Source of the DNA: a virus
Strand: one strand, 5' to 3'
DNA length: 64,000 nt
IMG/VR virus record: IMGVR_UViG_3300027797_000021
Coordinates: 27,617 to 91,616 of that record
Below the pieces are notes generated by a model that had not been told where the DNA came from, made no database searches, and worked only from the letters and a program-made list of their open reading frames with translations. A program made the position numbers and the translations under genes. Shown here in pieces: positions 1 to 64,000 of this stretch (positions are counted from its first letter, which is position 1; each line of letters starts with the position of its first letter).

Positions 1-1413
1 AGAGTCACCAATGGCACCTGTGTTGGTGCTGATTAGGCGTAGGTCTGCTCTGGCTGCACCTACTGGTGCTGTACCTGAAATAGACAGACGGGTACTCGTA
101 GTGCAGGCATTGGCAGAACTATTTGCCAAACTAATAAAAACACCTGCGCTGTCGTACCAGTCGATACGTGCGCTGTAAGTTCGCGCACCTACAAGTCTCA
201 AGACTTGTGCAGAGAAAGTGTAACTTGTGCCCTCCGTTATAGGGAACACGCCAGTGCCGCCGCATGAGGGACCGTACGCAGCTGTCACTAATGCAGATGA
301 CACCATTGACCATGAACCACTACCACCCGCAATAGTACCAGCCGTTTTCGTATTCGTACAAGAGGTGCTCGTCGTATTCCAGTTTGCAACATCAAACTCA
401 AACGACGGGTTAATGATTAAGTTGGCACGTCCGACGAGTTGGGAACTACTAGCGTGTGCTGTACCTGTCCACATTTTGCCTGCCATGCTACCGTCAAAAT
501 AACTGCCCAGTGCTGATGACTGTTCAAATAAAATATTATCAAACTTAGTTGTCCAACCAGCAGTTAAGCCAGTAGTCCCTGATGCCAAAATTATTCTTGC
601 TTTAGTAGCAGTTGCTGGGGCAGTCCCAAAAGCAGACCTTCTCACCCAGCCAGCAAGTGTAGTTAAGTTTCCACTTCCAGCACTTGTATTGTCAGATATA
701 TAAGTACCTGCAGATGTAAACCACTGAACTCCAATATAAATGTTCCTTGTAGAACCAGAAACATTACGGCAATAAGCGCTTAGATAATATGGTGTATTTG
801 GTGTAACAGTAATAAAATCATGATAAGCCAAGTTGTAGTCTGTTGCGCTTGAAGTTACAAGAAGATCGCCAGAGCCAGAATAAGGAGAAACAGTGTTTCT
901 GCTTATTGTTGCACCACTTTGTCCAAGCCAATTATTTGTACCTGTCCCAAACGACGGATTAGCTATTAAGTTCACACGAGTTTTAGACCAAGTTCTTGTA
1001 ACCTGCGTTTCTATGGGGGCAACCTCGAAATACTTTCCTGTTGTATTACCCGTTGTCAAAGGAGTGATAAATATTTTTCCTCCGCCAGGACCAGTATCTC
1101 CAATTTCGTATTGTGGATAGGAATAATCGTCATAGATTTGTACACCAGGTATATCGTAAGACAGTCCATCATCCAAGTTTACAGTTAAGTTAATATCATT
1201 AATGTCTCCAATAATATATGTCAATTTTTCCAGTATACTTGCATCTGTGTTTTCTAATTCATTAAGTATTCTTGAAAAATCAGTTTTTAATAAATTACTT
1301 TCTAAGTTTTCAGACAAACTATTTCTTGGAGACTTAAATTTTATTCTATTCAATTGGAATAAAGGTTCTCTAATTCTATATTTATTTTCAGTTTTATTAA
1401 AAGTAATAGCCAT
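1..1413 (-). CDS. Receptor-binding/tail adhesin with tandem carbohydrate-binding-like modules (partial, C-terminus off window)
   Basis: The frame is open from the ATG at 1413 to the window edge (471 codons), starting one base after the previous stop. Residues 1-100 are charged and probably helical, as expected of a virion-anchoring part. Residues 104-115 carry IGDTGPGGGKIF, the start of a Gly-rich domain common in predicted surface proteins of actinobacteria. From residue 146 (RVNLIANPSFG) a beta-sandwich module of the CBM4/9 type begins, followed by a YFDGSM...WTGTAHAS linker and a second module from residue 329 (RANLIINPSFEF). This NLIxNPSF...W module series is typical of actinobacteriophage minor tail proteins and adhesins. 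It lies at the distal end of the tail cluster, as expected of a receptor-binding protein. Base composition becomes richer in G+C toward the edge. The family-level role is well supported; the ligand is unknown. Confidence 0.75.
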   Translation of the reverse strand, partial: MAITFNKTENKYRIREPLFQLNRIKFKSPRNSLSENLESNLLKTDFSRILNELENTDASILEKLTYIIGDINDINLTVNLDDGLSYDIPGVQIYDDYSYPQYEIGDTGPGGGKIFITPLTTGNTTGKYFEVAPIETQVTRTWSKTRVNLIANPSFGTGTNNWLGQSGATISRNTVSPYSGSGDLLVTSSATDYNLAYHDFITVTPNTPYYLSAYCRNVSGSTRNIYIGVQWFTSAGTYISDNTSAGSGNLTTLAGWVRRSAFGTAPATATKARIILASGTTGLTAGWTTKFDNILFEQSSALGSYFDGSMAGKMWTGTAHASSSQLVGRANLIINPSFEFDVANWNTTSTSCTNTKTAGTIAGGSGSWSMVSSALVTAAYGPSCGGTGVFPITEGTSYTFSAQVLRLVGARTYSARIDWYDSAGVFISLANSSANACTTSTRLSISGTAPVGAARADLRLISTNTGAIGDS

Positions 1414-1414
1414 T

Positions 1415-3559
1415 TTAGCCTTCTTCGCTGTGCTTGAATTTAACTCTTATACTATCTATTGATGGAGATACTAATGGGTTACTTGACCTGTATAAATCTG
1501 CCCTATATCTAACTGCATCGATGGGTCTAGTTATCTCTGAAAAATACTTAATTTGAGACACGCCACTCAAGGATTGTGATGCAACGATTTCCCTAGAGCC
1601 AAATACATTGTCTATGGTGAATGTAAAGGATGAATCTGATACCCGTTGCCTGAATTCGTATGGATCTAGATAGGTGAAATAATCCAAGAATAAAGTTCCA
1701 TAGTCAGATATTGATTTTCCAGACATAATGTTGAAATTTATTAACCCTTGAAAATTTTTATCATACGCAATTTTTATAAAGTTTATTCCTTTTTTAAAGT
1801 TCCATTCGACATCTCTGCTAAGTGTTCCGCTAGGAAGATCAGCTATTAGGACGTCATTAAGGTATATGGCTAAGTTAAAATCTTCTCTACTCTTTGTTAC
1901 CATATGCACAGCACTGTTTTCTGAATCGCAGTTAATCTTAGCATCCAGTAGGCCTGAGCATATATCGTAAGGGCCTGGACTAATGGAGCTTAATTGATTT
2001 ACTATTGGAGAACTAACAGTTACATCTGATCCATTAACAGCGTTTACTTTTTCGCTCCATATATTTAATGCCCTATATATTTCTACTGCATTTACGGATG
2101 AGGATCTGAATATTATATAGTTCTTAAACGAATTTATTCCAGACAAAATAAACGGTTGCTTAATGACCTCTGAGCCAACTACTGCTATTCTATAAACGCT
2201 CTTACCAAAATATACAGACGTATTGGGATTCAATTCGTTTACATTAAGGGACGTTGTATTCAAGTCAATTAGCTCAAATCCACCCTTGCTCAGTCCACCA
2301 TCCTCTATGGTTTTCATAGACTTAGTTGATGATTGTAAGTTAACCGATGTTGGATTTGAATTATTATTTGCATTGATTGGATCAATCGCTATCCAATTAA
2401 AGTTTTCGATTCCAACAGCAGATGGATTATCTACTGCTACAAAATAGCTTATGTCATAGCCGGATCCCGTTTGGTGATTTACGTCAAGCGCAACTGACTC
2501 TATTGTCAATAGTCCATTGTCAGTTACTGGAATTGATAATGGTTTAGATATCAGAGTTGCTCTTTTGTCATGATATTTTGCACCTATAAAAAGGTCCCTT
2601 AGTCCAAAATTATACATATAAGGCTTGTCAGAGTTATTGGAAGTTTCATCAGCATATGTTTTAAACATAGTTAATTTAATTCTAGAGTATTTCAATGGAT
2701 TAAATGTAAAAGAAAATCTATCATAATCAGATCTTGAATTCTTTATTTTTATTTGTTCCGGAATTGAGGAATCATTTGCAGTTGCTGTTACAATTACGGT
2801 AACTGGACTTGCTGTTAACAGTGTTCCTTCAATCTTGGATATTGTAAAATTATTATTGATAGGGATATCAATATCCATTGAAGTCAAAGATGATTGTGCA
2901 GATTGATGCTTGTAGCTCCAGTATGTATCAGTTAACCCATCTAGAGCATTATCGAAATCACTGATAGAGGTATTACTGTAAACCTCTGCGCCGTTTTCAA
3001 ATATTGAAACCTTTACAGATTGAATATCCACTATAGACGAAGATATCATATCAAATATACCAGAGCTAATTTTTGGAATAGTTACATTTCCTATAGATGT
3101 ATCAACAAAAGCGTTAGTTAGGGACATGTCTATGTTATCTGTGTTTGAAAAATTATCAACTAAAGAATAAAAAAATCCATCTGAATTTAAATTAGAAAAT
3201 ATTAATTGATCCACCTTTCCTTCTAGTTCTCTTCTTTTTGTCTTTAAATTTGACAACCTTTTATTTAAAGAAGTTATTGTTGACATTAACTCATGGTTGT
3301 TTTCATTGACACATTCATATAGAATTTCTAGATTAAATAGAGAAGTTATCATTAACTCATTAAGGTCAAAATGATTAATTGTATTAGATTGATTTAGAGA
3401 ATCGTAGTCAACAGAGATAGGAATGCCAATTTTATTGCTTGAAAAATATGTATTGAATATTTTTCTTATTTCTTGCTCTGAGGGTTTATTACCAGATGAA
3501 TAAAATAGTTTGTATATATTATTTAAAAATTTTCTTTTTTGTATCGTTGCTATGTTCAT
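1415..3559 (-). CDS. Baseplate/tail peripheral protein with discoidin-like domain (paralogue 3 of 3)
   Basis: A 714-residue protein with no enzyme motif that I recognise. Residues 1-130 are helical, with a coiled-coil stretch near residues 90-120 rich in Lys, Arg, Glu and Leu. A beta domain follows at about 180-310 with the ALDGLTDTYW pattern seen in F5/8 type C (discoidin-like) folds. Next comes a segment reading NFGLRDLFIGAKYHDKRA and SKPLSIPV, then further beta-sandwich sequence. The same order of helical N-terminus, discoidin-like domain and GLRD segment recurs in the two upstream genes, so I read the three as paralogues. The ATG overlaps the previous stop as ATGA, indicating translational coupling. 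A role as a baseplate-arm or fibre-attachment subunit is inferred from position just before the adhesin. Confidence 0.6.
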   Translation of the reverse strand: MNIATIQKRKFLNNIYKLFYSSGNKPSEQEIRKIFNTYFSSNKIGIPISVDYDSLNQSNTINHFDLNELMITSLFNLEILYECVNENNHELMSTITSLNKRLSNLKTKRRELEGKVDQLIFSNLNSDGFFYSLVDNFSNTDNIDMSLTNAFVDTSIGNVTIPKISSGIFDMISSSIVDIQSVKVSIFENGAEVYSNTSISDFDNALDGLTDTYWSYKHQSAQSSLTSMDIDIPINNNFTISKIEGTLLTASPVTVIVTATANDSSIPEQIKIKNSRSDYDRFSFTFNPLKYSRIKLTMFKTYADETSNNSDKPYMYNFGLRDLFIGAKYHDKRATLISKPLSIPVTDNGLLTIESVALDVNHQTGSGYDISYFVAVDNPSAVGIENFNWIAIDPINANNNSNPTSVNLQSSTKSMKTIEDGGLSKGGFELIDLNTTSLNVNELNPNTSVYFGKSVYRIAVVGSEVIKQPFILSGINSFKNYIIFRSSSVNAVEIYRALNIWSEKVNAVNGSDVTVSSPIVNQLSSISPGPYDICSGLLDAKINCDSENSAVHMVTKSREDFNLAIYLNDVLIADLPSGTLSRDVEWNFKKGINFIKIAYDKNFQGLINFNIMSGKSISDYGTLFLDYFTYLDPYEFRQRVSDSSFTFTIDNVFGSREIVASQSLSGVSQIKYFSEITRPIDAVRYRADLYRSSNPLVSPSIDSIRVKFKHSEEG

Positions 3560-5751
3560 GATTTTTTAACCTTAGCTATTAATTGGTAAGAATATATACT
3601 TGGAGTGAAATTTATTCTATTTTTTTTAACTATTTTTATCTTAACTAAAATATTTTTTACCTCTTTTGGTATTGTAGGATAGCTAAGGTACGATCCGCCA
3701 GATAATCTGTATTCATTCAGAACTGATTGATTAAAGAATAATACTTCCGGTATACCTGAAAAGTCTAATTGTATAGGAGATATCTGAATCCAATTACTGC
3801 CATTATCCACTGAGATATATCCTAATATAGATACATTTTTTAACATCTCCTCATCAATGTTGGAGTTAATATCTAGCATGACTGACTCTACGGGAAAATC
3901 AAAACTGAATGGTAACGAAACCATTTCCAACTGCGAATTAAAAGTTTCTTTATAAACTTCTATATCCCTTAGCCCTATACACCAGCGCTTAGCCGGATAT
4001 CTTTCCTTAGATGTTTCCAGTGGTATTGAATATTTTGTTATTCTTTCCTGAGCAGTAAAAGACTGCTCTATTACAGTTATCATATTTACCGTACTTCCGT
4101 CATCTAGCAGTGTTGGCGTGGCCTGATTTAAAATGTAAATATCTAATAAATCATCAAAGTCGTTTTGAGCAGCGTCGATTGTGTCATAGTTTTTATTTTT
4201 TATTTCATCTTCGGTAACATCTATAGAGTCTAAGAATCTTGGAACACGTATCACTATAAAATTGCCATTTATATCCTTGTTAGGAGAATTTTCTGAAAAC
4301 CATCCCTCAAAATACGCCTTCACTTGCTCATTGGATGGGTTAGTTATACTGAATTCTATAACGTAGAACTTTCTTGCAACTGGCTTCTTTTTAATAAAAA
4401 CCTCAATATACTTAGAGGCTTTTCCTAATTTTGAGTATTCTGTTGGATTTGAAATCGTAGGTAGGAGATTATATCTGTTATATTCAACCTTTTCGTATAT
4501 GTCCTTATTCAAGGCATCAGGATTAAAGCGTTCTAGGTTTGCAAAAGGGTTATTTATATTCGAGGAGGTTGGCTTCCAATATACGTGTTGCATTTCTATA
4601 TTGGAATATTCCTGCTGCTTAAATGAAACTTGAACTTTAAAGACTTGCCTCTCAGCAAATCTTACTGTTGCCTTACTGTAAAAGTATGATTTAGCCATTT
4701 GCAAGTTTAGCGGAACCAATGAAGACCCTATATATATTGGAGCATCAAGCACTTCTTGTGATACCCCATCTTTTCCATATACTACTATGCTAGTAACTTC
4801 TACATATTTCATTGAACCAAAGTATGGAGTGATATCTATGCTATTAGCAACAGAGCTATTTGAGGAAGCCAATTCCAGGTCTAGCACCAGAGGGTCTGCG
4901 GTGTTGTGAGTTGACCAATCTACTAAATCACCTTCGCCAGTATTTGAACTATTAAATTCAGATTTAATATATTTAAATTCATTTTCCCTCGCCGGAATAG
5001 AGGGTTGGGGTGTTGGTTTACTCTTGTCAACGTTCAATGCTTCATATTCAAAGTAGGTTAAGGGATTAGAATCTTTTAAGCTGGTAAGATTATTTAAAGC
5101 AGAACTACGTTCAAATATGTATTGATATTCACTGCTTTCTTCCGAGTCTGTAGCCTTGATTACTTGATGACTATTGCCGATAAAGCCTCCGGAACTTAAA
5201 ACTTTTACTAGGTTAGCATTCCATTTTTGGGCAGCAGATACAGACAGGCTCATTATTCCATTTTTAATTAATGGATTTAATCCAGCCTGTATTCTGGAAT
5301 AGTCTATCAAGTCATCGTTATCAAAAGAATCTCCTACATAATAAATATCATCAGCTGGACTTCTGGAATACATCTGTAAGATTTTAGATTTTGATGCTAT
5401 TCTTTCTGAAAATCTTTTTTCATTTTCTATTTCTGTTGAAAATAAATTAAATATACTGATCGACTTTGCATTTAAGAAGTCAACTTGACTAGCTATAGCA
5501 TTAAGGTCAGTTGAACAGCCATCGAAAAATAGATTAACTTTTGATGAGATTGGTGGCTCACCCTTAATAAACGGATAATACTGAGTTAACGGTGCACCGA
5601 TTTGTTCGCGCACTTCAGTTAGAATATTTGAATACTCACTCGCTATTTCTTCTTTAGAAAAAATTCCCCTAGAATTAACTACGTTAATTAATCTAGATAC
5701 TTTAATTAATAATTGCTGATATGTTAATAGATTTGCGGATAATTGTGTCAT
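3556..5751 (-). CDS. Baseplate/tail peripheral protein, discoidin-like family (paralogue 2 of 3)
   Basis: A 731-residue virion protein. The N-terminal 130 residues are helical. Beta-rich segments follow, and near residue 590 the sequence RWCIGLRDIEVY matches in type and order the FGLRDLFIG segment of the downstream neighbour. That segment is followed by SLPFSFDFPVESVMLDIN, comparable to SKPLSIPV...VALDVN there. It carries one Ala-Thr-Pro site (NQATPTLLDD). It overlaps the next gene by four bases and follows the previous one after ten, so the trio should be co-translated. I see no catalytic motif. By analogy with large phages such arrays of related beta proteins build baseplate periphery, but that is inference from position. 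Confidence 0.55.
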   Translation of the reverse strand: MTQLSANLLTYQQLLIKVSRLINVVNSRGIFSKEEIASEYSNILTEVREQIGAPLTQYYPFIKGEPPISSKVNLFFDGCSTDLNAIASQVDFLNAKSISIFNLFSTEIENEKRFSERIASKSKILQMYSRSPADDIYYVGDSFDNDDLIDYSRIQAGLNPLIKNGIMSLSVSAAQKWNANLVKVLSSGGFIGNSHQVIKATDSEESSEYQYIFERSSALNNLTSLKDSNPLTYFEYEALNVDKSKPTPQPSIPARENEFKYIKSEFNSSNTGEGDLVDWSTHNTADPLVLDLELASSNSSVANSIDITPYFGSMKYVEVTSIVVYGKDGVSQEVLDAPIYIGSSLVPLNLQMAKSYFYSKATVRFAERQVFKVQVSFKQQEYSNIEMQHVYWKPTSSNINNPFANLERFNPDALNKDIYEKVEYNRYNLLPTISNPTEYSKLGKASKYIEVFIKKKPVARKFYVIEFSITNPSNEQVKAYFEGWFSENSPNKDINGNFIVIRVPRFLDSIDVTEDEIKNKNYDTIDAAQNDFDDLLDIYILNQATPTLLDDGSTVNMITVIEQSFTAQERITKYSIPLETSKERYPAKRWCIGLRDIEVYKETFNSQLEMVSLPFSFDFPVESVMLDINSNIDEEMLKNVSILGYISVDNGSNWIQISPIQLDFSGIPEVLFFNQSVLNEYRLSGGSYLSYPTIPKEVKNILVKIKIVKKNRINFTPSIYSYQLIAKVKKS

Positions 5752-5761
5752 ATAAGTCTCT

Positions 5762-8365
5762 TTATCTTAAGTAGGAATTTAATTTTCCATAATATGGATC
5801 ATAGTTTATTGTTTTCATTTTTAATATTAAACTATCAATTGATATTGGATCTGTTGATTCCGTTATGTTTTTTCTTAGAATTATCCTAAACCTTAAGTCA
5901 TTTGGAATATACTGATATATTACCTTAAAAGCAGTATTTATGTTTTTATTAAAAACAATTCCTTGTCCACTGTGAATAAAAATGGTATCATTGGTATCAT
6001 AAAAACTATTCGTCTGAGAAGTAGAAGTGTAGTTAGTTATATTAAGGGCATAAGATCCATCTGATAGCTGAACCCTTACGGGAGAATATCCGGCAAAGTT
6101 TCCTATAAAACTAGTACCAGTAACTTTGCTGAAAAAAGCGTTAGTTGCAGCGCCGGCGCTAATGTACGGAGTATATGATAACCTAATATAGCTATTTGAA
6201 TCAGTTTGTCTGAATTGTTCACCTGGTCCATTTTCTGTCCCAAAAGATTTAACTGATTCAAGAAATATATTTTGTCTAGTAAAATCAATTTCATCTGGTG
6301 AAGACGTGGAATAATCTAAGGAGTAGCTAGCTACGTAAGTGTCTGCCTGATTCAAGGATTCAATGGACAACGTAATTGTTTTATTACCATTGGAATAAAC
6401 ATAACTAGCGTTACCTCTTGGTATCAACATGCCATTCTTGTAAACATTGATCGAATTATCTATTGCGCTAAAGCGAAGCGTTGCTTTTTTAGATGCTGGA
6501 TCAAAAAATAATATTTCAGATTCTATAAAAGAAACACCATAAGGAACTATCGGAGTCCAATCTGACTCTCGGTTTGGGGCAGGCTTGTTAGAAATGGATA
6601 CTTCATAAGAGGCTGCAGAGCTTAGATCTAGCCCGGAAGGTACTAGCGAGAGGGAATTGTTTGCCTGATTAATCTTTGCCTTTAGGGCAGTTACTTGCCC
6701 ATCTACTGGAATTTTTTTACTAACAAAAACAGCTTTATTACTTGCTTGATCTAAAGTTTCAATTAGCTCTATAGACTTTAGTGAAAATGAATACTCGTAA
6801 GATTCTTCAGATTCTGTTATCTGAGAATTATTAACTGCATTGATGTTGGGGAAGGAAATCATTGGATCAGAGAATTGATTACGATAATCTGCCATTGTAT
6901 TAGATGAATTATACTGAGTAAATCCAGGTTGATTAATTCTACTTGTAACCCTGCTATTCATTCCCATTTCTAAATATTCTTTGTTATCAAAAATATTTAA
7001 TTTACCAGAGAACCCGTCCAACATCGTATTGACTAGGTTAACAAATATTGGAGTATTAGAAAATACATTTGTGTCTTCCATAATTAGAGAATTGAAATCT
7101 TTAATTTGTTCATTTAGGGTTGAGATATATGAACTAAACTCAGCGGGAAATCTGTAAGTATAATAATCGTTATCTAGGTAATTGTTTTTTGATAGGCCAG
7201 CTATGGTATTTTTTCTAACAAAAAACCAATAAACTATATCTTGAAATTTGCTAAACCTTTTAGCTCTATCATTAATTACTGCCTTTACAAAGGAGTCTAA
7301 TACTCTTGCATTTAGCTCTGAGGACAACGCAGTCTTATTCGATCTGGTATAGTTTGATTGATTAAAAATAAATATAACTTTTTTTACACTTTTTTGATCA
7401 AATCTTAATTCGAAAACTCCATTGATTAGTCTTGGCTCATCTAGGAGGGTTGTATAATTTTCTGCGGCACTGCTATTGTTTGACTGCTGTGGAGAACCAT
7501 GAAATAGTACTACCTGAAGAAGTTGAAAGTTATTAGATTCATTTGGATTAAATCTAATAGTATCAATATTTACGCTACGTTGTAAATCGATTTCAGATAA
7601 TGTGACTGCCCCTTTAATTAGAGAGTAATCATACTTGATATATTTTAAAGATTCTGTGATTTGAGAATCAAGTATAACCGGGCTCTTAACAGTTATGGTC
7701 CATGAGTCTGATAGGTTATCATTAAATAAATTAAAGAAATCATTATTAGTAGTTATGTAATTACTATAATTTGTTTTAATATTAATATTTTTAATGTTTC
7801 TAATTATATTTTTTATATCTTGAGAGTTGCCAATTTTTAAAACCCCAAGAGATCCATCTACAAAAGCGTTGCCGTTTTCTCCAAATTGAACATTATCTCT
7901 ATCGGGAATATTAAATCTGACATTATCTGACCTGTAGTCATTAATGAAACTGTCAAATTTTTCTATATAGTTAGCGTTAAAAAGATCATCTTTACCAGAT
8001 ATGAATTCGTAATTATCAATAAATAATTCTAATTTATCTAAATCATTTTGAACTTTATCTATTTCTGAAGAAAAAATATCCACCATAGATGACAACACTA
8101 GACCATGGGCATTTGCTGCAGAAAAAAGTTGTTGCTCCCTTAGATATAGATTTCTAAATGAGTCAATTAATATTTCTTTTGAGATTACAGAGAATGCTGG
8201 TATCCGTGACGCTGAAAAGTTTTTGTCAACTACATTAGCATTTATTTTATCTACTAGTGATGATAGTTCTACTTTAGAAATTTTCATACTTTTGATTAAA
8301 GAAGAAATACTAGTTCTAGTTGAAGAAGAGTATTGATTTATGGTTTCTGGTAAATAATTTAACAT
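5762..8365 (-). CDS. Baseplate/tail peripheral protein, discoidin-like family (paralogue 1 of 3)
   Basis: An 867-residue protein, the longest of the paralogous trio. Residues 1-130 are predicted helical by eye. Residues about 200-330 look like a discoidin-type beta sandwich (LFNDNLSDSWTI, then KSVKKVIFIFNQSNY closing the sheet). Around residue 520-560 EYSFSLKSIELIE and VSKKIPVDG correspond to the GLRD and SKPLSI segments of the two downstream genes. The remaining C-terminal part is further beta sandwich ending YYGKLNSYLR. It lacks the tripeptide Ala-Thr-Pro that its neighbours carry. The start follows a one-base gap after the upstream gene. The function is inferred only from position and paralogy: a peripheral baseplate subunit or arm. 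Confidence 0.55.
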   Translation of the reverse strand: MLNYLPETINQYSSSTRTSISSLIKSMKISKVELSSLVDKINANVVDKNFSASRIPAFSVISKEILIDSFRNLYLREQQLFSAANAHGLVLSSMVDIFSSEIDKVQNDLDKLELFIDNYEFISGKDDLFNANYIEKFDSFINDYRSDNVRFNIPDRDNVQFGENGNAFVDGSLGVLKIGNSQDIKNIIRNIKNINIKTNYSNYITTNNDFFNLFNDNLSDSWTITVKSPVILDSQITESLKYIKYDYSLIKGAVTLSEIDLQRSVNIDTIRFNPNESNNFQLLQVVLFHGSPQQSNNSSAAENYTTLLDEPRLINGVFELRFDQKSVKKVIFIFNQSNYTRSNKTALSSELNARVLDSFVKAVINDRAKRFSKFQDIVYWFFVRKNTIAGLSKNNYLDNDYYTYRFPAEFSSYISTLNEQIKDFNSLIMEDTNVFSNTPIFVNLVNTMLDGFSGKLNIFDNKEYLEMGMNSRVTSRINQPGFTQYNSSNTMADYRNQFSDPMISFPNINAVNNSQITESEESYEYSFSLKSIELIETLDQASNKAVFVSKKIPVDGQVTALKAKINQANNSLSLVPSGLDLSSAASYEVSISNKPAPNRESDWTPIVPYGVSFIESEILFFDPASKKATLRFSAIDNSINVYKNGMLIPRGNASYVYSNGNKTITLSIESLNQADTYVASYSLDYSTSSPDEIDFTRQNIFLESVKSFGTENGPGEQFRQTDSNSYIRLSYTPYISAGAATNAFFSKVTGTSFIGNFAGYSPVRVQLSDGSYALNITNYTSTSQTNSFYDTNDTIFIHSGQGIVFNKNINTAFKVIYQYIPNDLRFRIILRKNITESTDPISIDSLILKMKTINYDPYYGKLNSYLR

Positions 8366-8366
8366 T

Positions 8367-11144
8367 TTAGTTCCAGTCTTCTCCAGCTATATCCTGGAGA
8401 TCAAAGACAACTCCAGCTGTAAGATTATTTTGAATTATACTATATATTTCTTTTTCATCAATAAAATTATCTTTAACTTCTTTTGGTATTCTAATTATAA
8501 CATATCCACCCTTAGTATAAGTGTCTCCCTGTGCAGGATATGTGTCCCAGTAGGAAAGTATTTCATCTATACTTTCAATTATTTCCGAGTTTTGAATAGA
8601 CGCCTTTACTCCGCCACCCCTTAGTCTTAGGTCTGCCAATTTTGGATTTTGCCTATTGGGATCGTTTGTTACGTATGTAATAGCTATCATTAAAGCAAAT
8701 GGATCATAATTGATGGAGAGTATGTCAAAAATTGTTGGATCATAAGTAAAGTTTACACTCTGAGTATAATCGTGATCTAATATTTCTGTGTATTCAACTG
8801 ATTGTGGATTCAGATTGCTATATGTTTTTTTATATATATTTTTTGGAGTTATATATATATAAAGTGGCTTATCAAATTCAATAACATCTGCGTTTAATAG
8901 GGGGTTTAGCGGAATCGGATCTCCATCTACCTGCCTTAATAAAATGTTTCTATTTTCGGTTGTATAACAAACCTTAATAAGGGAATTGCTTGATGGAACT
9001 AATGGACGTTTAAAAGTTATTACCCCGGTATAAGAGTTTATATCTTTAATTAATCGGTATGGTATTTCCGCCCAGTCGCTATCTATTGTTTGTTTTGTAA
9101 ATACTTTAATTTCACTCTTAATTAATCCAGATATGGATGATGAATAACTTGTTGGATGATTCCAATTTAATATTGGAGTTCTCTTTACTTTTATATTTTT
9201 ACTATCTAATATTATAGGATATTCATCAGTAACATCATAGTGCCCATGACCATATATCTTTGACCAAGAAACATTTTGTTGATCCAATGTACTATATTGT
9301 GCCAGTAAAGACTGATCTTTATAATCTTTCTTCCAGTCAAACCATTGATTTCTTGGAGAAATATATATCTCTTTTGAAAAAGCGCCGGGTGAGACGGGGA
9401 GCTCCCATGAGTCAAATTTAGATAAATTCGGACTTATTTCATTAACCTTAATAGAGCTTGAGGAATTATATCTTACGGAATATACTGGAACTAGATACTT
9501 TAGCGGTACTTTACTTGGTATGAATGTACTAGAATTATTAAGACCAAAAAACTCATTGTCACCAGGTGTTCCATCTGCATCTAGTGCGCATATTCCAATG
9601 AATATATTTTCAACATTTCTGCTTAAAGAATTTTCTGATCTTGAATAAAAGTCAAGATAGTTTAAATAATTTCCTAAGAATTCTTTTTGTCCTATATCAT
9701 AGAATCCATATTTAACGCCATCATCTGGAAACTCACTAGTAATTGAAAAGTATCCATACTGAAGATCTCTCTCTTCTAGAACGTCTCTATTATGAGATGG
9801 AATATCATTGATCGCAGATTTTATTTGGGTCATAGTTGGAATACCTTTTGCAGTGCCGTCTGCGTTACAGAAAAGCAGGATCCCCTCTCCGTAATTTATA
9901 GTGTTCTTATCGATTGCTGATAATAAGGTTCCGGATACTGTCTTCATTCGATTATTAGATAAATCATTTGAAATTGTTGTCACTAATGAATCGCCGTAAT
10001 AGGTTGCTGATGTTTCAACCTTAAGTATGTTATTATCCTTAGAAACGGAAACTGGGGTGCCCTCCAATGTAACTTGCCCCCTAGATATAACATTATCCAA
10101 AGATATGTCCGATAGCACTATAGGCTGACCTGTATTTCTGTTGCTAAACGAATCGACTATTATGTCACCATTATTATAATTGACACTATTTAAAGTTAAT
10201 TCATCTTCAGGAGTAAAAATAATAGAAGTATTTTCTCCCTCAACTTTTGAGGGATACTCAATTTTGGAAATATAGTGATTACCGTTTCTCAATGACGTTA
10301 AAGACTTAATCCTGCCTAAGTTATCTAATGGCACTAGCTTGGATGTGATTGGGGAAATATTTTGCACAGTGCCAGAAATCGATACGGTTACCGTAATTAG
10401 CTTGGGTGGAAAGTAGTCTTTATATCTTGTCTCAGTATAAGGTTCTCCAGGCTTACTCATGCCTTTTACGTCTATTCTTGCGATAGAGAAACCTTCAGCT
10501 TCTCCAAAACCAGGTATTTTATTTCCAATAATATTAACAAAAATATATTTAGCGTCTTCCCTACTTCTACCGTTCATGGGAATCTTTATTTCCCCCGACT
10601 GTGCCGATAAATCTAGTAATTCAATTCCGCCAAATTTGAAAATATCAGTTTGATCAGTGGACGACCATCCAATTGCTGCAGCTTTGAATTGCCTCCATTT
10701 CGGATCTGCGTCTGCTGTAATAATAATCTCATTAACTGTCAATAGACTATCTGGTATCTTAAAAAAAATGTAATCAGACGCTATTGATGGGCCGACCGTT
10801 CCGCTAAAACTTAGTTTTTTATATGATCTATCAGAGTTAATAGAAGAGGTGGTGCCCATATTTTCTACGGCAATGATGTACTTTCTTATGTCTGGAGAGG
10901 CAAAGTTTCTCCAGCCCTCAAATACTTCTGGGGTTGACGCCTTCATATTTAACCAGAACTTAGCCAAGTACCATTTAGTTTCACTATCTACTTTGCCGTC
11001 AATATATATTTGATTATTATTTGCCTGAAAGACCTTAACGGAAGCGTTTGTTACTGGACCATATAGCCCATCAATAGCCTTATTATAGTATCCATTAGCC
11101 GCTAATGTATACTGTATGTATTTTACGTATTCATGTGATGACAT
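8367..11144 (-). CDS. Baseplate protein with N-terminal peptidoglycan-binding domain
   Basis: A 925-residue protein. Residues 7-65 form a PG_binding_1-type three-helix domain: VKYIQYTLAANGYYNKAIDG, then LYGPVTNASVKVFQ and IDGKVDSETKWYL, with the usual spacing of the G-x-YGP and FQ positions. Such domains bind peptidoglycan in cell-wall hydrolases and some phage tail proteins. The rest is long, beta-rich and without catalytic motif. The C-terminus (DPFALMIAITYVTNDPNRQNP...RLRGGGV) is compact and ends in an acidic patch. Position between wedge proteins and adhesins suggests a baseplate subunit that docks on the wall during contraction or landing. The domain call is solid; the exact baseplate position is inference. 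Confidence 0.7.
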   Translation of the reverse strand: MSSHEYVKYIQYTLAANGYYNKAIDGLYGPVTNASVKVFQANNNQIYIDGKVDSETKWYLAKFWLNMKASTPEVFEGWRNFASPDIRKYIIAVENMGTTSSINSDRSYKKLSFSGTVGPSIASDYIFFKIPDSLLTVNEIIITADADPKWRQFKAAAIGWSSTDQTDIFKFGGIELLDLSAQSGEIKIPMNGRSREDAKYIFVNIIGNKIPGFGEAEGFSIARIDVKGMSKPGEPYTETRYKDYFPPKLITVTVSISGTVQNISPITSKLVPLDNLGRIKSLTSLRNGNHYISKIEYPSKVEGENTSIIFTPEDELTLNSVNYNNGDIIVDSFSNRNTGQPIVLSDISLDNVISRGQVTLEGTPVSVSKDNNILKVETSATYYGDSLVTTISNDLSNNRMKTVSGTLLSAIDKNTINYGEGILLFCNADGTAKGIPTMTQIKSAINDIPSHNRDVLEERDLQYGYFSITSEFPDDGVKYGFYDIGQKEFLGNYLNYLDFYSRSENSLSRNVENIFIGICALDADGTPGDNEFFGLNNSSTFIPSKVPLKYLVPVYSVRYNSSSSIKVNEISPNLSKFDSWELPVSPGAFSKEIYISPRNQWFDWKKDYKDQSLLAQYSTLDQQNVSWSKIYGHGHYDVTDEYPIILDSKNIKVKRTPILNWNHPTSYSSSISGLIKSEIKVFTKQTIDSDWAEIPYRLIKDINSYTGVITFKRPLVPSSNSLIKVCYTTENRNILLRQVDGDPIPLNPLLNADVIEFDKPLYIYITPKNIYKKTYSNLNPQSVEYTEILDHDYTQSVNFTYDPTIFDILSINYDPFALMIAITYVTNDPNRQNPKLADLRLRGGGVKASIQNSEIIESIDEILSYWDTYPAQGDTYTKGGYVIIRIPKEVKDNFIDEKEIYSIIQNNLTAGVVFDLQDIAGEDWN

Positions 11145-11173
11145 ATTTCTTAGCTCTCATGTACTAGTATTTT

Positions 11174-14100
11174 TTAGGGGTTGTAACTTATGAAGCTTGC
11201 TGGGAAAGTACCCAAGCCTAGGCTATATAGTTGCGCTTGGGTTTGATTAAATAATGTTTTTACAATAGTGGAAGACGCAAAATTTGCAGTGGAGAAAACA
11301 AAAATTATATTATATTTACCAAATTCGCCTTGATTAGCTAACTTACGTACGGAAAATTGAGTATATAATGCTAAACCGGCATCTGTTGAAATCGTTCCAC
11401 CCTTGAAACGAGTAAGTGTTATTATAGCGGGATTAGTTCCAGGCGCAATGACACCAACATTTTCCACTCTTATTATATCTGGTCTACTTGCGGTTGAATC
11501 GGCAATTGGAACAACAGGCGGAACTGAAGTGGTGTCGGGTGGAAGACTGGCGATGTAAGCAGCTATCGCTGCCCAGTCTATTACGTCTTCATCGCCAGGA
11601 TCACCGCCACCATCTACTGTTTGCTTCCATATCCCTGTTATTCCGTGTATATCTATATCTCCAGTATAGGGAAAAACATTTGAACTTTCTGAGACTTTAG
11701 TACTGCGTTGCAAGTTAAGGTCGTCAATGGCAGACTGAAAGTTTTTAGCTTCTGCAATAAAAGGTTGTGATTCTGGAATTATTGTTACAATATCAGGTAT
11801 TAATTCTATACCTTTTCCGTCAATTGCTATTGTGGCAGTTAATGACAGGTCACAGTCGAACCCATAAGGTTCGTCCATTCCCTCAAATGAAGTAAACTTA
11901 GAAGATAATTTAAATGGATAGGAATTAAATCCTGAAGAAAATCCTATTCCTGAATTAAGGCTTCTGGTAGATGATGTACCAGCTGGTCTTTCCACCAATA
12001 GGTGAGGCCCAAGTCCAGCTATCCTTTGTAGTGACGGAGAATACTTCTTAGTATAGGCGAGTAGAGGTCCCCTCGCTGCGCCGGATACCACAAATTTATA
12101 AAGTGAATAAGATGATGGTATGTTCTCGGTTATGCTTGGACTAGGAATTACCTCGGCATTGACGAACCCTACGTCTGGATTTGTGACTTCTACATAAAAT
12201 GTAATATCTTCAACACTAAGTTCAGCTAATAAATTACGCTGAAACTCTGGCAGCTTTTCTAGCATTTTTGTTTTTAAATAAGTGAAAATACTAGGACTAT
12301 TTGATGATGTATCTTTTGTTAAATTTCTAGCATAAACACTCTCGGAATCGACATTTTCAAATAAGATTTTTTCAGAATCTTCTAGGGCATCTGAATACAT
12401 TACCCAAGATGAGTCCCAATCTGTAACAAAATTAATTAAAGATGAAGCTGTTGTTGGCTTCCTTTCTGATTGAGACTTGCAGTATATCCCATAGGAAACC
12501 GCATTGAAAAGTAACTTGAAAGGCCCTTCAACTATTGCGGAAAAAACGTTGTTGTCATTTTCAATATTTCCATAATGAGATACAGCGTTATTGGAATCAA
12601 CCACCTTATCTGGATAAGCTAAGTTATATACTGAGTTACAGTAAGCCAGTAAATTAAATGTTGTAGCAATAATATTACCCTTAGATAGGGTGTCTACCAG
12701 ATTGGTAGAAGCGGGAATAATTGCCCCTATAGGATACTGCGCAGAGGTAGTGGCTCCGGCCTTAAGGAAAACATTGTCGTTTGCTAAAGATGAAAAGTAT
12801 TTATAGGTTTTTGGCGAACTAGCATTTCCGTTTATGAGTCTTGATCCAAATATTCCGTAATAGTCTTTTTCAAAAATATTATCCGAGAGAGACCATCCAC
12901 CATTTTTGGTAGAGTCCACAAGATAGTTAGTGTCTATCATATCAACAGTGTTCGCAGTCGCTCCATCAGACATTGCTAACTGAGTTCCTGCATTTAACTT
13001 TGATGCATTTGGACATAGTGATAGATCTAATATTAATGTGCCAAATTTATTACCCGTAAAATCATTAATTTTTTCTGCCTGTTCACGAGTAATCTCTGCG
13101 TCAGGAGACCAGACTAAAACATCATACCCAGAAATATCCGTTGTATCTATGTTCACTTTCCAATAGTCAGCTTGATTTTTATTTATACCATTTTGTGCTA
13201 ATGGATTGGTGAATTTTAGACGAGTAAGATTGAAGGGTGAGTTTTCAAGTCTATATATTGCGTATGGATTTGTATTTCCATTGTTTGTATTTTGGCTGTT
13301 TGAGCTCGTGCATAGCACTGCTGCTTTTACAGTTCTAGAAAAAGTTCCCGAAGATATGTCAGACTCAACACCATAGTAAACTTGATTAAAATTGAGGCTT
13401 CTTTTAGTTCTTGCTATTATTCGCCAGTTAAAAACTTCATAAGTTCTATAATCTTTAATAGCTTTACTGGGCACTATAACCTGGTAGCCATTTTCTATTG
13501 GTTGATTATTCAAATTGATATTAGTATATTTTTGATCTATTTTTTTTATAGAAAAATTCTTTGAGCCATAGTAGTTTGGATCGATTACAAATGACTCTTC
13601 GGGAAGTTCCTTGAAATATTTAACAGGATTTATTGTTTCGGAATATCGTAACTGAAATCCAAATACATTTCCAAGTTCATCTGATTCAACTTTATTGTAC
13701 ATTAATTTTAAGTTTATTGGTTGTTGTGGGTCTAGAAATACTAAAATTCTATAAGGAATTTCCGGGAGAGAAGTGTTATTTTCTGTCCTGAATGGTTCTA
13801 GTAAAATCTTATATTTTCTTTTATTTGTAATTGGATTAATATAATCTTTTCCAAATTCATCTAATACTTTTATGCCTAGGCTAATGATTATATCATCACT
13901 AATATAATCATCCAAAGATATTAGGGAAATAGATGATGGAGCTATCGCAAAGTATCTACTTGTATAGAAATAATGGCTAAATGAATCTGGATTTACTTGA
14001 TTTAAATCCAATAGTTCAGAGACTGTTTTCTTGTGTACGAAAGAATTACTGATTGTTATATTTTCCGTTGCAATAGAAGATGAACCATTTAACCTTCTTA

Positions 14101-14320
14101 AAATACCTAGCTCATCTGCGTACATGATTTCTGAGGAAGATGTTTCTTTAATCTTATTTTCTATAATTATTTCTGAAACATCTGTAATAAATACATTTTT
14201 TGCCGGACTAATTGATTCCGAAGTAAACCAAGATATACCTGCGGCATGCAACGGGACCTTTGCCCCTATCTTTGTTGCTTTTTCCTTGCCAGAAGTAGTT
14301 AGATTGTCAAATATTTCCAT
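11174..14320 (-). CDS. Virion baseplate protein with class-I-glutamine-amidotransferase-like middle domain
   Basis: A 1048-residue protein whose ATG overlaps the preceding stop by one base (TAATG). The N-terminal third and C-terminal third are beta-rich structural sequence. Residues about 328-615 look like an alpha/beta flavodoxin or ThuA/GATase1-like fold: RTVKAAVLC as a first strand, YDVLVWSPDAEITREQAEKI as strand plus helix, GTLILDLS as the next strand, GNIIATTF and GPFKLLFNAVSYGIYC as the closing elements. I see no convincing Cys-His-Glu triad, so it may be a non-catalytic scaffold. It lies between the wedge protein and the peptidoglycan-binding protein. The fold assignment is by eye and moderate; virion location rests on context. 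Confidence 0.5.
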   Translation of the reverse strand: MEIFDNLTTSGKEKATKIGAKVPLHAAGISWFTSESISPAKNVFITDVSEIIIENKIKETSSSEIMYADELGILRRLNGSSSIATENITISNSFVHKKTVSELLDLNQVNPDSFSHYFYTSRYFAIAPSSISLISLDDYISDDIIISLGIKVLDEFGKDYINPITNKRKYKILLEPFRTENNTSLPEIPYRILVFLDPQQPINLKLMYNKVESDELGNVFGFQLRYSETINPVKYFKELPEESFVIDPNYYGSKNFSIKKIDQKYTNINLNNQPIENGYQVIVPSKAIKDYRTYEVFNWRIIARTKRSLNFNQVYYGVESDISSGTFSRTVKAAVLCTSSNSQNTNNGNTNPYAIYRLENSPFNLTRLKFTNPLAQNGINKNQADYWKVNIDTTDISGYDVLVWSPDAEITREQAEKINDFTGNKFGTLILDLSLCPNASKLNAGTQLAMSDGATANTVDMIDTNYLVDSTKNGGWSLSDNIFEKDYYGIFGSRLINGNASSPKTYKYFSSLANDNVFLKAGATTSAQYPIGAIIPASTNLVDTLSKGNIIATTFNLLAYCNSVYNLAYPDKVVDSNNAVSHYGNIENDNNVFSAIVEGPFKLLFNAVSYGIYCKSQSERKPTTASSLINFVTDWDSSWVMYSDALEDSEKILFENVDSESVYARNLTKDTSSNSPSIFTYLKTKMLEKLPEFQRNLLAELSVEDITFYVEVTNPDVGFVNAEVIPSPSITENIPSSYSLYKFVVSGAARGPLLAYTKKYSPSLQRIAGLGPHLLVERPAGTSSTRSLNSGIGFSSGFNSYPFKLSSKFTSFEGMDEPYGFDCDLSLTATIAIDGKGIELIPDIVTIIPESQPFIAEAKNFQSAIDDLNLQRSTKVSESSNVFPYTGDIDIHGITGIWKQTVDGGGDPGDEDVIDWAAIAAYIASLPPDTTSVPPVVPIADSTASRPDIIRVENVGVIAPGTNPAIITLTRFKGGTISTDAGLALYTQFSVRKLANQGEFGKYNIIFVFSTANFASSTIVKTLFNQTQAQLYSLGLGTFPASFISYNP

Positions 14321-17300
14321 TATTCTTCCTCATGGTCTGGATGCAATTGCGAGTAATCAGATATATAGTACGGAGTAGAGCCCATCAAACCCATTTGATA
14401 TTGATCGTATCTATTTAGCGGAATCCATTTTGGAGGTGACCAATTTGGTGTCGAATTATATGCGTAAATAATCTCTGCATTGGAGTGCTCATATGCAAAG
14501 CTGGGAGTTGCTAATATCTGTGAGTTTTGTTGCCTATTTATTGTATATATATTTGGTAGTGGGATATCATTCTCATCACTATATTGGATAGAATCGTATG
14601 ACTCATGCCAGTAAATAACATCTCCAGATATAGTAACGTCATTGGACAAAAGAACTTCTCCACTAGAAGTCAAAATAGACGTAATAGCTTCTTCGTTAGA
14701 GATATTTACCCGAGCAAACCAGTATCCCGGCGTGCTTGAGTCACTGGCTGTAATTTCATTAGATATGGTAAATTCTCCATTTGAATTAGTATTAATCACA
14801 TAATCTGGCGTAGCTGCAAACAAGTCTTTTAACGTCCTGCCGACATTCCAGGAAAGCTGGACTTCATTATTAAAGGGTTTATTCTTCCAGTAAATTTTTC
14901 CAGATATTGATACCTTACTGATGCCATCGGCATTTATGTTAATGTCGGACGCAGCTGCCTTAACTGACAAATTAAATGGGTCATTTCTATTTATTGCAAA
15001 TGGCACCTTTAAGATGTATCCTTCGGAAGAGCTATTTTGCTCACCATTCGGGGTGGCAGATCCTATTCCAACAATATCAATTACTCCCTCGCGATATACT
15101 GCTGGTATGTCACCATCATATCGAATGATGGCTGTTGCTAATCCATTATCGCTTGTCGTTATGAATGATGGTGTAGCTGAAATTAAATCACCAGAAATAG
15201 CAAATGTTTGACCTGGCTTTAGATTATATTGATTATCGTGAGATACCAAAGATAAATACATTAAATCTGAAGTAGAGTCAGAGATGTATGCTGGTGATAA
15301 ATGAGCTTCAACATGCGAAAATGGATAATCTTCTTTACTGACATATATGTATCCTTCATCTATCGGATTTAAGGATGAATTCAGATGTAAATTAATTGGA
15401 TATGTAATGTCGTTAATTGAATTTTCATAAGTAATATTATATGAAGAATTTGAGTTTGGAGTTGAGCTGAAATAAATTACTGAATTATATGCGTCAGCAA
15501 TAGGGTCATAAACGTCATTATCGAGATACCATGCATTATTTACCTTATACGAAACTAAGTATTCCCTATCGTATATGAATGGTGTGGCTGCACTTTGGGG
15601 TGTAGCTTCATTGGTCAGTGTAATTTGATTTTCGCTTACAAGTATAGTATCTAATACTTCTTTGCCAGTATAATTATCTAAGACTGATACATTAGATATG
15701 TCTTTATACGCTAAATAAATTATTTCATTTGCGCTGGCATTAACTATTTCAGAGTTTTCAAAAGTTAATTTTCCAGGAGTAGCGGCGTCTTCAAATGCCA
15801 TATTTCTATAGTTCTGACCATCAACATCAACAAGTACGGGGGCGCCATTCCTAGGCGTATTTAAAAGGTTGACACTGAAGAATCTTCCACTAGAAGATTC
15901 CGTAACTGGATTTGCATATATGTAATAATCATTTTCTTCCAGGTATATCCAACCCGTGTGTAGTGCTGATCGCTGTTCTTGAATTAAAAACTTATCTTTT
16001 TTAGCATGTACGTCTATGTAAGTTTCTACATCTTGACTAAACGAAGAATTTAAATTATTTAAAAGCGCATCTTGAGATTCAACGTATGCTTGAACTGAAT
16101 TTTGTGCAGTATTTAATGTAGCGTCTTTTATGATATATACATCATCTTGGAGAAGGCCGAAAGATTCTTTACTCAAATAAATTTTACTTAAAAAAGAATC
16201 AGTATTAAAATAAGAATTTAGCGGATTCTCCCCGGTCTCATATACGTTATCTAGCGAATCTATGTATCCACCAAAAAGATTAGGAGTTGTTTGGGCTGTA
16301 AACGATTCATAGGCATCAAAATATATTGGATAATAACTTGATGTAGCTGATTCGATCAGCAAGTAGTGTGGTGTTGACGCGTAATTAATTGTTGCAGAGT
16401 TAAAATAATTAGATGATCCGAGCGATATATTTGAAGAGCTGAATGGTTTCCATTTTATGTTTGGAGAAGATGGAACTAAATACTGCGAATTGTCATCTGG
16501 ATTAATGGTTCTCCCGCCAATAATATTTGTTTCTATATCTTCTGATCCAAAGTATCCAACCCCATTTGGAGCGCTGACGTCTACATAAAGATACTGAGGC
16601 GTTGCGTCGAATGGTAAGATTACTCTATCTAACATCTCATTTACGTAAATGGACTTTGTCGAGGTACCTAAGATGGTAGGATCATTTTGCGGATTCAGAC
16701 TAAAAGTAGATTGTAATGGGTTCGTGTTTAAGGATGCTATCTTTGTTGAGTAATCGGTAGATCCAATTTTTATATTAGCGTCTTGGGGGCGCCTATTTGG
16801 AGTGGCCATTGATATTTGAGAATTGACAGTTGGGTTAACGTAGTAACTTGGAGTACTAGTGGAAAATGAAGCACGATAGCTTGCAGTTGCAAGAGAAGTA
16901 TCGTATGCTTGGGACACATAATTCCATCCGCCATTTGAGAATACTATTTTTACTGAAGAAGCGTCATTGAAGGTAATACTATTAGTTATAGGAGACGCGT
17001 GAGTATTGAGGTAGATCTGATTATATACTTTATCTTTGAATACTACATCAGGAATGGTATTGCCCTCTTGATCAAATATTCTAATATAGTTAAATTCTGG
17101 ACTAGCAGAACTTGTAGCTGGTAATCTATTGCCAACATAAAAATCTTCTCTATTAGTATAGTTTAAATTTGAATAAAATGTAGAAGGAGTGGTGTAGTTA
17201 TCATGTGGTGGCATTATTATTTCATATGTCAGCCCAACTCCAACATCGGCTTTATTGACATTATTTACTTTCCCAGTGCCTGAGATATGAAGACCATCGG

Positions 17301-19788
17301 ATTTAGTTACAACTCTTAAAGCCAAGTTATTGGTGGGTGTTGTGCCACCAAGTTGTGCGCCAGGAATAGTAATTACATTACCTACTTGGTAGTTTGAACC
17401 ACCGCTGGTTACGGTAACTACAATGTTTCCAGGAACAAAACCATTAAGCGACCCAGTTTTCTGAATAGTAAATACTGCGCCAGAACCAGCAGTGCCAGAG
17501 GATCCCCCAGTGACTGTGCCCGTTACTCCAGTAACGGTTCCCGACCAACCTGCAGTGCCAGTTCCAGTCCCAGGTCCAGTCGCAGTAAAAACAGTACCAA
17601 TCGTATTATTTGCTGCGCCAATTGCGGTAAAGTCCGTTGTACCAACGGTGACTATAGTGTAACTCTGTCCACTGGCAAAATTACCTGCAGAGGTGACATT
17701 GTTCCCCGTAAAACTTGCAGTGCCAGTTCCAGTTCCAGGTCCAGTCGCAGTAAAAACAACACCAACCGTATTGCTTGCTGCGCCAATTGCGGTAAAGGAT
17801 GTATTTCCAACTGCGGAAATAGTGTAAACTCTTCCAGTCACAAAACTACCTGCAGTGACTGTAACTCCCGCAACGGTAAATGTTGTACTGCCGTTAGTAT
17901 CAAGTGCAGACTTTGGGTTTTGGTTACCCGAAAAATAAAACTGAGTAGTGCTGGCTACGGTAACTGTTCTTGTAGTATCATAGGAACTCGGTATTGTACC
18001 AGTTATCGCAACGGTGTCACCGTTACTAAGGCCATGAGGTGCTGATGTAACGTAGGATGTTGTAGCAAAGGTTGTAGAGTAACTGGCGCCAGATATGTTA
18101 ACAAACTTTCTTCTGCCAGCATTATAGTCTTGGACTGTTCTTAGGTATCTAACGTACCATGAATAGTCCACAAGGATTGGCGTGTAGGCATACTCTATTC
18201 CGGTCTTATGTACTCCGGCTATAGACATTGACCCATCGAATGATATAGTGGATTTCTCTAATGATTCTAGAATGAATCTTCCGTCAGAAAAATCTCCAAT
18301 ACCTGGCTGATAATATTCCGATAGCGGAGATGCGTCCGTATCATATATGGCAGGTATTCTAGATATACCTTCTCCGTCCATCCCAGAGTAGTCCCAAGTT
18401 CCCTCACCCCATCTAACATATCCTATATTAGATGGGTATCTATTATTTAAGTCTTCTACTAGATCTTTGAACATTTTTTCTGGCTTACCAGAAGGGGAAA
18501 AATACGGTGTTGTTTTTTCTAAATCTGAAATTTCATAAATACTTGGAAAAGCTTGAGTGCTGTCAGAGTCTACGTCTACGCCATAAGCCTTCCATATGTC
18601 CAACTCTCTTCTTAGTGTTCTCTTTAGACCGTCACTATGGATTCCTGGAATATTCTTAGATACATCTAATATTCTTTGCTTGTATCTTAAGTTAGTTTCT
18701 TTATATAGTCTTTCTAGGCCTACTCTTGCGCCAAATTCATCAAAGTTATTAAATATATTAACTGCATATTGCTCGTAAGGAGTTCCGTTTATGGAAAGCG
18801 TTACATACTCTCTCATGACAAGGATCTGTTTATCCATTGGATTATAATAATAAACATGATCTGTTATTCTACTTCTGTGAAAATCTGATAAAGAATTTAC
18901 AGGTGAAAGGATAACATCATCGCCTACAATGGTCTGGAGATTAGTTGGCACATCATAAGAGACATAGGCCCATGCAAGCATGTTTTCATCGGCGCTATTA
19001 ATGTACGCATTAATATCCCTTAGGTCGATCTCCGAAACAATAGCATCTATGTTTTCTTGAACCAATGCTGTCAGAAATTTACCACCTGTAGACTGAGGGA
19101 TAGCTAAGGAGGGGGTAGCGGGCTCTAGGGAGTCATCAAATAACTTTGTCCACGTTGGAAATCTTCTTAAGATATTCCTTGCTGAATTTGATATTACTGG
19201 AGACGTAGGCTCGTGTATGCCTATTTCCAAATAAAATAGCAGTCCCAGCGTGGATACGTCTATATTCTCAGAGAATATTTCAAGTTCTATTTTTATCCAT
19301 GGCTTAGCGTTTCTAATAAATATAATATTAGAATCAAACGATAGAGAAGACTTTAGCCATGGACCATCTTCCGTATCTGACTCATGCATCTGGATATTGA
19401 AAGAAGGTACTTCAAATCCTGGTAAGTTTGTAAAGGTATGTTTATAGGCTAGAACGTCTATTCTTGAGCTAGTATCCAGGAAGCGTATTAAGTCAGGCGT
19501 AGCTGGCTCATAAACTATTTCACCGGCATTAGTTACGTACAGTGCATTTGCGCTAAGGGGCGTCGACATATCATTAGAATAGGATGGTGAGGTTACTTCC
19601 GTGCCCACGTAAGTGTTGTCACCGATTAGATTAAGGCCATAGCGAGATCTGGTATATGAGTAGTTATTGTACTGACTATTGCTATATAGGTTTACGGGAT
19701 TAGTACTTGTCCATAGCGAATTTCCCGTTAAAGAGTCATATGTTTTAGTGAAATCTCCACTTTTAAAAAGTAACAAGTACTGCTTCAT
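14320..19788 (-). CDS. Giant mosaic baseplate wedge/fibre protein
   Basis: A 1822-residue protein directly after the gpJ-like gene, where many phages encode a gpI or wedge protein. Residues about 350-400 (ARVGLERLYKETNLRYKQRI, then SDGLKRTLRREL) match the pattern of wedge proteins that follow gpJ in large myoviruses of Gram-positive hosts. Residues 580-830 are an insertion-like mosaic: an APHGLSNGDTVAITG module, two 55-residue repeats ending in FTATGPGTGTGTA, and a GSNYQVGNVITIPG module. All are familiar from tail fibres of unrelated phages. Near 1610-1680 lies an invasin-like Ig domain (ADGISKVSISGKI). It holds 22 [Ala/Ser/Thr]-Thr-Pro sites, 11 of them Ala-Thr-Pro. The start ATG has GAGG seven bases upstream. 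Confidence 0.7.
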   Translation of the reverse strand: MKQYLLLFKSGDFTKTYDSLTGNSLWTSTNPVNLYSNSQYNNYSYTRSRYGLNLIGDNTYVGTEVTSPSYSNDMSTPLSANALYVTNAGEIVYEPATPDLIRFLDTSSRIDVLAYKHTFTNLPGFEVPSFNIQMHESDTEDGPWLKSSLSFDSNIIFIRNAKPWIKIELEIFSENIDVSTLGLLFYLEIGIHEPTSPVISNSARNILRRFPTWTKLFDDSLEPATPSLAIPQSTGGKFLTALVQENIDAIVSEIDLRDINAYINSADENMLAWAYVSYDVPTNLQTIVGDDVILSPVNSLSDFHRSRITDHVYYYNPMDKQILVMREYVTLSINGTPYEQYAVNIFNNFDEFGARVGLERLYKETNLRYKQRILDVSKNIPGIHSDGLKRTLRRELDIWKAYGVDVDSDSTQAFPSIYEISDLEKTTPYFSPSGKPEKMFKDLVEDLNNRYPSNIGYVRWGEGTWDYSGMDGEGISRIPAIYDTDASPLSEYYQPGIGDFSDGRFILESLEKSTISFDGSMSIAGVHKTGIEYAYTPILVDYSWYVRYLRTVQDYNAGRRKFVNISGASYSTTFATTSYVTSAPHGLSNGDTVAITGTIPSSYDTTRTVTVASTTQFYFSGNQNPKSALDTNGSTTFTVAGVTVTAGSFVTGRVYTISAVGNTSFTAIGAASNTVGVVFTATGPGTGTGTASFTGNNVTSAGNFASGQSYTIVTVGTTDFTAIGAANNTIGTVFTATGPGTGTGTAGWSGTVTGVTGTVTGGSSGTAGSGAVFTIQKTGSLNGFVPGNIVVTVTSGGSNYQVGNVITIPGAQLGGTTPTNNLALRVVTKSDGLHISGTGKVNNVNKADVGVGLTYEIIMPPHDNYTTPSTFYSNLNYTNREDFYVGNRLPATSSASPEFNYIRIFDQEGNTIPDVVFKDKVYNQIYLNTHASPITNSITFNDASSVKIVFSNGGWNYVSQAYDTSLATASYRASFSTSTPSYYVNPTVNSQISMATPNRRPQDANIKIGSTDYSTKIASLNTNPLQSTFSLNPQNDPTILGTSTKSIYVNEMLDRVILPFDATPQYLYVDVSAPNGVGYFGSEDIETNIIGGRTINPDDNSQYLVPSSPNIKWKPFSSSNISLGSSNYFNSATINYASTPHYLLIESATSSYYPIYFDAYESFTAQTTPNLFGGYIDSLDNVYETGENPLNSYFNTDSFLSKIYLSKESFGLLQDDVYIIKDATLNTAQNSVQAYVESQDALLNNLNSSFSQDVETYIDVHAKKDKFLIQEQRSALHTGWIYLEENDYYIYANPVTESSSGRFFSVNLLNTPRNGAPVLVDVDGQNYRNMAFEDAATPGKLTFENSEIVNASANEIIYLAYKDISNVSVLDNYTGKEVLDTILVSENQITLTNEATPQSAATPFIYDREYLVSYKVNNAWYLDNDVYDPIADAYNSVIYFSSTPNSNSSYNITYENSINDITYPINLHLNSSLNPIDEGYIYVSKEDYPFSHVEAHLSPAYISDSTSDLMYLSLVSHDNQYNLKPGQTFAISGDLISATPSFITTSDNGLATAIIRYDGDIPAVYREGVIDIVGIGSATPNGEQNSSSEGYILKVPFAINRNDPFNLSVKAAASDININADGISKVSISGKIYWKNKPFNNEVQLSWNVGRTLKDLFAATPDYVINTNSNGEFTISNEITASDSSTPGYWFARVNISNEEAITSILTSSGEVLLSNDVTISGDVIYWHESYDSIQYSDENDIPLPNIYTINRQQNSQILATPSFAYEHSNAEIIYAYNSTPNWSPPKWIPLNRYDQYQMGLMGSTPYYISDYSQLHPDHEEE
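17551..17880 (-). repeat. Two tandem 165-base coding repeats in the wedge/fibre gene
   Basis: The plus-strand motif tgcagtgccagttccag begins at 17551 and again at 17716, giving a 165-base period (55 codons). Each copy encodes a unit with the pattern G-x-x-Y-T-I-x-x-V-G-x-T-x-F-T-A-I-G-A followed by VFTATGPGTGTGTA. This unit is widespread in fibres of marine and freshwater phages. The copies differ at several positions, so the duplication is not recent, or the units were acquired already diverged. The region is visibly richer in G+C than the rest of the gene. Confidence 0.85.
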
Positions 19789-19827
19789 TTAATCCTCAGT
19801 TTAACTAAAATTAATGTTTAAATAAAG

Positions 19828-19859
19828 TATATTATAATATATATTTTATTTATAAATAA
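19828..19859 (-). promoter_or_regulatory. AT-rich promoter-like element with two 14-base palindromes
   Basis: In the 78-base gap before the wedge/fibre gene, a perfect TATAAT (minus strand, 19836-19831) has a poor -35 hexamer TTATTT 17 bases upstream (19859-19854). The element is made of two perfect 14-base palindromes, tatattataatata (19828-19841) and ttatttataaataa (19846-19859), with centres 18 bases apart. A start near 19824 would leave a leader of about 35 bases including the GAGG ribosome site. AT-rich sequence yields such patterns readily, so this is tentative. Confidence 0.35.
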
Positions 19860-19866
19860 CTTATTC

Positions 19867-21036
19867 TTAATAAGTTGTCGATCCCATTATAACAGAATTT
19901 ATACTAACAGTTCCAGCTGATATATACTTTTTAATGCCTTGTAACGAAAAATCTTGTAGTGGCAGCTCTTTTCCATCGGCGGTAATGCTAGATACAATTG
20001 TATTTCTTATATAATCAGAAGATCTGTTAATTTGGTTTTCAATTTGGGTCAAGGACATGGTATCCCCTATGGTTAGTGAATTTAAATACCTCTTAACGAA
20101 TAATGATGCTTGATTTGCAATGCCGGAAGCCAAGGTCGCAGATACACCCATGGGGATTCTAATGGTAGCTGCAACTGAAACTGTAACTTTTTCTGCTATT
20201 CTAACATTGAATTTAACACCTACTGGCTTGACTGCGTTAACTGCTAATAAAATATTTTGAGGAAGATTACCTAATCCACTACTTGTTTCTGGGACTACTA
20301 CAATATCGCAAGATCCTATTCCATAAGAGCCTTCTCTAATTCTAACATCTCTTACGCCCCTCACTCCTAAGGCAGCAAACCTTACTGATTCTGCACTCCC
20401 CACTGCCTTTGACTTAATCGACGCAATTATTCTTCTTCTAAAATTAGAATCAGATTCTGAATTTATATTAGAATATACTTCTTTTGGATTATTACAAAAT
20501 ATGATTACTCCAGCTGGGGAAAAGAAATTGTGCTTTGTCAAAGAATTAACTGGAGCTACGTACGCATTGTCCGAGAAATTTGGTTCTACCCTACCGTAGG
20601 CTCTGGTTGAACCTGTTGGAATTACTACATCACCAGCTAGTTTAAAGCCATATTGTTTTGATATAAAATTTGACACGTCATTATAAACCAGTACATCTTT
20701 TGGAATAGTTATAGCCGAGCTATGAGCTTTATTTATGAAGAATTCTATATTGAAGGACTGTCTATCTTGAGAAGCGTAATCTGTTATACTCTTTCTTGTT
20801 ATCCCATAAAGATCGCCAATCAGATCTAGATTCCTACCAGAGGCACTAGATAGGTCCCCTTGCGTTATGTTGAACCTTAGTGCTTCGTAAAGATCTGATA
20901 TTTCAGAACTAAAAGCTTCCGCAAAAGCTCTAGCAATGGAACCTGGATAGACTGCCGATATTGCTGCGTCTTTTTGTAAAGAATTCAATATACTTACTAA
21001 TATATCTGATTTACTTTTAATACCATAAACGGACAT
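19867..21036 (-). CDS. Baseplate J-like wedge protein
   Basis: A 389-residue protein of the Baseplate_J family (P2 gpJ / T4 gp6 type), which builds the inner wedge ring around the hub. The sequence shows the family layout: a helical N-terminus (SILNSLQKDAAISAVYPGS, then ISDLYEALRFNI and LDLIGDLYGI), a beta domain with FISKQYGFKL, and the conserved ESDSNFRRRIIASIKSKAVG segment near residues 190-210. A C-terminal half of repeated alpha-beta units follows (KFNVRIAEKVTVSVAATIRI). Length is typical. It is three bases downstream of the gp25-like gene, the usual gene pair of contractile tails. It has no Ala-Thr-Pro site, unlike the next gene. I am confident in the family. Confidence 0.88.
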   Translation of the reverse strand: MSVYGIKSKSDILVSILNSLQKDAAISAVYPGSIARAFAEAFSSEISDLYEALRFNITQGDLSSASGRNLDLIGDLYGITRKSITDYASQDRQSFNIEFFINKAHSSAITIPKDVLVYNDVSNFISKQYGFKLAGDVVIPTGSTRAYGRVEPNFSDNAYVAPVNSLTKHNFFSPAGVIIFCNNPKEVYSNINSESDSNFRRRIIASIKSKAVGSAESVRFAALGVRGVRDVRIREGSYGIGSCDIVVVPETSSGLGNLPQNILLAVNAVKPVGVKFNVRIAEKVTVSVAATIRIPMGVSATLASGIANQASLFVKRYLNSLTIGDTMSLTQIENQINRSSDYIRNTIVSSITADGKELPLQDFSLQGIKKYISAGTVSINSVIMGSTTY

Positions 21037-21039
21037 TTA

Positions 21040-21420
21040 TTAATCTCCTAGATTTTGACTTATTGATAACATAATGGGTTCGTCTATATCGGATACTATG
21101 TGAATATCAAACTTAATAGTATCCCTGCTGGTTGGAACAGCGGTAATCTTAATGTTGCGTCCCTTGAAAAGGCCTTCTTTTTGAAGCCCAGCCATAATGA
21201 GAGCTTTACCAAATTCTGCTGTCTCTTTTGTCTGTGGCAGTCCGTAGAGTCTGGATAAATCTATTCCGAGTTGTGGATATATATAGAAATCTCCAGGCTC
21301 TGTCATTAGCCTTAGGTAGATTTGCTGGATATCTTCATGCAAAGAGGATGGAGCCAATCCGAGATCCCTTTTTCCATCGATAACAAAATCTCCATCTAAG
21401 GTAAAATATAGGTCACTCAT
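21040..21420 (-). CDS. gp25/gpW-like baseplate wedge protein
   Basis: A 126-residue protein of the gp25-like (GPW_gp25) family, whose members initiate sheath polymerisation at the baseplate wedge core. Characteristic elements are the N-terminal DGDFVIDGKRDLGLA, the helix SLHEDIQQIYLRLMTEPGDF, then YPQLGIDLSRLYGLPQT, and a C-terminal beta segment. The size is normal for the family. It overlaps the upstream gene by eight bases and sits three bases before the gpJ-like gene, an order conserved across contractile tails and related injection systems. Confidence 0.88.
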   Translation of the reverse strand: MSDLYFTLDGDFVIDGKRDLGLAPSSLHEDIQQIYLRLMTEPGDFYIYPQLGIDLSRLYGLPQTKETAEFGKALIMAGLQKEGLFKGRNIKITAVPTSRDTIKFDIHIVSDIDEPIMLSISQNLGD

Positions 21421-22057
21421 TTACTGCCTCTAATGCTAACTGGTGTGCCTGCTCGAAGGATATTCCCTCTTTCATAAGACTTATCATATATACGATATGC
21501 TCTTTGGAATAATCTGATTGATATATTTCCAGTAAACCTATTTGCTCATTTGTCAATCCATCTATACTATATTCTGATTGATAATTTTGCTTTAATTGGT
21601 CGACTACTGGAGCAAATCCATACTCACCAGTTATAGTAATGGGCTTTTGCTTTTCCTCCTGGTCATATTTCTTAGCTATATCTAAATAATAGCTAACGCC
21701 ATTCTGGGCAGAATGTATCGATTTAGTATTTATTTTCACTAAAGTTGGTTCAATATAGGACGAGGCTGCATAGTTAAAATTGTAGCTATTCCACCTAAGG
21801 CCATCTTCTTTCGTATGCATTCTGACGGAGTCGCCAAAAAAGGATATTGACTTTGATCTTGCGCTAATAATTATTCCTATACCGGGAGCAGCAAATATTT
21901 CTATATCCCCTTCGTCATTTAACCTAATAAAACTAGATAAGTCGGGGTGCGTTAGTCCAACTTCTCTATCGGAAAATTCTTTTCTTTTTTTCATTTCAGA
22001 AGATACAGGTAGAGCTGGATCTTGGTAATTAATATTATTCATTGACCGTCTGCTCAT
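21413..22057 (-). CDS. Baseplate spike-associated protein (probable beta-prism tip or spike stalk)
   Basis: A 214-residue protein between the OB-fold spike gene and the gp25-like gene. Residues 27-100 are an alternating beta pattern (SSFIRLNDEGDIEIFAAPG, then GIIISARSKSISFFGDSVRM) typical of the intertwined strands in spike stalks below the OB fold. The C-terminal 80 residues are helical and polar (LTNEQIGLLEIYQSDYSKEH). Its start overlaps the preceding stop. In many contractile phages OB fold and spike helix are one polypeptide; here they may be split over two genes. The spike role is inference from fold pattern and position; the gene itself is certain. Confidence 0.55.
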   Translation of the reverse strand: MSRRSMNNINYQDPALPVSSEMKKRKEFSDREVGLTHPDLSSFIRLNDEGDIEIFAAPGIGIIISARSKSISFFGDSVRMHTKEDGLRWNSYNFNYAASSYIEPTLVKINTKSIHSAQNGVSYYLDIAKKYDQEEKQKPITITGEYGFAPVVDQLKQNYQSEYSIDGLTNEQIGLLEIYQSDYSKEHIVYMISLMKEGISFEQAHQLALEAVNE

Positions 22058-22425
22058 TAGTGGACCATAAACCTTGGTATTCCGGTGTTTACCCTGTATT
22101 GATAGGCTCTATTATATCCAGAATTTGTATCGTCATAATAGTTTATTACATAAGGCTTTGCTTCATTATTATCTCTGAAACCTATTAGACACCTAGAGCC
22201 TGGTACCGGAGCAACAATCTGGACTCCCCTAACACTGGGGCATACTACGTCTTTAACTATATTTCCTATGTTTTCTGAATGATGATCTTCCAATACTACA
22301 ACTGCAGTGTTGTTACTATTATTGTAGGACATGATTACTCCAGGCCTTGATCTTGACCTTTGCATCTGGGATAGATCAATTTGGTCTTGTATTTTCTTAT
22401 CAAATTTTGGATAATTGGCTGGCAT
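22057..22425 (-). CDS. OB-fold spike/hub protein (gp5/gpV-like)
   Basis: A 122-residue protein with a five-stranded OB-like core at residues 27-95: RPGVIMSYNNSNNTAVVVLE, then DVVCPSVRGVQIVAPVPGS and CLIGFRDNNEAKPYVINYY. This corresponds to the N-terminal domain of gp5/gpV spike proteins, which caps the hub trimer. It lacks the C-terminal beta-helix, which may be provided by the adjacent downstream gene. It sits between the tail lysin and wedge genes as expected of the spike. The fold call is by strand pattern; there is no catalytic motif. Confidence 0.65.
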   Translation of the reverse strand: MPANYPKFDKKIQDQIDLSQMQRSRSRPGVIMSYNNSNNTAVVVLEDHHSENIGNIVKDVVCPSVRGVQIVAPVPGSRCLIGFRDNNEAKPYVINYYDDTNSGYNRAYQYRVNTGIPRFMVH

Positions 22426-22456
22426 AAAAGATCTCCTTATTTATGAATTATTGTGC

Positions 22457-24715
22457 TTAATCATTTACTAAATATTCTCCATTTAGCCATCTATCGATGT
22501 ATGTGGCAGAATTCTTGCCTTGTGTACCAGCATCCTTGGCGTATACGTCTTTAACCCATTGTTTCAATGCTGCTTCAGTGCCTCCACCATTTACGTAAAC
22601 TTCTACGGCGTCGCTAAACTTAACTGATCCTATCCATCCATATGGGTCTTTGTAATTATCTCCCCACGCTTGGAATTGATATCCGGTTTCTGGGATCGTT
22701 CCTAATTTTGTAAAAAGATAAGATGGAGGACCTCCCGTCCTCAAGGTGTAAAACATATATGCCTGGTTTAATGGTATCCAAACCCTACGGTCAACTAGTT
22801 CTCTGAGTTTTTCAACAGCACCGTTGTGACTGCCTGAATAAAATAATTCTAATTTATATTTTTCATTTAATTTTTCATTATAATTATCCACAGTAGGAGG
22901 TTGTTCTCCCGGATAAACTGTAGTCCAATTCTTGCTTGCTAGCTGCCATCCTTGCATCTGTTCTTTAGTCGTTGCATCTGTTAATTCATAGATTTTTCTA
23001 CCGTGCGCTGATCCATCGCCAGAATTTCTGCTAATTGTTCCATTGCTATATTCCCTAAATCCACCAGCGCCCATATTAATTTGAAATATACCCAAAGACA
23101 TAAAGTCTCCACTTAAAGTTTTCGGATTGCATGAAGTCGGATTACCTCCACCACTTTCCCTAACGGTAATTGCTGCAAAAATTGCTGCGGTTTCTTTTCC
23201 GCATACTGTGGTATGTAGCAGCTCGTAAACTGCGTCTCGCCCTATATTCTCTCCCCAACGACCATAATAATTTGTTGTAAGGTTAGAACTAGGAGCGACT
23301 ACTGTCGGAATGGGAATTAAACCTCCATCGATAGGATCAATCATATACCCAGGAGGTATTTCACCATTAGTACCTTCGTCAGGAACAATCCCTGCTGGAG
23401 TCATTGCTCCGCCGGGGCCAGTATATTTTCCTGCGCGCATTCCACTAAAGCTTAGGTGTATATGATTGGTATGGTTATTGTCTCTATTGTCGGCAAAAAA
23501 GTTTACATATTCTAGCCACGGTCGACTCAGTTTAAATGCGTTGGTACTTGCATCATTGTTGCCACTTTGGTCGACGCCATAACCAATGGCGTAGTCTTGA
23601 TGAATGCACAATAGGTCTGGCAGCAAGTACGGAGCTACATCCCCTAAGGTGTCCAGTAGTAATGTTAAAGCACCGTCGTATACGTCTTTAGTAACTCCGG
23701 GACTCAGATTTATTGCATCACTATTAATGTTGCCAACTGAAAATATGTCAACGGCTCTTCCACTAGAGTGATCGCTCAGCCATACGTTACCTTCATCATT
23801 TGGTTGCTTTGTCAACGCTCTTCCAGCACTGAATTGGCCATTAATAACTACGCCCTTTGAATGTAAAGCCAGTAGCAGCTCTATTAAAGCAGGAGCTACA
23901 TAGGCATTTATGTCCGTTGGATCTTCTAGAATAATATCTTTAGAAATGATCCTCTGTGACTCACCCACTATGGCATCTGGAAAATATGTATCTTCTCCGT
24001 TAAATACCGTGATTCCATCGGCAGCATATGTATTTGCAATGTCAAATTTAAAACTTGTATCAGTAAAAGTACTAGGATACTTGGAACGCAATACATCTAC
24101 TCTTTCTTGATACCATCCTTTTTCTTGTTCCGTCATTTGACTAAAGAGTGCTACATTTCTCATTCCTGCACTCTGGGTTTCGGTGGATGGTATGTTATCT
24201 CCGGTAGATGGATCTGCTCTAGTGCCTGAGGTCTGTGTACCGTAGTTACCAACACTTATCTGCTGCATATTGGCTATTGAACTACTAACAAACGATCCAC
24301 TAAAATTTTTTCCACTTAATGAATTTGCTATAATTCTATTGATTGCAGCTCCTCCAGTTAGTGTACTAGACGCCTCATCCTCTCGTTGACTTTCAGGATT
24401 GTTAACCTTAACATTTGGATTTTCTTGATTGCCCGCTGACGCTATTGATCCGCTACCTGTAATTAATGTATTTAGTGAAGAGGATACACTTTTATTCATT
24501 GCGGCAACGGCATACTTTGGGCTTCTAAAGAACGCATCACCATTTATCACATCGGATAGTGTTCTCGCGCTCAATGTTTGACCAACCATGGGTCTACTTA
24601 CTGAGGCGCTAGTATTTTTTACTGGCGTTTTTCCACCCGGAAAAAAGTCTGCGTGCAACGAAGTTGCAAATGATGCTGAATCGGCTAAGGCTGCATTATT
24701 AAAACTAAAAGACAT
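22457..24715 (-). CDS. Tail lysin: M15-type peptidase plus lysozyme-like transglycosylase
   Basis: A 752-residue protein with two apparent cell-wall enzymes. Residues about 265-425 look like a D-Ala-D-Ala carboxypeptidase (VanY/M15) domain: SDHSSGRAVD gives His316 and Asp323, and NHTNHIH provides His418 or His420 as the third zinc ligand. Residues about 485-690 look like a lysozyme-like domain: TVRESGGG with Glu520 as the expected catalytic acid, then LGIFQIN at 541-547. The first 250 residues are Ser/Asn-rich and low-complexity, likely a virion-attachment arm. Located between hub and spike genes, it should degrade peptidoglycan locally during tail penetration. A peptidase plus glycosidase fits a Gram-positive wall. 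The motifs are clear; activity is untested. Confidence 0.8.
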   Translation of the reverse strand: MSFSFNNAALADSASFATSLHADFFPGGKTPVKNTSASVSRPMVGQTLSARTLSDVINGDAFFRSPKYAVAAMNKSVSSSLNTLITGSGSIASAGNQENPNVKVNNPESQREDEASSTLTGGAAINRIIANSLSGKNFSGSFVSSSIANMQQISVGNYGTQTSGTRADPSTGDNIPSTETQSAGMRNVALFSQMTEQEKGWYQERVDVLRSKYPSTFTDTSFKFDIANTYAADGITVFNGEDTYFPDAIVGESQRIISKDIILEDPTDINAYVAPALIELLLALHSKGVVINGQFSAGRALTKQPNDEGNVWLSDHSSGRAVDIFSVGNINSDAINLSPGVTKDVYDGALTLLLDTLGDVAPYLLPDLLCIHQDYAIGYGVDQSGNNDASTNAFKLSRPWLEYVNFFADNRDNNHTNHIHLSFSGMRAGKYTGPGGAMTPAGIVPDEGTNGEIPPGYMIDPIDGGLIPIPTVVAPSSNLTTNYYGRWGENIGRDAVYELLHTTVCGKETAAIFAAITVRESGGGNPTSCNPKTLSGDFMSLGIFQINMGAGGFREYSNGTISRNSGDGSAHGRKIYELTDATTKEQMQGWQLASKNWTTVYPGEQPPTVDNYNEKLNEKYKLELFYSGSHNGAVEKLRELVDRRVWIPLNQAYMFYTLRTGGPPSYLFTKLGTIPETGYQFQAWGDNYKDPYGWIGSVKFSDAVEVYVNGGGTEAALKQWVKDVYAKDAGTQGKNSATYIDRWLNGEYLVND

Positions 24716-24724
24716 TTATTACTC

Positions 24725-27700
24725 CTACGTTCCCGGATTCAATGTGACTTGTCTTGGAATTAGTGCAGATTCTTCTGCGCTAATAACTGATTGGGACTCC
24801 ACTTGAAGCTGCTTTGCATAAACTGTTGCAAGATTATTAACAACTAGTTCCCAGTTTAGAGTAACCGGATATCCATCTTCGTAATATTCATCCCAGAATA
24901 TAGTAGGCCAATCATTAGACTTTTCATAAGTTGTTTCTAATACCTTAAAGCAAACTAGATTATTGTAAAATCTATTAAAGTCTTCTTCCGTCAGTCCATA
25001 ATTTGCCATTGATTGTGCAGAAAGATCCAATGGTGGATTATATTGAATATCCAAAGTAGCAATTTTTTTCATAATATTGGATCTTTTTATATAAAGGGGA
25101 GATTCCTCGTACACTGAAGCAAAAAACTTTTTACTAACATCATCATCTGTGCCTGTATCTGATACTGTAGGAACAATTATCTTCCCCTGATTTGCAACGA
25201 AACATCCCCTGACAAAATCTTTTGCTTGATTGATGACTGATTCTGGCTGATAGTACCAGACCGTCCCTAGTGCTCTTTTCCCTTCGGCGCCGTCGAAAGA
25301 GTCTTTTGTATAGTTTTCAAATCTATTCTCAGCAGCGCCGGGTTCAAACTGAGCTTCGAATATAACATCATTACTTGAGCTATTGCTAACTTTCATTCTT
25401 AATACAAATACTTTATTAGCTATTTTACTCTGCGTATAAATCTTAGCTCTACCGCCAGGGGTTGAGGTAGATGTTAGATTCGTTGTATCCCCAAATGGAT
25501 CGTTAACATCTCCACCTGGTTCACTTGGGATTTCTCCCACTCTCATGGTATTGGTTTCGCCTGTGTTCATTCCATCAAATCTGACAGTAAAAGTTGCTCC
25601 AGAAATAACGTCCTCGACATCAAATGTGTCGCCGTCTTTAAACTTAGTAACTGTTGCTATTACCTTAAATAGGGATGTTTGCAGGGCAGTTTTCTCTGGA
25701 CCAAGTCCGCTAAGACTAAGTACTCGAGCGTGTGTTAGAGCATTTTCGTAATCAGTATATCTGACTAGATCTTTTATTTCAGTTTCTTGCCATCCAAGAC
25801 TCTTTAGTAGGTCGTCGCTTCTAATAAAGGCATTGCCTTCAGGCGTTTTTACTTTTGTTCTTGCTCCTAATATTCCTGGCAGTAAAGCTTTTGTATGGTA
25901 CCTACCTACTACCATACCTTGATTATATGATAATCCTGCGTCCATTGGTTGACCATTTTTATTTAGATACTGAACATAGCAGCCATGCTGATCGAGTACG
26001 TTATCCCTCAGCCATGTCCAGCCCTTCCAGGCTAATTGCCCAACGATTGGAACTGCCCTTGCCAAAGATGCTCCCACGACTGCTATAACAGTATCTGCCC
26101 CCGGCACTTTAGCTTGCCCGGCTCTTGCTATTTCGTCTCGTGCTCTATCCGGAAGGCTTAGCGCAGTTTGATTTGCCATAATATCTTTCATCAAAGCTGA
26201 GGATCCGTGTGTATACTGAATTCCGCCAATCATCTGTGTACTCAAGGAGTCTGCTAGTGCATCTACGGAAATGTTTCCACCCATGTTTATACCAGAGTTC
26301 GATGCCATAATATTATCCATGTAGAATCTAGTATCATTTCTTAGATTCTGCATACTGAGCCATGAGTGCAACCATGTTGACATAAACCATCTGGAGGGAT
26401 CATTAACTGTAACTAAGGCATTGGGTGTGATGCTGGTAACGTATCCCATCTCTGAAGTGAAGTGATGAACTACTTGCTCTACCTCAAATATTCCATACAT
26501 TCTACTATAGACATCAGATAGATACACTAAGTCGTGCGGTCTAATATCTGGATTTCCCACTAAAGTGAGTTCTCCACCATAAATATCCTTAATGGATTCC
26601 TTTAGATGGGATAGTGCCACTCTTCTCGCGGACAGTTCATCTGGAGTGCCTTGTAAAGTTTTTGCATATCCCCTAAATGTTTCCAGGGGGTGCATAAAGG
26701 GGTGAAGAACTCCAAGGAATCCAGAACCAACCATATTATCATAATATAATCCGGTCTCAACTGTAGTCTCTGTTTGACGCTCTGATGGAGCCCCTTTATC
26801 TAATGCAACCGTTACTGGATTTTTTCCATCAGAAACCGCTGTAATAACAGTTGAAACGTTATTTAAATTTTCTTGAATTTGATTGGATATAATATGAGAA
26901 AAAGAACTTAAATAATGTATTCTTTGGAATGGCTGGCGAACCTCTACTACAGGCTCTCCATATTCTCTAGTGAATGGATTGTCAACTGCCCTTAACAGCG
27001 TTCCTGGTCTTCCGAGTGAATAGTATATTGAATCATTTAATACTTTATTAAGAATATGAGCCTGCTTACTAAAGTTCCCAACCTCAGAAAGTGCATATCC
27101 CATCTGCATCATGCTCAACTTAAACATGCCCAAGAGTGAGCTCAGGCCATCTCCAATGGCTCCAAGTATTGGACCAATATTAGCGTTGTAGAAATCTGAT
27201 ACGTCTTCATCTATTCCACCAATAAACGTTGAAGAGTTACTTCCCTCTCCTTTTGTCGAAACTAAAAGCTTTAGGAATTTACTATTGTCTTTAGCGTATT
27301 GGCTATATGGATTAATGAATGCTTCAAATACTTTATCGATTGGCTTAAAGGACCACTGTCCATCTTCGCCTCCTCCGCCAGATGTAATTGCACCACGTTT
27401 TCTGTCTGGCTTAAGCACTAGCCAAGCTCTACCATATCCAGAGCTCCAAAGCTTTTGCCTGAATAACCCAACCATCAATAGGAATAGTTGCTTAGGTGTC
27501 TTAACTGCTTCTGATAAATTTATTGCAGTTTCTGGATTATCTTTATTCTCAATTGAAATTGAAAGCGCGTTATTAATTACCTGTGTTTCAAAGAAATTTG
27601 ACCTGATACCATCTAATGATTTAGAGATAACACTATTGAAATACTGTATAATTCCAGCGTCGCCTTGAACTCCTTTACTCTGATAGTCTATATAGTTATT

Positions 27701-30700
27701 TGTAATAAACTCCACAGCATCTTTTTTATCTTGAGGTGTAGATTTAGTGGAACCGTAATTGCTTCCATATTGAGTTTCTGAATTAAAGAAATCGGAACCC
27801 AATAGAATGGCTATTTCGTCTACTCCTGTACCTTCAGTAGCAGAAAGACCAGGAATGGTTACATTGGATTGTGAGAAATTTTGAAATGAGGTAACATTGT
27901 TTCCTCCTAGTATTCTTGAGAATTCTGGAGGAAATTGATCTGTTGAATCAGCGTCCATACCATATGTCTTAGTAAATATAGCCTTAACGCTATCATAAGT
28001 ATGATATCCAAATCTGAACTGATCCCATATGTCACTTGCCTGATCAAGTGTTCTTCCGTTTCCAGCTATTACCGAAACATTAGGGTCATAATTCTCATCA
28101 TAAAAAGATCTAGCTTCAACTGATGTGCTATCCATTGGCGAATAGACGGCGGCAAAGCCGACTCGCCCACTGCCAGAATCCTCATCTCCTGTCGTATAAA
28201 GCTCAGCATCGAGGCGTTCATATAGCTTACCCTTATCTAGGGCATTGTAATCCTTGTCTATAATTGCCTGAAAGTATCCTGGATTATCTCCGCTTTTAAG
28301 AATATTTCCACCATACTCATAATTCATAGTAGTGACTCTAGCGTTCTGCGCAGAATACTCTTCTAGTGAGCTATCCTTGTCGGCATCAATCTTAAAGTAA
28401 TCTCCTACGCTAGGTTGACCAAAGTCTCCAGGACCAAAAACTTTTGGTGAAGCAATAAACTTATTACTGTCGCCATTGTCATTTATGGCGTATGCTCCAA
28501 AGCCAATAATATATGCAGTTGCGTCATTGGTGTCGTAAAATCTTTTTGCTGGGGCTGCTTCTGCTGCAACGACTCCCAATGGGGTACCATCTGGTACGAA
28601 AGCAAAGAGGCAATCAACATCTCGTGGGAAGGTGCTTAAACCGCTTGCTTTTTCCAATTGAGCGTATGTGCTATTTGCTATGGTCATATCTAAAGTATTC
28701 GAATCATAGCTTTGCAAATTGGCCCAAGCGGGTAAAGATTCTGAGAGTTCACCAATTAAATTAGCTCCTTCATTGAACTGAGATACAAATGTTCCTAAGT
28801 ACCATGCAGCGTCGGGCGACACAACTGCTGCAACTTCGTCATCATTATCCTCTCCCCACATAAAGTACGCCGGGGCACAAACTACTGCTCTTCCCGTTAA
28901 CGGGCTGAATACAAGTACTCTTCTTTTTTTGTAATCGCTTGCTGTTCCATATAGATCTTCATTGGGGAAGTAGGTATCTTTAAATTTACTCAGTGATGCG
29001 TCGGGGATAGGGCCATCGGACGTGGTGGGCAAGTAGGGCCATTTCATTGCTATGTAGAATTGTTCTTCCGTTGCAGTTGCTGGACAGCCCCATTCTTCAT
29101 ATGTTATTTGTTGATTTAATTCATATTCAAAACTGAAATCATCCGAATTCTCTTCCTTTTGAGCAGTAGTGCTATTGATCATTGTAAAGCCCACTAAGGG
29201 ATAGTTTTCTTTCTGTAAAGAAGAGACAGACGGCAGCGGCATTCTTGCGACAGTAGTTTGATCTAGGTTCAAAAACTCCACGCCAGAAGAACTAATAGAA
29301 TCCATAAGACTCGTAAAGCCTAAGGGCCTATCTAGCTCCAATATGCCAGAACTAGGCCTTACAGTAATCTCTGTCTCTTGTAGAAAACGCGATTCTAGTT
29401 GAAGAAAATATATTAAGTTTACTGCCAGCGTAGCTCCACCCTCTGTGTAGCTGGACGAATTTATGGCTTCCTTATATCTCTCCATCATATCTGCTTGATC
29501 TTGCTCAAGATCATCAAGATCATTAGTATCAACTTCGTTTCTTGCTGAAAGAAATTCAGCGAATTCAGAAAATAAACCACCATCTCTAACTTCGTAAGAT
29601 TTGCTATCTAAAACGGTAGTTTCAGATATCGTATAGTACGGGTACTTAAATCTTACTGGAAGATTATCTAGTTGTCTATGATCATAACTAGGAGTTAAGG
29701 GTGCATAAGTTGTGGGATTAGTGCTCACTGGTAAGTGAAAGCCCATTTTAACTTTACCAGAACTAATAGGGAGTTTAGAGATAATGATTTCATTATCATC
29801 TTCATCTTTACTAGTTCTTATTTTTGCTAGATTTGAATTAAAATTTAATAACTTTCCTGTTAGACTTTTTGTTGGAGCATATTCTCCAGTGGAAGATGCT
29901 TGGTCTTTTGCTAGTCCAGCCATGACATCACTAAGCTCTTCAGATCTCTTAAATGCCTCATAGTCTGCTAATGAGTTAGATTGTTTATTGACATTGTTCA
30001 TAATTGTCTGAATATCGTCATTAGGACTTCTATCTTTTGGATAGCCTGGAAGATTTAATTCATTAGCTTTCCTTACGCTTGGAAAGCCCGTAGTCACTGG
30101 AACTACACCGGAAGTATATAACCAATGCGGCTTTCCATAAAAAATAGTAGATCTATCCTCAAAAGGTCTAACTGCTACTATATAATTTGGCAGTAGCCTT
30201 GCGCACATTTGGAAAAGATCCCATACGGTTCGCATGTATGTTTGTGCTCGGAATGACACTTCGTCAAATCCACTTAAGTCATCATCAGCGTTGGGGGCAA
30301 TTATTCCCATTGTCCTAAATACATTAGTGCCACCCCTACCTCTCAGTAGGCCCATGAGAGCTCCACCTCCAGCTATTCCTGCTATAACATTAACTCCCGG
30401 TATAGCAGCAATGCCTGCTGTTAGTCCACCTAGTAGGACATTCTTGACAGCCCCTGCCCGTCCTTCTGCTGAAATGAGTTTATTACCCTCAACATAGGAA
30501 TCTATGGCAGCACTAGCAGAAACTGACTCATTTTGAGCTTCTACTATTAATCTGTTCCATGATCTATCTGTTCCATTTTCTAGATATGCTTGTCCAGCTA
30601 AAGTTTTTCCATCACCCTCAACCAAAGACGCTGCAGTCAGCCATCCATCGTCTAGATCTCCACCTAAGAATTGTGCGAATCCGGTTCCATTTCCAGGATA

Positions 30701-33700
30701 AATATTTCTTTTATATAATTCAAGATCTACTTCTGAAGAAAAATTAGACATTAGTTGACCCATACTGGTCATCACTCCTCCATTGCCAAAAAATGCGTTC
30801 TCATTTCTTGAAAATACATTTGTTGATAACTTAAAAGTTGCGGCGTTAGCTGCTCCACCAATATCTCCCTGCCCAACGTTAGAGTAGGCATTGGTGACAA
30901 CGTTTCTCAATCCATCGGCTCTTTGTCTTTCAACTTCGTTGAGTGGCTCATATAGTATTGTACCAAAATGTCTAATGCCAAATCTATTTTCAGAAAAAAC
31001 CGTTCCCAGAGTTGCCCTAGCTATTGCTTCGCGAACCCTAGATGCTCCCATACTTAAGAGTCTAACCATTAAGTCTCTTGGCTCCGAAAGGTACATGCCA
31101 GTATCTACTCCGCCATCAATTTTTCCAGAGTCACCTTTTTTATTTGTTGAGTTAACAACAGCGCCAAGTTCAATTGCGTCAGATTGGGCAGTGATAGTAA
31201 CTATTTCCCCTTCTTCAACATTTGTTATAACTCCATTGAATAGCGTTTGCAGTGAGTTTGGATTCGAGCCATACCCACCTCTTAAGTGAAGTCTAACTCC
31301 TGGCTTTAATCTTATATTATTAATGTCAACAACATAATCATTTCTCATTCCGGAAATAATATTTTTAGCTATATTTAAAGTTCTATCTAAGATGGCGCTG
31401 ATTCCATCGACAGCACTTAGGGGATCCTTATTCAGGTCATCATTACCTGCGTTAAATATATCTGTAGACGGGCGCGTTGTTAACTTGGAGTACATGTTTG
31501 AAACTCTCAATATTAATGTGTCTCCTAATAAATCTTCAGATGATACAACTGAAAAATCTATAACAGACTGAAGTCCATAGAAATTATCGAATAATTTGAC
31601 ACCTGCAAACATTCCACCTTCATCTATAAGCCATAGCATGTAAGTGGGGAATGCTCTAATCATGCGCCCAGATATATCTCTATATTGGACATCGTTAAGC
31701 ATTTTTTCCATATGGTTATTGAACGAGCCATCGTAAGCTTTTTGATATGCGGATAACGGCTGAGCTCCACTAATTCCAGTTAAAGAATTGGTACAACCAA
31801 TATCTGGAGTTTGCATATCTTTCGTATAATTACTTTCAAACTTTTTTGCGCCATCAGATTCAACTCTAACATTAGTTCCTTCTATTGTAAGGTAAAATCT
31901 TCCGGTGTCTTTATTGATGTAGCCGAAATGCGTTCCTAGAGCACTATACATTATTGCTGGGATTTCATTAGCGTCTTGTTCTTCGGGATTAGTCAGTGGA
32001 AGTAAGTTAATAATTTTATGGAATTCAACCTCATCTGGATCAAAGCTAACAAATTCCTCTTCTGCTAAATGGGAACTGGCTAATACTTGTGCAATAATAT
32101 TTTCCGTTTGCGAACCAGTAATGCCAACATTTCCTACGACAAATGGTGCTCCATTAAACTCTTCAAAAATTTGGCTTCCCTCTGATGACTGTGACGCTAA
32201 AAATATATAATCAGTTAAAAGTGCAATCTTTGAATAATTGTTAATAGTATTATTGTCTGGTTCCGATGTAACTTGTTGAAACAATGCAATAAAGTTATGA
32301 ATGCTGATTCCGGACTCATTTACATAGTCTATCATTTCATTGATTAGATCTTGATTTGTTTGTCTTCTAGATTCAATCGCAGCAACATTAGCAGCATCCG
32401 TGAATGAGTATCTTCTCATAAAGTCTTTAATGCTATTTTTTACAGATTCAATTTTTCGTTCGATAGCTTCAGCCCCTCTAGGGCCATCAGTATTTCTTGC
32501 CCAATGATCTGAACTATCAAAAGTAAAAGCTTTAGCTAAGTCTACTTGAGTAGTATTGTTATTGATAATGTCACGATCAAACATTTCGAAACTTCTAAAA
32601 TAGAAATCTGGATCTAGGTTGCCAACAATATCTCCATTCTTATCTTTTACACCCAATGGAAGGTCAGGATAAGCGTTGAATGAGCCCCACAATTGCTTCA
32701 TTCTTAAGAAAGGATTTCTCTTCGTGCCAAAATGGTCAATTAAGTCTTTTTGCTGCTTTGAAGAAATTTTCTCTCTCTGCTGCTGGAATATATCAAAGTC
32801 AACTAGGCTCAGTTGGACTGAGTAGACATGTGGGTAATTCGGTATTGTATCGACCTTATAGTTAAGTGGCAATACATATTTAATGCCAGATAACGCAGTT
32901 ATAATATTTTTAATTCCTAAGAATCCTATAACCCCAGTAGAGTGTTCTAGTCTAGCTAGACCATTAACATGGTCAAATACTGATCTAATTTTTAATAATT
33001 CTTTTTCACCAAAGACAGTCATGGACACATTAATGTAACTATCTTTTCCGCCAATGTATTGATAGCTAGGCTCATCTTGCATTTGGATTTGTAGCTTTGC
33101 TAAATTATTACCCATGGACACACTAACGCCGTTAACTATGGCACTTTTTGGATCTAGATCCACACGATTCATTGGAACTTCCCACTCATTAAAGTGGTAA
33201 TCCCCATCTTTCAGCCTAGTTGCCTCCATCATATTCTTAACAAAGCCATCCGTAAAGAATCTTTCGTACATATTTACTTGAAATAATTCGGTTACCTGCT
33301 GTGTAACTTTTTCTCTATCTGGTTCTACCCCGGCACTTTTAGTCTGTCTAACAATTTCTTCGTCAATCAATATATCTAATACGGATCCAGATTCGCCGGC
33401 CTTAAGGTCAAATAGATACTTTATCTGATTCAAGCTTTTATCTGATGTTAGCACTCCGTATAAGAAATAAGACTCTTCAGTGCTAGAGTATTGATAAAAA
33501 TATCCGGCTACCTCAACTCTTTCATCTGGCCCCAAATAATCCAAGAGCCACTTCTGTTGTTCTTGGTCTAGCCTAGTTGCATTAGCAATAACAAAAGATT
33601 TTGCTAAATAAAGATAAACTTTTTTCTTGGTGTCAGTAGTGGAGATGCCTGCGGTCAGGCTGTCAACTGCCTGGCTTATAAACGTTTTCATGCCCTTTGG

Positions 33701-35992
33701 AAAGTTTGATTCTAAAGACATAGATTTAATTCCATCTATATCTTTTATCAAAGGACTGTTAACAGAGCGCTCTATTCCGAATGAATTAAGAAGCCTATCC
33801 CAAAGTCCAGACGCTGTATCATTTAATATTTTTTCTTGATCACTTCTAAATGAGGTATTGTCCGGTAGAAATATTTTTGTTTGAGTTTCTGCTGGAGTAA
33901 ATAAAGTTATGTTACTTCCATCTCTCCATTGAGAAATTATGTTAGTTTCCAAGACGTCATTCCTAAAAGAGTTTAGATAAGTAAGTTGCACGTCTTCTGG
34001 CAGTACATTTATGTCAAAAATTTCAGATTGAGCTTCAAGTCCGGCAGCCGTTAATGCACCTTGATCGACCGCTGTATCAACAACCTTATTGTCAGAAGTT
34101 TTTATTAAGAAACTTTCATTGACATACCTATGCATTTCTCCGGCTGCTTTACCCATATACTGACGATACTTACCCCAGTGTATTGCCTGGTTGAAATCTT
34201 TTAACATTGGCAAGAAAGGCTTGTGATTAAAGTGGACCATTTCTAAATCGATAACAAGAGCAAATGGATAATTGGGAGCTGTTGCAATAGACATATTTGA
34301 AAGTCCAACGGCAGTAATGCCATGTACCGAATTTAGATAATCATTCTTAATCGGCAGGATCGGAGAATATTTGAATGCAGCTACTAGGCCTCTAAGCGAT
34401 GACAAGAATTTATCTATTTTTACTTCGTCATCTCCGCCATTTTTAAAGTCAATCTTAAAACTTTCATCTAGATTTAGCGTTGCCGCATCGGAGATTGATA
34501 AGCCCCATATCTCTTCATAATTGGGAAAGAACAACCTCATAGAAATAGTAGTTTCTTTATAGCCTGCGTTAAATTTAGGTGTGTTTTTCTGTCTGATTGC
34601 TCCACCTGTTAATGATCCTGTTTTAAAATTAGAATTTACGCTAATTGAAACTGGAGGAACATAAAAGTTAGCAGCTCCCAGCCTGAGATGAAATATATCT
34701 GGTTTTCTGGGTGGAATATTTTCTCTAAATGGGAAATCTACAAGTGCTTGTTTAATTCTTTGTGCGGTATTTTCTACTCTAAAAGCTAAGGTGAATATTG
34801 CTTCGCCACCTTTAGTAATTCCAAAAGCTTTTTCTAGTGAATCCATTGCGTCAGCTTCATTGTTCAATGTATCTTCTGCGCCACCACCCTTGCCATTATT
34901 CGAGTAGTCACCGACCGCGGCCAGTGCATCAAATACAAATGTAACTAAACTTGGGAAATAAAAATTAATTATAGAAAATGATATTGGATCTTTTTGAAGA
35001 TTATAAACTACTTCACTTAATATTGTTAGCCATGGCGTATCTATTTCAGGACTAGTATATTCATCCATTGACCTTTTGGCTGTTGCAACGCTCTGCAGTC
35101 TTTTCTTTGCAAAGTTGCTAATTTCATAAGCAAATGAGGCCAGCTGTAAAATTCCGCTTGACTCTAACCTAGCGTAGATGGATTTAGAAGTTCCAGTATC
35201 TAATTCTATCGGACCAGAGGCGCCTAAACCAAAAATTCTACTGGTTGCGCTTTTTGTCTTCTCATCAGCCTGAAACTCGGAGCCCCTGTTTGTCGAGAAG
35301 TATTTTTTTATTACTCCATCAACATCATTAGTTTGATTTATTGGATCACTGCCGTACACATTATGTAAAAATATTCTAAAGTCTGTTAGGTAATCCTTGG
35401 TGACTTCATCTTCTGTATTATTATCTTCTAGCTCTTTATCTTTTTCTGTTGTATTAATTTTTTCTTCTAGCTCAAGAGCAACTAGATCTTCATCAGTTAT
35501 TCCGTCTTCACCTATGTAACTTTTCCAGATATTAAGCCTGTCAATAATAATTGACTTAGCTGTTTCCATTGTGATTTTTTTTGCACTATAGCTGATTAAG
35601 TAGTAATTAAAAAACCAATTTAATGCTTCATCTGCTGATGGATTATCTAGAGTGGCAAATCCAAAATTAAATGCCCATGTCTGAAATGTCTCAGTTACAA
35701 ATAGTAAATTTGAATCTTTATCTAAAATTTCGCAGTTTGCCAAACGGAGTGTTGACAAATAGGCGTATTTATCGCCTGTATTTTTAAAATCATTATCACT
35801 TGCAAAAATAAGGGCCCTTCCACCTTGATTACTATCGTAACCAATTATTTCTGGGTAAGCTCCTGGTAGAGTCAGGAATGCATGCATCTGCCTTTCATTG
35901 AAGCCCCTAATATCTTCAATTGTTGAATTAATACGATTTTCATTTTCGGATAGATACTGTAAGACTATTTTTGCTATTGGATTAATTGCCAT
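24725..35992 (-). CDS. Giant baseplate hub protein with embedded SNase-like domain
   Basis: A 3755-residue protein. The N-terminal 1200 residues hold two related tube-like segments, each containing an APNYP/IPNYP strand. Residues about 1555-1620 (LKPGVRLHLRGG...LFNGVITNVEEGEIVTITAQ) resemble the first barrel of gp27/gpD hub proteins. Around 1930 TVWDLFQMCARLLPNYIVAV and RSTIFYGKPHWLY are a second hub element. Near 3148 GNPDIRPHDLVYLSD and GIFEVEQVVHHFTSEMGY form the closing barrel, after an insert of about 1200 residues. Residues 3445-3590 look like a staphylococcal-nuclease fold: DGDT (3453-3456), VRF with Arg3471, Glu3479 and GKRALG with Arg3573; the position of Asp40 is Asn3476. It stands between tape-measure and lysin genes. 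Hub identity is probable, the nuclease fold plausible. Confidence 0.7.
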   Translation of the reverse strand: MAINPIAKIVLQYLSENENRINSTIEDIRGFNERQMHAFLTLPGAYPEIIGYDSNQGGRALIFASDNDFKNTGDKYAYLSTLRLANCEILDKDSNLLFVTETFQTWAFNFGFATLDNPSADEALNWFFNYYLISYSAKKITMETAKSIIIDRLNIWKSYIGEDGITDEDLVALELEEKINTTEKDKELEDNNTEDEVTKDYLTDFRIFLHNVYGSDPINQTNDVDGVIKKYFSTNRGSEFQADEKTKSATSRIFGLGASGPIELDTGTSKSIYARLESSGILQLASFAYEISNFAKKRLQSVATAKRSMDEYTSPEIDTPWLTILSEVVYNLQKDPISFSIINFYFPSLVTFVFDALAAVGDYSNNGKGGGAEDTLNNEADAMDSLEKAFGITKGGEAIFTLAFRVENTAQRIKQALVDFPFRENIPPRKPDIFHLRLGAANFYVPPVSISVNSNFKTGSLTGGAIRQKNTPKFNAGYKETTISMRLFFPNYEEIWGLSISDAATLNLDESFKIDFKNGGDDEVKIDKFLSSLRGLVAAFKYSPILPIKNDYLNSVHGITAVGLSNMSIATAPNYPFALVIDLEMVHFNHKPFLPMLKDFNQAIHWGKYRQYMGKAAGEMHRYVNESFLIKTSDNKVVDTAVDQGALTAAGLEAQSEIFDINVLPEDVQLTYLNSFRNDVLETNIISQWRDGSNITLFTPAETQTKIFLPDNTSFRSDQEKILNDTASGLWDRLLNSFGIERSVNSPLIKDIDGIKSMSLESNFPKGMKTFISQAVDSLTAGISTTDTKKKVYLYLAKSFVIANATRLDQEQQKWLLDYLGPDERVEVAGYFYQYSSTEESYFLYGVLTSDKSLNQIKYLFDLKAGESGSVLDILIDEEIVRQTKSAGVEPDREKVTQQVTELFQVNMYERFFTDGFVKNMMEATRLKDGDYHFNEWEVPMNRVDLDPKSAIVNGVSVSMGNNLAKLQIQMQDEPSYQYIGGKDSYINVSMTVFGEKELLKIRSVFDHVNGLARLEHSTGVIGFLGIKNIITALSGIKYVLPLNYKVDTIPNYPHVYSVQLSLVDFDIFQQQREKISSKQQKDLIDHFGTKRNPFLRMKQLWGSFNAYPDLPLGVKDKNGDIVGNLDPDFYFRSFEMFDRDIINNNTTQVDLAKAFTFDSSDHWARNTDGPRGAEAIERKIESVKNSIKDFMRRYSFTDAANVAAIESRRQTNQDLINEMIDYVNESGISIHNFIALFQQVTSEPDNNTINNYSKIALLTDYIFLASQSSEGSQIFEEFNGAPFVVGNVGITGSQTENIIAQVLASSHLAEEEFVSFDPDEVEFHKIINLLPLTNPEEQDANEIPAIMYSALGTHFGYINKDTGRFYLTIEGTNVRVESDGAKKFESNYTKDMQTPDIGCTNSLTGISGAQPLSAYQKAYDGSFNNHMEKMLNDVQYRDISGRMIRAFPTYMLWLIDEGGMFAGVKLFDNFYGLQSVIDFSVVSSEDLLGDTLILRVSNMYSKLTTRPSTDIFNAGNDDLNKDPLSAVDGISAILDRTLNIAKNIISGMRNDYVVDINNIRLKPGVRLHLRGGYGSNPNSLQTLFNGVITNVEEGEIVTITAQSDAIELGAVVNSTNKKGDSGKIDGGVDTGMYLSEPRDLMVRLLSMGASRVREAIARATLGTVFSENRFGIRHFGTILYEPLNEVERQRADGLRNVVTNAYSNVGQGDIGGAANAATFKLSTNVFSRNENAFFGNGGVMTSMGQLMSNFSSEVDLELYKRNIYPGNGTGFAQFLGGDLDDGWLTAASLVEGDGKTLAGQAYLENGTDRSWNRLIVEAQNESVSASAAIDSYVEGNKLISAEGRAGAVKNVLLGGLTAGIAAIPGVNVIAGIAGGGALMGLLRGRGGTNVFRTMGIIAPNADDDLSGFDEVSFRAQTYMRTVWDLFQMCARLLPNYIVAVRPFEDRSTIFYGKPHWLYTSGVVPVTTGFPSVRKANELNLPGYPKDRSPNDDIQTIMNNVNKQSNSLADYEAFKRSEELSDVMAGLAKDQASSTGEYAPTKSLTGKLLNFNSNLAKIRTSKDEDDNEIIISKLPISSGKVKMGFHLPVSTNPTTYAPLTPSYDHRQLDNLPVRFKYPYYTISETTVLDSKSYEVRDGGLFSEFAEFLSARNEVDTNDLDDLEQDQADMMERYKEAINSSSYTEGGATLAVNLIYFLQLESRFLQETEITVRPSSGILELDRPLGFTSLMDSISSSGVEFLNLDQTTVARMPLPSVSSLQKENYPLVGFTMINSTTAQKEENSDDFSFEYELNQQITYEEWGCPATATEEQFYIAMKWPYLPTTSDGPIPDASLSKFKDTYFPNEDLYGTASDYKKRRVLVFSPLTGRAVVCAPAYFMWGEDNDDEVAAVVSPDAAWYLGTFVSQFNEGANLIGELSESLPAWANLQSYDSNTLDMTIANSTYAQLEKASGLSTFPRDVDCLFAFVPDGTPLGVVAAEAAPAKRFYDTNDATAYIIGFGAYAINDNGDSNKFIASPKVFGPGDFGQPSVGDYFKIDADKDSSLEEYSAQNARVTTMNYEYGGNILKSGDNPGYFQAIIDKDYNALDKGKLYERLDAELYTTGDEDSGSGRVGFAAVYSPMDSTSVEARSFYDENYDPNVSVIAGNGRTLDQASDIWDQFRFGYHTYDSVKAIFTKTYGMDADSTDQFPPEFSRILGGNNVTSFQNFSQSNVTIPGLSATEGTGVDEIAILLGSDFFNSETQYGSNYGSTKSTPQDKKDAVEFITNNYIDYQSKGVQGDAGIIQYFNSVISKSLDGIRSNFFETQVINNALSISIENKDNPETAINLSEAVKTPKQLFLLMVGLFRQKLWSSGYGRAWLVLKPDRKRGAITSGGGGEDGQWSFKPIDKVFEAFINPYSQYAKDNSKFLKLLVSTKGEGSNSSTFIGGIDEDVSDFYNANIGPILGAIGDGLSSLLGMFKLSMMQMGYALSEVGNFSKQAHILNKVLNDSIYYSLGRPGTLLRAVDNPFTREYGEPVVEVRQPFQRIHYLSSFSHIISNQIQENLNNVSTVITAVSDGKNPVTVALDKGAPSERQTETTVETGLYYDNMVGSGFLGVLHPFMHPLETFRGYAKTLQGTPDELSARRVALSHLKESIKDIYGGELTLVGNPDIRPHDLVYLSDVYSRMYGIFEVEQVVHHFTSEMGYVTSITPNALVTVNDPSRWFMSTWLHSWLSMQNLRNDTRFYMDNIMASNSGINMGGNISVDALADSLSTQMIGGIQYTHGSSALMKDIMANQTALSLPDRARDEIARAGQAKVPGADTVIAVVGASLARAVPIVGQLAWKGWTWLRDNVLDQHGCYVQYLNKNGQPMDAGLSYNQGMVVGRYHTKALLPGILGARTKVKTPEGNAFIRSDDLLKSLGWQETEIKDLVRYTDYENALTHARVLSLSGLGPEKTALQTSLFKVIATVTKFKDGDTFDVEDVISGATFTVRFDGMNTGETNTMRVGEIPSEPGGDVNDPFGDTTNLTSTSTPGGRAKIYTQSKIANKVFVLRMKVSNSSSNDVIFEAQFEPGAAENRFENYTKDSFDGAEGKRALGTVWYYQPESVINQAKDFVRGCFVANQGKIIVPTVSDTGTDDDVSKKFFASVYEESPLYIKRSNIMKKIATLDIQYNPPLDLSAQSMANYGLTEEDFNRFYNNLVCFKVLETTYEKSNDWPTIFWDEYYEDGYPVTLNWELVVNNLATVYAKQLQVESQSVISAEESALIPRQVTLNPGT

Positions 35993-36001
35993 TATATTTT
36001 C

Positions 36002-36451
36002 CTACTTAAACATCATATTATTGCGAACAATAGTTCTAAGTCTATCACTTGAAGAATCTTTCATTGTAACAGAAGTATAATTATTCATTATACTAGACTT
36101 TGTTTCTTTCTTGAATGAATCTAGAGTAAAATTTTGCTTTTTTGTTTGCGGGTCTTTATTGTACCTAGCCTGCTGGTGTCTTTTGCCACTGTATCCGCTG
36201 CCATTCATCTGAAGACGCGTAGTTGGGGCGTCATCTAAGCCCTCTTTAGAGTATTTAATTTTATCAGATTTCCCTGATGCCTGTATTTTTTGGCGTGATT
36301 CGCCTACAACATTTTGGGTCGGACTCTTACTGGAAGCTATTTTTGCTGCATACTTGTTTGCTGTTAAGGATCTATGAGATGTGTCTTTGGGCTGTTTAGC
36401 AGCGGCGCTGAGCGCTTTGTTTTGGTCCTTGACATTTAAAATCATATACAT
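36002..36451 (-). CDS. Small basic, low-complexity protein of unknown function
   Basis: A 149-residue protein rich in Lys, Ser, Asn and Gln with no fold or family that I recognise. Arginine and lysine far outnumber acidic residues, and much of the chain looks disordered. It has a proper AAGG ribosome site five bases before the ATG, which begins six bases after the preceding stop. It sits between the second tape-measure-type protein and the hub. A small basic protein here could be a tape-measure or hub linker, but no evidence decides this. Confidence 0.6.
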   Translation of the reverse strand: MYMILNVKDQNKALSAAAKQPKDTSHRSLTANKYAAKIASSKSPTQNVVGESRQKIQASGKSDKIKYSKEGLDDAPTTRLQMNGSGYSGKRHQQARYNKDPQTKKQNFTLDSFKKETKSSIMNNYTSVTMKDSSSDRLRTIVRNNMMFK

Positions 36452-36457
36452 TTAACC

Positions 36458-39400
36458 TTAATAAGATCGGGCCATCGATTGATATGGGTCTCTTGCCACA
36501 TCCGGGATTCTATTATACATAGTACTGTTAATGCTTCCATTAGTAAGTCCTGATGCTGCTGTACTAAATTTTTGTATTTGATCTCTATCCCCGAAAAGAG
36601 ATACCCTATAGTTCATTCCGGCAGTATATCCCTGACCTCTTGCCTGAGGGACCTCTGGAGATCTTCTTGGGTAGTCAGATTCGTAGGCGGATCCTCCTGG
36701 CAAAAGTGGTGGACCGGAAATGTCCTCCTGGGTATGGTCTTTCTTGTTTTGATACAAAAAGCTTGCTGCTATAGCCAATCCAGTACCTATTGCTGCGTTA
36801 CGGACATTCGACTTACCAAACTGTTCTGCTAGGTATTGTTTATTAATTCTCTTGTAGGCCGTTGCTGATGAGGTAGATTCCCCGTTACCCGATAGGTCCC
36901 TGAGTGTGTCGGCAACTATACTAGAGGTTTGATCTGTAATGTCGTCTGCAGTTCGAAGAATATTACTTGAAGCTAAATCTCCATTTAAGAAAGCTGCAGC
37001 TTCCTTGTCTGCTTGTGCAGTTTGTTCAAAAAGAGTCTTGCTTTTCAGGGCCGTAGCTATCCGCTGCTCTTCCATATTGGCTGCCCTCTCAGGGGCTTGA
37101 CCTTTTATGAGTGATGAAATCACGGAAGAATTATTACTTGTTCCAAAGAAGTCCTCTGCAAAATTCAAGTCTAATCCCTCATCTAGAATGCCAGCTTTTT
37201 GGGTATCAGAGATACCGCCAAAAATGTTATCGATATATTGTCTTAATTCCAGATTTCTGGTTTGTTTTTCATATATAGATTTTTCTTGTGAGATTTTCAT
37301 GTATCTTTGAAAAAGATTAGCACTTGTTCCATCTGGCCTCATAGATGAGTCTGGCAGTTTTGTAAAAAAATCTATATCTATATTCTTTTTTATTCCACTA
37401 TATTGAAGGGCGTTAGTCATTTCGTAACCAGATATACCCATTGACCTTTGTACGTCCTGCACTCCTTCTAAGAGCTTATCCCCTAATTGCATTTTTCTTA
37501 TTTCCATTTCTATCTTTGCCATTTCCCCTCCCCCATCTTTATCCATGATACTGCCTAAGTCTTGTATTGATTTTATCAACGCTGCATTTTCGTCTAGTAT
37601 TTTCTCTGAGGCAACCTGAGAACGCTGTGTAATCCTAGAAGCTAGTTCTTGCTCTCTAGATATTTGTGAGTTTGCACTTAACCTTCTCTTGGCATTCAGA
37701 TAATAATCGGAAGCATTGGCTATATCTACCATTTCCGAAACAGATCCCTTTGCTATAATTCCTTTAGCCCTTAAGAGTTGCTCTACTTGCTCAAATTGAT
37801 TAGATTGTGCAGCTGCGCTAATGTCTGATATGTCTGCATTGGGATCCGCCAATGCCATTCCCTCTGATAGGCTTTTAGCAAAAGTCACAAGATCAGTCTG
37901 ATTCATTTTTCCACTAGTTAAAAAAGCTTCATCGAGTACAAGGGCTTTGCGTTTATCCGATGGATCCATTCCATCAAGTTTGTGTTTTTGTCTTAAATAG
38001 CCAAACATTTTTCCATACTGCTCGATTGTAGCATTGCCCATTTCATTTAGGTTGGTACTCTCTCCATATATTGCCTTGAGCATTTGTTCAGATTGTATGG
38101 TGCCCATGCTTGCGGTCCGAGCTGTGTGCTGCATGAGTTGTCTACTCGAAGAAATGCTAGCGGGAAAAAGATTCATCTCGCCGGAAGTAAAAGTTTGAGT
38201 CATGTCAATGACACTTTCAGCGGAAGGGAAACCCATTAATAATTTCTTATTTAATAAATCCTGTTCTATACCGGGAACTGCGCCTAGCATATCTTCAATT
38301 TGCCTAAGACCGTGGCCGACTACAGTTGCTCTATTGACATATTGTCCAAGTATATTTTTATTTGCTATTGCTGAATCAATGCTTTTATTAATAAAAGTTT
38401 TACCATATAGAGCGGCTTTTTGTTCTGTGTTAAGTCCCAAGTTTTCAATTTCATCGTAAAATTTTTGAGATAAATCACTTATTGCTGCTCTGCTATCATC
38501 TAAATCTTTTCCACCTAAGTTTGAAAGATTTTTTCTTTGCGTTTCTAATTCTTTTACAATTTTACCTAATCCTGTTTTTTTCCTTGCATCTATTGTGTCA
38601 TCTAGATTTGAGAATATGCTAGATTCAAGTGGCATGTCAGCAATTTTTGCTTCTAACCTTTGGAATCCAAGTGACATTAACGCTGGATCTTCATTCCCTA
38701 GCGCAATTAGCTTTGTTGCAGAAAAGTTTTCTATTGTGTTTTCGCCAGATTTTAATACTCCAAGTTTTTCAAAAAAGTTTCTATTGAAATCTCGCATTCC
38801 AGTTCCGGCAATTCTTTCACCTGTAGTATCATCAAACTTAGCGCCACTCACCCTATCATTAACATCGATTGTCAATTGCTCTAGCATTCCCATTGTATTC
38901 GGATTAAAAAGATCGTCTGACATTCCAGTTCCATCAAGAGCGCTGGATAAAACTTTATACTTAGAATCTTCTTCAGCCATCTTACCTAAAGTATCCATAA
39001 AGAATCTATTTTTACCGAATACTTCACGATAGCTTTCTATATCATCAAATCTAGTGAGGCCAATAACTTCGCCCATTGAAGTAGGTTGGCGGACTATGGC
39101 AGCAGCTAGCTTGCGCTTACCTTCAGACATGTATGTACCAAGTATGGGTAATCCCTTGTCGTCTAAGTCGAAGCCACCAAGTGCGTGATAAAACTTTCTG
39201 ATATCTCCTTCACTAAAGAGAATATTATGATTAGACACTCTGATACGTGCAATATCTGCGGAAATTTCATTGCCAGCTTCACCTATTTTTATTGAAATTG
39301 GTTTTCCTGATAATATTTTTCTTCCAGTAGTTCCCGTCATTGCATTTGCTTCGGAGTTAAGAGCAAATCTATACACGTCACCAACGACTGGGAGCTTCTG

Positions 39401-41293
39401 CCCATTCTTGGTTTTGTACAACTCAGATTGATACCATTTAGATAATAGATTCATATATTCTGGAGAATCATTAATACTTATGCCGCTATTGTGGAGGTCT
39501 AAAATTCTTTGCTGGAAGTCTCTACTCATCATTTTTGAGAACTGCTGGTGTTCCATAAAGTCATCAATGTCTAGCTCTGCACCTTTTCTAATTGCTCTTA
39601 GGACCTCACTATCTTCCTTTAAGCGCCCGCTAGATAATACAGCCTGGAATTCATCCAGTACATTTTTCGAATGGGCTTTAGCTATTAGCTTATCTTCCTC
39701 GCTTCCAAAGGCTGCGTTATGAAAAGCTACTAACATTGGATCGGTATACACCCTAGAAGTAGCTTCGGCTAGTCCGCTGAAGTTTACGATTGGAGTTCCA
39801 GCTGCTATTCCTGTCTCTTTTTTTAGTCCACTGATTGCAGTAATAATTCCATATTTATCAAATCTATCTGAAAACTTTTTAAATTGAGCTGCCGTTTTAT
39901 AGGAATAATCTATTCCTCCAATTCGCACAGAACCTCTAACTGAACCTTGAGACAACCCTATAGCTTCTCCGTCTTTACCTATGCTTATCTCAGCTATCTG
40001 CCTTCTCAACTCAACCTTGCGAATCATTGATTGTTCGTCTCTATTTTGTGTAAGACCTAATAATTCCTCTTGTAGGTTTTCCCTTAATCTTTTCGCGTAC
40101 TTTACGTTCACTAGTGACGATCCATCTCGACCTTTTTCTAGTTCACTAAAGAGACCTTTGAGAACATTTTTAGTGTCCTTATCTGATTCATTTTTTAGTA
40201 AATTTTTTACTTGCTCGATACCATATCTTCCCTCTGCGGCATCTATGTCTCCAGTTCTAATGGCTTCGCTTATTAGATCCCTCAGTGAACTTTTTATTTC
40301 GGCAGATTTTGAACCAAGCTTTTTTGATGCAATTATTTCATCTAACACTTCATCAACATATTTATTTGCTTCTTGACGTGCTGTTCGGCCGCCTTCGTAT
40401 TCAAAGGATTCCCTTACATATGCTGCCACATCTTGTTGCTTAACTGATTTTCCTAATGATGTATCTCTACCAAAAGCTAGTGCCATTGTTTCGAACACAT
40501 TGTCAATATTCAGTGTCGCTTCAGATAACTGTTTCATTATCTGTTCAGAGCCAGCGCCCGTAGCACTAAGGGGGATCTTGGTACCCAGGAAGGACTGCAT
40601 AAGGTCACCCGATATGGATATTTCTCTTGGAGATAAAACTCCTTTTAATCTTTTTGGAAGCTTTGCAAATAACTTAGATAGGCCTTCGTTTCCGCCTTTT
40701 ATTGCTTCATCCAATTCCCCTGGAGTAAATAAAGGTTTTCCACTTTTTGACATTGTTTCAAGTGTTTCCTGCATTGATAGGACTCGATCACCTTGTCTAA
40801 GATTAAGGGCCATTGCTCCATCATCAGTAGGGAAAACTAATCCCGTTCCCTGTTCTTTCATTTTTTTCAAGAAATCTGGAATACTTTGAGATCCAACTTT
40901 TGCTTTATGGATTATAATTTGAGCACCGTATTGCTGATCTCCAGTAAATCCTAATTTTTTATTAATATCTTTTAATACTTGAGCGTAGTCTCTATATTCT
41001 GCGGGGCCAAGGGATCCTGGCGCAATATCCGCAAGTTCGGTCGCTCCAAAACCAGATAGATACTGCACAGCGTCTTCTAGTGAGTCAGTTACTAGCCGTG
41101 CTGATTGTCCCCGATTCAATCTTAGGGAGTCAACATAAGTTGATCTAAATTTTAGTTTTCCGTCAACCTCTACAGGCTCTATTAAACCCTTTTGACCAAA
41201 GTAAGTTTTACTTAAAGCTTGTTTAGCTAAAAGTATTTGCCTCTCCATTGGCATGGGAGATAGATAGGACGTGATTAATTCACTTAAAGCCAT
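36458..41293 (-). CDS. Second tape-measure-type protein (1611 aa)
   Basis: A long, mostly helical, polar protein with heptad-like stretches (for example LRDLISEAIRTGDIDAAEGR and LKGLFSELEKGRDG), no enzyme motif and one hydrophobic segment near the C-terminus (AAIGTGLAIAASFLY, about residue 1500). The last 100 residues are Pro/Gly/Tyr-rich and likely disordered. Length, composition and position right after the 2201-residue protein suggest a tape-measure component or a tail-lumen protein ejected with it. The start ATG shares one base with the preceding stop, indicating translational coupling. It could instead be an ejected effector; the sequence does not decide. Confidence 0.55.
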   Translation of the reverse strand: MALSELITSYLSPMPMERQILLAKQALSKTYFGQKGLIEPVEVDGKLKFRSTYVDSLRLNRGQSARLVTDSLEDAVQYLSGFGATELADIAPGSLGPAEYRDYAQVLKDINKKLGFTGDQQYGAQIIIHKAKVGSQSIPDFLKKMKEQGTGLVFPTDDGAMALNLRQGDRVLSMQETLETMSKSGKPLFTPGELDEAIKGGNEGLSKLFAKLPKRLKGVLSPREISISGDLMQSFLGTKIPLSATGAGSEQIMKQLSEATLNIDNVFETMALAFGRDTSLGKSVKQQDVAAYVRESFEYEGGRTARQEANKYVDEVLDEIIASKKLGSKSAEIKSSLRDLISEAIRTGDIDAAEGRYGIEQVKNLLKNESDKDTKNVLKGLFSELEKGRDGSSLVNVKYAKRLRENLQEELLGLTQNRDEQSMIRKVELRRQIAEISIGKDGEAIGLSQGSVRGSVRIGGIDYSYKTAAQFKKFSDRFDKYGIITAISGLKKETGIAAGTPIVNFSGLAEATSRVYTDPMLVAFHNAAFGSEEDKLIAKAHSKNVLDEFQAVLSSGRLKEDSEVLRAIRKGAELDIDDFMEHQQFSKMMSRDFQQRILDLHNSGISINDSPEYMNLLSKWYQSELYKTKNGQKLPVVGDVYRFALNSEANAMTGTTGRKILSGKPISIKIGEAGNEISADIARIRVSNHNILFSEGDIRKFYHALGGFDLDDKGLPILGTYMSEGKRKLAAAIVRQPTSMGEVIGLTRFDDIESYREVFGKNRFFMDTLGKMAEEDSKYKVLSSALDGTGMSDDLFNPNTMGMLEQLTIDVNDRVSGAKFDDTTGERIAGTGMRDFNRNFFEKLGVLKSGENTIENFSATKLIALGNEDPALMSLGFQRLEAKIADMPLESSIFSNLDDTIDARKKTGLGKIVKELETQRKNLSNLGGKDLDDSRAAISDLSQKFYDEIENLGLNTEQKAALYGKTFINKSIDSAIANKNILGQYVNRATVVGHGLRQIEDMLGAVPGIEQDLLNKKLLMGFPSAESVIDMTQTFTSGEMNLFPASISSSRQLMQHTARTASMGTIQSEQMLKAIYGESTNLNEMGNATIEQYGKMFGYLRQKHKLDGMDPSDKRKALVLDEAFLTSGKMNQTDLVTFAKSLSEGMALADPNADISDISAAAQSNQFEQVEQLLRAKGIIAKGSVSEMVDIANASDYYLNAKRRLSANSQISREQELASRITQRSQVASEKILDENAALIKSIQDLGSIMDKDGGGEMAKIEMEIRKMQLGDKLLEGVQDVQRSMGISGYEMTNALQYSGIKKNIDIDFFTKLPDSSMRPDGTSANLFQRYMKISQEKSIYEKQTRNLELRQYIDNIFGGISDTQKAGILDEGLDLNFAEDFFGTSNNSSVISSLIKGQAPERAANMEEQRIATALKSKTLFEQTAQADKEAAAFLNGDLASSNILRTADDITDQTSSIVADTLRDLSGNGESTSSATAYKRINKQYLAEQFGKSNVRNAAIGTGLAIAASFLYQNKKDHTQEDISGPPLLPGGSAYESDYPRRSPEVPQARGQGYTAGMNYRVSLFGDRDQIQKFSTAASGLTNGSINSTMYNRIPDVARDPYQSMARSY

Positions 41294-44200
41294 TATCTAA
41301 CACCTGCATTAATATCAATTTGTTCCGATCCAAAAGGATTCATAACTGGAATAACAGATCCTGATACACCCATACCACTCATTAAGGATCTTAGTCTTGA
41401 AGCAGTGTCTGTCTGGGATCCGGTTCCACCGCCAAATCTAGGATAGCTAGGATTGGATAAACTGGCTTCTTGTATCTGTTGTGGATAGTAACCCATTTGC
41501 GACATTTCCAGTCCCATATCTTGACCAATCTTTATTTTAACTTGATCCATGCTGGTATTTGGGTGCCAACCTTCCCAATTTTCGTTTGGTAATTCGTTCT
41601 TGGAAAAATAATCAGTTAACTCTGGTCTCTTTTCTACTTCCATGCCCCACGCAGCTTCGTATATTCTTCTCTCAAGTCTTCCAGCTGTTGATAATATTCT
41701 TTCTCTTTCATTTACGGGAGCATTGATCATGGCTTTAAAGTGTTCCCGTTTTCTTTTTGGTATTGCCAAAGAAAGTGACTCTATGTCAGTTCCGTATTTG
41801 CCTGAACCTATTTCTTCTATTGGGGCGCCATACATTGTTCTTTTAGCAGCTGACTCATACTGAAAGGCTGCGCCCCTATCTCCAGCCATGCTAGCCATTT
41901 TAGCTAATCTAGTATTTTTAGTATATGTTAGGATGTCTGCGTACTCTTCTAATGCAAGTTCCTTTTTCCTAGTCCTCGGCATGAACTGCTCGCCAGTAAT
42001 GGCTTCGTTTGCTGAATGAAGTGAGGAAACACTAAATCCCGTCACTGCTCCAAGTGTCGACATTACAAATTTTCCTTTGCTAGATTGCCCAAAAAATGTA
42101 CCAGCTACTGCTAATGTAGCTGCTGCTGTTATGGGATCTCTATTCCCAGCTTTATTGACCATTGGAGCTATAAAGCTTTCAAAAGGCCTTTGCCATTCGG
42201 GGAAGGTTGCGCCATATACGTTGTTTCTTTCCCATTCTTCTGTTGATGTTTGTTTATTTATAAACTTCTTATTAATGAAAGTATCTCTATGCGCTAGCAT
42301 TTCGCCCACCCTACTTACTGCATGAACAGTAGGATGCATGCCCATTTCCTCAGGGGTGCTATCTTTATACTTGTATTCGGTGAAGTTTTTCTTCTGTTGT
42401 ATTGATACTGCGCGTTCTCTAAGTTCCTGAACCCTTAACTTATCGGTAGGATTATCTACCATAGAATCTATGGTTTTATCTAACGATCTAAATTGCTTTG
42501 AGTATGGAGCGACGTCTCCAAGTATCTTATACTGATCCATTACCCCGTATCTGCCTGTGGCATCTGGACTTAGCCTATTTAATCTCTCATAGGCTACTCC
42601 GGGTAATCTGAGTTCTCCTTCCGGAACCTTTGTAAACGGGTCACCTGTAGTGAAATCCGTAAAGTATTCTGATCCCGGGAGGAATGGATACTGCTTACCC
42701 ATTGTATTCTTAATCGGATTTATGTAGTCAATTCCCGATCTTTCTTTAGGTATAAATCTTCTTGTTATTTCTGAAAACTCTATAGAACCTATTTGCTTTC
42801 CGCCCAACATGGGGATGTCTCCTAGTCCTCCTAGGTTCATATCCCAAAATTGCCTTCCAGTTCCATATGCTTTAGAAGCCGATTGCAAAACTGACCTTTG
42901 TGGCGCCAAGTCCGATTGACCCAATCCAAAGCTTTCTCGTACGCTGCTTGCAGCAAAGCCGTAAATACCTAGCATTTCTTGAGTCCTATATCCAAGTTCC
43001 TGTGCTTGGATTTGTGGATTACCCGCATTTATTGGACTTCCAGCCGGAACAATACGCTGCGGCATAACGCCAGTCATCTTAGGTGCTCCATAGGCCATCT
43101 GCATATACTGATTATTAACGCCGGATATTGTATTTCTAGTTTCATTTCTAGCGGTATTAAGTGACCCCGCTCTTCCGGCCAGCATTGCGTTAGAAGATGC
43201 CTGTGTGCCGTTTGGAGGGCCTCCAGATCCCCCCATGGCCATTCCACCTGCAACTCCTCCCATGCCCCCAAAAACGCCACTTCTGCCATTAATGTATGGA
43301 TCTGCATTATAAGCTCCAGATTGACCAGCTGGCACGTAGTTGGCTAGTCCCGCAGCAACCTCTTGTTGATGCATCATAGTCTGAGGTTTTAGTATTTTTC
43401 CAACAGTGGCATTGAGTGCTGGAACAAGCGGACCGAATGGCCCACTGAAGTACTCACCGGATACAGGGTATGGCCTATCCTCGGAATGCTTACGCTCAAA
43501 ACGATAGGGATCAAGCGGTCTAAGCGGAGATATGTCAGTATGGAACAGTGCCCTTTCTATTGGGCTCCCCATGCTGTCTGAGGTGAACATTGCTCCAGTT
43601 TCTAATTTACGATATATGCTTGGGCGGTAGTACATAATTTTTCCACCCATGAATGGAGTGTTACCCAATGGCCAGAATCGACCTTGCCTAATTGCTACTT
43701 CGCCTTCAAATAATTGTTCTTTCTTTTCTTCAAAATTCATTCCACCAGGAGTAATGCCAGAACCAAGAGCTTGTAAATTTCCTGCTGCCTTAGCAGCTCC
43801 GCCGATAAAGAATGGTGAGTAAACCCTTTCTCCTCTATCATCTTTTTCATTTACCATTCCACCGATAGTTCTGTCGGCGGTCATTATGCCTAAACCAGCA
43901 CCGTATATTGGCAAGATTCTCTTGCCAACCATTCCACTCGTAAATAAACTCAAAGGTGAGCCGTATTGAGAAACGTCTAACTGTAGGCCAATAGTTCCAA
44001 AATATTTATTTAGTCTTTCAACGCTGTGAGACACTGCAGCCGACGCATTAGAGTAGCTCTCAGTACTATTGTAAGTATTAATTCCTAGAGCGCTTTTTAT
44101 TGCACCGTATGGATTCCTAGCAAAAACGGTACCAAAAGTTGGAACCAGGAGAACGTCAGCGCCCTGTCCCCTTGTAGACCCAAGAACGTCTGTTGCTGAT

Positions 44201-47200
44201 TCTGATATGCGATAAGGAGCCGTGCTGAGTCTCGGGTATAATGCTTTCTTAATTAAACCAGACCTTCCTACCTCTCCTATTCTTTGGCTAGTTCCAGTGA
44301 TAAAGGGGTCAACTAGTCCTTCTGCGTCTTTTAGGGCCTCTATGGAATTTTTGAATGCGCCTCTTTGTACCGCTAGTTCACTTAGTCCAGATCTATTTGC
44401 CTTCATAGCACTTAAGTTAAATAGTGTTGAGAGTCCGGCTGCTTGCGCTTCTGCCAACTGACCAGCTGGTAAATCCTTTGCCATTTCAGTAATAATTTCA
44501 TTCATCTGAATAAAAGTATTAGAAAAATTTCGCCCTGCTGCACCGGCTGAACCTGATGCCAATAATTCATTTCTTTGAACTAAATATTTGAATAATTCAT
44601 CTTGAAGCTCATCCCCTCTTGTTAAGATTGTGGGGCTTCTTTTTCTGATATGGGACCCAGACATTAAATCTGCGTCCTGCATTATATCTCTTAGTCTTCT
44701 ACTCGTTTCATATAAGGTATCTGGCTCATAACCTAAACCCCTTATTCTGGATGCATCGTAATTCAATGACGCAAGTACATCATCGGTCATTTGTTTTGTA
44801 TCTTGAACATTAGTAAGTGAAGAGACTCTTCTACCATTAAATGTTCCTATGCCATTATCCTCAAGAACTTTCATTACTCTCTTGGGCATGGCAAAGCCAC
44901 GAGTTTGTTTTCTAAAGTTTTCAAATGACCTTAGCATTTCGCCTTCGGTGATCATTTCGCCTGCAGTACCGGGGGATCTTGCTGTCACTGCGCCAGTATC
45001 ATCTGCTATATTTACTCTAAATTGTTTCCCATTGGAATCAACTGTTTCATCCCTAAGTAGTCGTCCAAAAAAGGATGGGTTTTCTGGATCAGTTTTTCTT
45101 TTAGCGAACCTTGACAATAAACGCCCTATTGAATTTGGCTGCTCATAATCAATATCAAATTTTTGCCTAAGAGCAAGTTCTCTTTCCGGGCTAACTCCAA
45201 GTCTTTTTAATAGATTTGATCTATTTTTCCCGTCAGCAAATTCGACTTCATTGAGCGACTTTGCCTTACCTTCTGAGGCTGCGTTTCTTGCAGCTCTTGA
45301 AAGCATTTCGTTACTTTTCCTAGAAAGGGGCCTATAGAATCCTTCTAGTTCTTTTGACTGATATTGACCAGTGATTGATTCCTCAGTAAAGGACATTACC
45401 TTATGCTTAGTGCGGCCTCCGCTATAAGATAAAAAGAAATCAGCGCCTTTATCTGCGTCAGGAAGAAATGGTTGGGATACTTTTCCTTGCACTATTTGAA
45501 ATGGGGAACGGCCTGACATTTCATCAAATGAGCCTTTTCCAAGCATTTGCATTGGGTTAAAGTTAAGTATAGGAATTTTTAAATCATTACTTAAAAAGTT
45601 GCCAACATTTCTTACTGATTGCTTAACGCCAGAGAAGTCCAATACATTTCCAGAACGAGTTTTGTAAACATCTCTCATTACTGAAACGCTGGAAGATGTT
45701 GTCGTTGGATCGGCTAATGCCATTCTCTTGGATATCTCACCCAGCATTGTTTGACTATCGTCGCTAAGTCCTGCGAATAGCCCTTGACTTACACCTTCGT
45801 CTAAAGTCATTGCCTTTAATCCGAGAATATTAAATCCTCTACTAAATATGCCAGTACTTATCTGCTTTTCTCTTACTAGAAAACTTCTTAAACTATCTGG
45901 ATTATTGGTGTTTAATCCTCTTTTTCCTAGGTTTTGACTTAGTACGGCACTAGAGACTTCTCGACCATTTGCGTCTTTTAGATTTATTCCTAATCTTTGT
46001 GCTGATCTTTTAATCAAAAAATCTTTTTGGGAAACTGATAAATTATTTAAATCTGCAAAATCTTCAAAATCTGCTTTTTTAGTCTTTAATACTTTGCCTG
46101 CCACGCGAGGCATGGCATTATCAAGTATGGAATTCCATCCTTTTTCTGCTTTTACTTTTATTGCAGCTTGAAATTCTTTACCTTCAAATATTCTATTAGT
46201 ATTTTCTATAGATGTTTTCAGGGCATCTGAGCTGAGAAATCCTCCCTCAATCGAATCGTCTACCGTTGTTGAAAATCTTTTTAATATTTCCTCAAAAGCT
46301 TCATCGCCCTCTTTGATAATTTTAGTTTTGCCAATAGTTACTTTTCTACTAGTTTCTTTGACTGAAGTATTAACACTTACGTCATCTATAAACTTTCCTA
46401 AAACCCCAGAAAATCTTTCGCGACTAGAATTTGGTGCCACATCCAATATTTGTTTTTGAAGAAGCTGTTTATATTCTCGCTGCTCGACTTGCCTATAAAA
46501 CTCTGAACCACTAAACGACTTACTCCCTACGCCTCCTCCTCCGCTAGTGCCAAATTTTTCAGCCAACTTGGATACTTTGCTGGAGAAATTAGCTCGCACA
46601 TTCGTGACTACGCTTGTCAATTCATCTGCATTCATCCCAGATTTATGTAGGGCTGCGTCAAAGCTTATGGCCTTATTCACTACATCATAGCCAACTCCAG
46701 TTTTCTTAAATGTATTAATTCCTTGATTGACGCCTGAGCTAATTCCTCTTAATCCGGGTATTAAATCTATATAGCCAAAATTGCCATCTGCTCCATCGCC
46801 AAAGGCTAATTTTCGACCAAAAATTGCAGCTCTCTTTAGGGTGTTTTCGCTTGCGGAATTAGCCCAAGATTCTCTAGCTCCAGTATTTCTAACGCTGTGC
46901 ATAATAGCGTTAATGTTAGGTCGCTGATTGGCGTAGTTTTCTGTTGCCGCTCTAACTGCAGCTGACCCTTGGGCTGAAACTTTTAATGCCTGATTTGTTA
47001 TCTTGCCTAGGTCATGGCCGACTTCTCCTAGGATATCGTCTAAATCAGTAAAGCGCTGAGCAGCTTTTGTCTTAAAGGAATTGACCCCAGACGACCTTGC
47101 CACATCTCCCATTGATTGTCTAAAGTTATGAAGAGATGACCTTGCATTACCTGCTGCTGCACCTGCTGCTTCAAATGGCAGGATTGTTGTAGCTAAAGCT

Positions 47201-47898
47201 ATTGACGATTCTTTAACAAAGTCTGTAACAACATCTACGGGATTGTACCAATTGACCTTAGGCTTATCTTCTCTTCCTCCAAATATTGGATCAATTAATG
47301 CTTTTTGCCCAATGTATAGTGCCGGTAATTCATACGGCGCACGCCTTGCAGAGGCCACCATTCTACTTTGTATGGAATCTCTAAGGGCCCAGATTGCTGT
47401 TGGTTCATTTTCAATGCCCCTGCCCGCCTGATTTAATTCTGCGGAAGTAAAATAATCTCCCCTGTCAGTCAACTTTGTTTGACCTGCAGTTAGTTTGCCA
47501 TTGCTTTCGAAAACTAGATTACTATATGGGTCTAGCTGATCCGGATTTGCTCCATCTATGGCCCTACTGACGCCACCTAGTTGGTCCAATTCTTTTCTAA
47601 ATCCAGTAAGACTTTTTACTGTCCTTGAGGAAAAACCCTCTGGATTAATGGACGCCTGATCCTGAAGCGTTTTGGCTAGCTTCAGGCCACCTTCTTTAGT
47701 AAACTTACTAAGGACAAACATGGCGCCTAGAGTGGCTGCACTTGTTGCAAAGAACCTTAATACTGGGTGACCATTTAAGGCCTTACTCACAAAGCCAGAG
47801 TTAGGAGCGTCACCTCGCTCCTCATCATTCATCGTTGGTAGGTCTCTAGACGTTACATTGTAACCTAAGTTTTGTATAGGTCCTGGATCTCTTACCAC
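41293..47898 (-). CDS. Tape measure protein (2201 aa)
   Basis: The first very long gene after the chaperones, the normal place of the tape measure, which sets tail length and fills the tube. Starts with GTG, which has AAGG eight bases upstream. Residues 45-65 (LRFFATSAATLGAMFVLSKF) and about 1960-2010 (ITAAATLAVAGTFFG, then VMSTLGAVTGFSVSS) are hydrophobic, as is usual for tape measures that enter the membrane. The middle is polar and mixed helical, with a Gly/Met/Asn-rich stretch near 1520-1590. By the usual 1.5 Angstrom per residue it would span about 330 nm of tail. It has no lytic motif that I can find; lysis functions are in the separate tail lysin. Confidence 0.7.
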   Translation of the reverse strand: MVRDPGPIQNLGYNVTSRDLPTMNDEERGDAPNSGFVSKALNGHPVLRFFATSAATLGAMFVLSKFTKEGGLKLAKTLQDQASINPEGFSSRTVKSLTGFRKELDQLGGVSRAIDGANPDQLDPYSNLVFESNGKLTAGQTKLTDRGDYFTSAELNQAGRGIENEPTAIWALRDSIQSRMVASARRAPYELPALYIGQKALIDPIFGGREDKPKVNWYNPVDVVTDFVKESSIALATTILPFEAAGAAAGNARSSLHNFRQSMGDVARSSGVNSFKTKAAQRFTDLDDILGEVGHDLGKITNQALKVSAQGSAAVRAATENYANQRPNINAIMHSVRNTGARESWANSASENTLKRAAIFGRKLAFGDGADGNFGYIDLIPGLRGISSGVNQGINTFKKTGVGYDVVNKAISFDAALHKSGMNADELTSVVTNVRANFSSKVSKLAEKFGTSGGGGVGSKSFSGSEFYRQVEQREYKQLLQKQILDVAPNSSRERFSGVLGKFIDDVSVNTSVKETSRKVTIGKTKIIKEGDEAFEEILKRFSTTVDDSIEGGFLSSDALKTSIENTNRIFEGKEFQAAIKVKAEKGWNSILDNAMPRVAGKVLKTKKADFEDFADLNNLSVSQKDFLIKRSAQRLGINLKDANGREVSSAVLSQNLGKRGLNTNNPDSLRSFLVREKQISTGIFSRGFNILGLKAMTLDEGVSQGLFAGLSDDSQTMLGEISKRMALADPTTTSSSVSVMRDVYKTRSGNVLDFSGVKQSVRNVGNFLSNDLKIPILNFNPMQMLGKGSFDEMSGRSPFQIVQGKVSQPFLPDADKGADFFLSYSGGRTKHKVMSFTEESITGQYQSKELEGFYRPLSRKSNEMLSRAARNAASEGKAKSLNEVEFADGKNRSNLLKRLGVSPERELALRQKFDIDYEQPNSIGRLLSRFAKRKTDPENPSFFGRLLRDETVDSNGKQFRVNIADDTGAVTARSPGTAGEMITEGEMLRSFENFRKQTRGFAMPKRVMKVLEDNGIGTFNGRRVSSLTNVQDTKQMTDDVLASLNYDASRIRGLGYEPDTLYETSRRLRDIMQDADLMSGSHIRKRSPTILTRGDELQDELFKYLVQRNELLASGSAGAAGRNFSNTFIQMNEIITEMAKDLPAGQLAEAQAAGLSTLFNLSAMKANRSGLSELAVQRGAFKNSIEALKDAEGLVDPFITGTSQRIGEVGRSGLIKKALYPRLSTAPYRISESATDVLGSTRGQGADVLLVPTFGTVFARNPYGAIKSALGINTYNSTESYSNASAAVSHSVERLNKYFGTIGLQLDVSQYGSPLSLFTSGMVGKRILPIYGAGLGIMTADRTIGGMVNEKDDRGERVYSPFFIGGAAKAAGNLQALGSGITPGGMNFEEKKEQLFEGEVAIRQGRFWPLGNTPFMGGKIMYYRPSIYRKLETGAMFTSDSMGSPIERALFHTDISPLRPLDPYRFERKHSEDRPYPVSGEYFSGPFGPLVPALNATVGKILKPQTMMHQQEVAAGLANYVPAGQSGAYNADPYINGRSGVFGGMGGVAGGMAMGGSGGPPNGTQASSNAMLAGRAGSLNTARNETRNTISGVNNQYMQMAYGAPKMTGVMPQRIVPAGSPINAGNPQIQAQELGYRTQEMLGIYGFAASSVRESFGLGQSDLAPQRSVLQSASKAYGTGRQFWDMNLGGLGDIPMLGGKQIGSIEFSEITRRFIPKERSGIDYINPIKNTMGKQYPFLPGSEYFTDFTTGDPFTKVPEGELRLPGVAYERLNRLSPDATGRYGVMDQYKILGDVAPYSKQFRSLDKTIDSMVDNPTDKLRVQELRERAVSIQQKKNFTEYKYKDSTPEEMGMHPTVHAVSRVGEMLAHRDTFINKKFINKQTSTEEWERNNVYGATFPEWQRPFESFIAPMVNKAGNRDPITAAATLAVAGTFFGQSSKGKFVMSTLGAVTGFSVSSLHSANEAITGEQFMPRTRKKELALEEYADILTYTKNTRLAKMASMAGDRGAAFQYESAAKRTMYGAPIEEIGSGKYGTDIESLSLAIPKRKREHFKAMINAPVNERERILSTAGRLERRIYEAAWGMEVEKRPELTDYFSKNELPNENWEGWHPNTSMDQVKIKIGQDMGLEMSQMGYYPQQIQEASLSNPSYPRFGGGTGSQTDTASRLRSLMSGMGVSGSVIPVMNPFGSEQIDINAGVR

Positions 47899-47912
47899 GG
47901 TTTTTCCTTAGT

Positions 47913-48542
47913 CTAGCCCGATCCCCATAACTTATTTGCAATGGGGTCTTGATACGCAGCTTCCCCTTCTTTCTTGGAAAGATTATGACGAGCAGCTTTG
48001 ATTTTTTCTTTTTCTACTTCTTCTTGTGGATCAATCAATTGCAAAGTCAAATTGGTTGACTCCATGCCATTCATGTTCTGTTTAATCTCAATTATTTTTT
48101 CTGAAAGAGCTACATTTTCAGCTAACTCAGAGAATGTCATATTCTCTAAATCATCCGGGGTATATGTAGATATAGTAGCGAGAACAAAGGCTTTCATTAA
48201 ATTTTTGACCTCAGTAGCTTCATATCTTTTTTCCTCAAGAATATTCTTAGCTAAGGATACGGTAAAGAATCCGGATATATTCAATATCTCTTGAGACAGT
48301 GAAGACACTGCCCCAGGAGATATCGACATTAAATCAAAATTTTCTGGATAAATAATAGCGTACGACAGAATTAAGTCTTCCATGTCAGCGGAAGAAAAAC
48401 CATCTAAACTTTGAAGATATAATATCTTATTATATTCTTTAAAAGTTAATTCTCTAAAAACTAAAGTTTGACTTTTTACATCAACACTATAGATTTTTCC
48501 ATATTTACTTTTTAAGGTAAATACTAACTCTGGGTCTATCAT
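47913..48542 (-). CDS. Tail assembly chaperone, second of pair
   Basis: A 209-residue protein immediately before the tape measure. Residues 14-100 (YGKIYSVDV, LVFRELTFKEYNKIL, LSYAIIYPENFD, then LSQEILNISGF) match in pattern the C-terminal half of the upstream gene (YGDIYVTSI, IVWRSLNRAEYKQIV, CMLYPKFD, IAQEVLEASGF). The R-x-L-x-x-x-E-Y-x-x-I and YP elements are typical of tail assembly chaperones of large Gram-positive phages. The C-terminus is charged and helical. The upstream gene ends TAA, then TTT, then this ATG, all in one frame, so read-through would fuse the two. No slippery heptamer is visible near the junction. Confidence 0.7.
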   Translation of the reverse strand: MIDPELVFTLKSKYGKIYSVDVKSQTLVFRELTFKEYNKILYLQSLDGFSSADMEDLILSYAIIYPENFDLMSISPGAVSSLSQEILNISGFFTVSLAKNILEEKRYEATEVKNLMKAFVLATISTYTPDDLENMTFSELAENVALSEKIIEIKQNMNGMESTNLTLQLIDPQEEVEKEKIKAARHNLSKKEGEAAYQDPIANKLWGSG

Positions 48543-48545
48543 AAA

Positions 48546-49103
48546 TTACAGCTGTCTTACCTCTAAGGCAACGAAACCTGAAGCTTCTAATACCTCTTGC
48601 GCAATTAACGAAGGGAGACCAGCCATGAATCCAGCAGAGTTATTCTTGTCAAACTTAGGATAAAGCATACATAGCTCTGATATAGTTTCTTCATTCCAGA
48701 GGTTAGCTTCTGCCGTAGTTAGCTGTCCTGCTTGAACCAGCTGTTCCATTTTCTTAACAATCTGCTTATACTCAGCGCGATTCAAAGATCTCCATACAAT
48801 ATGCTTATCGTAGGTAATGGAAGTCACATAAATGTCACCATATTGCTTTTTCCAATCCTTGACAGTACCTGCTAGCGGTCCGCCATCCCAAATTGCCTCT
48901 TCGTCTGGAACATCCTCTATATCCTGGTAGTCAGCGTCATTTTGCACTGGCTGCTCTTCATCTTCCAAATCTGGAGAATAGCCTGACGCAAGATCGCTTG
49001 CACTAGGATCATCTGACATCTCTAAATCTACCGTAGTAGTTTCAAAGTCTTCGCCAGATTCAATATCTAGATTTTTAACAACAACTTTTCTTTTAGAATC
49101 CAT
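48546..49103 (-). CDS. Tail assembly chaperone, first of pair
   Basis: A 185-residue protein. Residues 1-75 are very acidic and likely disordered (SDDPSASDLASG, DLEDEEQPVQND). Residues 85-185 form the chaperone-type domain shared with the next gene (YGDIYVTSITYDKHIVWRSL, NRAEYKQIVKKM, ISELCMLYPKFD, EVLEASGF). Chaperones of this kind coat the tape measure during tube assembly and often occur as a short and an extended form. A promoter-like element with perfect TATAAT lies directly upstream (49132-49160). The ribosome site is weak (GAGAG). Confidence 0.7.
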   Translation of the reverse strand: MDSKRKVVVKNLDIESGEDFETTTVDLEMSDDPSASDLASGYSPDLEDEEQPVQNDADYQDIEDVPDEEAIWDGGPLAGTVKDWKKQYGDIYVTSITYDKHIVWRSLNRAEYKQIVKKMEQLVQAGQLTTAEANLWNEETISELCMLYPKFDKNNSAGFMAGLPSLIAQEVLEASGFVALEVRQL

Positions 49104-49131
49104 AATTACTCTCTTTCGCTCGAATCAATTC

Positions 49132-49160
49132 ATTATATCATACTATACTTAGTGGAACAA
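49132..49160 (-). promoter_or_regulatory. Sigma70-type promoter before the tail assembly chaperones
   Basis: On the minus strand TTGTTC (49160-49155) and a perfect TATAAT (49137-49132) are 17 bases apart, the optimal spacing. The site fills the 62-base gap between the 324-residue tube-fold gene and the first chaperone, giving a leader of about 22 bases. The -35 matches TTGACA only in its TTG, as does the site before the sheath gene. Confidence 0.6.
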
Positions 49161-49165
49161 CAGTT

Positions 49166-50140
49166 TTACTCACTTATAAGTTGTGTTGTGTCCCCCGTTT
49201 GTTTGTACCAATTTGACATATTACCATTTGTGGATGTCGCAGTCTGTGCTGATACCGCAGCCTGTGGGTCTGCTGAAGCATTAAAGGTAGTCTTTGTTTT
49301 GACGAAGGAAAGATTAGCCTCTGTAAAGTAGTGATCTCTTGCTATGAATTGATAACTTTCACCAATAGGCTGACCACCCGGGCCGTAGGCAATTGACATA
49401 TTTGTCAGGTTTACTTCTTGTATTACTATTTTCATAGGTTGAGAAGAATTATCAGATTTAATAGTTCTTTGATTAACGTCTGAGATCATCATTCTATCTA
49501 TGTTGTCAGAAATATTAGTATCTTCGCTTTGATATAAGTTCAATGGAGACAGTGCAACCTCTTCTAGCCCATAGACTATGATTAGATTAAATGGCGGATG
49601 GGCGCTAAAAATATTTCTATTAGAATTCTGAACGTTTTTAAAAAATGGGTCGTCAGTAGTTCTGTCCAATTGTCCTCTGGCCCAATATTTTTCTATTAAC
49701 TTTTCATCTTCTACTGTTTCAAAAGTAGATCTCATACGAGACATTACCTGATTGGCGGGGTATTTCTCTTTTGCTGCGCGTGCTCTAACATCCGCTGCCT
49801 TCTCAAGCAGTTCTGTCATTCTTCTTGGGTACTTGGAAAACATTGTTATTTCTCCACTGATGATTCTAGTACCATACATCATGGCGTCATAGTTATATGA
49901 CCAGAACCCATACAGTGGTTGTTTTTCCTGTCTTACATTAAAAGCGAAGTTTGCAATATCTAGTTCATCTTCGGGGGAAAATAATCCATCTATATATATT
50001 CTGATGTCTTCACCGCTAAAGTAATAATCATAATAATTACTAAAACGTAGATCGTTCTGTCCCCCGCCACTCCATACGGCATCTATTGTTTCATGAAGTG
50101 GGTCAAACTCTCTTATATTGTTATTGTTTCTAATTGTCAT
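49166..50140 (-). CDS. Tube-fold tail protein C (divergent)
   Basis: A 324-residue protein with the same strand order as the two upstream tube-like proteins: DIRIYIDG and FAFNVRQEKQPLYGFWSYN at the start, GEITMF, PPFNLIIVYG in the middle and GESYQFIARDHYF near the end. A helical insert (about residues 115-165) and a Ser/Thr-rich C-terminus set it apart. Its start overlaps the preceding stop (ATGA). Such divergent tube copies usually form the adaptor between tube and hub or a baseplate ring. The fold relation is by pattern, without alignment software. Confidence 0.6.
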   Translation of the reverse strand: MTIRNNNNIREFDPLHETIDAVWSGGGQNDLRFSNYYDYYFSGEDIRIYIDGLFSPEDELDIANFAFNVRQEKQPLYGFWSYNYDAMMYGTRIISGEITMFSKYPRRMTELLEKAADVRARAAKEKYPANQVMSRMRSTFETVEDEKLIEKYWARGQLDRTTDDPFFKNVQNSNRNIFSAHPPFNLIIVYGLEEVALSPLNLYQSEDTNISDNIDRMMISDVNQRTIKSDNSSQPMKIVIQEVNLTNMSIAYGPGGQPIGESYQFIARDHYFTEANLSFVKTKTTFNASADPQAAVSAQTATSTNGNMSNWYKQTGDTTQLISE

Positions 50141-50922
50141 CTTGGAGGCTGCACCTGAGTTGTATTGTTTTCGTTCTTTTTAGGATTGTATTTACTTTCA
50201 TAATATTCTTCTTCATTTAAAGAAGCTAGTTCTTCTACTATGAGATCCCCAAATATATTAGATCCAATATTCATATCTCTAGCTTTCATCTCCGTGGTAT
50301 AGGATGGATCTCTTGGGTCTAAATCATCATTCGGAATTTTTATTAAAGGCTGAATTCCTCTAGCCATATAGGTGTATGTCTGCTCTGTTATTAGGTCATC
50401 TATCGATAAGGTTTGACCTTCATCAACTATCGTGATACCAAAGATTTTCATTTTTGCCCCAACTCCGTATTCATTAAAAAATGTAATGACAATATCGAAA
50501 GGTGGCAACATGTCTGCTAGAGGAGCAAAGAATCCTTGCTTTCTAGCAAGGTATTCTCTAAATTGCTTTATTCTATAAAAAGCGTATTCGTTAAAAACAG
50601 TAAATATTAGGCTTCCGGCGATTGTTCTTCCGCCCTTAACAAATCCCCTAACATTTACATGCCCCAATGTTCTTATGGGTGAATTTTCCCTATGTATAGA
50701 GTATGAAATAGTTTGAAGTTCACCGAGAGTTATTACGTCGCCGGTAGCTTCAACGTTGCCCGTTTGCCCTATGACGGGAACTATCATCGTTGCTACTGCA
50801 TCTGCTCCAGAGAAGGACATATTCGACATGTATTTATCAAAGTCAAATAAATCATTTCCTGACTTTTCTTTAGTCTCTTCTTTTCTAGTCAGCTTAAAAG
50901 GGAACGATTGCCCTTGTGCCAT
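50137..50922 (-). CDS. Tube-fold tail protein B
   Basis: A 261-residue paralogue of the preceding major tube protein. Shared elements in order are FSGADAVAT, SYSIHRENSPIRTLG, VRGFVKGGRTIAGSLIFTVF, PPFDIVITFFNEYG, IDEGQTLS-type turn and TYTYMARGIQPL. It has an extra Lys/Asp-rich N-terminus and a charged, probably disordered C-terminus. It sits just after the terminator that follows the main tube gene, so it is probably made in lower amount, consistent with a tube-end or baseplate adaptor ring rather than the tube itself. Confidence 0.7.
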   Translation of the reverse strand: MAQGQSFPFKLTRKEETKEKSGNDLFDFDKYMSNMSFSGADAVATMIVPVIGQTGNVEATGDVITLGELQTISYSIHRENSPIRTLGHVNVRGFVKGGRTIAGSLIFTVFNEYAFYRIKQFREYLARKQGFFAPLADMLPPFDIVITFFNEYGVGAKMKIFGITIVDEGQTLSIDDLITEQTYTYMARGIQPLIKIPNDDLDPRDPSYTTEMKARDMNIGSNIFGDLIVEELASLNEEEYYESKYNPKKNENNTTQVQPPR

Positions 50923-50936
50923 ATTATTCTCCTATA

Positions 50937-50976
50937 AATAAAAAGGTGCATGGAAGAAGCCTCCCATGCACCTTTT
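50937..50976 (-). terminator. Intrinsic terminator after the tail tube gene
   Basis: On the minus strand AAAAGGTGCATGG and CCATGCACCTTTT pair perfectly over 13 bases around a 10-base loop (plus-strand arms 50941-50953 and 50964-50976), followed by TTTTTATTT. It lies 18 bases past the tube stop codon and should cut read-through into the less abundant tube-fold genes. Confidence 0.85.
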
Positions 50977-50994
50977 GCGTAAAATTACACTCTA

Positions 50995-51657
50995 TCAGGG
51001 TCTGATAATTGTGGTGTTCAATCCCTCAGGCGTAATACCTACCAGGTTAGTCGGATCGACAAGCGTATCATTTCTGATAACGTACATCGGTCCAAGCTCA
51101 CGGGCTACGTAAGTCATTGTTTCTTCGATAACGATGTCATCCATCGATGCTCCTGAACCTTCGTTCAAAAGCTCAACACCGAAGATTGATCTTACGGCTG
51201 CCTGACCATATTCATTAGCGAATGTAACAGTAATGTCAAAAGGAGGAATCTGATCCGCATAGTAAGGAACTTTTCTTACTACGCCAGTCTTCTGCTCATT
51301 AACATCAGCGATACCGCGTCGATGGCCATTGTCACCGGGCAATGTGTTGTGACTTCTTGTGTAAAAGTCCATGGGTCTGTTTTGCGTATAGTTTTGTTCC
51401 AACATCTTATACAGTGCCGGACGATCAAAAACCGTAAAGATTAAAGAGCCAGCTATTCCTCTTTTTCCTCTTGAGAAGGAACGAGGATTAGGCGATCCCA
51501 TGGTATAGATTGGGGCCTTTTCTCTAGTAACAGAGAAAGTGATGCCTGATAAGGCGCCAATTTCTACGCCACCAAATGTGGCTACAATGTCTGCTCCTGA
51601 GAACGTGGTGTAAGTATTAAGATACTTATTAACTGATGTATATTCTTCTGCTGCCAT
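50995..51657 (-). CDS. Major tail tube protein
   Basis: A 220-residue protein directly after the sheath gene, the standard place for the tube. The core shows FSGADIVATFGGVEIGALSG, ITFSVTREKAPIYTMGS, RSFSRGKRGIAGSLIFTVFD, then PPFDITVTFANEYG and ETMTYVARELGPM, the strand pattern of tail-tube beta barrels of large Gram-positive phages. It has a strong ribosome site (AGGAGGG), G+C-richer codons than the tape-measure genes and its own terminator, all signs of high expression. Of the three tube-fold paralogues this is the best candidate for the real tube. Confidence 0.8.
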   Translation of the reverse strand: MAAEEYTSVNKYLNTYTTFSGADIVATFGGVEIGALSGITFSVTREKAPIYTMGSPNPRSFSRGKRGIAGSLIFTVFDRPALYKMLEQNYTQNRPMDFYTRSHNTLPGDNGHRRGIADVNEQKTGVVRKVPYYADQIPPFDITVTFANEYGQAAVRSIFGVELLNEGSGASMDDIVIEETMTYVARELGPMYVIRNDTLVDPTNLVGITPEGLNTTIIRP

Positions 51658-51683
51658 TTAAGTTACCCTCCTAGTCGGTAAAT

Positions 51684-52955
51684 TTATAGACTAATGGCCA
51701 CTCTGACTTCGATCTCTTTGAGTTCGAAGGCAGGTGTTAAAATAAGGTCTACAACCGCCTTGTTTTCGTTCGGGATATAAGAGACCGTAAAGTCACTACC
51801 GAGCAAGGCTCCTACAATTTGCATACCTCTCAAGCCAGAAGTAATTGCTGTTTCCATCGCATTTCTTGTTTGAATATTTGATGGCTCACCAACGAATCTC
51901 TGGCAGGCTTGTCTAACAACCGATGTAGCATCATTAATGATTCTCTTGGTTGAAAGACGAGTATAATCTGATGTTGACCAACTAAAGGTTAATCCATCTC
52001 CAAATACTGGGATCTTATTAAAGTTAACAACAACACTGTTTACGCCCTTGTCTGACAAGGCAGTTTGCTGCGTTCTAGTGGGGGAGTATCTTATAGCCTC
52101 GACATTGTAAGCTGCCTTATTAACGACTGAACTGTATGAAGGAAGTATGCTTATAGTTGCCGCCATATGTGTAGCTCCATTTGCATAACCAAAATCAACG
52201 CTTCCAGAAGAGTAGTTAACTGGCTTAATTTCTGTAGCAACAACTACCACATAGGGACCAGTCTCTTTTAGTAGGTCGCTATTGTTTCTAACTGGAAGAC
52301 TAGTAAGAGCCAAATGTGTATTGACATTTCCTGGAGTCATAGTCTCCGATGTTCCAGCGTATGGATTAACTCCCATAATTGCTATGCATGGATTGATATT
52401 TTCCGAAATATCTTTAACTTTTGCCGAAACCTTATACGCCCAGTTATAAGCGACGGTAGCAGAATTATCTGCATAGAATCCTACTGCCGGAGCAGTAGTG
52501 CTTGTGTTCGGCGTTGCACCTGTGAGGTCCCAGGTATATGGGTGACCACCACGACCCCAAGGAACAATGATGTCTGGGATGCAAGACTCTGCAGCAATGA
52601 ATGCATCGTCGAAAATGTCTACTGAGACGGGAGTGGCATCACTGCTTAAGCTAGTAACAGCTCCAGTAGATGGAACAAATACGGTATTGCTTGGTAACGG
52701 AACGATATACATTCTTCCGGCTCCAGCAATGAGCAATTCAAGGAATGCTCTGTGTGCATCTGATCCGTCACCAAAGGCAGAGATGACATCAGCTTCGTTT
52801 GAAACTCGTACGACATCAAGGTCAGCCACTCCACCGGTTAGATTTGGGGTGCTGCGCTTTGCAATTGCAACAATTCGAGGACCAGCTGGTGCGTCCTGAC
52901 GTGAGACGCTATAGAAGCGATCTCTGATTAAAGTTTTTACTCCAGGTATACCCAT
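51684..52955 (-). CDS. Tail sheath protein
   Basis: A 423-residue contractile sheath subunit. The N-terminus (MGIPGVKTLIRDRFYSVSRQ) and the C-terminal domain (RQACQRFVGEPSNIQTRNAM, then VDLILTPAFELKEIEVRVAI) have the typical sheath pattern in which terminal arms weave neighbouring subunits. A 114-base leader with a promoter-like site and a GGAGG ribosome site precedes it. Codons are G+C-richer than in the neighbouring neck genes. It carries two Ala-Thr-Pro sites (SSDATPVS and LTGATPNT) in the variable middle domain, which in sheaths faces outward. Confidence 0.85.
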   Translation of the reverse strand: MGIPGVKTLIRDRFYSVSRQDAPAGPRIVAIAKRSTPNLTGGVADLDVVRVSNEADVISAFGDGSDAHRAFLELLIAGAGRMYIVPLPSNTVFVPSTGAVTSLSSDATPVSVDIFDDAFIAAESCIPDIIVPWGRGGHPYTWDLTGATPNTSTTAPAVGFYADNSATVAYNWAYKVSAKVKDISENINPCIAIMGVNPYAGTSETMTPGNVNTHLALTSLPVRNNSDLLKETGPYVVVVATEIKPVNYSSGSVDFGYANGATHMAATISILPSYSSVVNKAAYNVEAIRYSPTRTQQTALSDKGVNSVVVNFNKIPVFGDGLTFSWSTSDYTRLSTKRIINDATSVVRQACQRFVGEPSNIQTRNAMETAITSGLRGMQIVGALLGSDFTVSYIPNENKAVVDLILTPAFELKEIEVRVAISL

Positions 52956-53000
52956 TTTGTTCTTTATCCTCCAAATTTCAAAACTCTATTTGAATCTCTC

Positions 53001-53030
53001 TTTATAGTAACACACAACTTATAAAAACAA
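53001..53030 (-). promoter_or_regulatory. Promoter-like element before the sheath gene
   Basis: In the 114-base gap upstream of the sheath, TTGTTT (minus strand 53030-53025) and TATAAA (53006-53001) are 18 bases apart. The leader would be about 40 bases and contains GGAGG. It shares the TTGTT start of its -35 with the chaperone promoter. The spacing and -35 are suboptimal, so confidence is moderate. Confidence 0.45.
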
Positions 53031-53069
53031 CTACAAACTTAATTTTGGCAGAGATTAATATATACCATA

Positions 53070-53936
53070 TTAGCTATTGGGTGTTGCGCCCTGGAAAAGA
53101 TCTATGACATTACCTTCCGTTCCAGAGTAATTGGGAGTAGCAGCGTGCATCTCTTTAAGGAGTTCCTTCTCATAAGCCATCCACGTTCTTGCATCAACAA
53201 CAATCTTTTCAATTCTATTATTAGCTATTGCAAACGTTTTTTCAGTAGTTAACATATATGTGACGGTTCTTTTATGTATATCCTTGCCGTCTCTGTTTAT
53301 TTCTGAGTCTGACAGTCTCCTAGAATAGACTAATTCAGATGCGCCTGCGGCTTTAAAAATTGAAGTATATTCCAGCATAAAGTCCTCAAAGGCTTCCATG
53401 ACCTGATCACACAGAACTGCCGCATCAAGATCATCTCTGGTTGTCGTACTATTTGGCCCTTGGAAAGTTCCAACCTTGCTCATTACCGTAAAGCCTACTA
53501 CATTTTGAAATTTCTGACCATAGATTGTTACAGAATTAGAAAGTACATTTTGGCGCATTCTTGGCTTTGGCTCTGTCGTGTGGGATTTTCTTAGCTCTAA
53601 ATGATAACCGATTATTGCTGGAAAGTCATCTAGTCCAACATTTGTAGAAGACGGGGCTGACGAAAGATCTCTTGTGGAGTTTTCAATAGATCCAGAGTCC
53701 TTATACGTTACGGATGATTCTCTATTTATACTTAATGGAAGTATTGGTATTGTTGGATAGCTTTCTTCCCATATTTTTTTAACTAAGCTAACAAACTCTA
53801 GGTAAGTTAGATTTCCAGTGTATACTTCCTCAATTCCGTCACTATCTAACCTACGATAACCAGGAGCCTGCAGAGCAGGTAAACCATATCTTGCGTTTTC
53901 AGAAAAGTGAGGAAAATCTCTATTTAAGTAACCCAT
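53070..53936 (-). CDS. Tail terminator-like neck protein
   Basis: A 288-residue protein between the sheath-like neck protein and the sheath. The middle (PRMRQNVLSNSVTIYGQKFQ, NVVGFTVMSKVG, then DQVMEAFEDFMLEYTSIFKA) and SELVYSRRLSDSE with KRTVTYMLTTEKTF resemble tail-terminator proteins of large Gram-positive phages, which cap the completed tube and accept the head. It follows the previous stop after one base. Two Ala-Thr-Pro sites occur near the C-terminus (HAATPNYS and QGATPNS), the last being five residues from the end. The terminator role is inference from pattern and place. Confidence 0.6.
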   Translation of the reverse strand: MGYLNRDFPHFSENARYGLPALQAPGYRRLDSDGIEEVYTGNLTYLEFVSLVKKIWEESYPTIPILPLSINRESSVTYKDSGSIENSTRDLSSAPSSTNVGLDDFPAIIGYHLELRKSHTTEPKPRMRQNVLSNSVTIYGQKFQNVVGFTVMSKVGTFQGPNSTTTRDDLDAAVLCDQVMEAFEDFMLEYTSIFKAAGASELVYSRRLSDSEINRDGKDIHKRTVTYMLTTEKTFAIANNRIEKIVVDARTWMAYEKELLKEMHAATPNYSGTEGNVIDLFQGATPNS

Positions 53937-53937
53937 A

Positions 53938-55530
53938 TTATGCTCCTGGACCAGCTGCTAGTGAAAAGTCTACCCTCTTTAATCCAAGGGCTGAAAGTAA
54001 TGCTATTTCAAAAATGAATACACCTCTTTGCGTTTCTGATGCCTGAACATTAAACGAGAAGTCATTTATTATTAAGTTTGTTTTAAGTGATTGTAAGAAA
54101 TCTTTAGTTTCAGAAACTATTTGGTCAAAAGCCATAATATCAAAATGGGACACTGCCTTTATTTCACTGACAACAAGCGATATTAGTCTCATTTGTGCTA
54201 GCTTAGTGAAGGCAGATCCTTCGCCAGCCATTGTATATTCATTAGTCAAATATACTTCGAAAGGTACTGCTCTTCTTGTCTTCTTTCCACGATATAGTGT
54301 ATTAATTCCCAAATCTTCTAGTCTCAAATACTCAGCTTGAGTGAGATCATTGCCGAATAAAGACATAGCTCCTGGTATTCTAGCTCTAACTAAAGCCCTA
54401 CTAACTGGAGCAGCGGATATCATTCCTGCGACTGCTGCTGCTGCATTCGAAACATAGCTTAACTTTATTTGAGGGTGCTGGAAAACCATTTCTCCATATA
54501 TTGGAACTATGTATCGACCCTTATCAGAAGATATTTGTCCAGTTTGATTATTGTAAATGGTAAATTTATCAGTAAATATAGGATTTTGTTCTATTATGTC
54601 TATGTCTGAGGCAGTAATGCCATTAGTTCTAGAGCCAATAATCCCTACTTGAACATTTCCAGTATTGTTGTGAAAATCAGAGCAATAAGTTGCAAGTTGC
54701 GTTACAAAATCTACTGTACCGGTATTTATAATGGAAGTTTCAAGTGGAACAATTATGTCTACAAAATCTAAATCTATTATATCTTGATAAGTCTGTTGAA
54801 GTCTTTCGTAATATTTTTCATAAAAAGTTTGAGAACTAGGGGTTGCTTGATCTCGATTAAATACTGTAGTAGATATAAATCTTCCTTCATAACTATCAAC
54901 ATACTCTATCATCGGCGCTGACGCACAAATCATTATATCTCTCGCCCCACATGAGTAAGCGTCTAAGACACCTCGCAAAAGCGGACTACTAAGATCTGCC
55001 TGGAGTAGATTAACTGCTTGTTGTATAGAATCAATTCTTACTGGAAAGTTTAAATCGATGCCGTCTGCGTGCCCTATTAATAGTAGCGTACTTGTATTGC
55101 TTGTGTTCAGCTGTTGATATGTAGGTCTGTAGCTGATTACGCTTGATTTTGGAGCTACGATTGTGGCGGGTGACAATGTGCTAGTGGATGCTTTTACCTG
55201 AAATACTGAAGCTACATTGATGTTTCTAACTGCGCTATTCGTTCTAGCTAAAACAGTGTAATTATACTCGTAAAGATTGTCAGGAACAGTATAATGGAAA
55301 ATATACTCTCCATTGGTGACTTTTTCTATTCTATTGCCCGTAGCTTCTGGATCTTGAGAAAGATACAGATAAGGGCCATCAATTACTGCGCCTGCCCCAC
55401 TTTCACCTCTAAGCACGTATATGCTTATATCTACGGGCGTGGCTAAACTAGCTGGATCATAAATTGTTCCATCAAAATCTGTAAATATAAATCTAAATTG
55501 AGCTGTCTGCCCCTTGGATAAAACTAACAT
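53938..55530 (-). CDS. Sheath-like neck protein with Ig-like N-terminal domain
   Basis: I prefer the ATG at 55530 (MLVLSKGQT), two bases after the preceding stop; an upstream ATG at 55563 would overlap that gene. The protein is then 530 residues. Residues 1-115 are an Ig-like beta domain (KGQTAQFRFIFTDFDGTI, then NGEYIFHYTVPDN), similar in type to the N-terminus of the connector gene. The C-terminal part (ARIPGAMSLFGNDLTQAEYL, RLEDLGINTLYRG, then GVFIFEIALLSALGLKRVDF) has the pattern of sheath proteins. It may form a collar or sheath-cap ring at the neck, a second sheath-fold protein in addition to the main sheath. Two Ala-Thr-Pro sites are present. Confidence 0.65.
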   Translation of the reverse strand: MLVLSKGQTAQFRFIFTDFDGTIYDPASLATPVDISIYVLRGESGAGAVIDGPYLYLSQDPEATGNRIEKVTNGEYIFHYTVPDNLYEYNYTVLARTNSAVRNINVASVFQVKASTSTLSPATIVAPKSSVISYRPTYQQLNTSNTSTLLLIGHADGIDLNFPVRIDSIQQAVNLLQADLSSPLLRGVLDAYSCGARDIMICASAPMIEYVDSYEGRFISTTVFNRDQATPSSQTFYEKYYERLQQTYQDIIDLDFVDIIVPLETSIINTGTVDFVTQLATYCSDFHNNTGNVQVGIIGSRTNGITASDIDIIEQNPIFTDKFTIYNNQTGQISSDKGRYIVPIYGEMVFQHPQIKLSYVSNAAAAVAGMISAAPVSRALVRARIPGAMSLFGNDLTQAEYLRLEDLGINTLYRGKKTRRAVPFEVYLTNEYTMAGEGSAFTKLAQMRLISLVVSEIKAVSHFDIMAFDQIVSETKDFLQSLKTNLIINDFSFNVQASETQRGVFIFEIALLSALGLKRVDFSLAAGPGA

Positions 55531-55532
55531 TT

Positions 55533-55904
55533 TTACTTCTCTCTTGTGGCTCCGACAGTCCAATAGTTTATTTTCCCGAACCTACCCCTAACTGCAGTGG
55601 CTGCAGCTATGCTGAACATCGTATAATTTTTACTTGATTTTAAAGAATAATTTTCATATATTCTATCCCCCTCTTTGGGGAAGATATTTTCTTCAAAATA
55701 ATATACTGCGTCGTAGTTAGTTAAAATGCCTTCTTGAGTTTCAGTAGAAGAATTTGCATTAGTGGTGCCGGATTGTCCCACTTGACGTGTTGTTACTCTT
55801 TCAAAACGATCAGAATGGTTTCCATTATCCAGCATTCTCTGTATGTAAACGTCGTGTCCCCATTGTCTAAGTATACGATTAAATGATTTCTTTGCATCAA
55901 TCAT
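55533..55904 (-). CDS. Head-tail stopper/neck protein
   Basis: I chose the ATG at 55904 (MIDAKKSFNRILRQWGHDVY), which overlaps the preceding stop by eight bases and has GAGAGG about 11 bases upstream; a longer form from 55940 is possible. The 123-residue protein starts with a helix, followed by a small beta domain (NYDAVYYFEENIFPKEGDRI). Small proteins of this pattern directly after the connector act as head-completion stoppers. The C-terminus (RGRFGKINYWTVGATREK) is basic. Confidence 0.6.
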   Translation of the reverse strand: MIDAKKSFNRILRQWGHDVYIQRMLDNGNHSDRFERVTTRQVGQSGTTNANSSTETQEGILTNYDAVYYFEENIFPKEGDRIYENYSLKSSKNYTMFSIAAATAVRGRFGKINYWTVGATREK

Positions 55905-56781
55905 AGCTTCTGAAACCTCTCTTTGGCATTGGGTCATCATTTATGTTAGTTGTTCCATTTGGATCATACAATTCTCTGCCAGACGGATATACAATTTTAT
56001 CAGTTAATTTGCTGTCATACATAGACAGGCCTGGTAGATTTTTGGGCTGGAATCCTCTTGGGCCAACTTTTGCTGCTAGCATTTCTTTTCTTAGTGCGGC
56101 AGCTATCTGACACCATGTCGTAGCATTGTCTCTGGTTACTCTATTCCTTGGTATGGATTTATTGGTAATGCTTAAATCGCCAAGTGTTAAAGACATTTCG
56201 TCGTCACCACCTAATCCATAGGTTCTCGAGAGCTCACAGGCTGTTGCAGCCTTTATGTATTCAAGAACTGTAAATGACAGATTCGATCCATCTTCTGCGT
56301 CTAAAAGATTATAAATAGCTTTTACTTCTGTTGAATAATTATAAATTATTTCACCTATCTCAAGAAGCGAGGCGTCTGGGAAGTAAGCCAAAAGAGACTC
56401 AGGATCCAAATATAAAGGAGTAACATCTGGCGCAAAAGTTATGCTCTCGTCACTTTTTAATATAATGGTAGGCTGATATTCTTCTACCGTAGAACTAACA
56501 TATAGTTTTTGTTCTACTACTACAGTATTGGAATTAGCTAATAAGCCAGTAAATTTAACAGTATATGCGCCAGCTACAGTTGGAGTGTAATCATAATAAA
56601 AAACTGAACTAGATATCTGGCTAGAGGTTCCTGAGTTTACGGTTGTATTAGAAGAGTTTTTTATTATTACTTGTGGATTTGACGCAGGGGATAGTGCTAT
56701 TTCATTTCCATTGGCGTCGATATCTTTAAACTTTACAGTTATTCTAACTGTATCACCGACTATCACTGTATCTGTTGACAT
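55897..56781 (-). CDS. Head-tail connector (adaptor) with N-terminal Ig-like domain
   Basis: A 294-residue protein. Residues 1-95 are an Ig-like sandwich (IVGDTVRITVKFKDIDANG, then AGAYTVKFTGLLANSN). Residues 120-245 are helical (PESLLAYFPDASLLEIGEII, VLEYIKAATACELSRTYGLG, NATTWCQIAAALRKEMLA), resembling gp6-type connector proteins that bind the portal. The C-terminus is a flexible Pro/Asp-rich tail. The Ig-like domain is absent in classical connectors and recurs at the start of the sheath-like neck protein two genes on. Order connector, stopper, neck is conventional. Confidence 0.65.
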   Translation of the reverse strand: MSTDTVIVGDTVRITVKFKDIDANGNEIALSPASNPQVIIKNSSNTTVNSGTSSQISSSVFYYDYTPTVAGAYTVKFTGLLANSNTVVVEQKLYVSSTVEEYQPTIILKSDESITFAPDVTPLYLDPESLLAYFPDASLLEIGEIIYNYSTEVKAIYNLLDAEDGSNLSFTVLEYIKAATACELSRTYGLGGDDEMSLTLGDLSITNKSIPRNRVTRDNATTWCQIAAALRKEMLAAKVGPRGFQPKNLPGLSMYDSKLTDKIVYPSGRELYDPNGTTNINDDPMPKRGFRSYD

Positions 56782-56796
56782 CTTTTACCTCTTAGT

Positions 56797-57249
56797 TTAA
56801 GCGTTAGACATAATAGTAACGTCGATTGTCCCTGCCGAGTTATCCTCTAGAATAATAGTTTCTGCGCTGGAAATGGCATAGGCTTCATTCTTATTTATCG
56901 ATATTGCTATATATCCAGAGCTATACGTATCTTCGCTATTTAAACTTGAAATGGCATACGCGTTTGCGTTTATTGTACTTATTTCTGAGGATCCGTAACC
57001 GTCAAACATTGCAAAAGTCATATAGGATGACGTCTCAGTGTTTTCTATTACTCCGCTTGGAGTGATAACGGAATGACTATTAACAAAAACTAATGTGCTA
57101 TCTACAGATGGTGGCGATATAACAATAACGCCTAATATGTTTAGGCCACCAAAATTAGTAGTTAACCCAAAAGACTGAGGAGAAACTACATATACACCAC
57201 TATAATTGAAATGAGCTTGGTTATAGTCTATATCTCCATTGTAGAGCAT
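56797..57249 (-). CDS. Small beta-rich virion protein, unknown
   Basis: A 150-residue protein rich in Ser, Ile, Asn and Tyr, with alternating beta pattern throughout (SYMTFAMFDGYGSS, YAISSLNSEDTYSSGYIAIS, TIILEDNSAGTIDVTI). No family recognised. The AAGG ribosome site lies seven bases before the ATG. It sits between the frameshifted fibre gene and the connector, so a head-surface or fibre-associated role is possible but only positional. Confidence 0.5.
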   Translation of the reverse strand: MLYNGDIDYNQAHFNYSGVYVVSPQSFGLTTNFGGLNILGVIVISPPSVDSTLVFVNSHSVITPSGVIENTETSSYMTFAMFDGYGSSEISTINANAYAISSLNSEDTYSSGYIAISINKNEAYAISSAETIILEDNSAGTIDVTIMSNA

Positions 57250-57262
57250 CTAAATCCTTTTA

Positions 57263-59396
57263 TTAGAATGTTCCACAATCAAATGTTATACCATCTATAG
57301 AACCACCGGTAATCGAAACGCTACTAGAAGCTTGCGTGGCCATTGATCCCAGTCCAAGAGTTGTTCTTCCACCAGCAGCGTCTACATCGTCAACCAATGA
57401 TCTACCAAATGTAGTGAACGTTGCTAAAGCTGCGGTGCCAGACCCCGTAAAATATGGAAGCCTGTCTGCAGCAGAAGTCAAGCCTGCTATAGCGGCAAGA
57501 TCTGCGTCATAGGCTTGAACATCTGAGCCGATGGCTAGACCAAGGCTTGCTTGTGCGGGCGCCTGATGCGCTAGTTGCTCCAGTTCCGCCATTAGCTAAG
57601 GCGATTGTGCTGCCATTCCAAGTGCCAGCTGTAATGGTTCCGACGGTGACAATACTGTCATCGCCAGAATAGGTTCCACCAGCCACTGCAGCAAGTGTAG
57701 CGTTGTATGCCTGAACATCGGACCCGATTGCAAGGCCTAGACTAGTTCTGGCCCCTGAAGCTGACGTTGCACCAGTACCACCGTTAGCCAAGGCAATAGC
57801 CGTACCATTCCAAACACCAGTTGCAATTGTTCCAACTGAAGTAAGGCTTGAGGCAGTTACTCCTGAGCCAAGAGTTGAGCCAGAGAGTACAGAAGTCCCT
57901 GCAATCAACAATGACTTGCCAGTCAGAAGATTAAGATTTTCTGAAGACGTCCATGCGTCAGTTGCGTCAATCCAGTTAAAGGTCTTATCTGTAGCACCCT
58001 TGAGTGTAAGGCCACCACCATCGGCACCTGCGTCTGTCGGGCTCGCAGTAGATCCAAGTTCGATGTTCTTATCGTCAACAGTTACAGTAGTTGAATTGAT
58101 TGTAGTGGTTGTGCCGTTGACTGTTAGATCGCCGGAAAGGACAAGGGAGGTACCAGTGGCAGCTCCGATGTTTGGCGTTACAAGCGTTGGCGTGTTAGCA
58201 AAAACGAGTGCGCCAGAACCAGTTTCATCTGAAATCACTGAAATAAGTTCTGCTGAAGTAGTAGCTGCAAAATCCGAAAGCTTATTTGCAGTAAGTGCTA
58301 CAGTACCACTGGCATCTGGGAGTGTAATTGTTCTATCTGCGGTTGGATCTGTGATTGCAAGAGTTGTTTCATGAGCGTCAGCTGTTGCACCTTCAAAAAC
58401 CATGCTTCCACTATTAAGTGTAAGTCCTGCAAATGTTACGCTTGCAGAGGTTGCTACATCTTGACCAATAGATAATGAGTGAGTTGTCCCCTCACCTGTT
58501 GTTGCTGCAGAAGAAGTAACGCCAGTTCCACCAGTTATTGTTGCTACATAGTTGCCACTAGTATTAGTTCCAAGCGCAATTTCTATAGTTGTAGAACTTG
58601 CTGCGGTTAAACGACCCTGGGCGTCAACCGTGAAGCTACCGACTGATGCAGCACCGCCGTATGAGCCAGCTGTTACTGCAGTGTTATCAAGGTTTAGGGT
58701 AAGCGTGTCAGTTGCAGAGGCCACCGATGTTAGGCCTGTGCCACCAACTATAGTGAAGGTATCTCCACCGGAAATTGTTAAATTGTCACCGTTGTCTGCA
58801 TCTACTGTAAATGAAGTAGAAATAGAAGCTGTTCCTGCTGCGGTCAAACGACCTTGAGCGTCAACTGTAAAGGTTGGAATTGCGCTAGCTGAACCATAAG
58901 ATCCTGCGGATACTGCAGTGTTATCTAAGTTCAATGTAATGGTATTAGTTGCGCTAGCGACAGATGAAAGCCCAGTTCCACCAGATATAGTTACGGTTTC
59001 TGCGTCATCGATTGTTTGCGAAGATCCCGAATCACCTGCTAAAGTAAAGTTGTATGTAGATGCAACTACAGCGCCATCTACATATGCTGTAGTTGCTACC
59101 GATGTTGAGTTGTTGCCAGCTGTTTGTGTCGTTGCAGTTGCAGAACCACCAAGGGCTAGTGTTCCAGAAAATGTTTTATTTCCAGTAATAGTTTGAGTGC
59201 CCGACAAGCCTACATAGGCGCCCAGGCCAGCAATGGCTTGAATTGTGGTTGCAGTTCCCCCTGCTCCACCTGATCCTTTACCGTAGTAAAGGACATCATC
59301 AGCTTCATTATATGCCAGCTCTGCGTTTTCAAGACTTGAGGGTGCGCCAGCAGCCCCGCCAGATGCTCTTCTTTTGATTCTGATTGTATTAGCCAT
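57263..59396 (-). CDS. Fibre protein of tail-fibre type, interrupted by a frameshift
   Basis: The start at 59396 ([14 protein letters not shown]) comes two bases after the previous stop and has GGAGG upstream; an ATG at 59447 would overlap the previous gene. The first frame runs 629 residues to 57507 and holds repeats such as [19 protein letters not shown] and [11 protein letters not shown], then [11 protein letters not shown] and [19 protein letters not shown]. After the second GARTS it runs into 13 unrelated residues and a stop. The expected continuation ([19 protein letters not shown]...) lies in the next frame and ends at 57263. Comparison with the first [17 protein letters not shown] copy shows a 4-base duplication as the cause. 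The gene is G+C-richer than its neighbours and may be a recently acquired head fibre. Confidence 0.75.
57545..57552 (-). repeat. AAGC tetranucleotide duplication causing the fibre frameshift
   Basis: Minus-strand ACAAGCAAGCCTTGG replaces the ACAAGCCTTGG expected from the first copy of the same coding repeat (near 57745). The extra AAGC shifts the frame by one. Removing four bases restores one open frame to 57263. Two copies only, so slippage would be infrequent. Confidence 0.8.
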
Positions 59397-59398
59397 GA

Positions 59399-59737
59399 TT
59401 AAAAATTTCCTCCATCGGTAAGGTTTTCTTCGGGGTGATTCACCCAAACTGAACCGTTGTAACGCAAAACGTTACCTGAGTTCACTGTGGTAATAGTAAC
59501 GTCAGTCAATCCATTTAGAACTGATTGAGTAGTAATTGTAGTTTCTGCAGCTATTATTCTATCTTTAACTGTTAAATGACTGCCTGCTGGACTCAATCCC
59601 AAGACCGTTTGCATGGCCTCAATGGCGTCATTTGCATTAGCGTGCTGTTGATGGTGAGGTACCGTTACTGAATTAAGCGCATCAGATGATGTAGGATTGA
59701 TCAATACGTCCAATGCTGCGGGATACTGGGTGGTCAT
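59399..59737 (-). CDS. Small head-module/fibre-associated protein
   Basis: A 112-residue protein with a recognisable N-terminal pattern (HHQQHANANDAIEAMQTVLG, then SPAGSHLTVKDRI) shared with N-termini of many phage fibre and virion proteins. The C-terminus (NVLRYNGSVWVNHPEENLTD) resembles the short strands that start fibre shafts. It ends two bases before the fibre gene start and may act with it as an attachment or trimerisation protein. The family pattern is known; function here is inferred. Confidence 0.55.
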   Translation of the reverse strand: MTTQYPAALDVLINPTSSDALNSVTVPHHQQHANANDAIEAMQTVLGLSPAGSHLTVKDRIIAAETTITTQSVLNGLTDVTITTVNSGNVLRYNGSVWVNHPEENLTDGGNF

Positions 59738-59746
59738 AAAAATCCT

Positions 59747-60157
59747 TTATAAACTAAATATTTTATATTGTTCGTTACTCCAATTAATTGTGATGGAGAT
59801 AGGACTAGCACTAGAAGATACTGGAAGTCCAGTAGCTGTATCTATGTAGGCTAAAAGTCTTGATGTAGATCTAACTCCAGTATCTTTATATAAAACTAGA
59901 TAGGCAAAACCGCTAGTCCCGTAATCTTCTATTGTAATATTATCAGCATCAAAGACACCAGATGCTGTTGTTTTTCCGCTTAATAAACTAGTAGTTGCTG
60001 CGACTGAATCTTCACTAATGCTTGATAAGAATTCATGTGTACTTAAATTTACTGTATAAGTATTTTTTACTAATGCAATTTTTAAGTTATTGTCAGTTAG
60101 GTCAAATAAACCCTCTAGTAGGCCTTCTTTACCTTTTGTGTATAATGCATTTGCCAT
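59747..60157 (-). CDS. Conserved actinophage-type virion accessory protein
   Basis: A 136-residue protein beginning MANALYTKGKEGLLEGLFDL, with LKIALVKNTYTVNLSTHEFL and RLLAYIDTATGLPV. This pattern is familiar to me as a small protein often found in head and fibre regions of actinobacteriophages, of unproven function. Mostly beta. It overlaps the preceding gene by one base. A capsid decoration or fibre-associated role is likely from position among head genes. Confidence 0.6.
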   Translation of the reverse strand: MANALYTKGKEGLLEGLFDLTDNNLKIALVKNTYTVNLSTHEFLSSISEDSVAATTSLLSGKTTASGVFDADNITIEDYGTSGFAYLVLYKDTGVRSTSRLLAYIDTATGLPVSSSASPISITINWSNEQYKIFSL

Positions 60158-60930
60158 TACAGACCCACCTCAGCCGATACGATTACTCTGTATTTATAGC
60201 CTGATTCAAAGTAATTTTTTCCATCAACATAGTAAACGGGAGTAGCGTCGTCTGACGGGAAGTCAATATATACATCTGGCTTCCATGAGTGCATCGAAAC
60301 CTCTGATGATACATTTTCCCATCTCGATGGAGTCTTTTGAATTTTCTTACGTTGAGCTTTAAAGTATTTTAATGTCAGAAAGTTTGATGCTGGACGAGAA
60401 CTGAATACAACTGTCACTCTTCCATTGTTCTCATCGTTGTTTAAATAAAAGTCACCATTAGAAGGATTAGTTGATTCTATATAGAAATTAGGATTCTTTG
60501 CTAGTATCTGATATCCAGTTTCTATATCAGCTCTTACTGATTTATCCTCTATCAACACTTCGTTAAGTACTGTTGCTTGGCTCTCTTGTAGAATTGAAGG
60601 AGTTGCCGAATTAGTTTGGCTAGTAAAGCTAATTTTTTCCTCAGCCACTGTTAGCCCAGATGAGTCAACTAAGTTAGTGACCCTGACAATATAGTCGGTA
60701 TTAGAGCTTAATACTGAATTCCAATAAAGAGTTAAAGTTCTACTGATCTGATTATAATCAGTAATTGTATTTATCGTTCTAAATGGAGATGAACTTTGAA
60801 CAGGTGTAGCTGAATCTGTTTGTACAATAAAATTAGCATTTATTAATGATGCTATCTTGATTGTCCTGCCAAATTTAATATTTACTGTATTAACAGTAAC
60901 TGTAGCACTATCTATCAAATATAAAGCCAC
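60157..60930 (-). CDS. Ig-like/beta-sandwich capsid-associated protein
   Basis: A 257-residue beta-rich protein with a GTG start preceded by GGAG eight bases upstream. Residues 10-105 match the pattern of SbsA/Big-type Ig domains (NANFIVQTDS, SRTLTLYWNSVLSSNTDYIV, then VTNLVDSSGLTVAEEKISF). A second beta domain follows (YYVDGKNYFESGYKYRVIVS). It carries three Ala-Thr-Pro sites, all in predicted turns. Position after the capsid terminator suggests a head-surface protein. Confidence 0.5.
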   Translation of the reverse strand: MALYLIDSATVTVNTVNIKFGRTIKIASLINANFIVQTDSATPVQSSSPFRTINTITDYNQISRTLTLYWNSVLSSNTDYIVRVTNLVDSSGLTVAEEKISFTSQTNSATPSILQESQATVLNEVLIEDKSVRADIETGYQILAKNPNFYIESTNPSNGDFYLNNDENNGRVTVVFSSRPASNFLTLKYFKAQRKKIQKTPSRWENVSSEVSMHSWKPDVYIDFPSDDATPVYYVDGKNYFESGYKYRVIVSAEVGL

Positions 60931-60981
60931 TCAACACACTCCATAATTATAATCCTGAACTAATAGTAATAAATTAATTCA

Positions 60982-61020
60982 ATAAAAAGCAAAGGGGCAG
61001 TAGATTTCTCTACCGCCCCC
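60982..61020 (-). terminator. Intrinsic terminator after the major capsid gene
   Basis: The minus-strand arms GGGGCGGTAGA and TCTACTGCCCC pair over 11 positions (one G-U) with a GAAA loop (plus-strand 60994-61019), followed by TTTGCTTTTTATT. A weaker 7-base hairpin (TTAGGGT/ACCCTAA) lies between it and the capsid stop codon. Confidence 0.85.
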
Positions 61021-61062
61021 AGCTTTAGGGTAATTTGTAACTATAACGACCCTAAGGTTCTA

Positions 61063-62121
61063 TCAGCTTGCTTCGTTCGTAACCTGTATTTCATAGTTAC
61101 GGCTCAATCTGACGTTCTTAGCAACTGTGATACCCTCACCGTCACCCAGCATTACGATGTCGTAACGCTCCTTCATCTTGAGTGCACGAAGATCGCGACT
61201 CGGATCGTCGAACTGATCAGTGCTCATATCGTCCTTGACGAGAAGAGTACCGACTTCATTACGGTCGATGAGGAAAAGGTCTGACTTAGCTGCTGTTCCG
61301 CCACTCTTAGCTGTGAAGCTAACAAAAGGCGAAACAAGAACATTCAAGCCCATCGGGGCCGTCGAGTTCAGTGCGCCTTCTGGCGACTGAGGACGATATC
61401 CCCAACTTGTACCTACAGAAGATGCCGCTCCACCAGCGTGGAAGATGGAATCCTTGAGGAAGACCGACCACATTAATGGGTGCAGAATGAAATCTGTTGG
61501 GATATGATTTTCAGCCATAAGGATAGCAGCCATGTCCACAATGTCATCCCAGGTGACTGTCAAGTTGGCTGTGCCATTGATGTCTCTACCTGTTGTGTCA
61601 CTGTAACTACCACTGTCGTTATCGAATGCAATTGTAGCTGCATCCTTGAAACGGCTAAGAGCAATTTGCTCTTTCAAACGAGCCATAGCACGGCCGGCTG
61701 CGCGAACATGTAAACCGACAATGTCCCAAAGTGAATCAGCGATGACTTCCTCCGTAAAGGATAGCTTAACGCCCTTCTTTGAAACTTTGCCTTCTACCTG
61801 CTTTGCGAAAGCGAGTGCTTGCTCTGGATACTCTTGTCCTTCTGGGATCTCTGCTGCTTGAATAGCGTTGACTGCGGGGAACTCCAAAGAGCGTCCCTTA
61901 CCGAGACGAACAGTGGAAAGCAATGGAGTCACAAGTAGTTGTGGCTCTGCTGCTTCTTTAAGCGTACGCGAAAGAACTTTGGGGAAAAGTGCTGCTGCGT
62001 CTGGTGACGCAAAAGCTTCCTTAATTGTTACTCTGTTGTCTGCATCTATGTACCCGTCCTCAGTCAATACTGCTTCCCAAGCTGGGAGACCCGAGAGGAG
62101 CTCTTGGATTGTCTTACTCAT
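61063..62121 (-). CDS. Major capsid protein (HK97 fold)
   Basis: A 352-residue major capsid protein. The N-arm (PQLLVTPLLSTVRLGKGRSL), the E-loop region (IQAAEIPEGQEYPEQALAF), the spine helix (LHVRAAGRAMARLKEQIALS) and the P-domain strands toward the C-terminus follow the HK97 order. The AGGAGG ribosome site, G+C-richer codons and dedicated terminator indicate very high expression. There is no obvious N-terminal delta domain, consistent with the separate scaffold gene upstream. It lacks Ala-Thr-Pro sites. Confidence 0.88.
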   Translation of the reverse strand: MSKTIQELLSGLPAWEAVLTEDGYIDADNRVTIKEAFASPDAAALFPKVLSRTLKEAAEPQLLVTPLLSTVRLGKGRSLEFPAVNAIQAAEIPEGQEYPEQALAFAKQVEGKVSKKGVKLSFTEEVIADSLWDIVGLHVRAAGRAMARLKEQIALSRFKDAATIAFDNDSGSYSDTTGRDINGTANLTVTWDDIVDMAAILMAENHIPTDFILHPLMWSVFLKDSIFHAGGAASSVGTSWGYRPQSPEGALNSTAPMGLNVLVSPFVSFTAKSGGTAAKSDLFLIDRNEVGTLLVKDDMSTDQFDDPSRDLRALKMKERYDIVMLGDGEGITVAKNVRLSRNYEIQVTNEAS

Positions 62122-62168
62122 CGTAGGATTATTCCTCCTGTGTTAATGTTTCTTTTGTATTAATAATA

Positions 62169-62933
62169 TTAGAGTGTCAGATTGACGCGGAAAGCACCAA
62201 TGACATTGTGTACGTCCAGGTTGGCCCGGATACCTAACTTACCACTGTAGGTGCCTGCACGAGTAAGCTCGTAAACAGTCTTTAATGCACCTGGATCAGA
62301 GGGAAGTTGCATATAGCTGAGTAAGCCATCATCGAAGTTGGTAGCGAACTGCTCAACCTCAACAACTTTACCCACTTGCAACCATGGATAAGCACCAGCA
62401 GCAGATGTTGTTGCTGCGAATGCCACCGGACGACCCATGTGATCGGCTCGGATTAATGAACCAACTGTTACATCGGCGTTAACCTGTGCAACCATTGGAT
62501 ACTCTACGTAACCGTGTGTAATGAAGCCAGCGCCCTGTGAGGTACCTTTATCAAATGGTCTGTAAAGATCATATTGTGCGCAGCCAATCGGAACTGAATA
62601 GGCGCCCACAGAAATTGTGTCAGTTGAACCAGAGGTCGAGCTAGGGGTAGCGCCATCAAGCGGATCCCAGCTGGGCATAACGTCGCCCCATGATTGGCTT
62701 GAAGCGGTTCCGTTAGCGGGAACGATGCGAGCATCGCCGTTTGCATCTGCTACTACTGAAAGAATGGTACCCTTGGTGACAACGATCTCAAAACGATCAT
62801 CTTCACTATCATTGTACCATGTCGGAAGACCGGGATGGGGCAGTAAATAGGCTGCGGGGGCAATGCCCTCAGAAACTACAAACCGGCCTGCACCAGTCTT
62901 ACTATGAACCTTGCGGAACTTTGCTAAACTCAT
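62169..62933 (-). CDS. Capsid accessory/decoration-type protein
   Basis: A 254-residue protein between scaffold and major capsid genes. It is beta-rich (DRFEIVVTKGTILSVVADAN, then GYVEYPMVAQVNADVTVGSL) and Gly/Ala/Ser-rich, and codes like the capsid gene (G+C-richer). Similar proteins stand next to the capsid gene in large Gram-positive phages as structural or decoration proteins; I cannot name the family with certainty. It has one Ala-Thr-Pro site (LDGATPSSTSG) in a low-complexity loop. An AAGGAG ribosome site is present. Confidence 0.6.
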   Translation of the reverse strand: MSLAKFRKVHSKTGAGRFVVSEGIAPAAYLLPHPGLPTWYNDSEDDRFEIVVTKGTILSVVADANGDARIVPANGTASSQSWGDVMPSWDPLDGATPSSTSGSTDTISVGAYSVPIGCAQYDLYRPFDKGTSQGAGFITHGYVEYPMVAQVNADVTVGSLIRADHMGRPVAFAATTSAAGAYPWLQVGKVVEVEQFATNFDDGLLSYMQLPSDPGALKTVYELTRAGTYSGKLGIRANLDVHNVIGAFRVNLTL

Positions 62934-62951
62934 TTTTTATCTCCTTAAATA

Positions 62952-63719
62952 TTAAAGTTTACGTCTACCCATAAGGGCATCTACTAGTACTTGTTCAAAA
63001 GATTCGTTAGGATCCGTAGAAGTTTTTGTGACTTCCTCTTTATCAAGAGTGAGTACATTTTCTTCAGAACTAACTTCAGCTTCAGATGTTACTTGCGGCA
63101 TTGTCATATAGTCAGAAATGCGCTTGTTAGCCTTTGCTGGAGCCTTAGCCAGATCTCTTAAAGAGTCTGCCAATGAAGCAGCTGTGCGTGAAGCATGCTC
63201 GCCTATCAGGTTTTCTCTTTCATCTGCGGATTCGAAACCAAGACTAATCTTAGTATCGACAACTCTTTCTACTAGAGTTCTATGCAATGCACTTTTGAGC
63301 TTTGCATTTTCTTCTTCAAGAGACTTGATACTTGCCTTTAGGAGGTTAATATCTTGCTCAACGCCTTCTTTGTTGTCGCTGAGATTATCTTCCTCTTCAG
63401 GAGTCTCTTGATCCTCATCGCCCTTGGACAATGACTCTTCCGGCTTTTCAGCATTTTCGGAATCAGCATCTTGCACATCCGCCTTTTCTGAATCGTCAGA
63501 TGAGTTCTTTTCTTCTTCTGGATCTGCTTCTGCGTCTCCTTCGGAAAGTTCTTTTTGCTCTTCTTCTGTAGAAGTGCTTTCTTCAGTCTTCTCTTCTTCC
63601 AAAGTCACTTCGACTTCTTCTGAAGCTTCGCCTATGGCGGAAGCTGCTATATTGGAAAGATCTTCGCTTAAGCCTTCAGCTACAGCTAAAATGTCTTCAC
63701 TCTTATTAACATCTGTCAT
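62952..63719 (-). CDS. Nested in-frame scaffold protein (internal start)
   Basis: The internal ATG at 63719 (MTDVNKSEDILAVAEGLSED) is preceded by GAGGAG nine bases upstream (63734-63729), a stronger ribosome site than most genes here. It would yield a 255-residue acidic scaffold sharing the C-terminus of the longer product. This is the arrangement of lambda C and Nu3. The longer ORF's other internal Met (63929) has no comparable ribosome site. Confidence 0.55.
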   Translation of the reverse strand: MTDVNKSEDILAVAEGLSEDLSNIAASAIGEASEEVEVTLEEEKTEESTSTEEEQKELSEGDAEADPEEEKNSSDDSEKADVQDADSENAEKPEESLSKGDEDQETPEEEDNLSDNKEGVEQDINLLKASIKSLEEENAKLKSALHRTLVERVVDTKISLGFESADERENLIGEHASRTAASLADSLRDLAKAPAKANKRISDYMTMPQVTSEAEVSSEENVLTLDKEEVTKTSTDPNESFEQVLVDALMGRRKL

Positions 63720-64000
63720 GTTACGAGTCTCCTCAGAATTATTGTTTTCAGAATCTTCACTAGATAGTAATGATTCTGTTTTATTTATATAACTTTCGCT
63801 TTCTTGAAAAGCTAAAGCAGTTAAAAAAGCGCCTTTTAGGTGTAAATAAATTGGCTTAGATTCTTTTTTCTTCATATTTGAAAGAATAGATCTATTTTCT
63901 TCAATGGAAATAATATCTTCATTATCCATATTGAGAACAAATGCTGCGCTTCTAGCTATCCAACCTTCTGAATCAGATAGTTCGGCTTTACCATCAGTAG
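62952..64000 (-). CDS. Protease-scaffold-type fusion (partial, N-terminus off window)
   Basis: The frame is open to the right edge; residues before the first in-window ATG read TDGKAELSDSEGWIARSAAF, so the true start lies beyond the window. The part from about 63719 is a very acidic, Glu/Ser-rich scaffold-like region with a coiled coil (NLLKASIKSLEEENAKLKSA). It ends in a helix, VLVDALMGRRKL. In many tailed phages a capsid maturation protease is followed by, or fused to, the scaffold; the off-window part may be such a protease, but no protease motif is visible here. It directly precedes capsid genes. Confidence 0.6.
   Translation of the reverse strand, partial: TDGKAELSDSEGWIARSAAFVLNMDNEDIISIEENRSILSNMKKKESKPIYLHLKGAFLTALAFQESESYINKTESLLSSEDSENNNSEETRNMTDVNKSEDILAVAEGLSEDLSNIAASAIGEASEEVEVTLEEEKTEESTSTEEEQKELSEGDAEADPEEEKNSSDDSEKADVQDADSENAEKPEESLSKGDEDQETPEEEDNLSDNKEGVEQDINLLKASIKSLEEENAKLKSALHRTLVERVVDTKISLGFESADERENLIGEHASRTAASLADSLRDLAKAPAKANKRISDYMTMPQVTSEAEVSSEENVLTLDKEEVTKTSTDPNESFEQVLVDALMGRRKL

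Follow-up and report, generated by a model that had tools for sequence, protein, structure and literature searches.

Why would a phage carry a nuclease at the tip of its tail? Tail tips are known to bear enzymes directed at peptidoglycan and capsules. A nuclease in that place has no assigned role, and a report of 2007 left the purpose of one such case open. The question is raised again by the giant baseplate hub protein of a freshwater phage, encoded in a window of 64,000 nucleotides (the whole stretch of DNA analyzed here, itself part of a 91.6-kb virus record). A sequence-only reading of this window had placed a staphylococcal nuclease (SNase)-like domain at hub residues 3445-3590, which do correspond to window positions 25223-25660 on the minus strand, and knew of no described example in a hub.

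The Hub Protein and Its Gene Neighborhood

We assign the hub to the 0305phi8-36 type on the basis of PHROG matches, blastp comparisons, and its gene cluster, the relevant features being the following:

24725..35992, minus strand: hub ORF, 3755 aa, 0305phi8-36-type baseplate hub by collinear-block homology and a PHROG tail match at residues 3118-3189
30962..31705, minus strand: best conserved part of the hub, the hub core (residues 1430-1677), seed of the hub survey
25904..26947, minus strand: conserved distal hub block (residues 3016-3363), containing the PHROG-52 “tail protein” match
22457..24715, minus strand: next gene, 752 aa, candidate tail lysin with VanY-like and SLT-like stretches seen by eye
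19867..21036, minus strand: baseplate wedge subunit (PHROG 6), confirming the baseplate gene cluster
51684..52955, minus strand: tail sheath, as in contractile-tailed phages

By blastp, the hub has five collinear blocks in common with the hubs of Bacillus phage KLEB27-3 and Moorella phage MTATph1 and with those of Cytobacillus, B. velezensis, and Paenibacillus plasmids; residues 3016-3363 match residues 1882-2268 of the KLEB27-3 hub with an E-value of 5e-25. Weaker blocks are shared with the hub of Acinetobacter phage vB_AbaM_ME3 (ME3); this protein, ME3_37, bears the annotation of a homologue of the hub of 0305phi8-36. Both multi-block homology and a position in a contractile-tail baseplate cluster, as expected of a hub of the 0305phi8-36 gp147/T4 gp27 type, are found here; the nearby baseplate wedge and tail sheath genes indicate that the phage is contractile-tailed and that the hub belongs to its baseplate cluster.

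In the 752-aa gene that follows the hub, the VanY-like stretch reads SDHSSGRAVDIF...HTNHIHLSF and the SLT-like one AAITVRESGGGNPTS...SLGIFQINMG, both identified by eye; neither was found by Pfam. Beside the sheath gene, two adjacent paralogous ORFs (50137-50922 and 50995-51657, minus strand) have matches to PHROG 9206, “major head protein”, that cover roughly the same 160 positions; judged by their position, they could be tail-tube proteins.

A SNase-Fold Domain at the C-Terminus of the Hub

The last 325 residues of the hub almost certainly form a SNase-fold domain, an identification based on profile comparison and predicted structure. Its parts, all on the minus strand, are listed below:

24809..25672, minus strand: complete SNase-like domain, residues 3441-3728, with three insertions (AlphaFold2 model, Foldseek, hhalign)
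25385..25549, minus strand: residues 3482-3536, enlarged active-site loop, helix alpha1 (3512-3524), and strand beta4 (3529-3535), from the secondary structure of the model
25283..25384, minus strand: residues 3537-3570, beta4-beta5 insertion with conserved G3552, N3556, and Y3561 (AlphaFold2 model, hhalign, conservation)
24914..25240, minus strand: residues 3585-3693, helical insert of about 110 residues between beta5 and the last SNase helix (AlphaFold2 model, hhalign)
24809..24910, minus strand: residues 3695-3728, invariant WP..WDEY...G....LNW stretch and last SNase helix, LNWELVVNNLATVY (AlphaFold2 model, hhalign)

Scans with the single sequence and with a consensus HMM gave no usable match to this domain in Pfam, NCBIfam, or PDB sequences, and none to PF00565, the family against which the sequence-only reading had proposed to compare it, above the cut-off. 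One could, therefore, think of a chance likeness of short motifs in a hub devoid of any SNase domain. Profile-profile comparison and fold search rule this out, leaving that explanation virtually no chance of being right. Aligned with 11 free phage SNases by hhalign, the domain scores a probability of 96.5% (E 1e-9) with its helical insert and 98.0% (E 2.7e-13) once the insert is taken out, the alignment then reaching the last helix; the C-terminal piece alone still picks the correct SNase segment, at an E-value of 0.0018 and a probability of 15%. Profile-profile scores range from 66 to 82, against a maximum of 22-25 in 60 column-shuffled controls (81.7 for the real profile versus at most 25). 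Pfam-level SNase domains in homologous hubs, described below, also argue against chance. Failure at the Pfam cut-off is an operational limit and not a biological one.

The AlphaFold2 model of residues 3431-3755, built from an alignment of 55 sequences, has a pLDDT of 80 and a pTM of 0.78, with a core mostly above 90; the shorter stretch delimited by the sequence-only reading, modeled with 11 close relatives, had given a pLDDT of 40.6. The order of its elements (E11-21, E26-31, E37-42, H82-94, E99-105, E143-149, H282-288) is that of SNase. With Foldseek, all of the top 50 PDB matches (50/50) are staphylococcal nuclease or SND1, with probabilities of 0.99-1.00 and E-values from 1.4e-3; TM-scores normalized by the nuclease lie near 0.5, a value that the large inserts would lead one to expect. 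When viral predicted structures are searched, a “baseplate hub protein” from an uncultured phage comes first (E 8e-21), and most of the next matches are TNase-like proteins.

Staphylococcal nuclease and the free phage thermonucleases of PF00565 share with the window domain the order beta-beta-beta-alpha-beta-beta-alpha and the equivalents of D21, R35, E43, and R87. They differ from it in size (about 130 residues versus about 290-325); the window domain, moreover, has Asn at position 40 (also seen in free enzymes), is part of a structural protein, and lies below Pfam detection. The SN domains of SND1 (Tudor-SN), its best Foldseek match, have the same fold, but they are eukaryotic, arranged in tandem, and unrelated to tails.

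The sequence-only reading was right to name a SNase, to equate the residues as it did, and to place them in a hub; the SNase identity is borne out by invariance in 45 of 55 relatives, by profile scores, and by a model that retrieves SNases and has their order of elements. The end at residue 3590 was set too short: the domain runs to about residue 3728, near the end of the protein, and the proposed boundary left out the helical insert of about 110 residues and the C-terminal third, including the closing SNase segment (residues 3712-3725, with the equivalents of Asn100, Leu103, Leu108, and Ala109). Past the helical segment, relatives share the extremely conserved pattern WP..WDEYY.DG.P.TLNWELV..LA.VY.

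The insertions vary in nature. The hubs of L324 and L329 are natural forms almost devoid of the helical insert. In some relatives (L076, 10001-11470; the hub C-termini of L305 and L328), the loop past the Glu43 position, the site of the flexible active-site loop of SNase, is more than 100 residues longer, and three hubs (L282, L284, and L286) end inside the domain, past the strand following the first helix, and have it shortened.

Active Site and Its Conservation

The five residues singled out in the sequence-only reading were found exactly at the positions claimed:

25628..25630, minus strand: Asp3455, equivalent to SNase Asp21, metal ligand (position check, alignment, hhalign)
25580..25582, minus strand: Arg3471, equivalent to Arg35 (position check, alignment, hhalign)
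25565..25567, minus strand: Asn3476, equivalent to Asp40; Asn in 37/45 and Asp in 8/45 intact relatives
25556..25558, minus strand: Glu3479, equivalent to Glu43, general base (position check, alignment, hhalign)
25274..25276, minus strand: Arg3573, equivalent to Arg87, at the start of strand beta5 (3573-3579) (AlphaFold2 model, hhalign)

In the profile alignment, Asp21, Arg35, Glu43, and Arg87 are thus all present, and Asp40 alone is replaced, by an Asn that occurs in the family, where this position is not strictly defining.

Relatives of the hub C-terminus were present at 16 IMG/VR loci with 61-89% identity; alignment-based searches extended this to 24, then 42, then 79 loci (153 matching stretches, identity down to 30%). 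In a tblastn search with the family consensus, no annotated phage had a C-terminal domain of this kind, and no relative of it was found in the bacterial and archaeal genome collection. Equivalents of D21, T22, R35, E43, and R87 are kept in 45 of the 55 aligned relatives, down to 30% identity. Position 40 takes the states N, D, and I, with eight changes on the tree, and Asn is also found there in free phage SNases, including the PF00565-positive one on contig L001; because N and D swap repeatedly among relatives and free phage SNases also have Asn, the D40N replacement is, as far as the aligned sequences tell, a tolerated change and no sign of inactivity.

The other ten relatives have E22, I40, S/N/K43, and K/D87. 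Although the intact and dead groups were defined by E43 and R87, the tree was built without these active-site columns, and it groups the ten site-less relatives into one clade (support 99), for which a single loss is enough. Near-invariant columns of the domain lie in their majority outside the active site; out of 31, the dead clade loses only T22, the Phe after R35, E43, and R87, and the WDEYY..LNW stretch is retained in both groups; because the grouping itself used E43 and R87, the Fisher value for this comparison is partly circular and is given no weight. Since a clade that has jointly lost its active site keeps the domain, the fold can persist without the site.

Recurrence in Homologous Hubs

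We surveyed homologous hubs with the hub core, and not the SNase domain, as the seed; one should bear in mind that the 80 loci retained are the best matches and not a random sample. Among these best 80 hubs, 65 have a SNase-like domain, located C-terminally in 40 (two of the C-terminal cases, L312 and L316, being frame-broken), N-terminally in 22, and N-terminally in a degenerate state in 3; 14 have none, and 1 is cut off. About ten N-terminal calls have a weak HMM signal and are based on motifs in order plus a profile match that is likewise weak (63-78%). In a tree of the hub core, hubs with a C-terminal domain group into one clade (support 100), around which those with an N-terminal domain are scattered. 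This is compatible with a single relocation of the module from the N- to the C-terminus or with its loss and regain.

The named homologous hubs have their own SNase-like motif set at the N-terminus (KLEB27-3, Cytobacillus, B. velezensis, MTATph1) or internally (ME3), the Paenibacillus plasmid hub being the exception. In the profile comparison, the N-terminal group reaches 98.9% (E 3e-17) and ME3 95.9%; equivalents of R35, E43, and R87 are also present, by eye, in the N-terminal versions. The domains of ME3_37 and MTATph1 CDS0032 exceed the Pfam cut-off inside the hub frame. They are compact and have no helical insert, unlike that of the window hub, and their location differs as well: mid-protein in ME3 (about 1093-1255, followed by an M23-like stretch) and N-terminal in MTATph1.

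These two hubs already contradict the supposed absence of precedent, and so does a published one. Hardies et al. (2007, PMC2147016) described, in the BtI1 hub from Bacillus thuringiensis israelensis, a relative of the phage 0305phi8-36 hub gp147, an N-terminal SNase-related domain in place of cell-wall enzymes; they called its purpose not obvious and suspected a transfer from a stand-alone gene. As in the window, a SNase-related domain is fused there to a T4 gp27-type hub in a large myophage lineage, but it is N-terminal, whereas that of the window hub is C-terminal with large insertions. Compared from its published description, BtI1 finds its closest equivalents here in the Bacillus, Cytobacillus, and KLEB27-3 hubs. 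For SNases associated with a baseplate or tail, this was the only precedent that we found in the literature, and we found no functional study.

A free SNase gene also occurs in all 10 C-type records checked, so the hub domain and the free enzyme coexist; they are not redundant. In the virus studied here, the free gene (133 aa, Asn at position 40) lies outside the window, at G000:C1:18353-18610 (L001:1477-1875, minus strand). A cyanophage origin, hinted at by the free SNase, is unsupported, with psbA/psbD in 0/10 records.

Some contigs have short ORFs suggestive of a separate-gene form of the domain, an idea that we rejected, as the breaks are scattered along the hub and define no consistent gene. 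Three contigs (L112, L113, and L115) share, upstream of 8001, an out-of-frame stretch just before the SNase domain; eight others (L118, L124, L125, L128, L135, L147, L149, and L154) have single breaks elsewhere in the hub. Such frame breaks are either assembly errors or real splits. In L262, L272, and L294, the N-terminal SNase-like regions have apparently lost their DGDT and Glu43 signatures; this second decayed-looking group is separate from the C-terminal dead clade.

Possible Functions of the Domain

We lean slightly towards an active calcium-dependent phosphodiesterase, an entry nuclease, on the tail tip, with constraint released in one clade. The intact residue set in most relatives favors activity, and the intact clade is probably catalytically competent, judging from its conserved residues. 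Several observations speak against an active enzyme: one metal ligand is Asn, 14 of the best 80 hubs have no SNase-like domain, and the window domain is beyond the reach of Pfam and NCBIfam, with near-invariant columns mostly outside the active site. Activity appears dispensable in some phages, because the dead clade lost T22, D40, E43, and R87 and three N-terminal versions are degenerate.

As the main alternative, the domain could be a structural or docking OB-fold, i.e., an old nuclease that now shapes the hub or holds a partner and whose site owes its preservation to recency or to the stability of the fold and not to catalysis. SND1 provides a precedent for SN domains that act as scaffolds without catalysis, and the clade that has lost its catalytic site still has both the invariant WP..WDEY..G..LNW stretch and the helical insert. 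This explanation is nevertheless rather unlikely in our view: in intact relatives, whose identity falls to 30%, the catalytic positions are invariant whereas position 40 and the loop are not, and three of the 4/31 near-invariant columns changed in the dead clade are active-site positions. Even less probable, and by a good deal, is an enzyme or binder for another phosphodiester polymer, such as teichoic or lipoteichoic acid or a phosphorylated capsule; the domain is located where tail enzymes usually attack the envelope, and Bacillota phage-plasmids are the source of several such hubs, but no SNase member is known to act on a substrate of this sort.

For the preferred entry nuclease, we infer the activity, its calcium dependence, action outside the cytoplasm, a nucleic-acid substrate, the timing, and a docking function for the insert. 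The working phosphodiesterase, carried on the tail tip, would have its place of action outside the cytoplasm, at millimolar calcium. Its target would be nucleic acid in the path of the tail, whether extracellular DNA or RNA in the surroundings of the host or nucleic acid laid bare when the envelope is breached; that clearing or cutting it at entry is the role of the domain has, in our opinion, an even chance. Cutting of peptidoglycan would probably fall to other proteins, e.g., the candidate lysin of the adjacent gene. Docking of the domain to the hub or baseplate would be the most likely role of the helical insert and of the invariant WDEYY..LNW stretch, both of which are kept even where the active site is lost.

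Implications for Phage Entry

The SNase-bearing hub was already known and has been neglected; this kind of hub is shown here to be widespread, and what is new is its C-terminal, heavily inserted form. The association recurs throughout a broad lineage in which intact versions coexist with naturally inactivated ones, so that the role of a tail-tip nuclease is testable by comparison. The existence of isolated phages with hub SNase domains (ME3, MTATph1, and KLEB27-3) opens the question to assay. Tentatively, and with some doubt, one may go further and propose that a dedicated tail-tip nuclease is a standard entry enzyme of 0305phi8-36-type large myophages, the SNase module being selected in the hub at any location. 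If true, it would be comparable to the T4 tail lysozyme, but directed at nucleic acid; the sequences compared here suggest that tail-tip nucleases may be a recurring part of large-phage entry.
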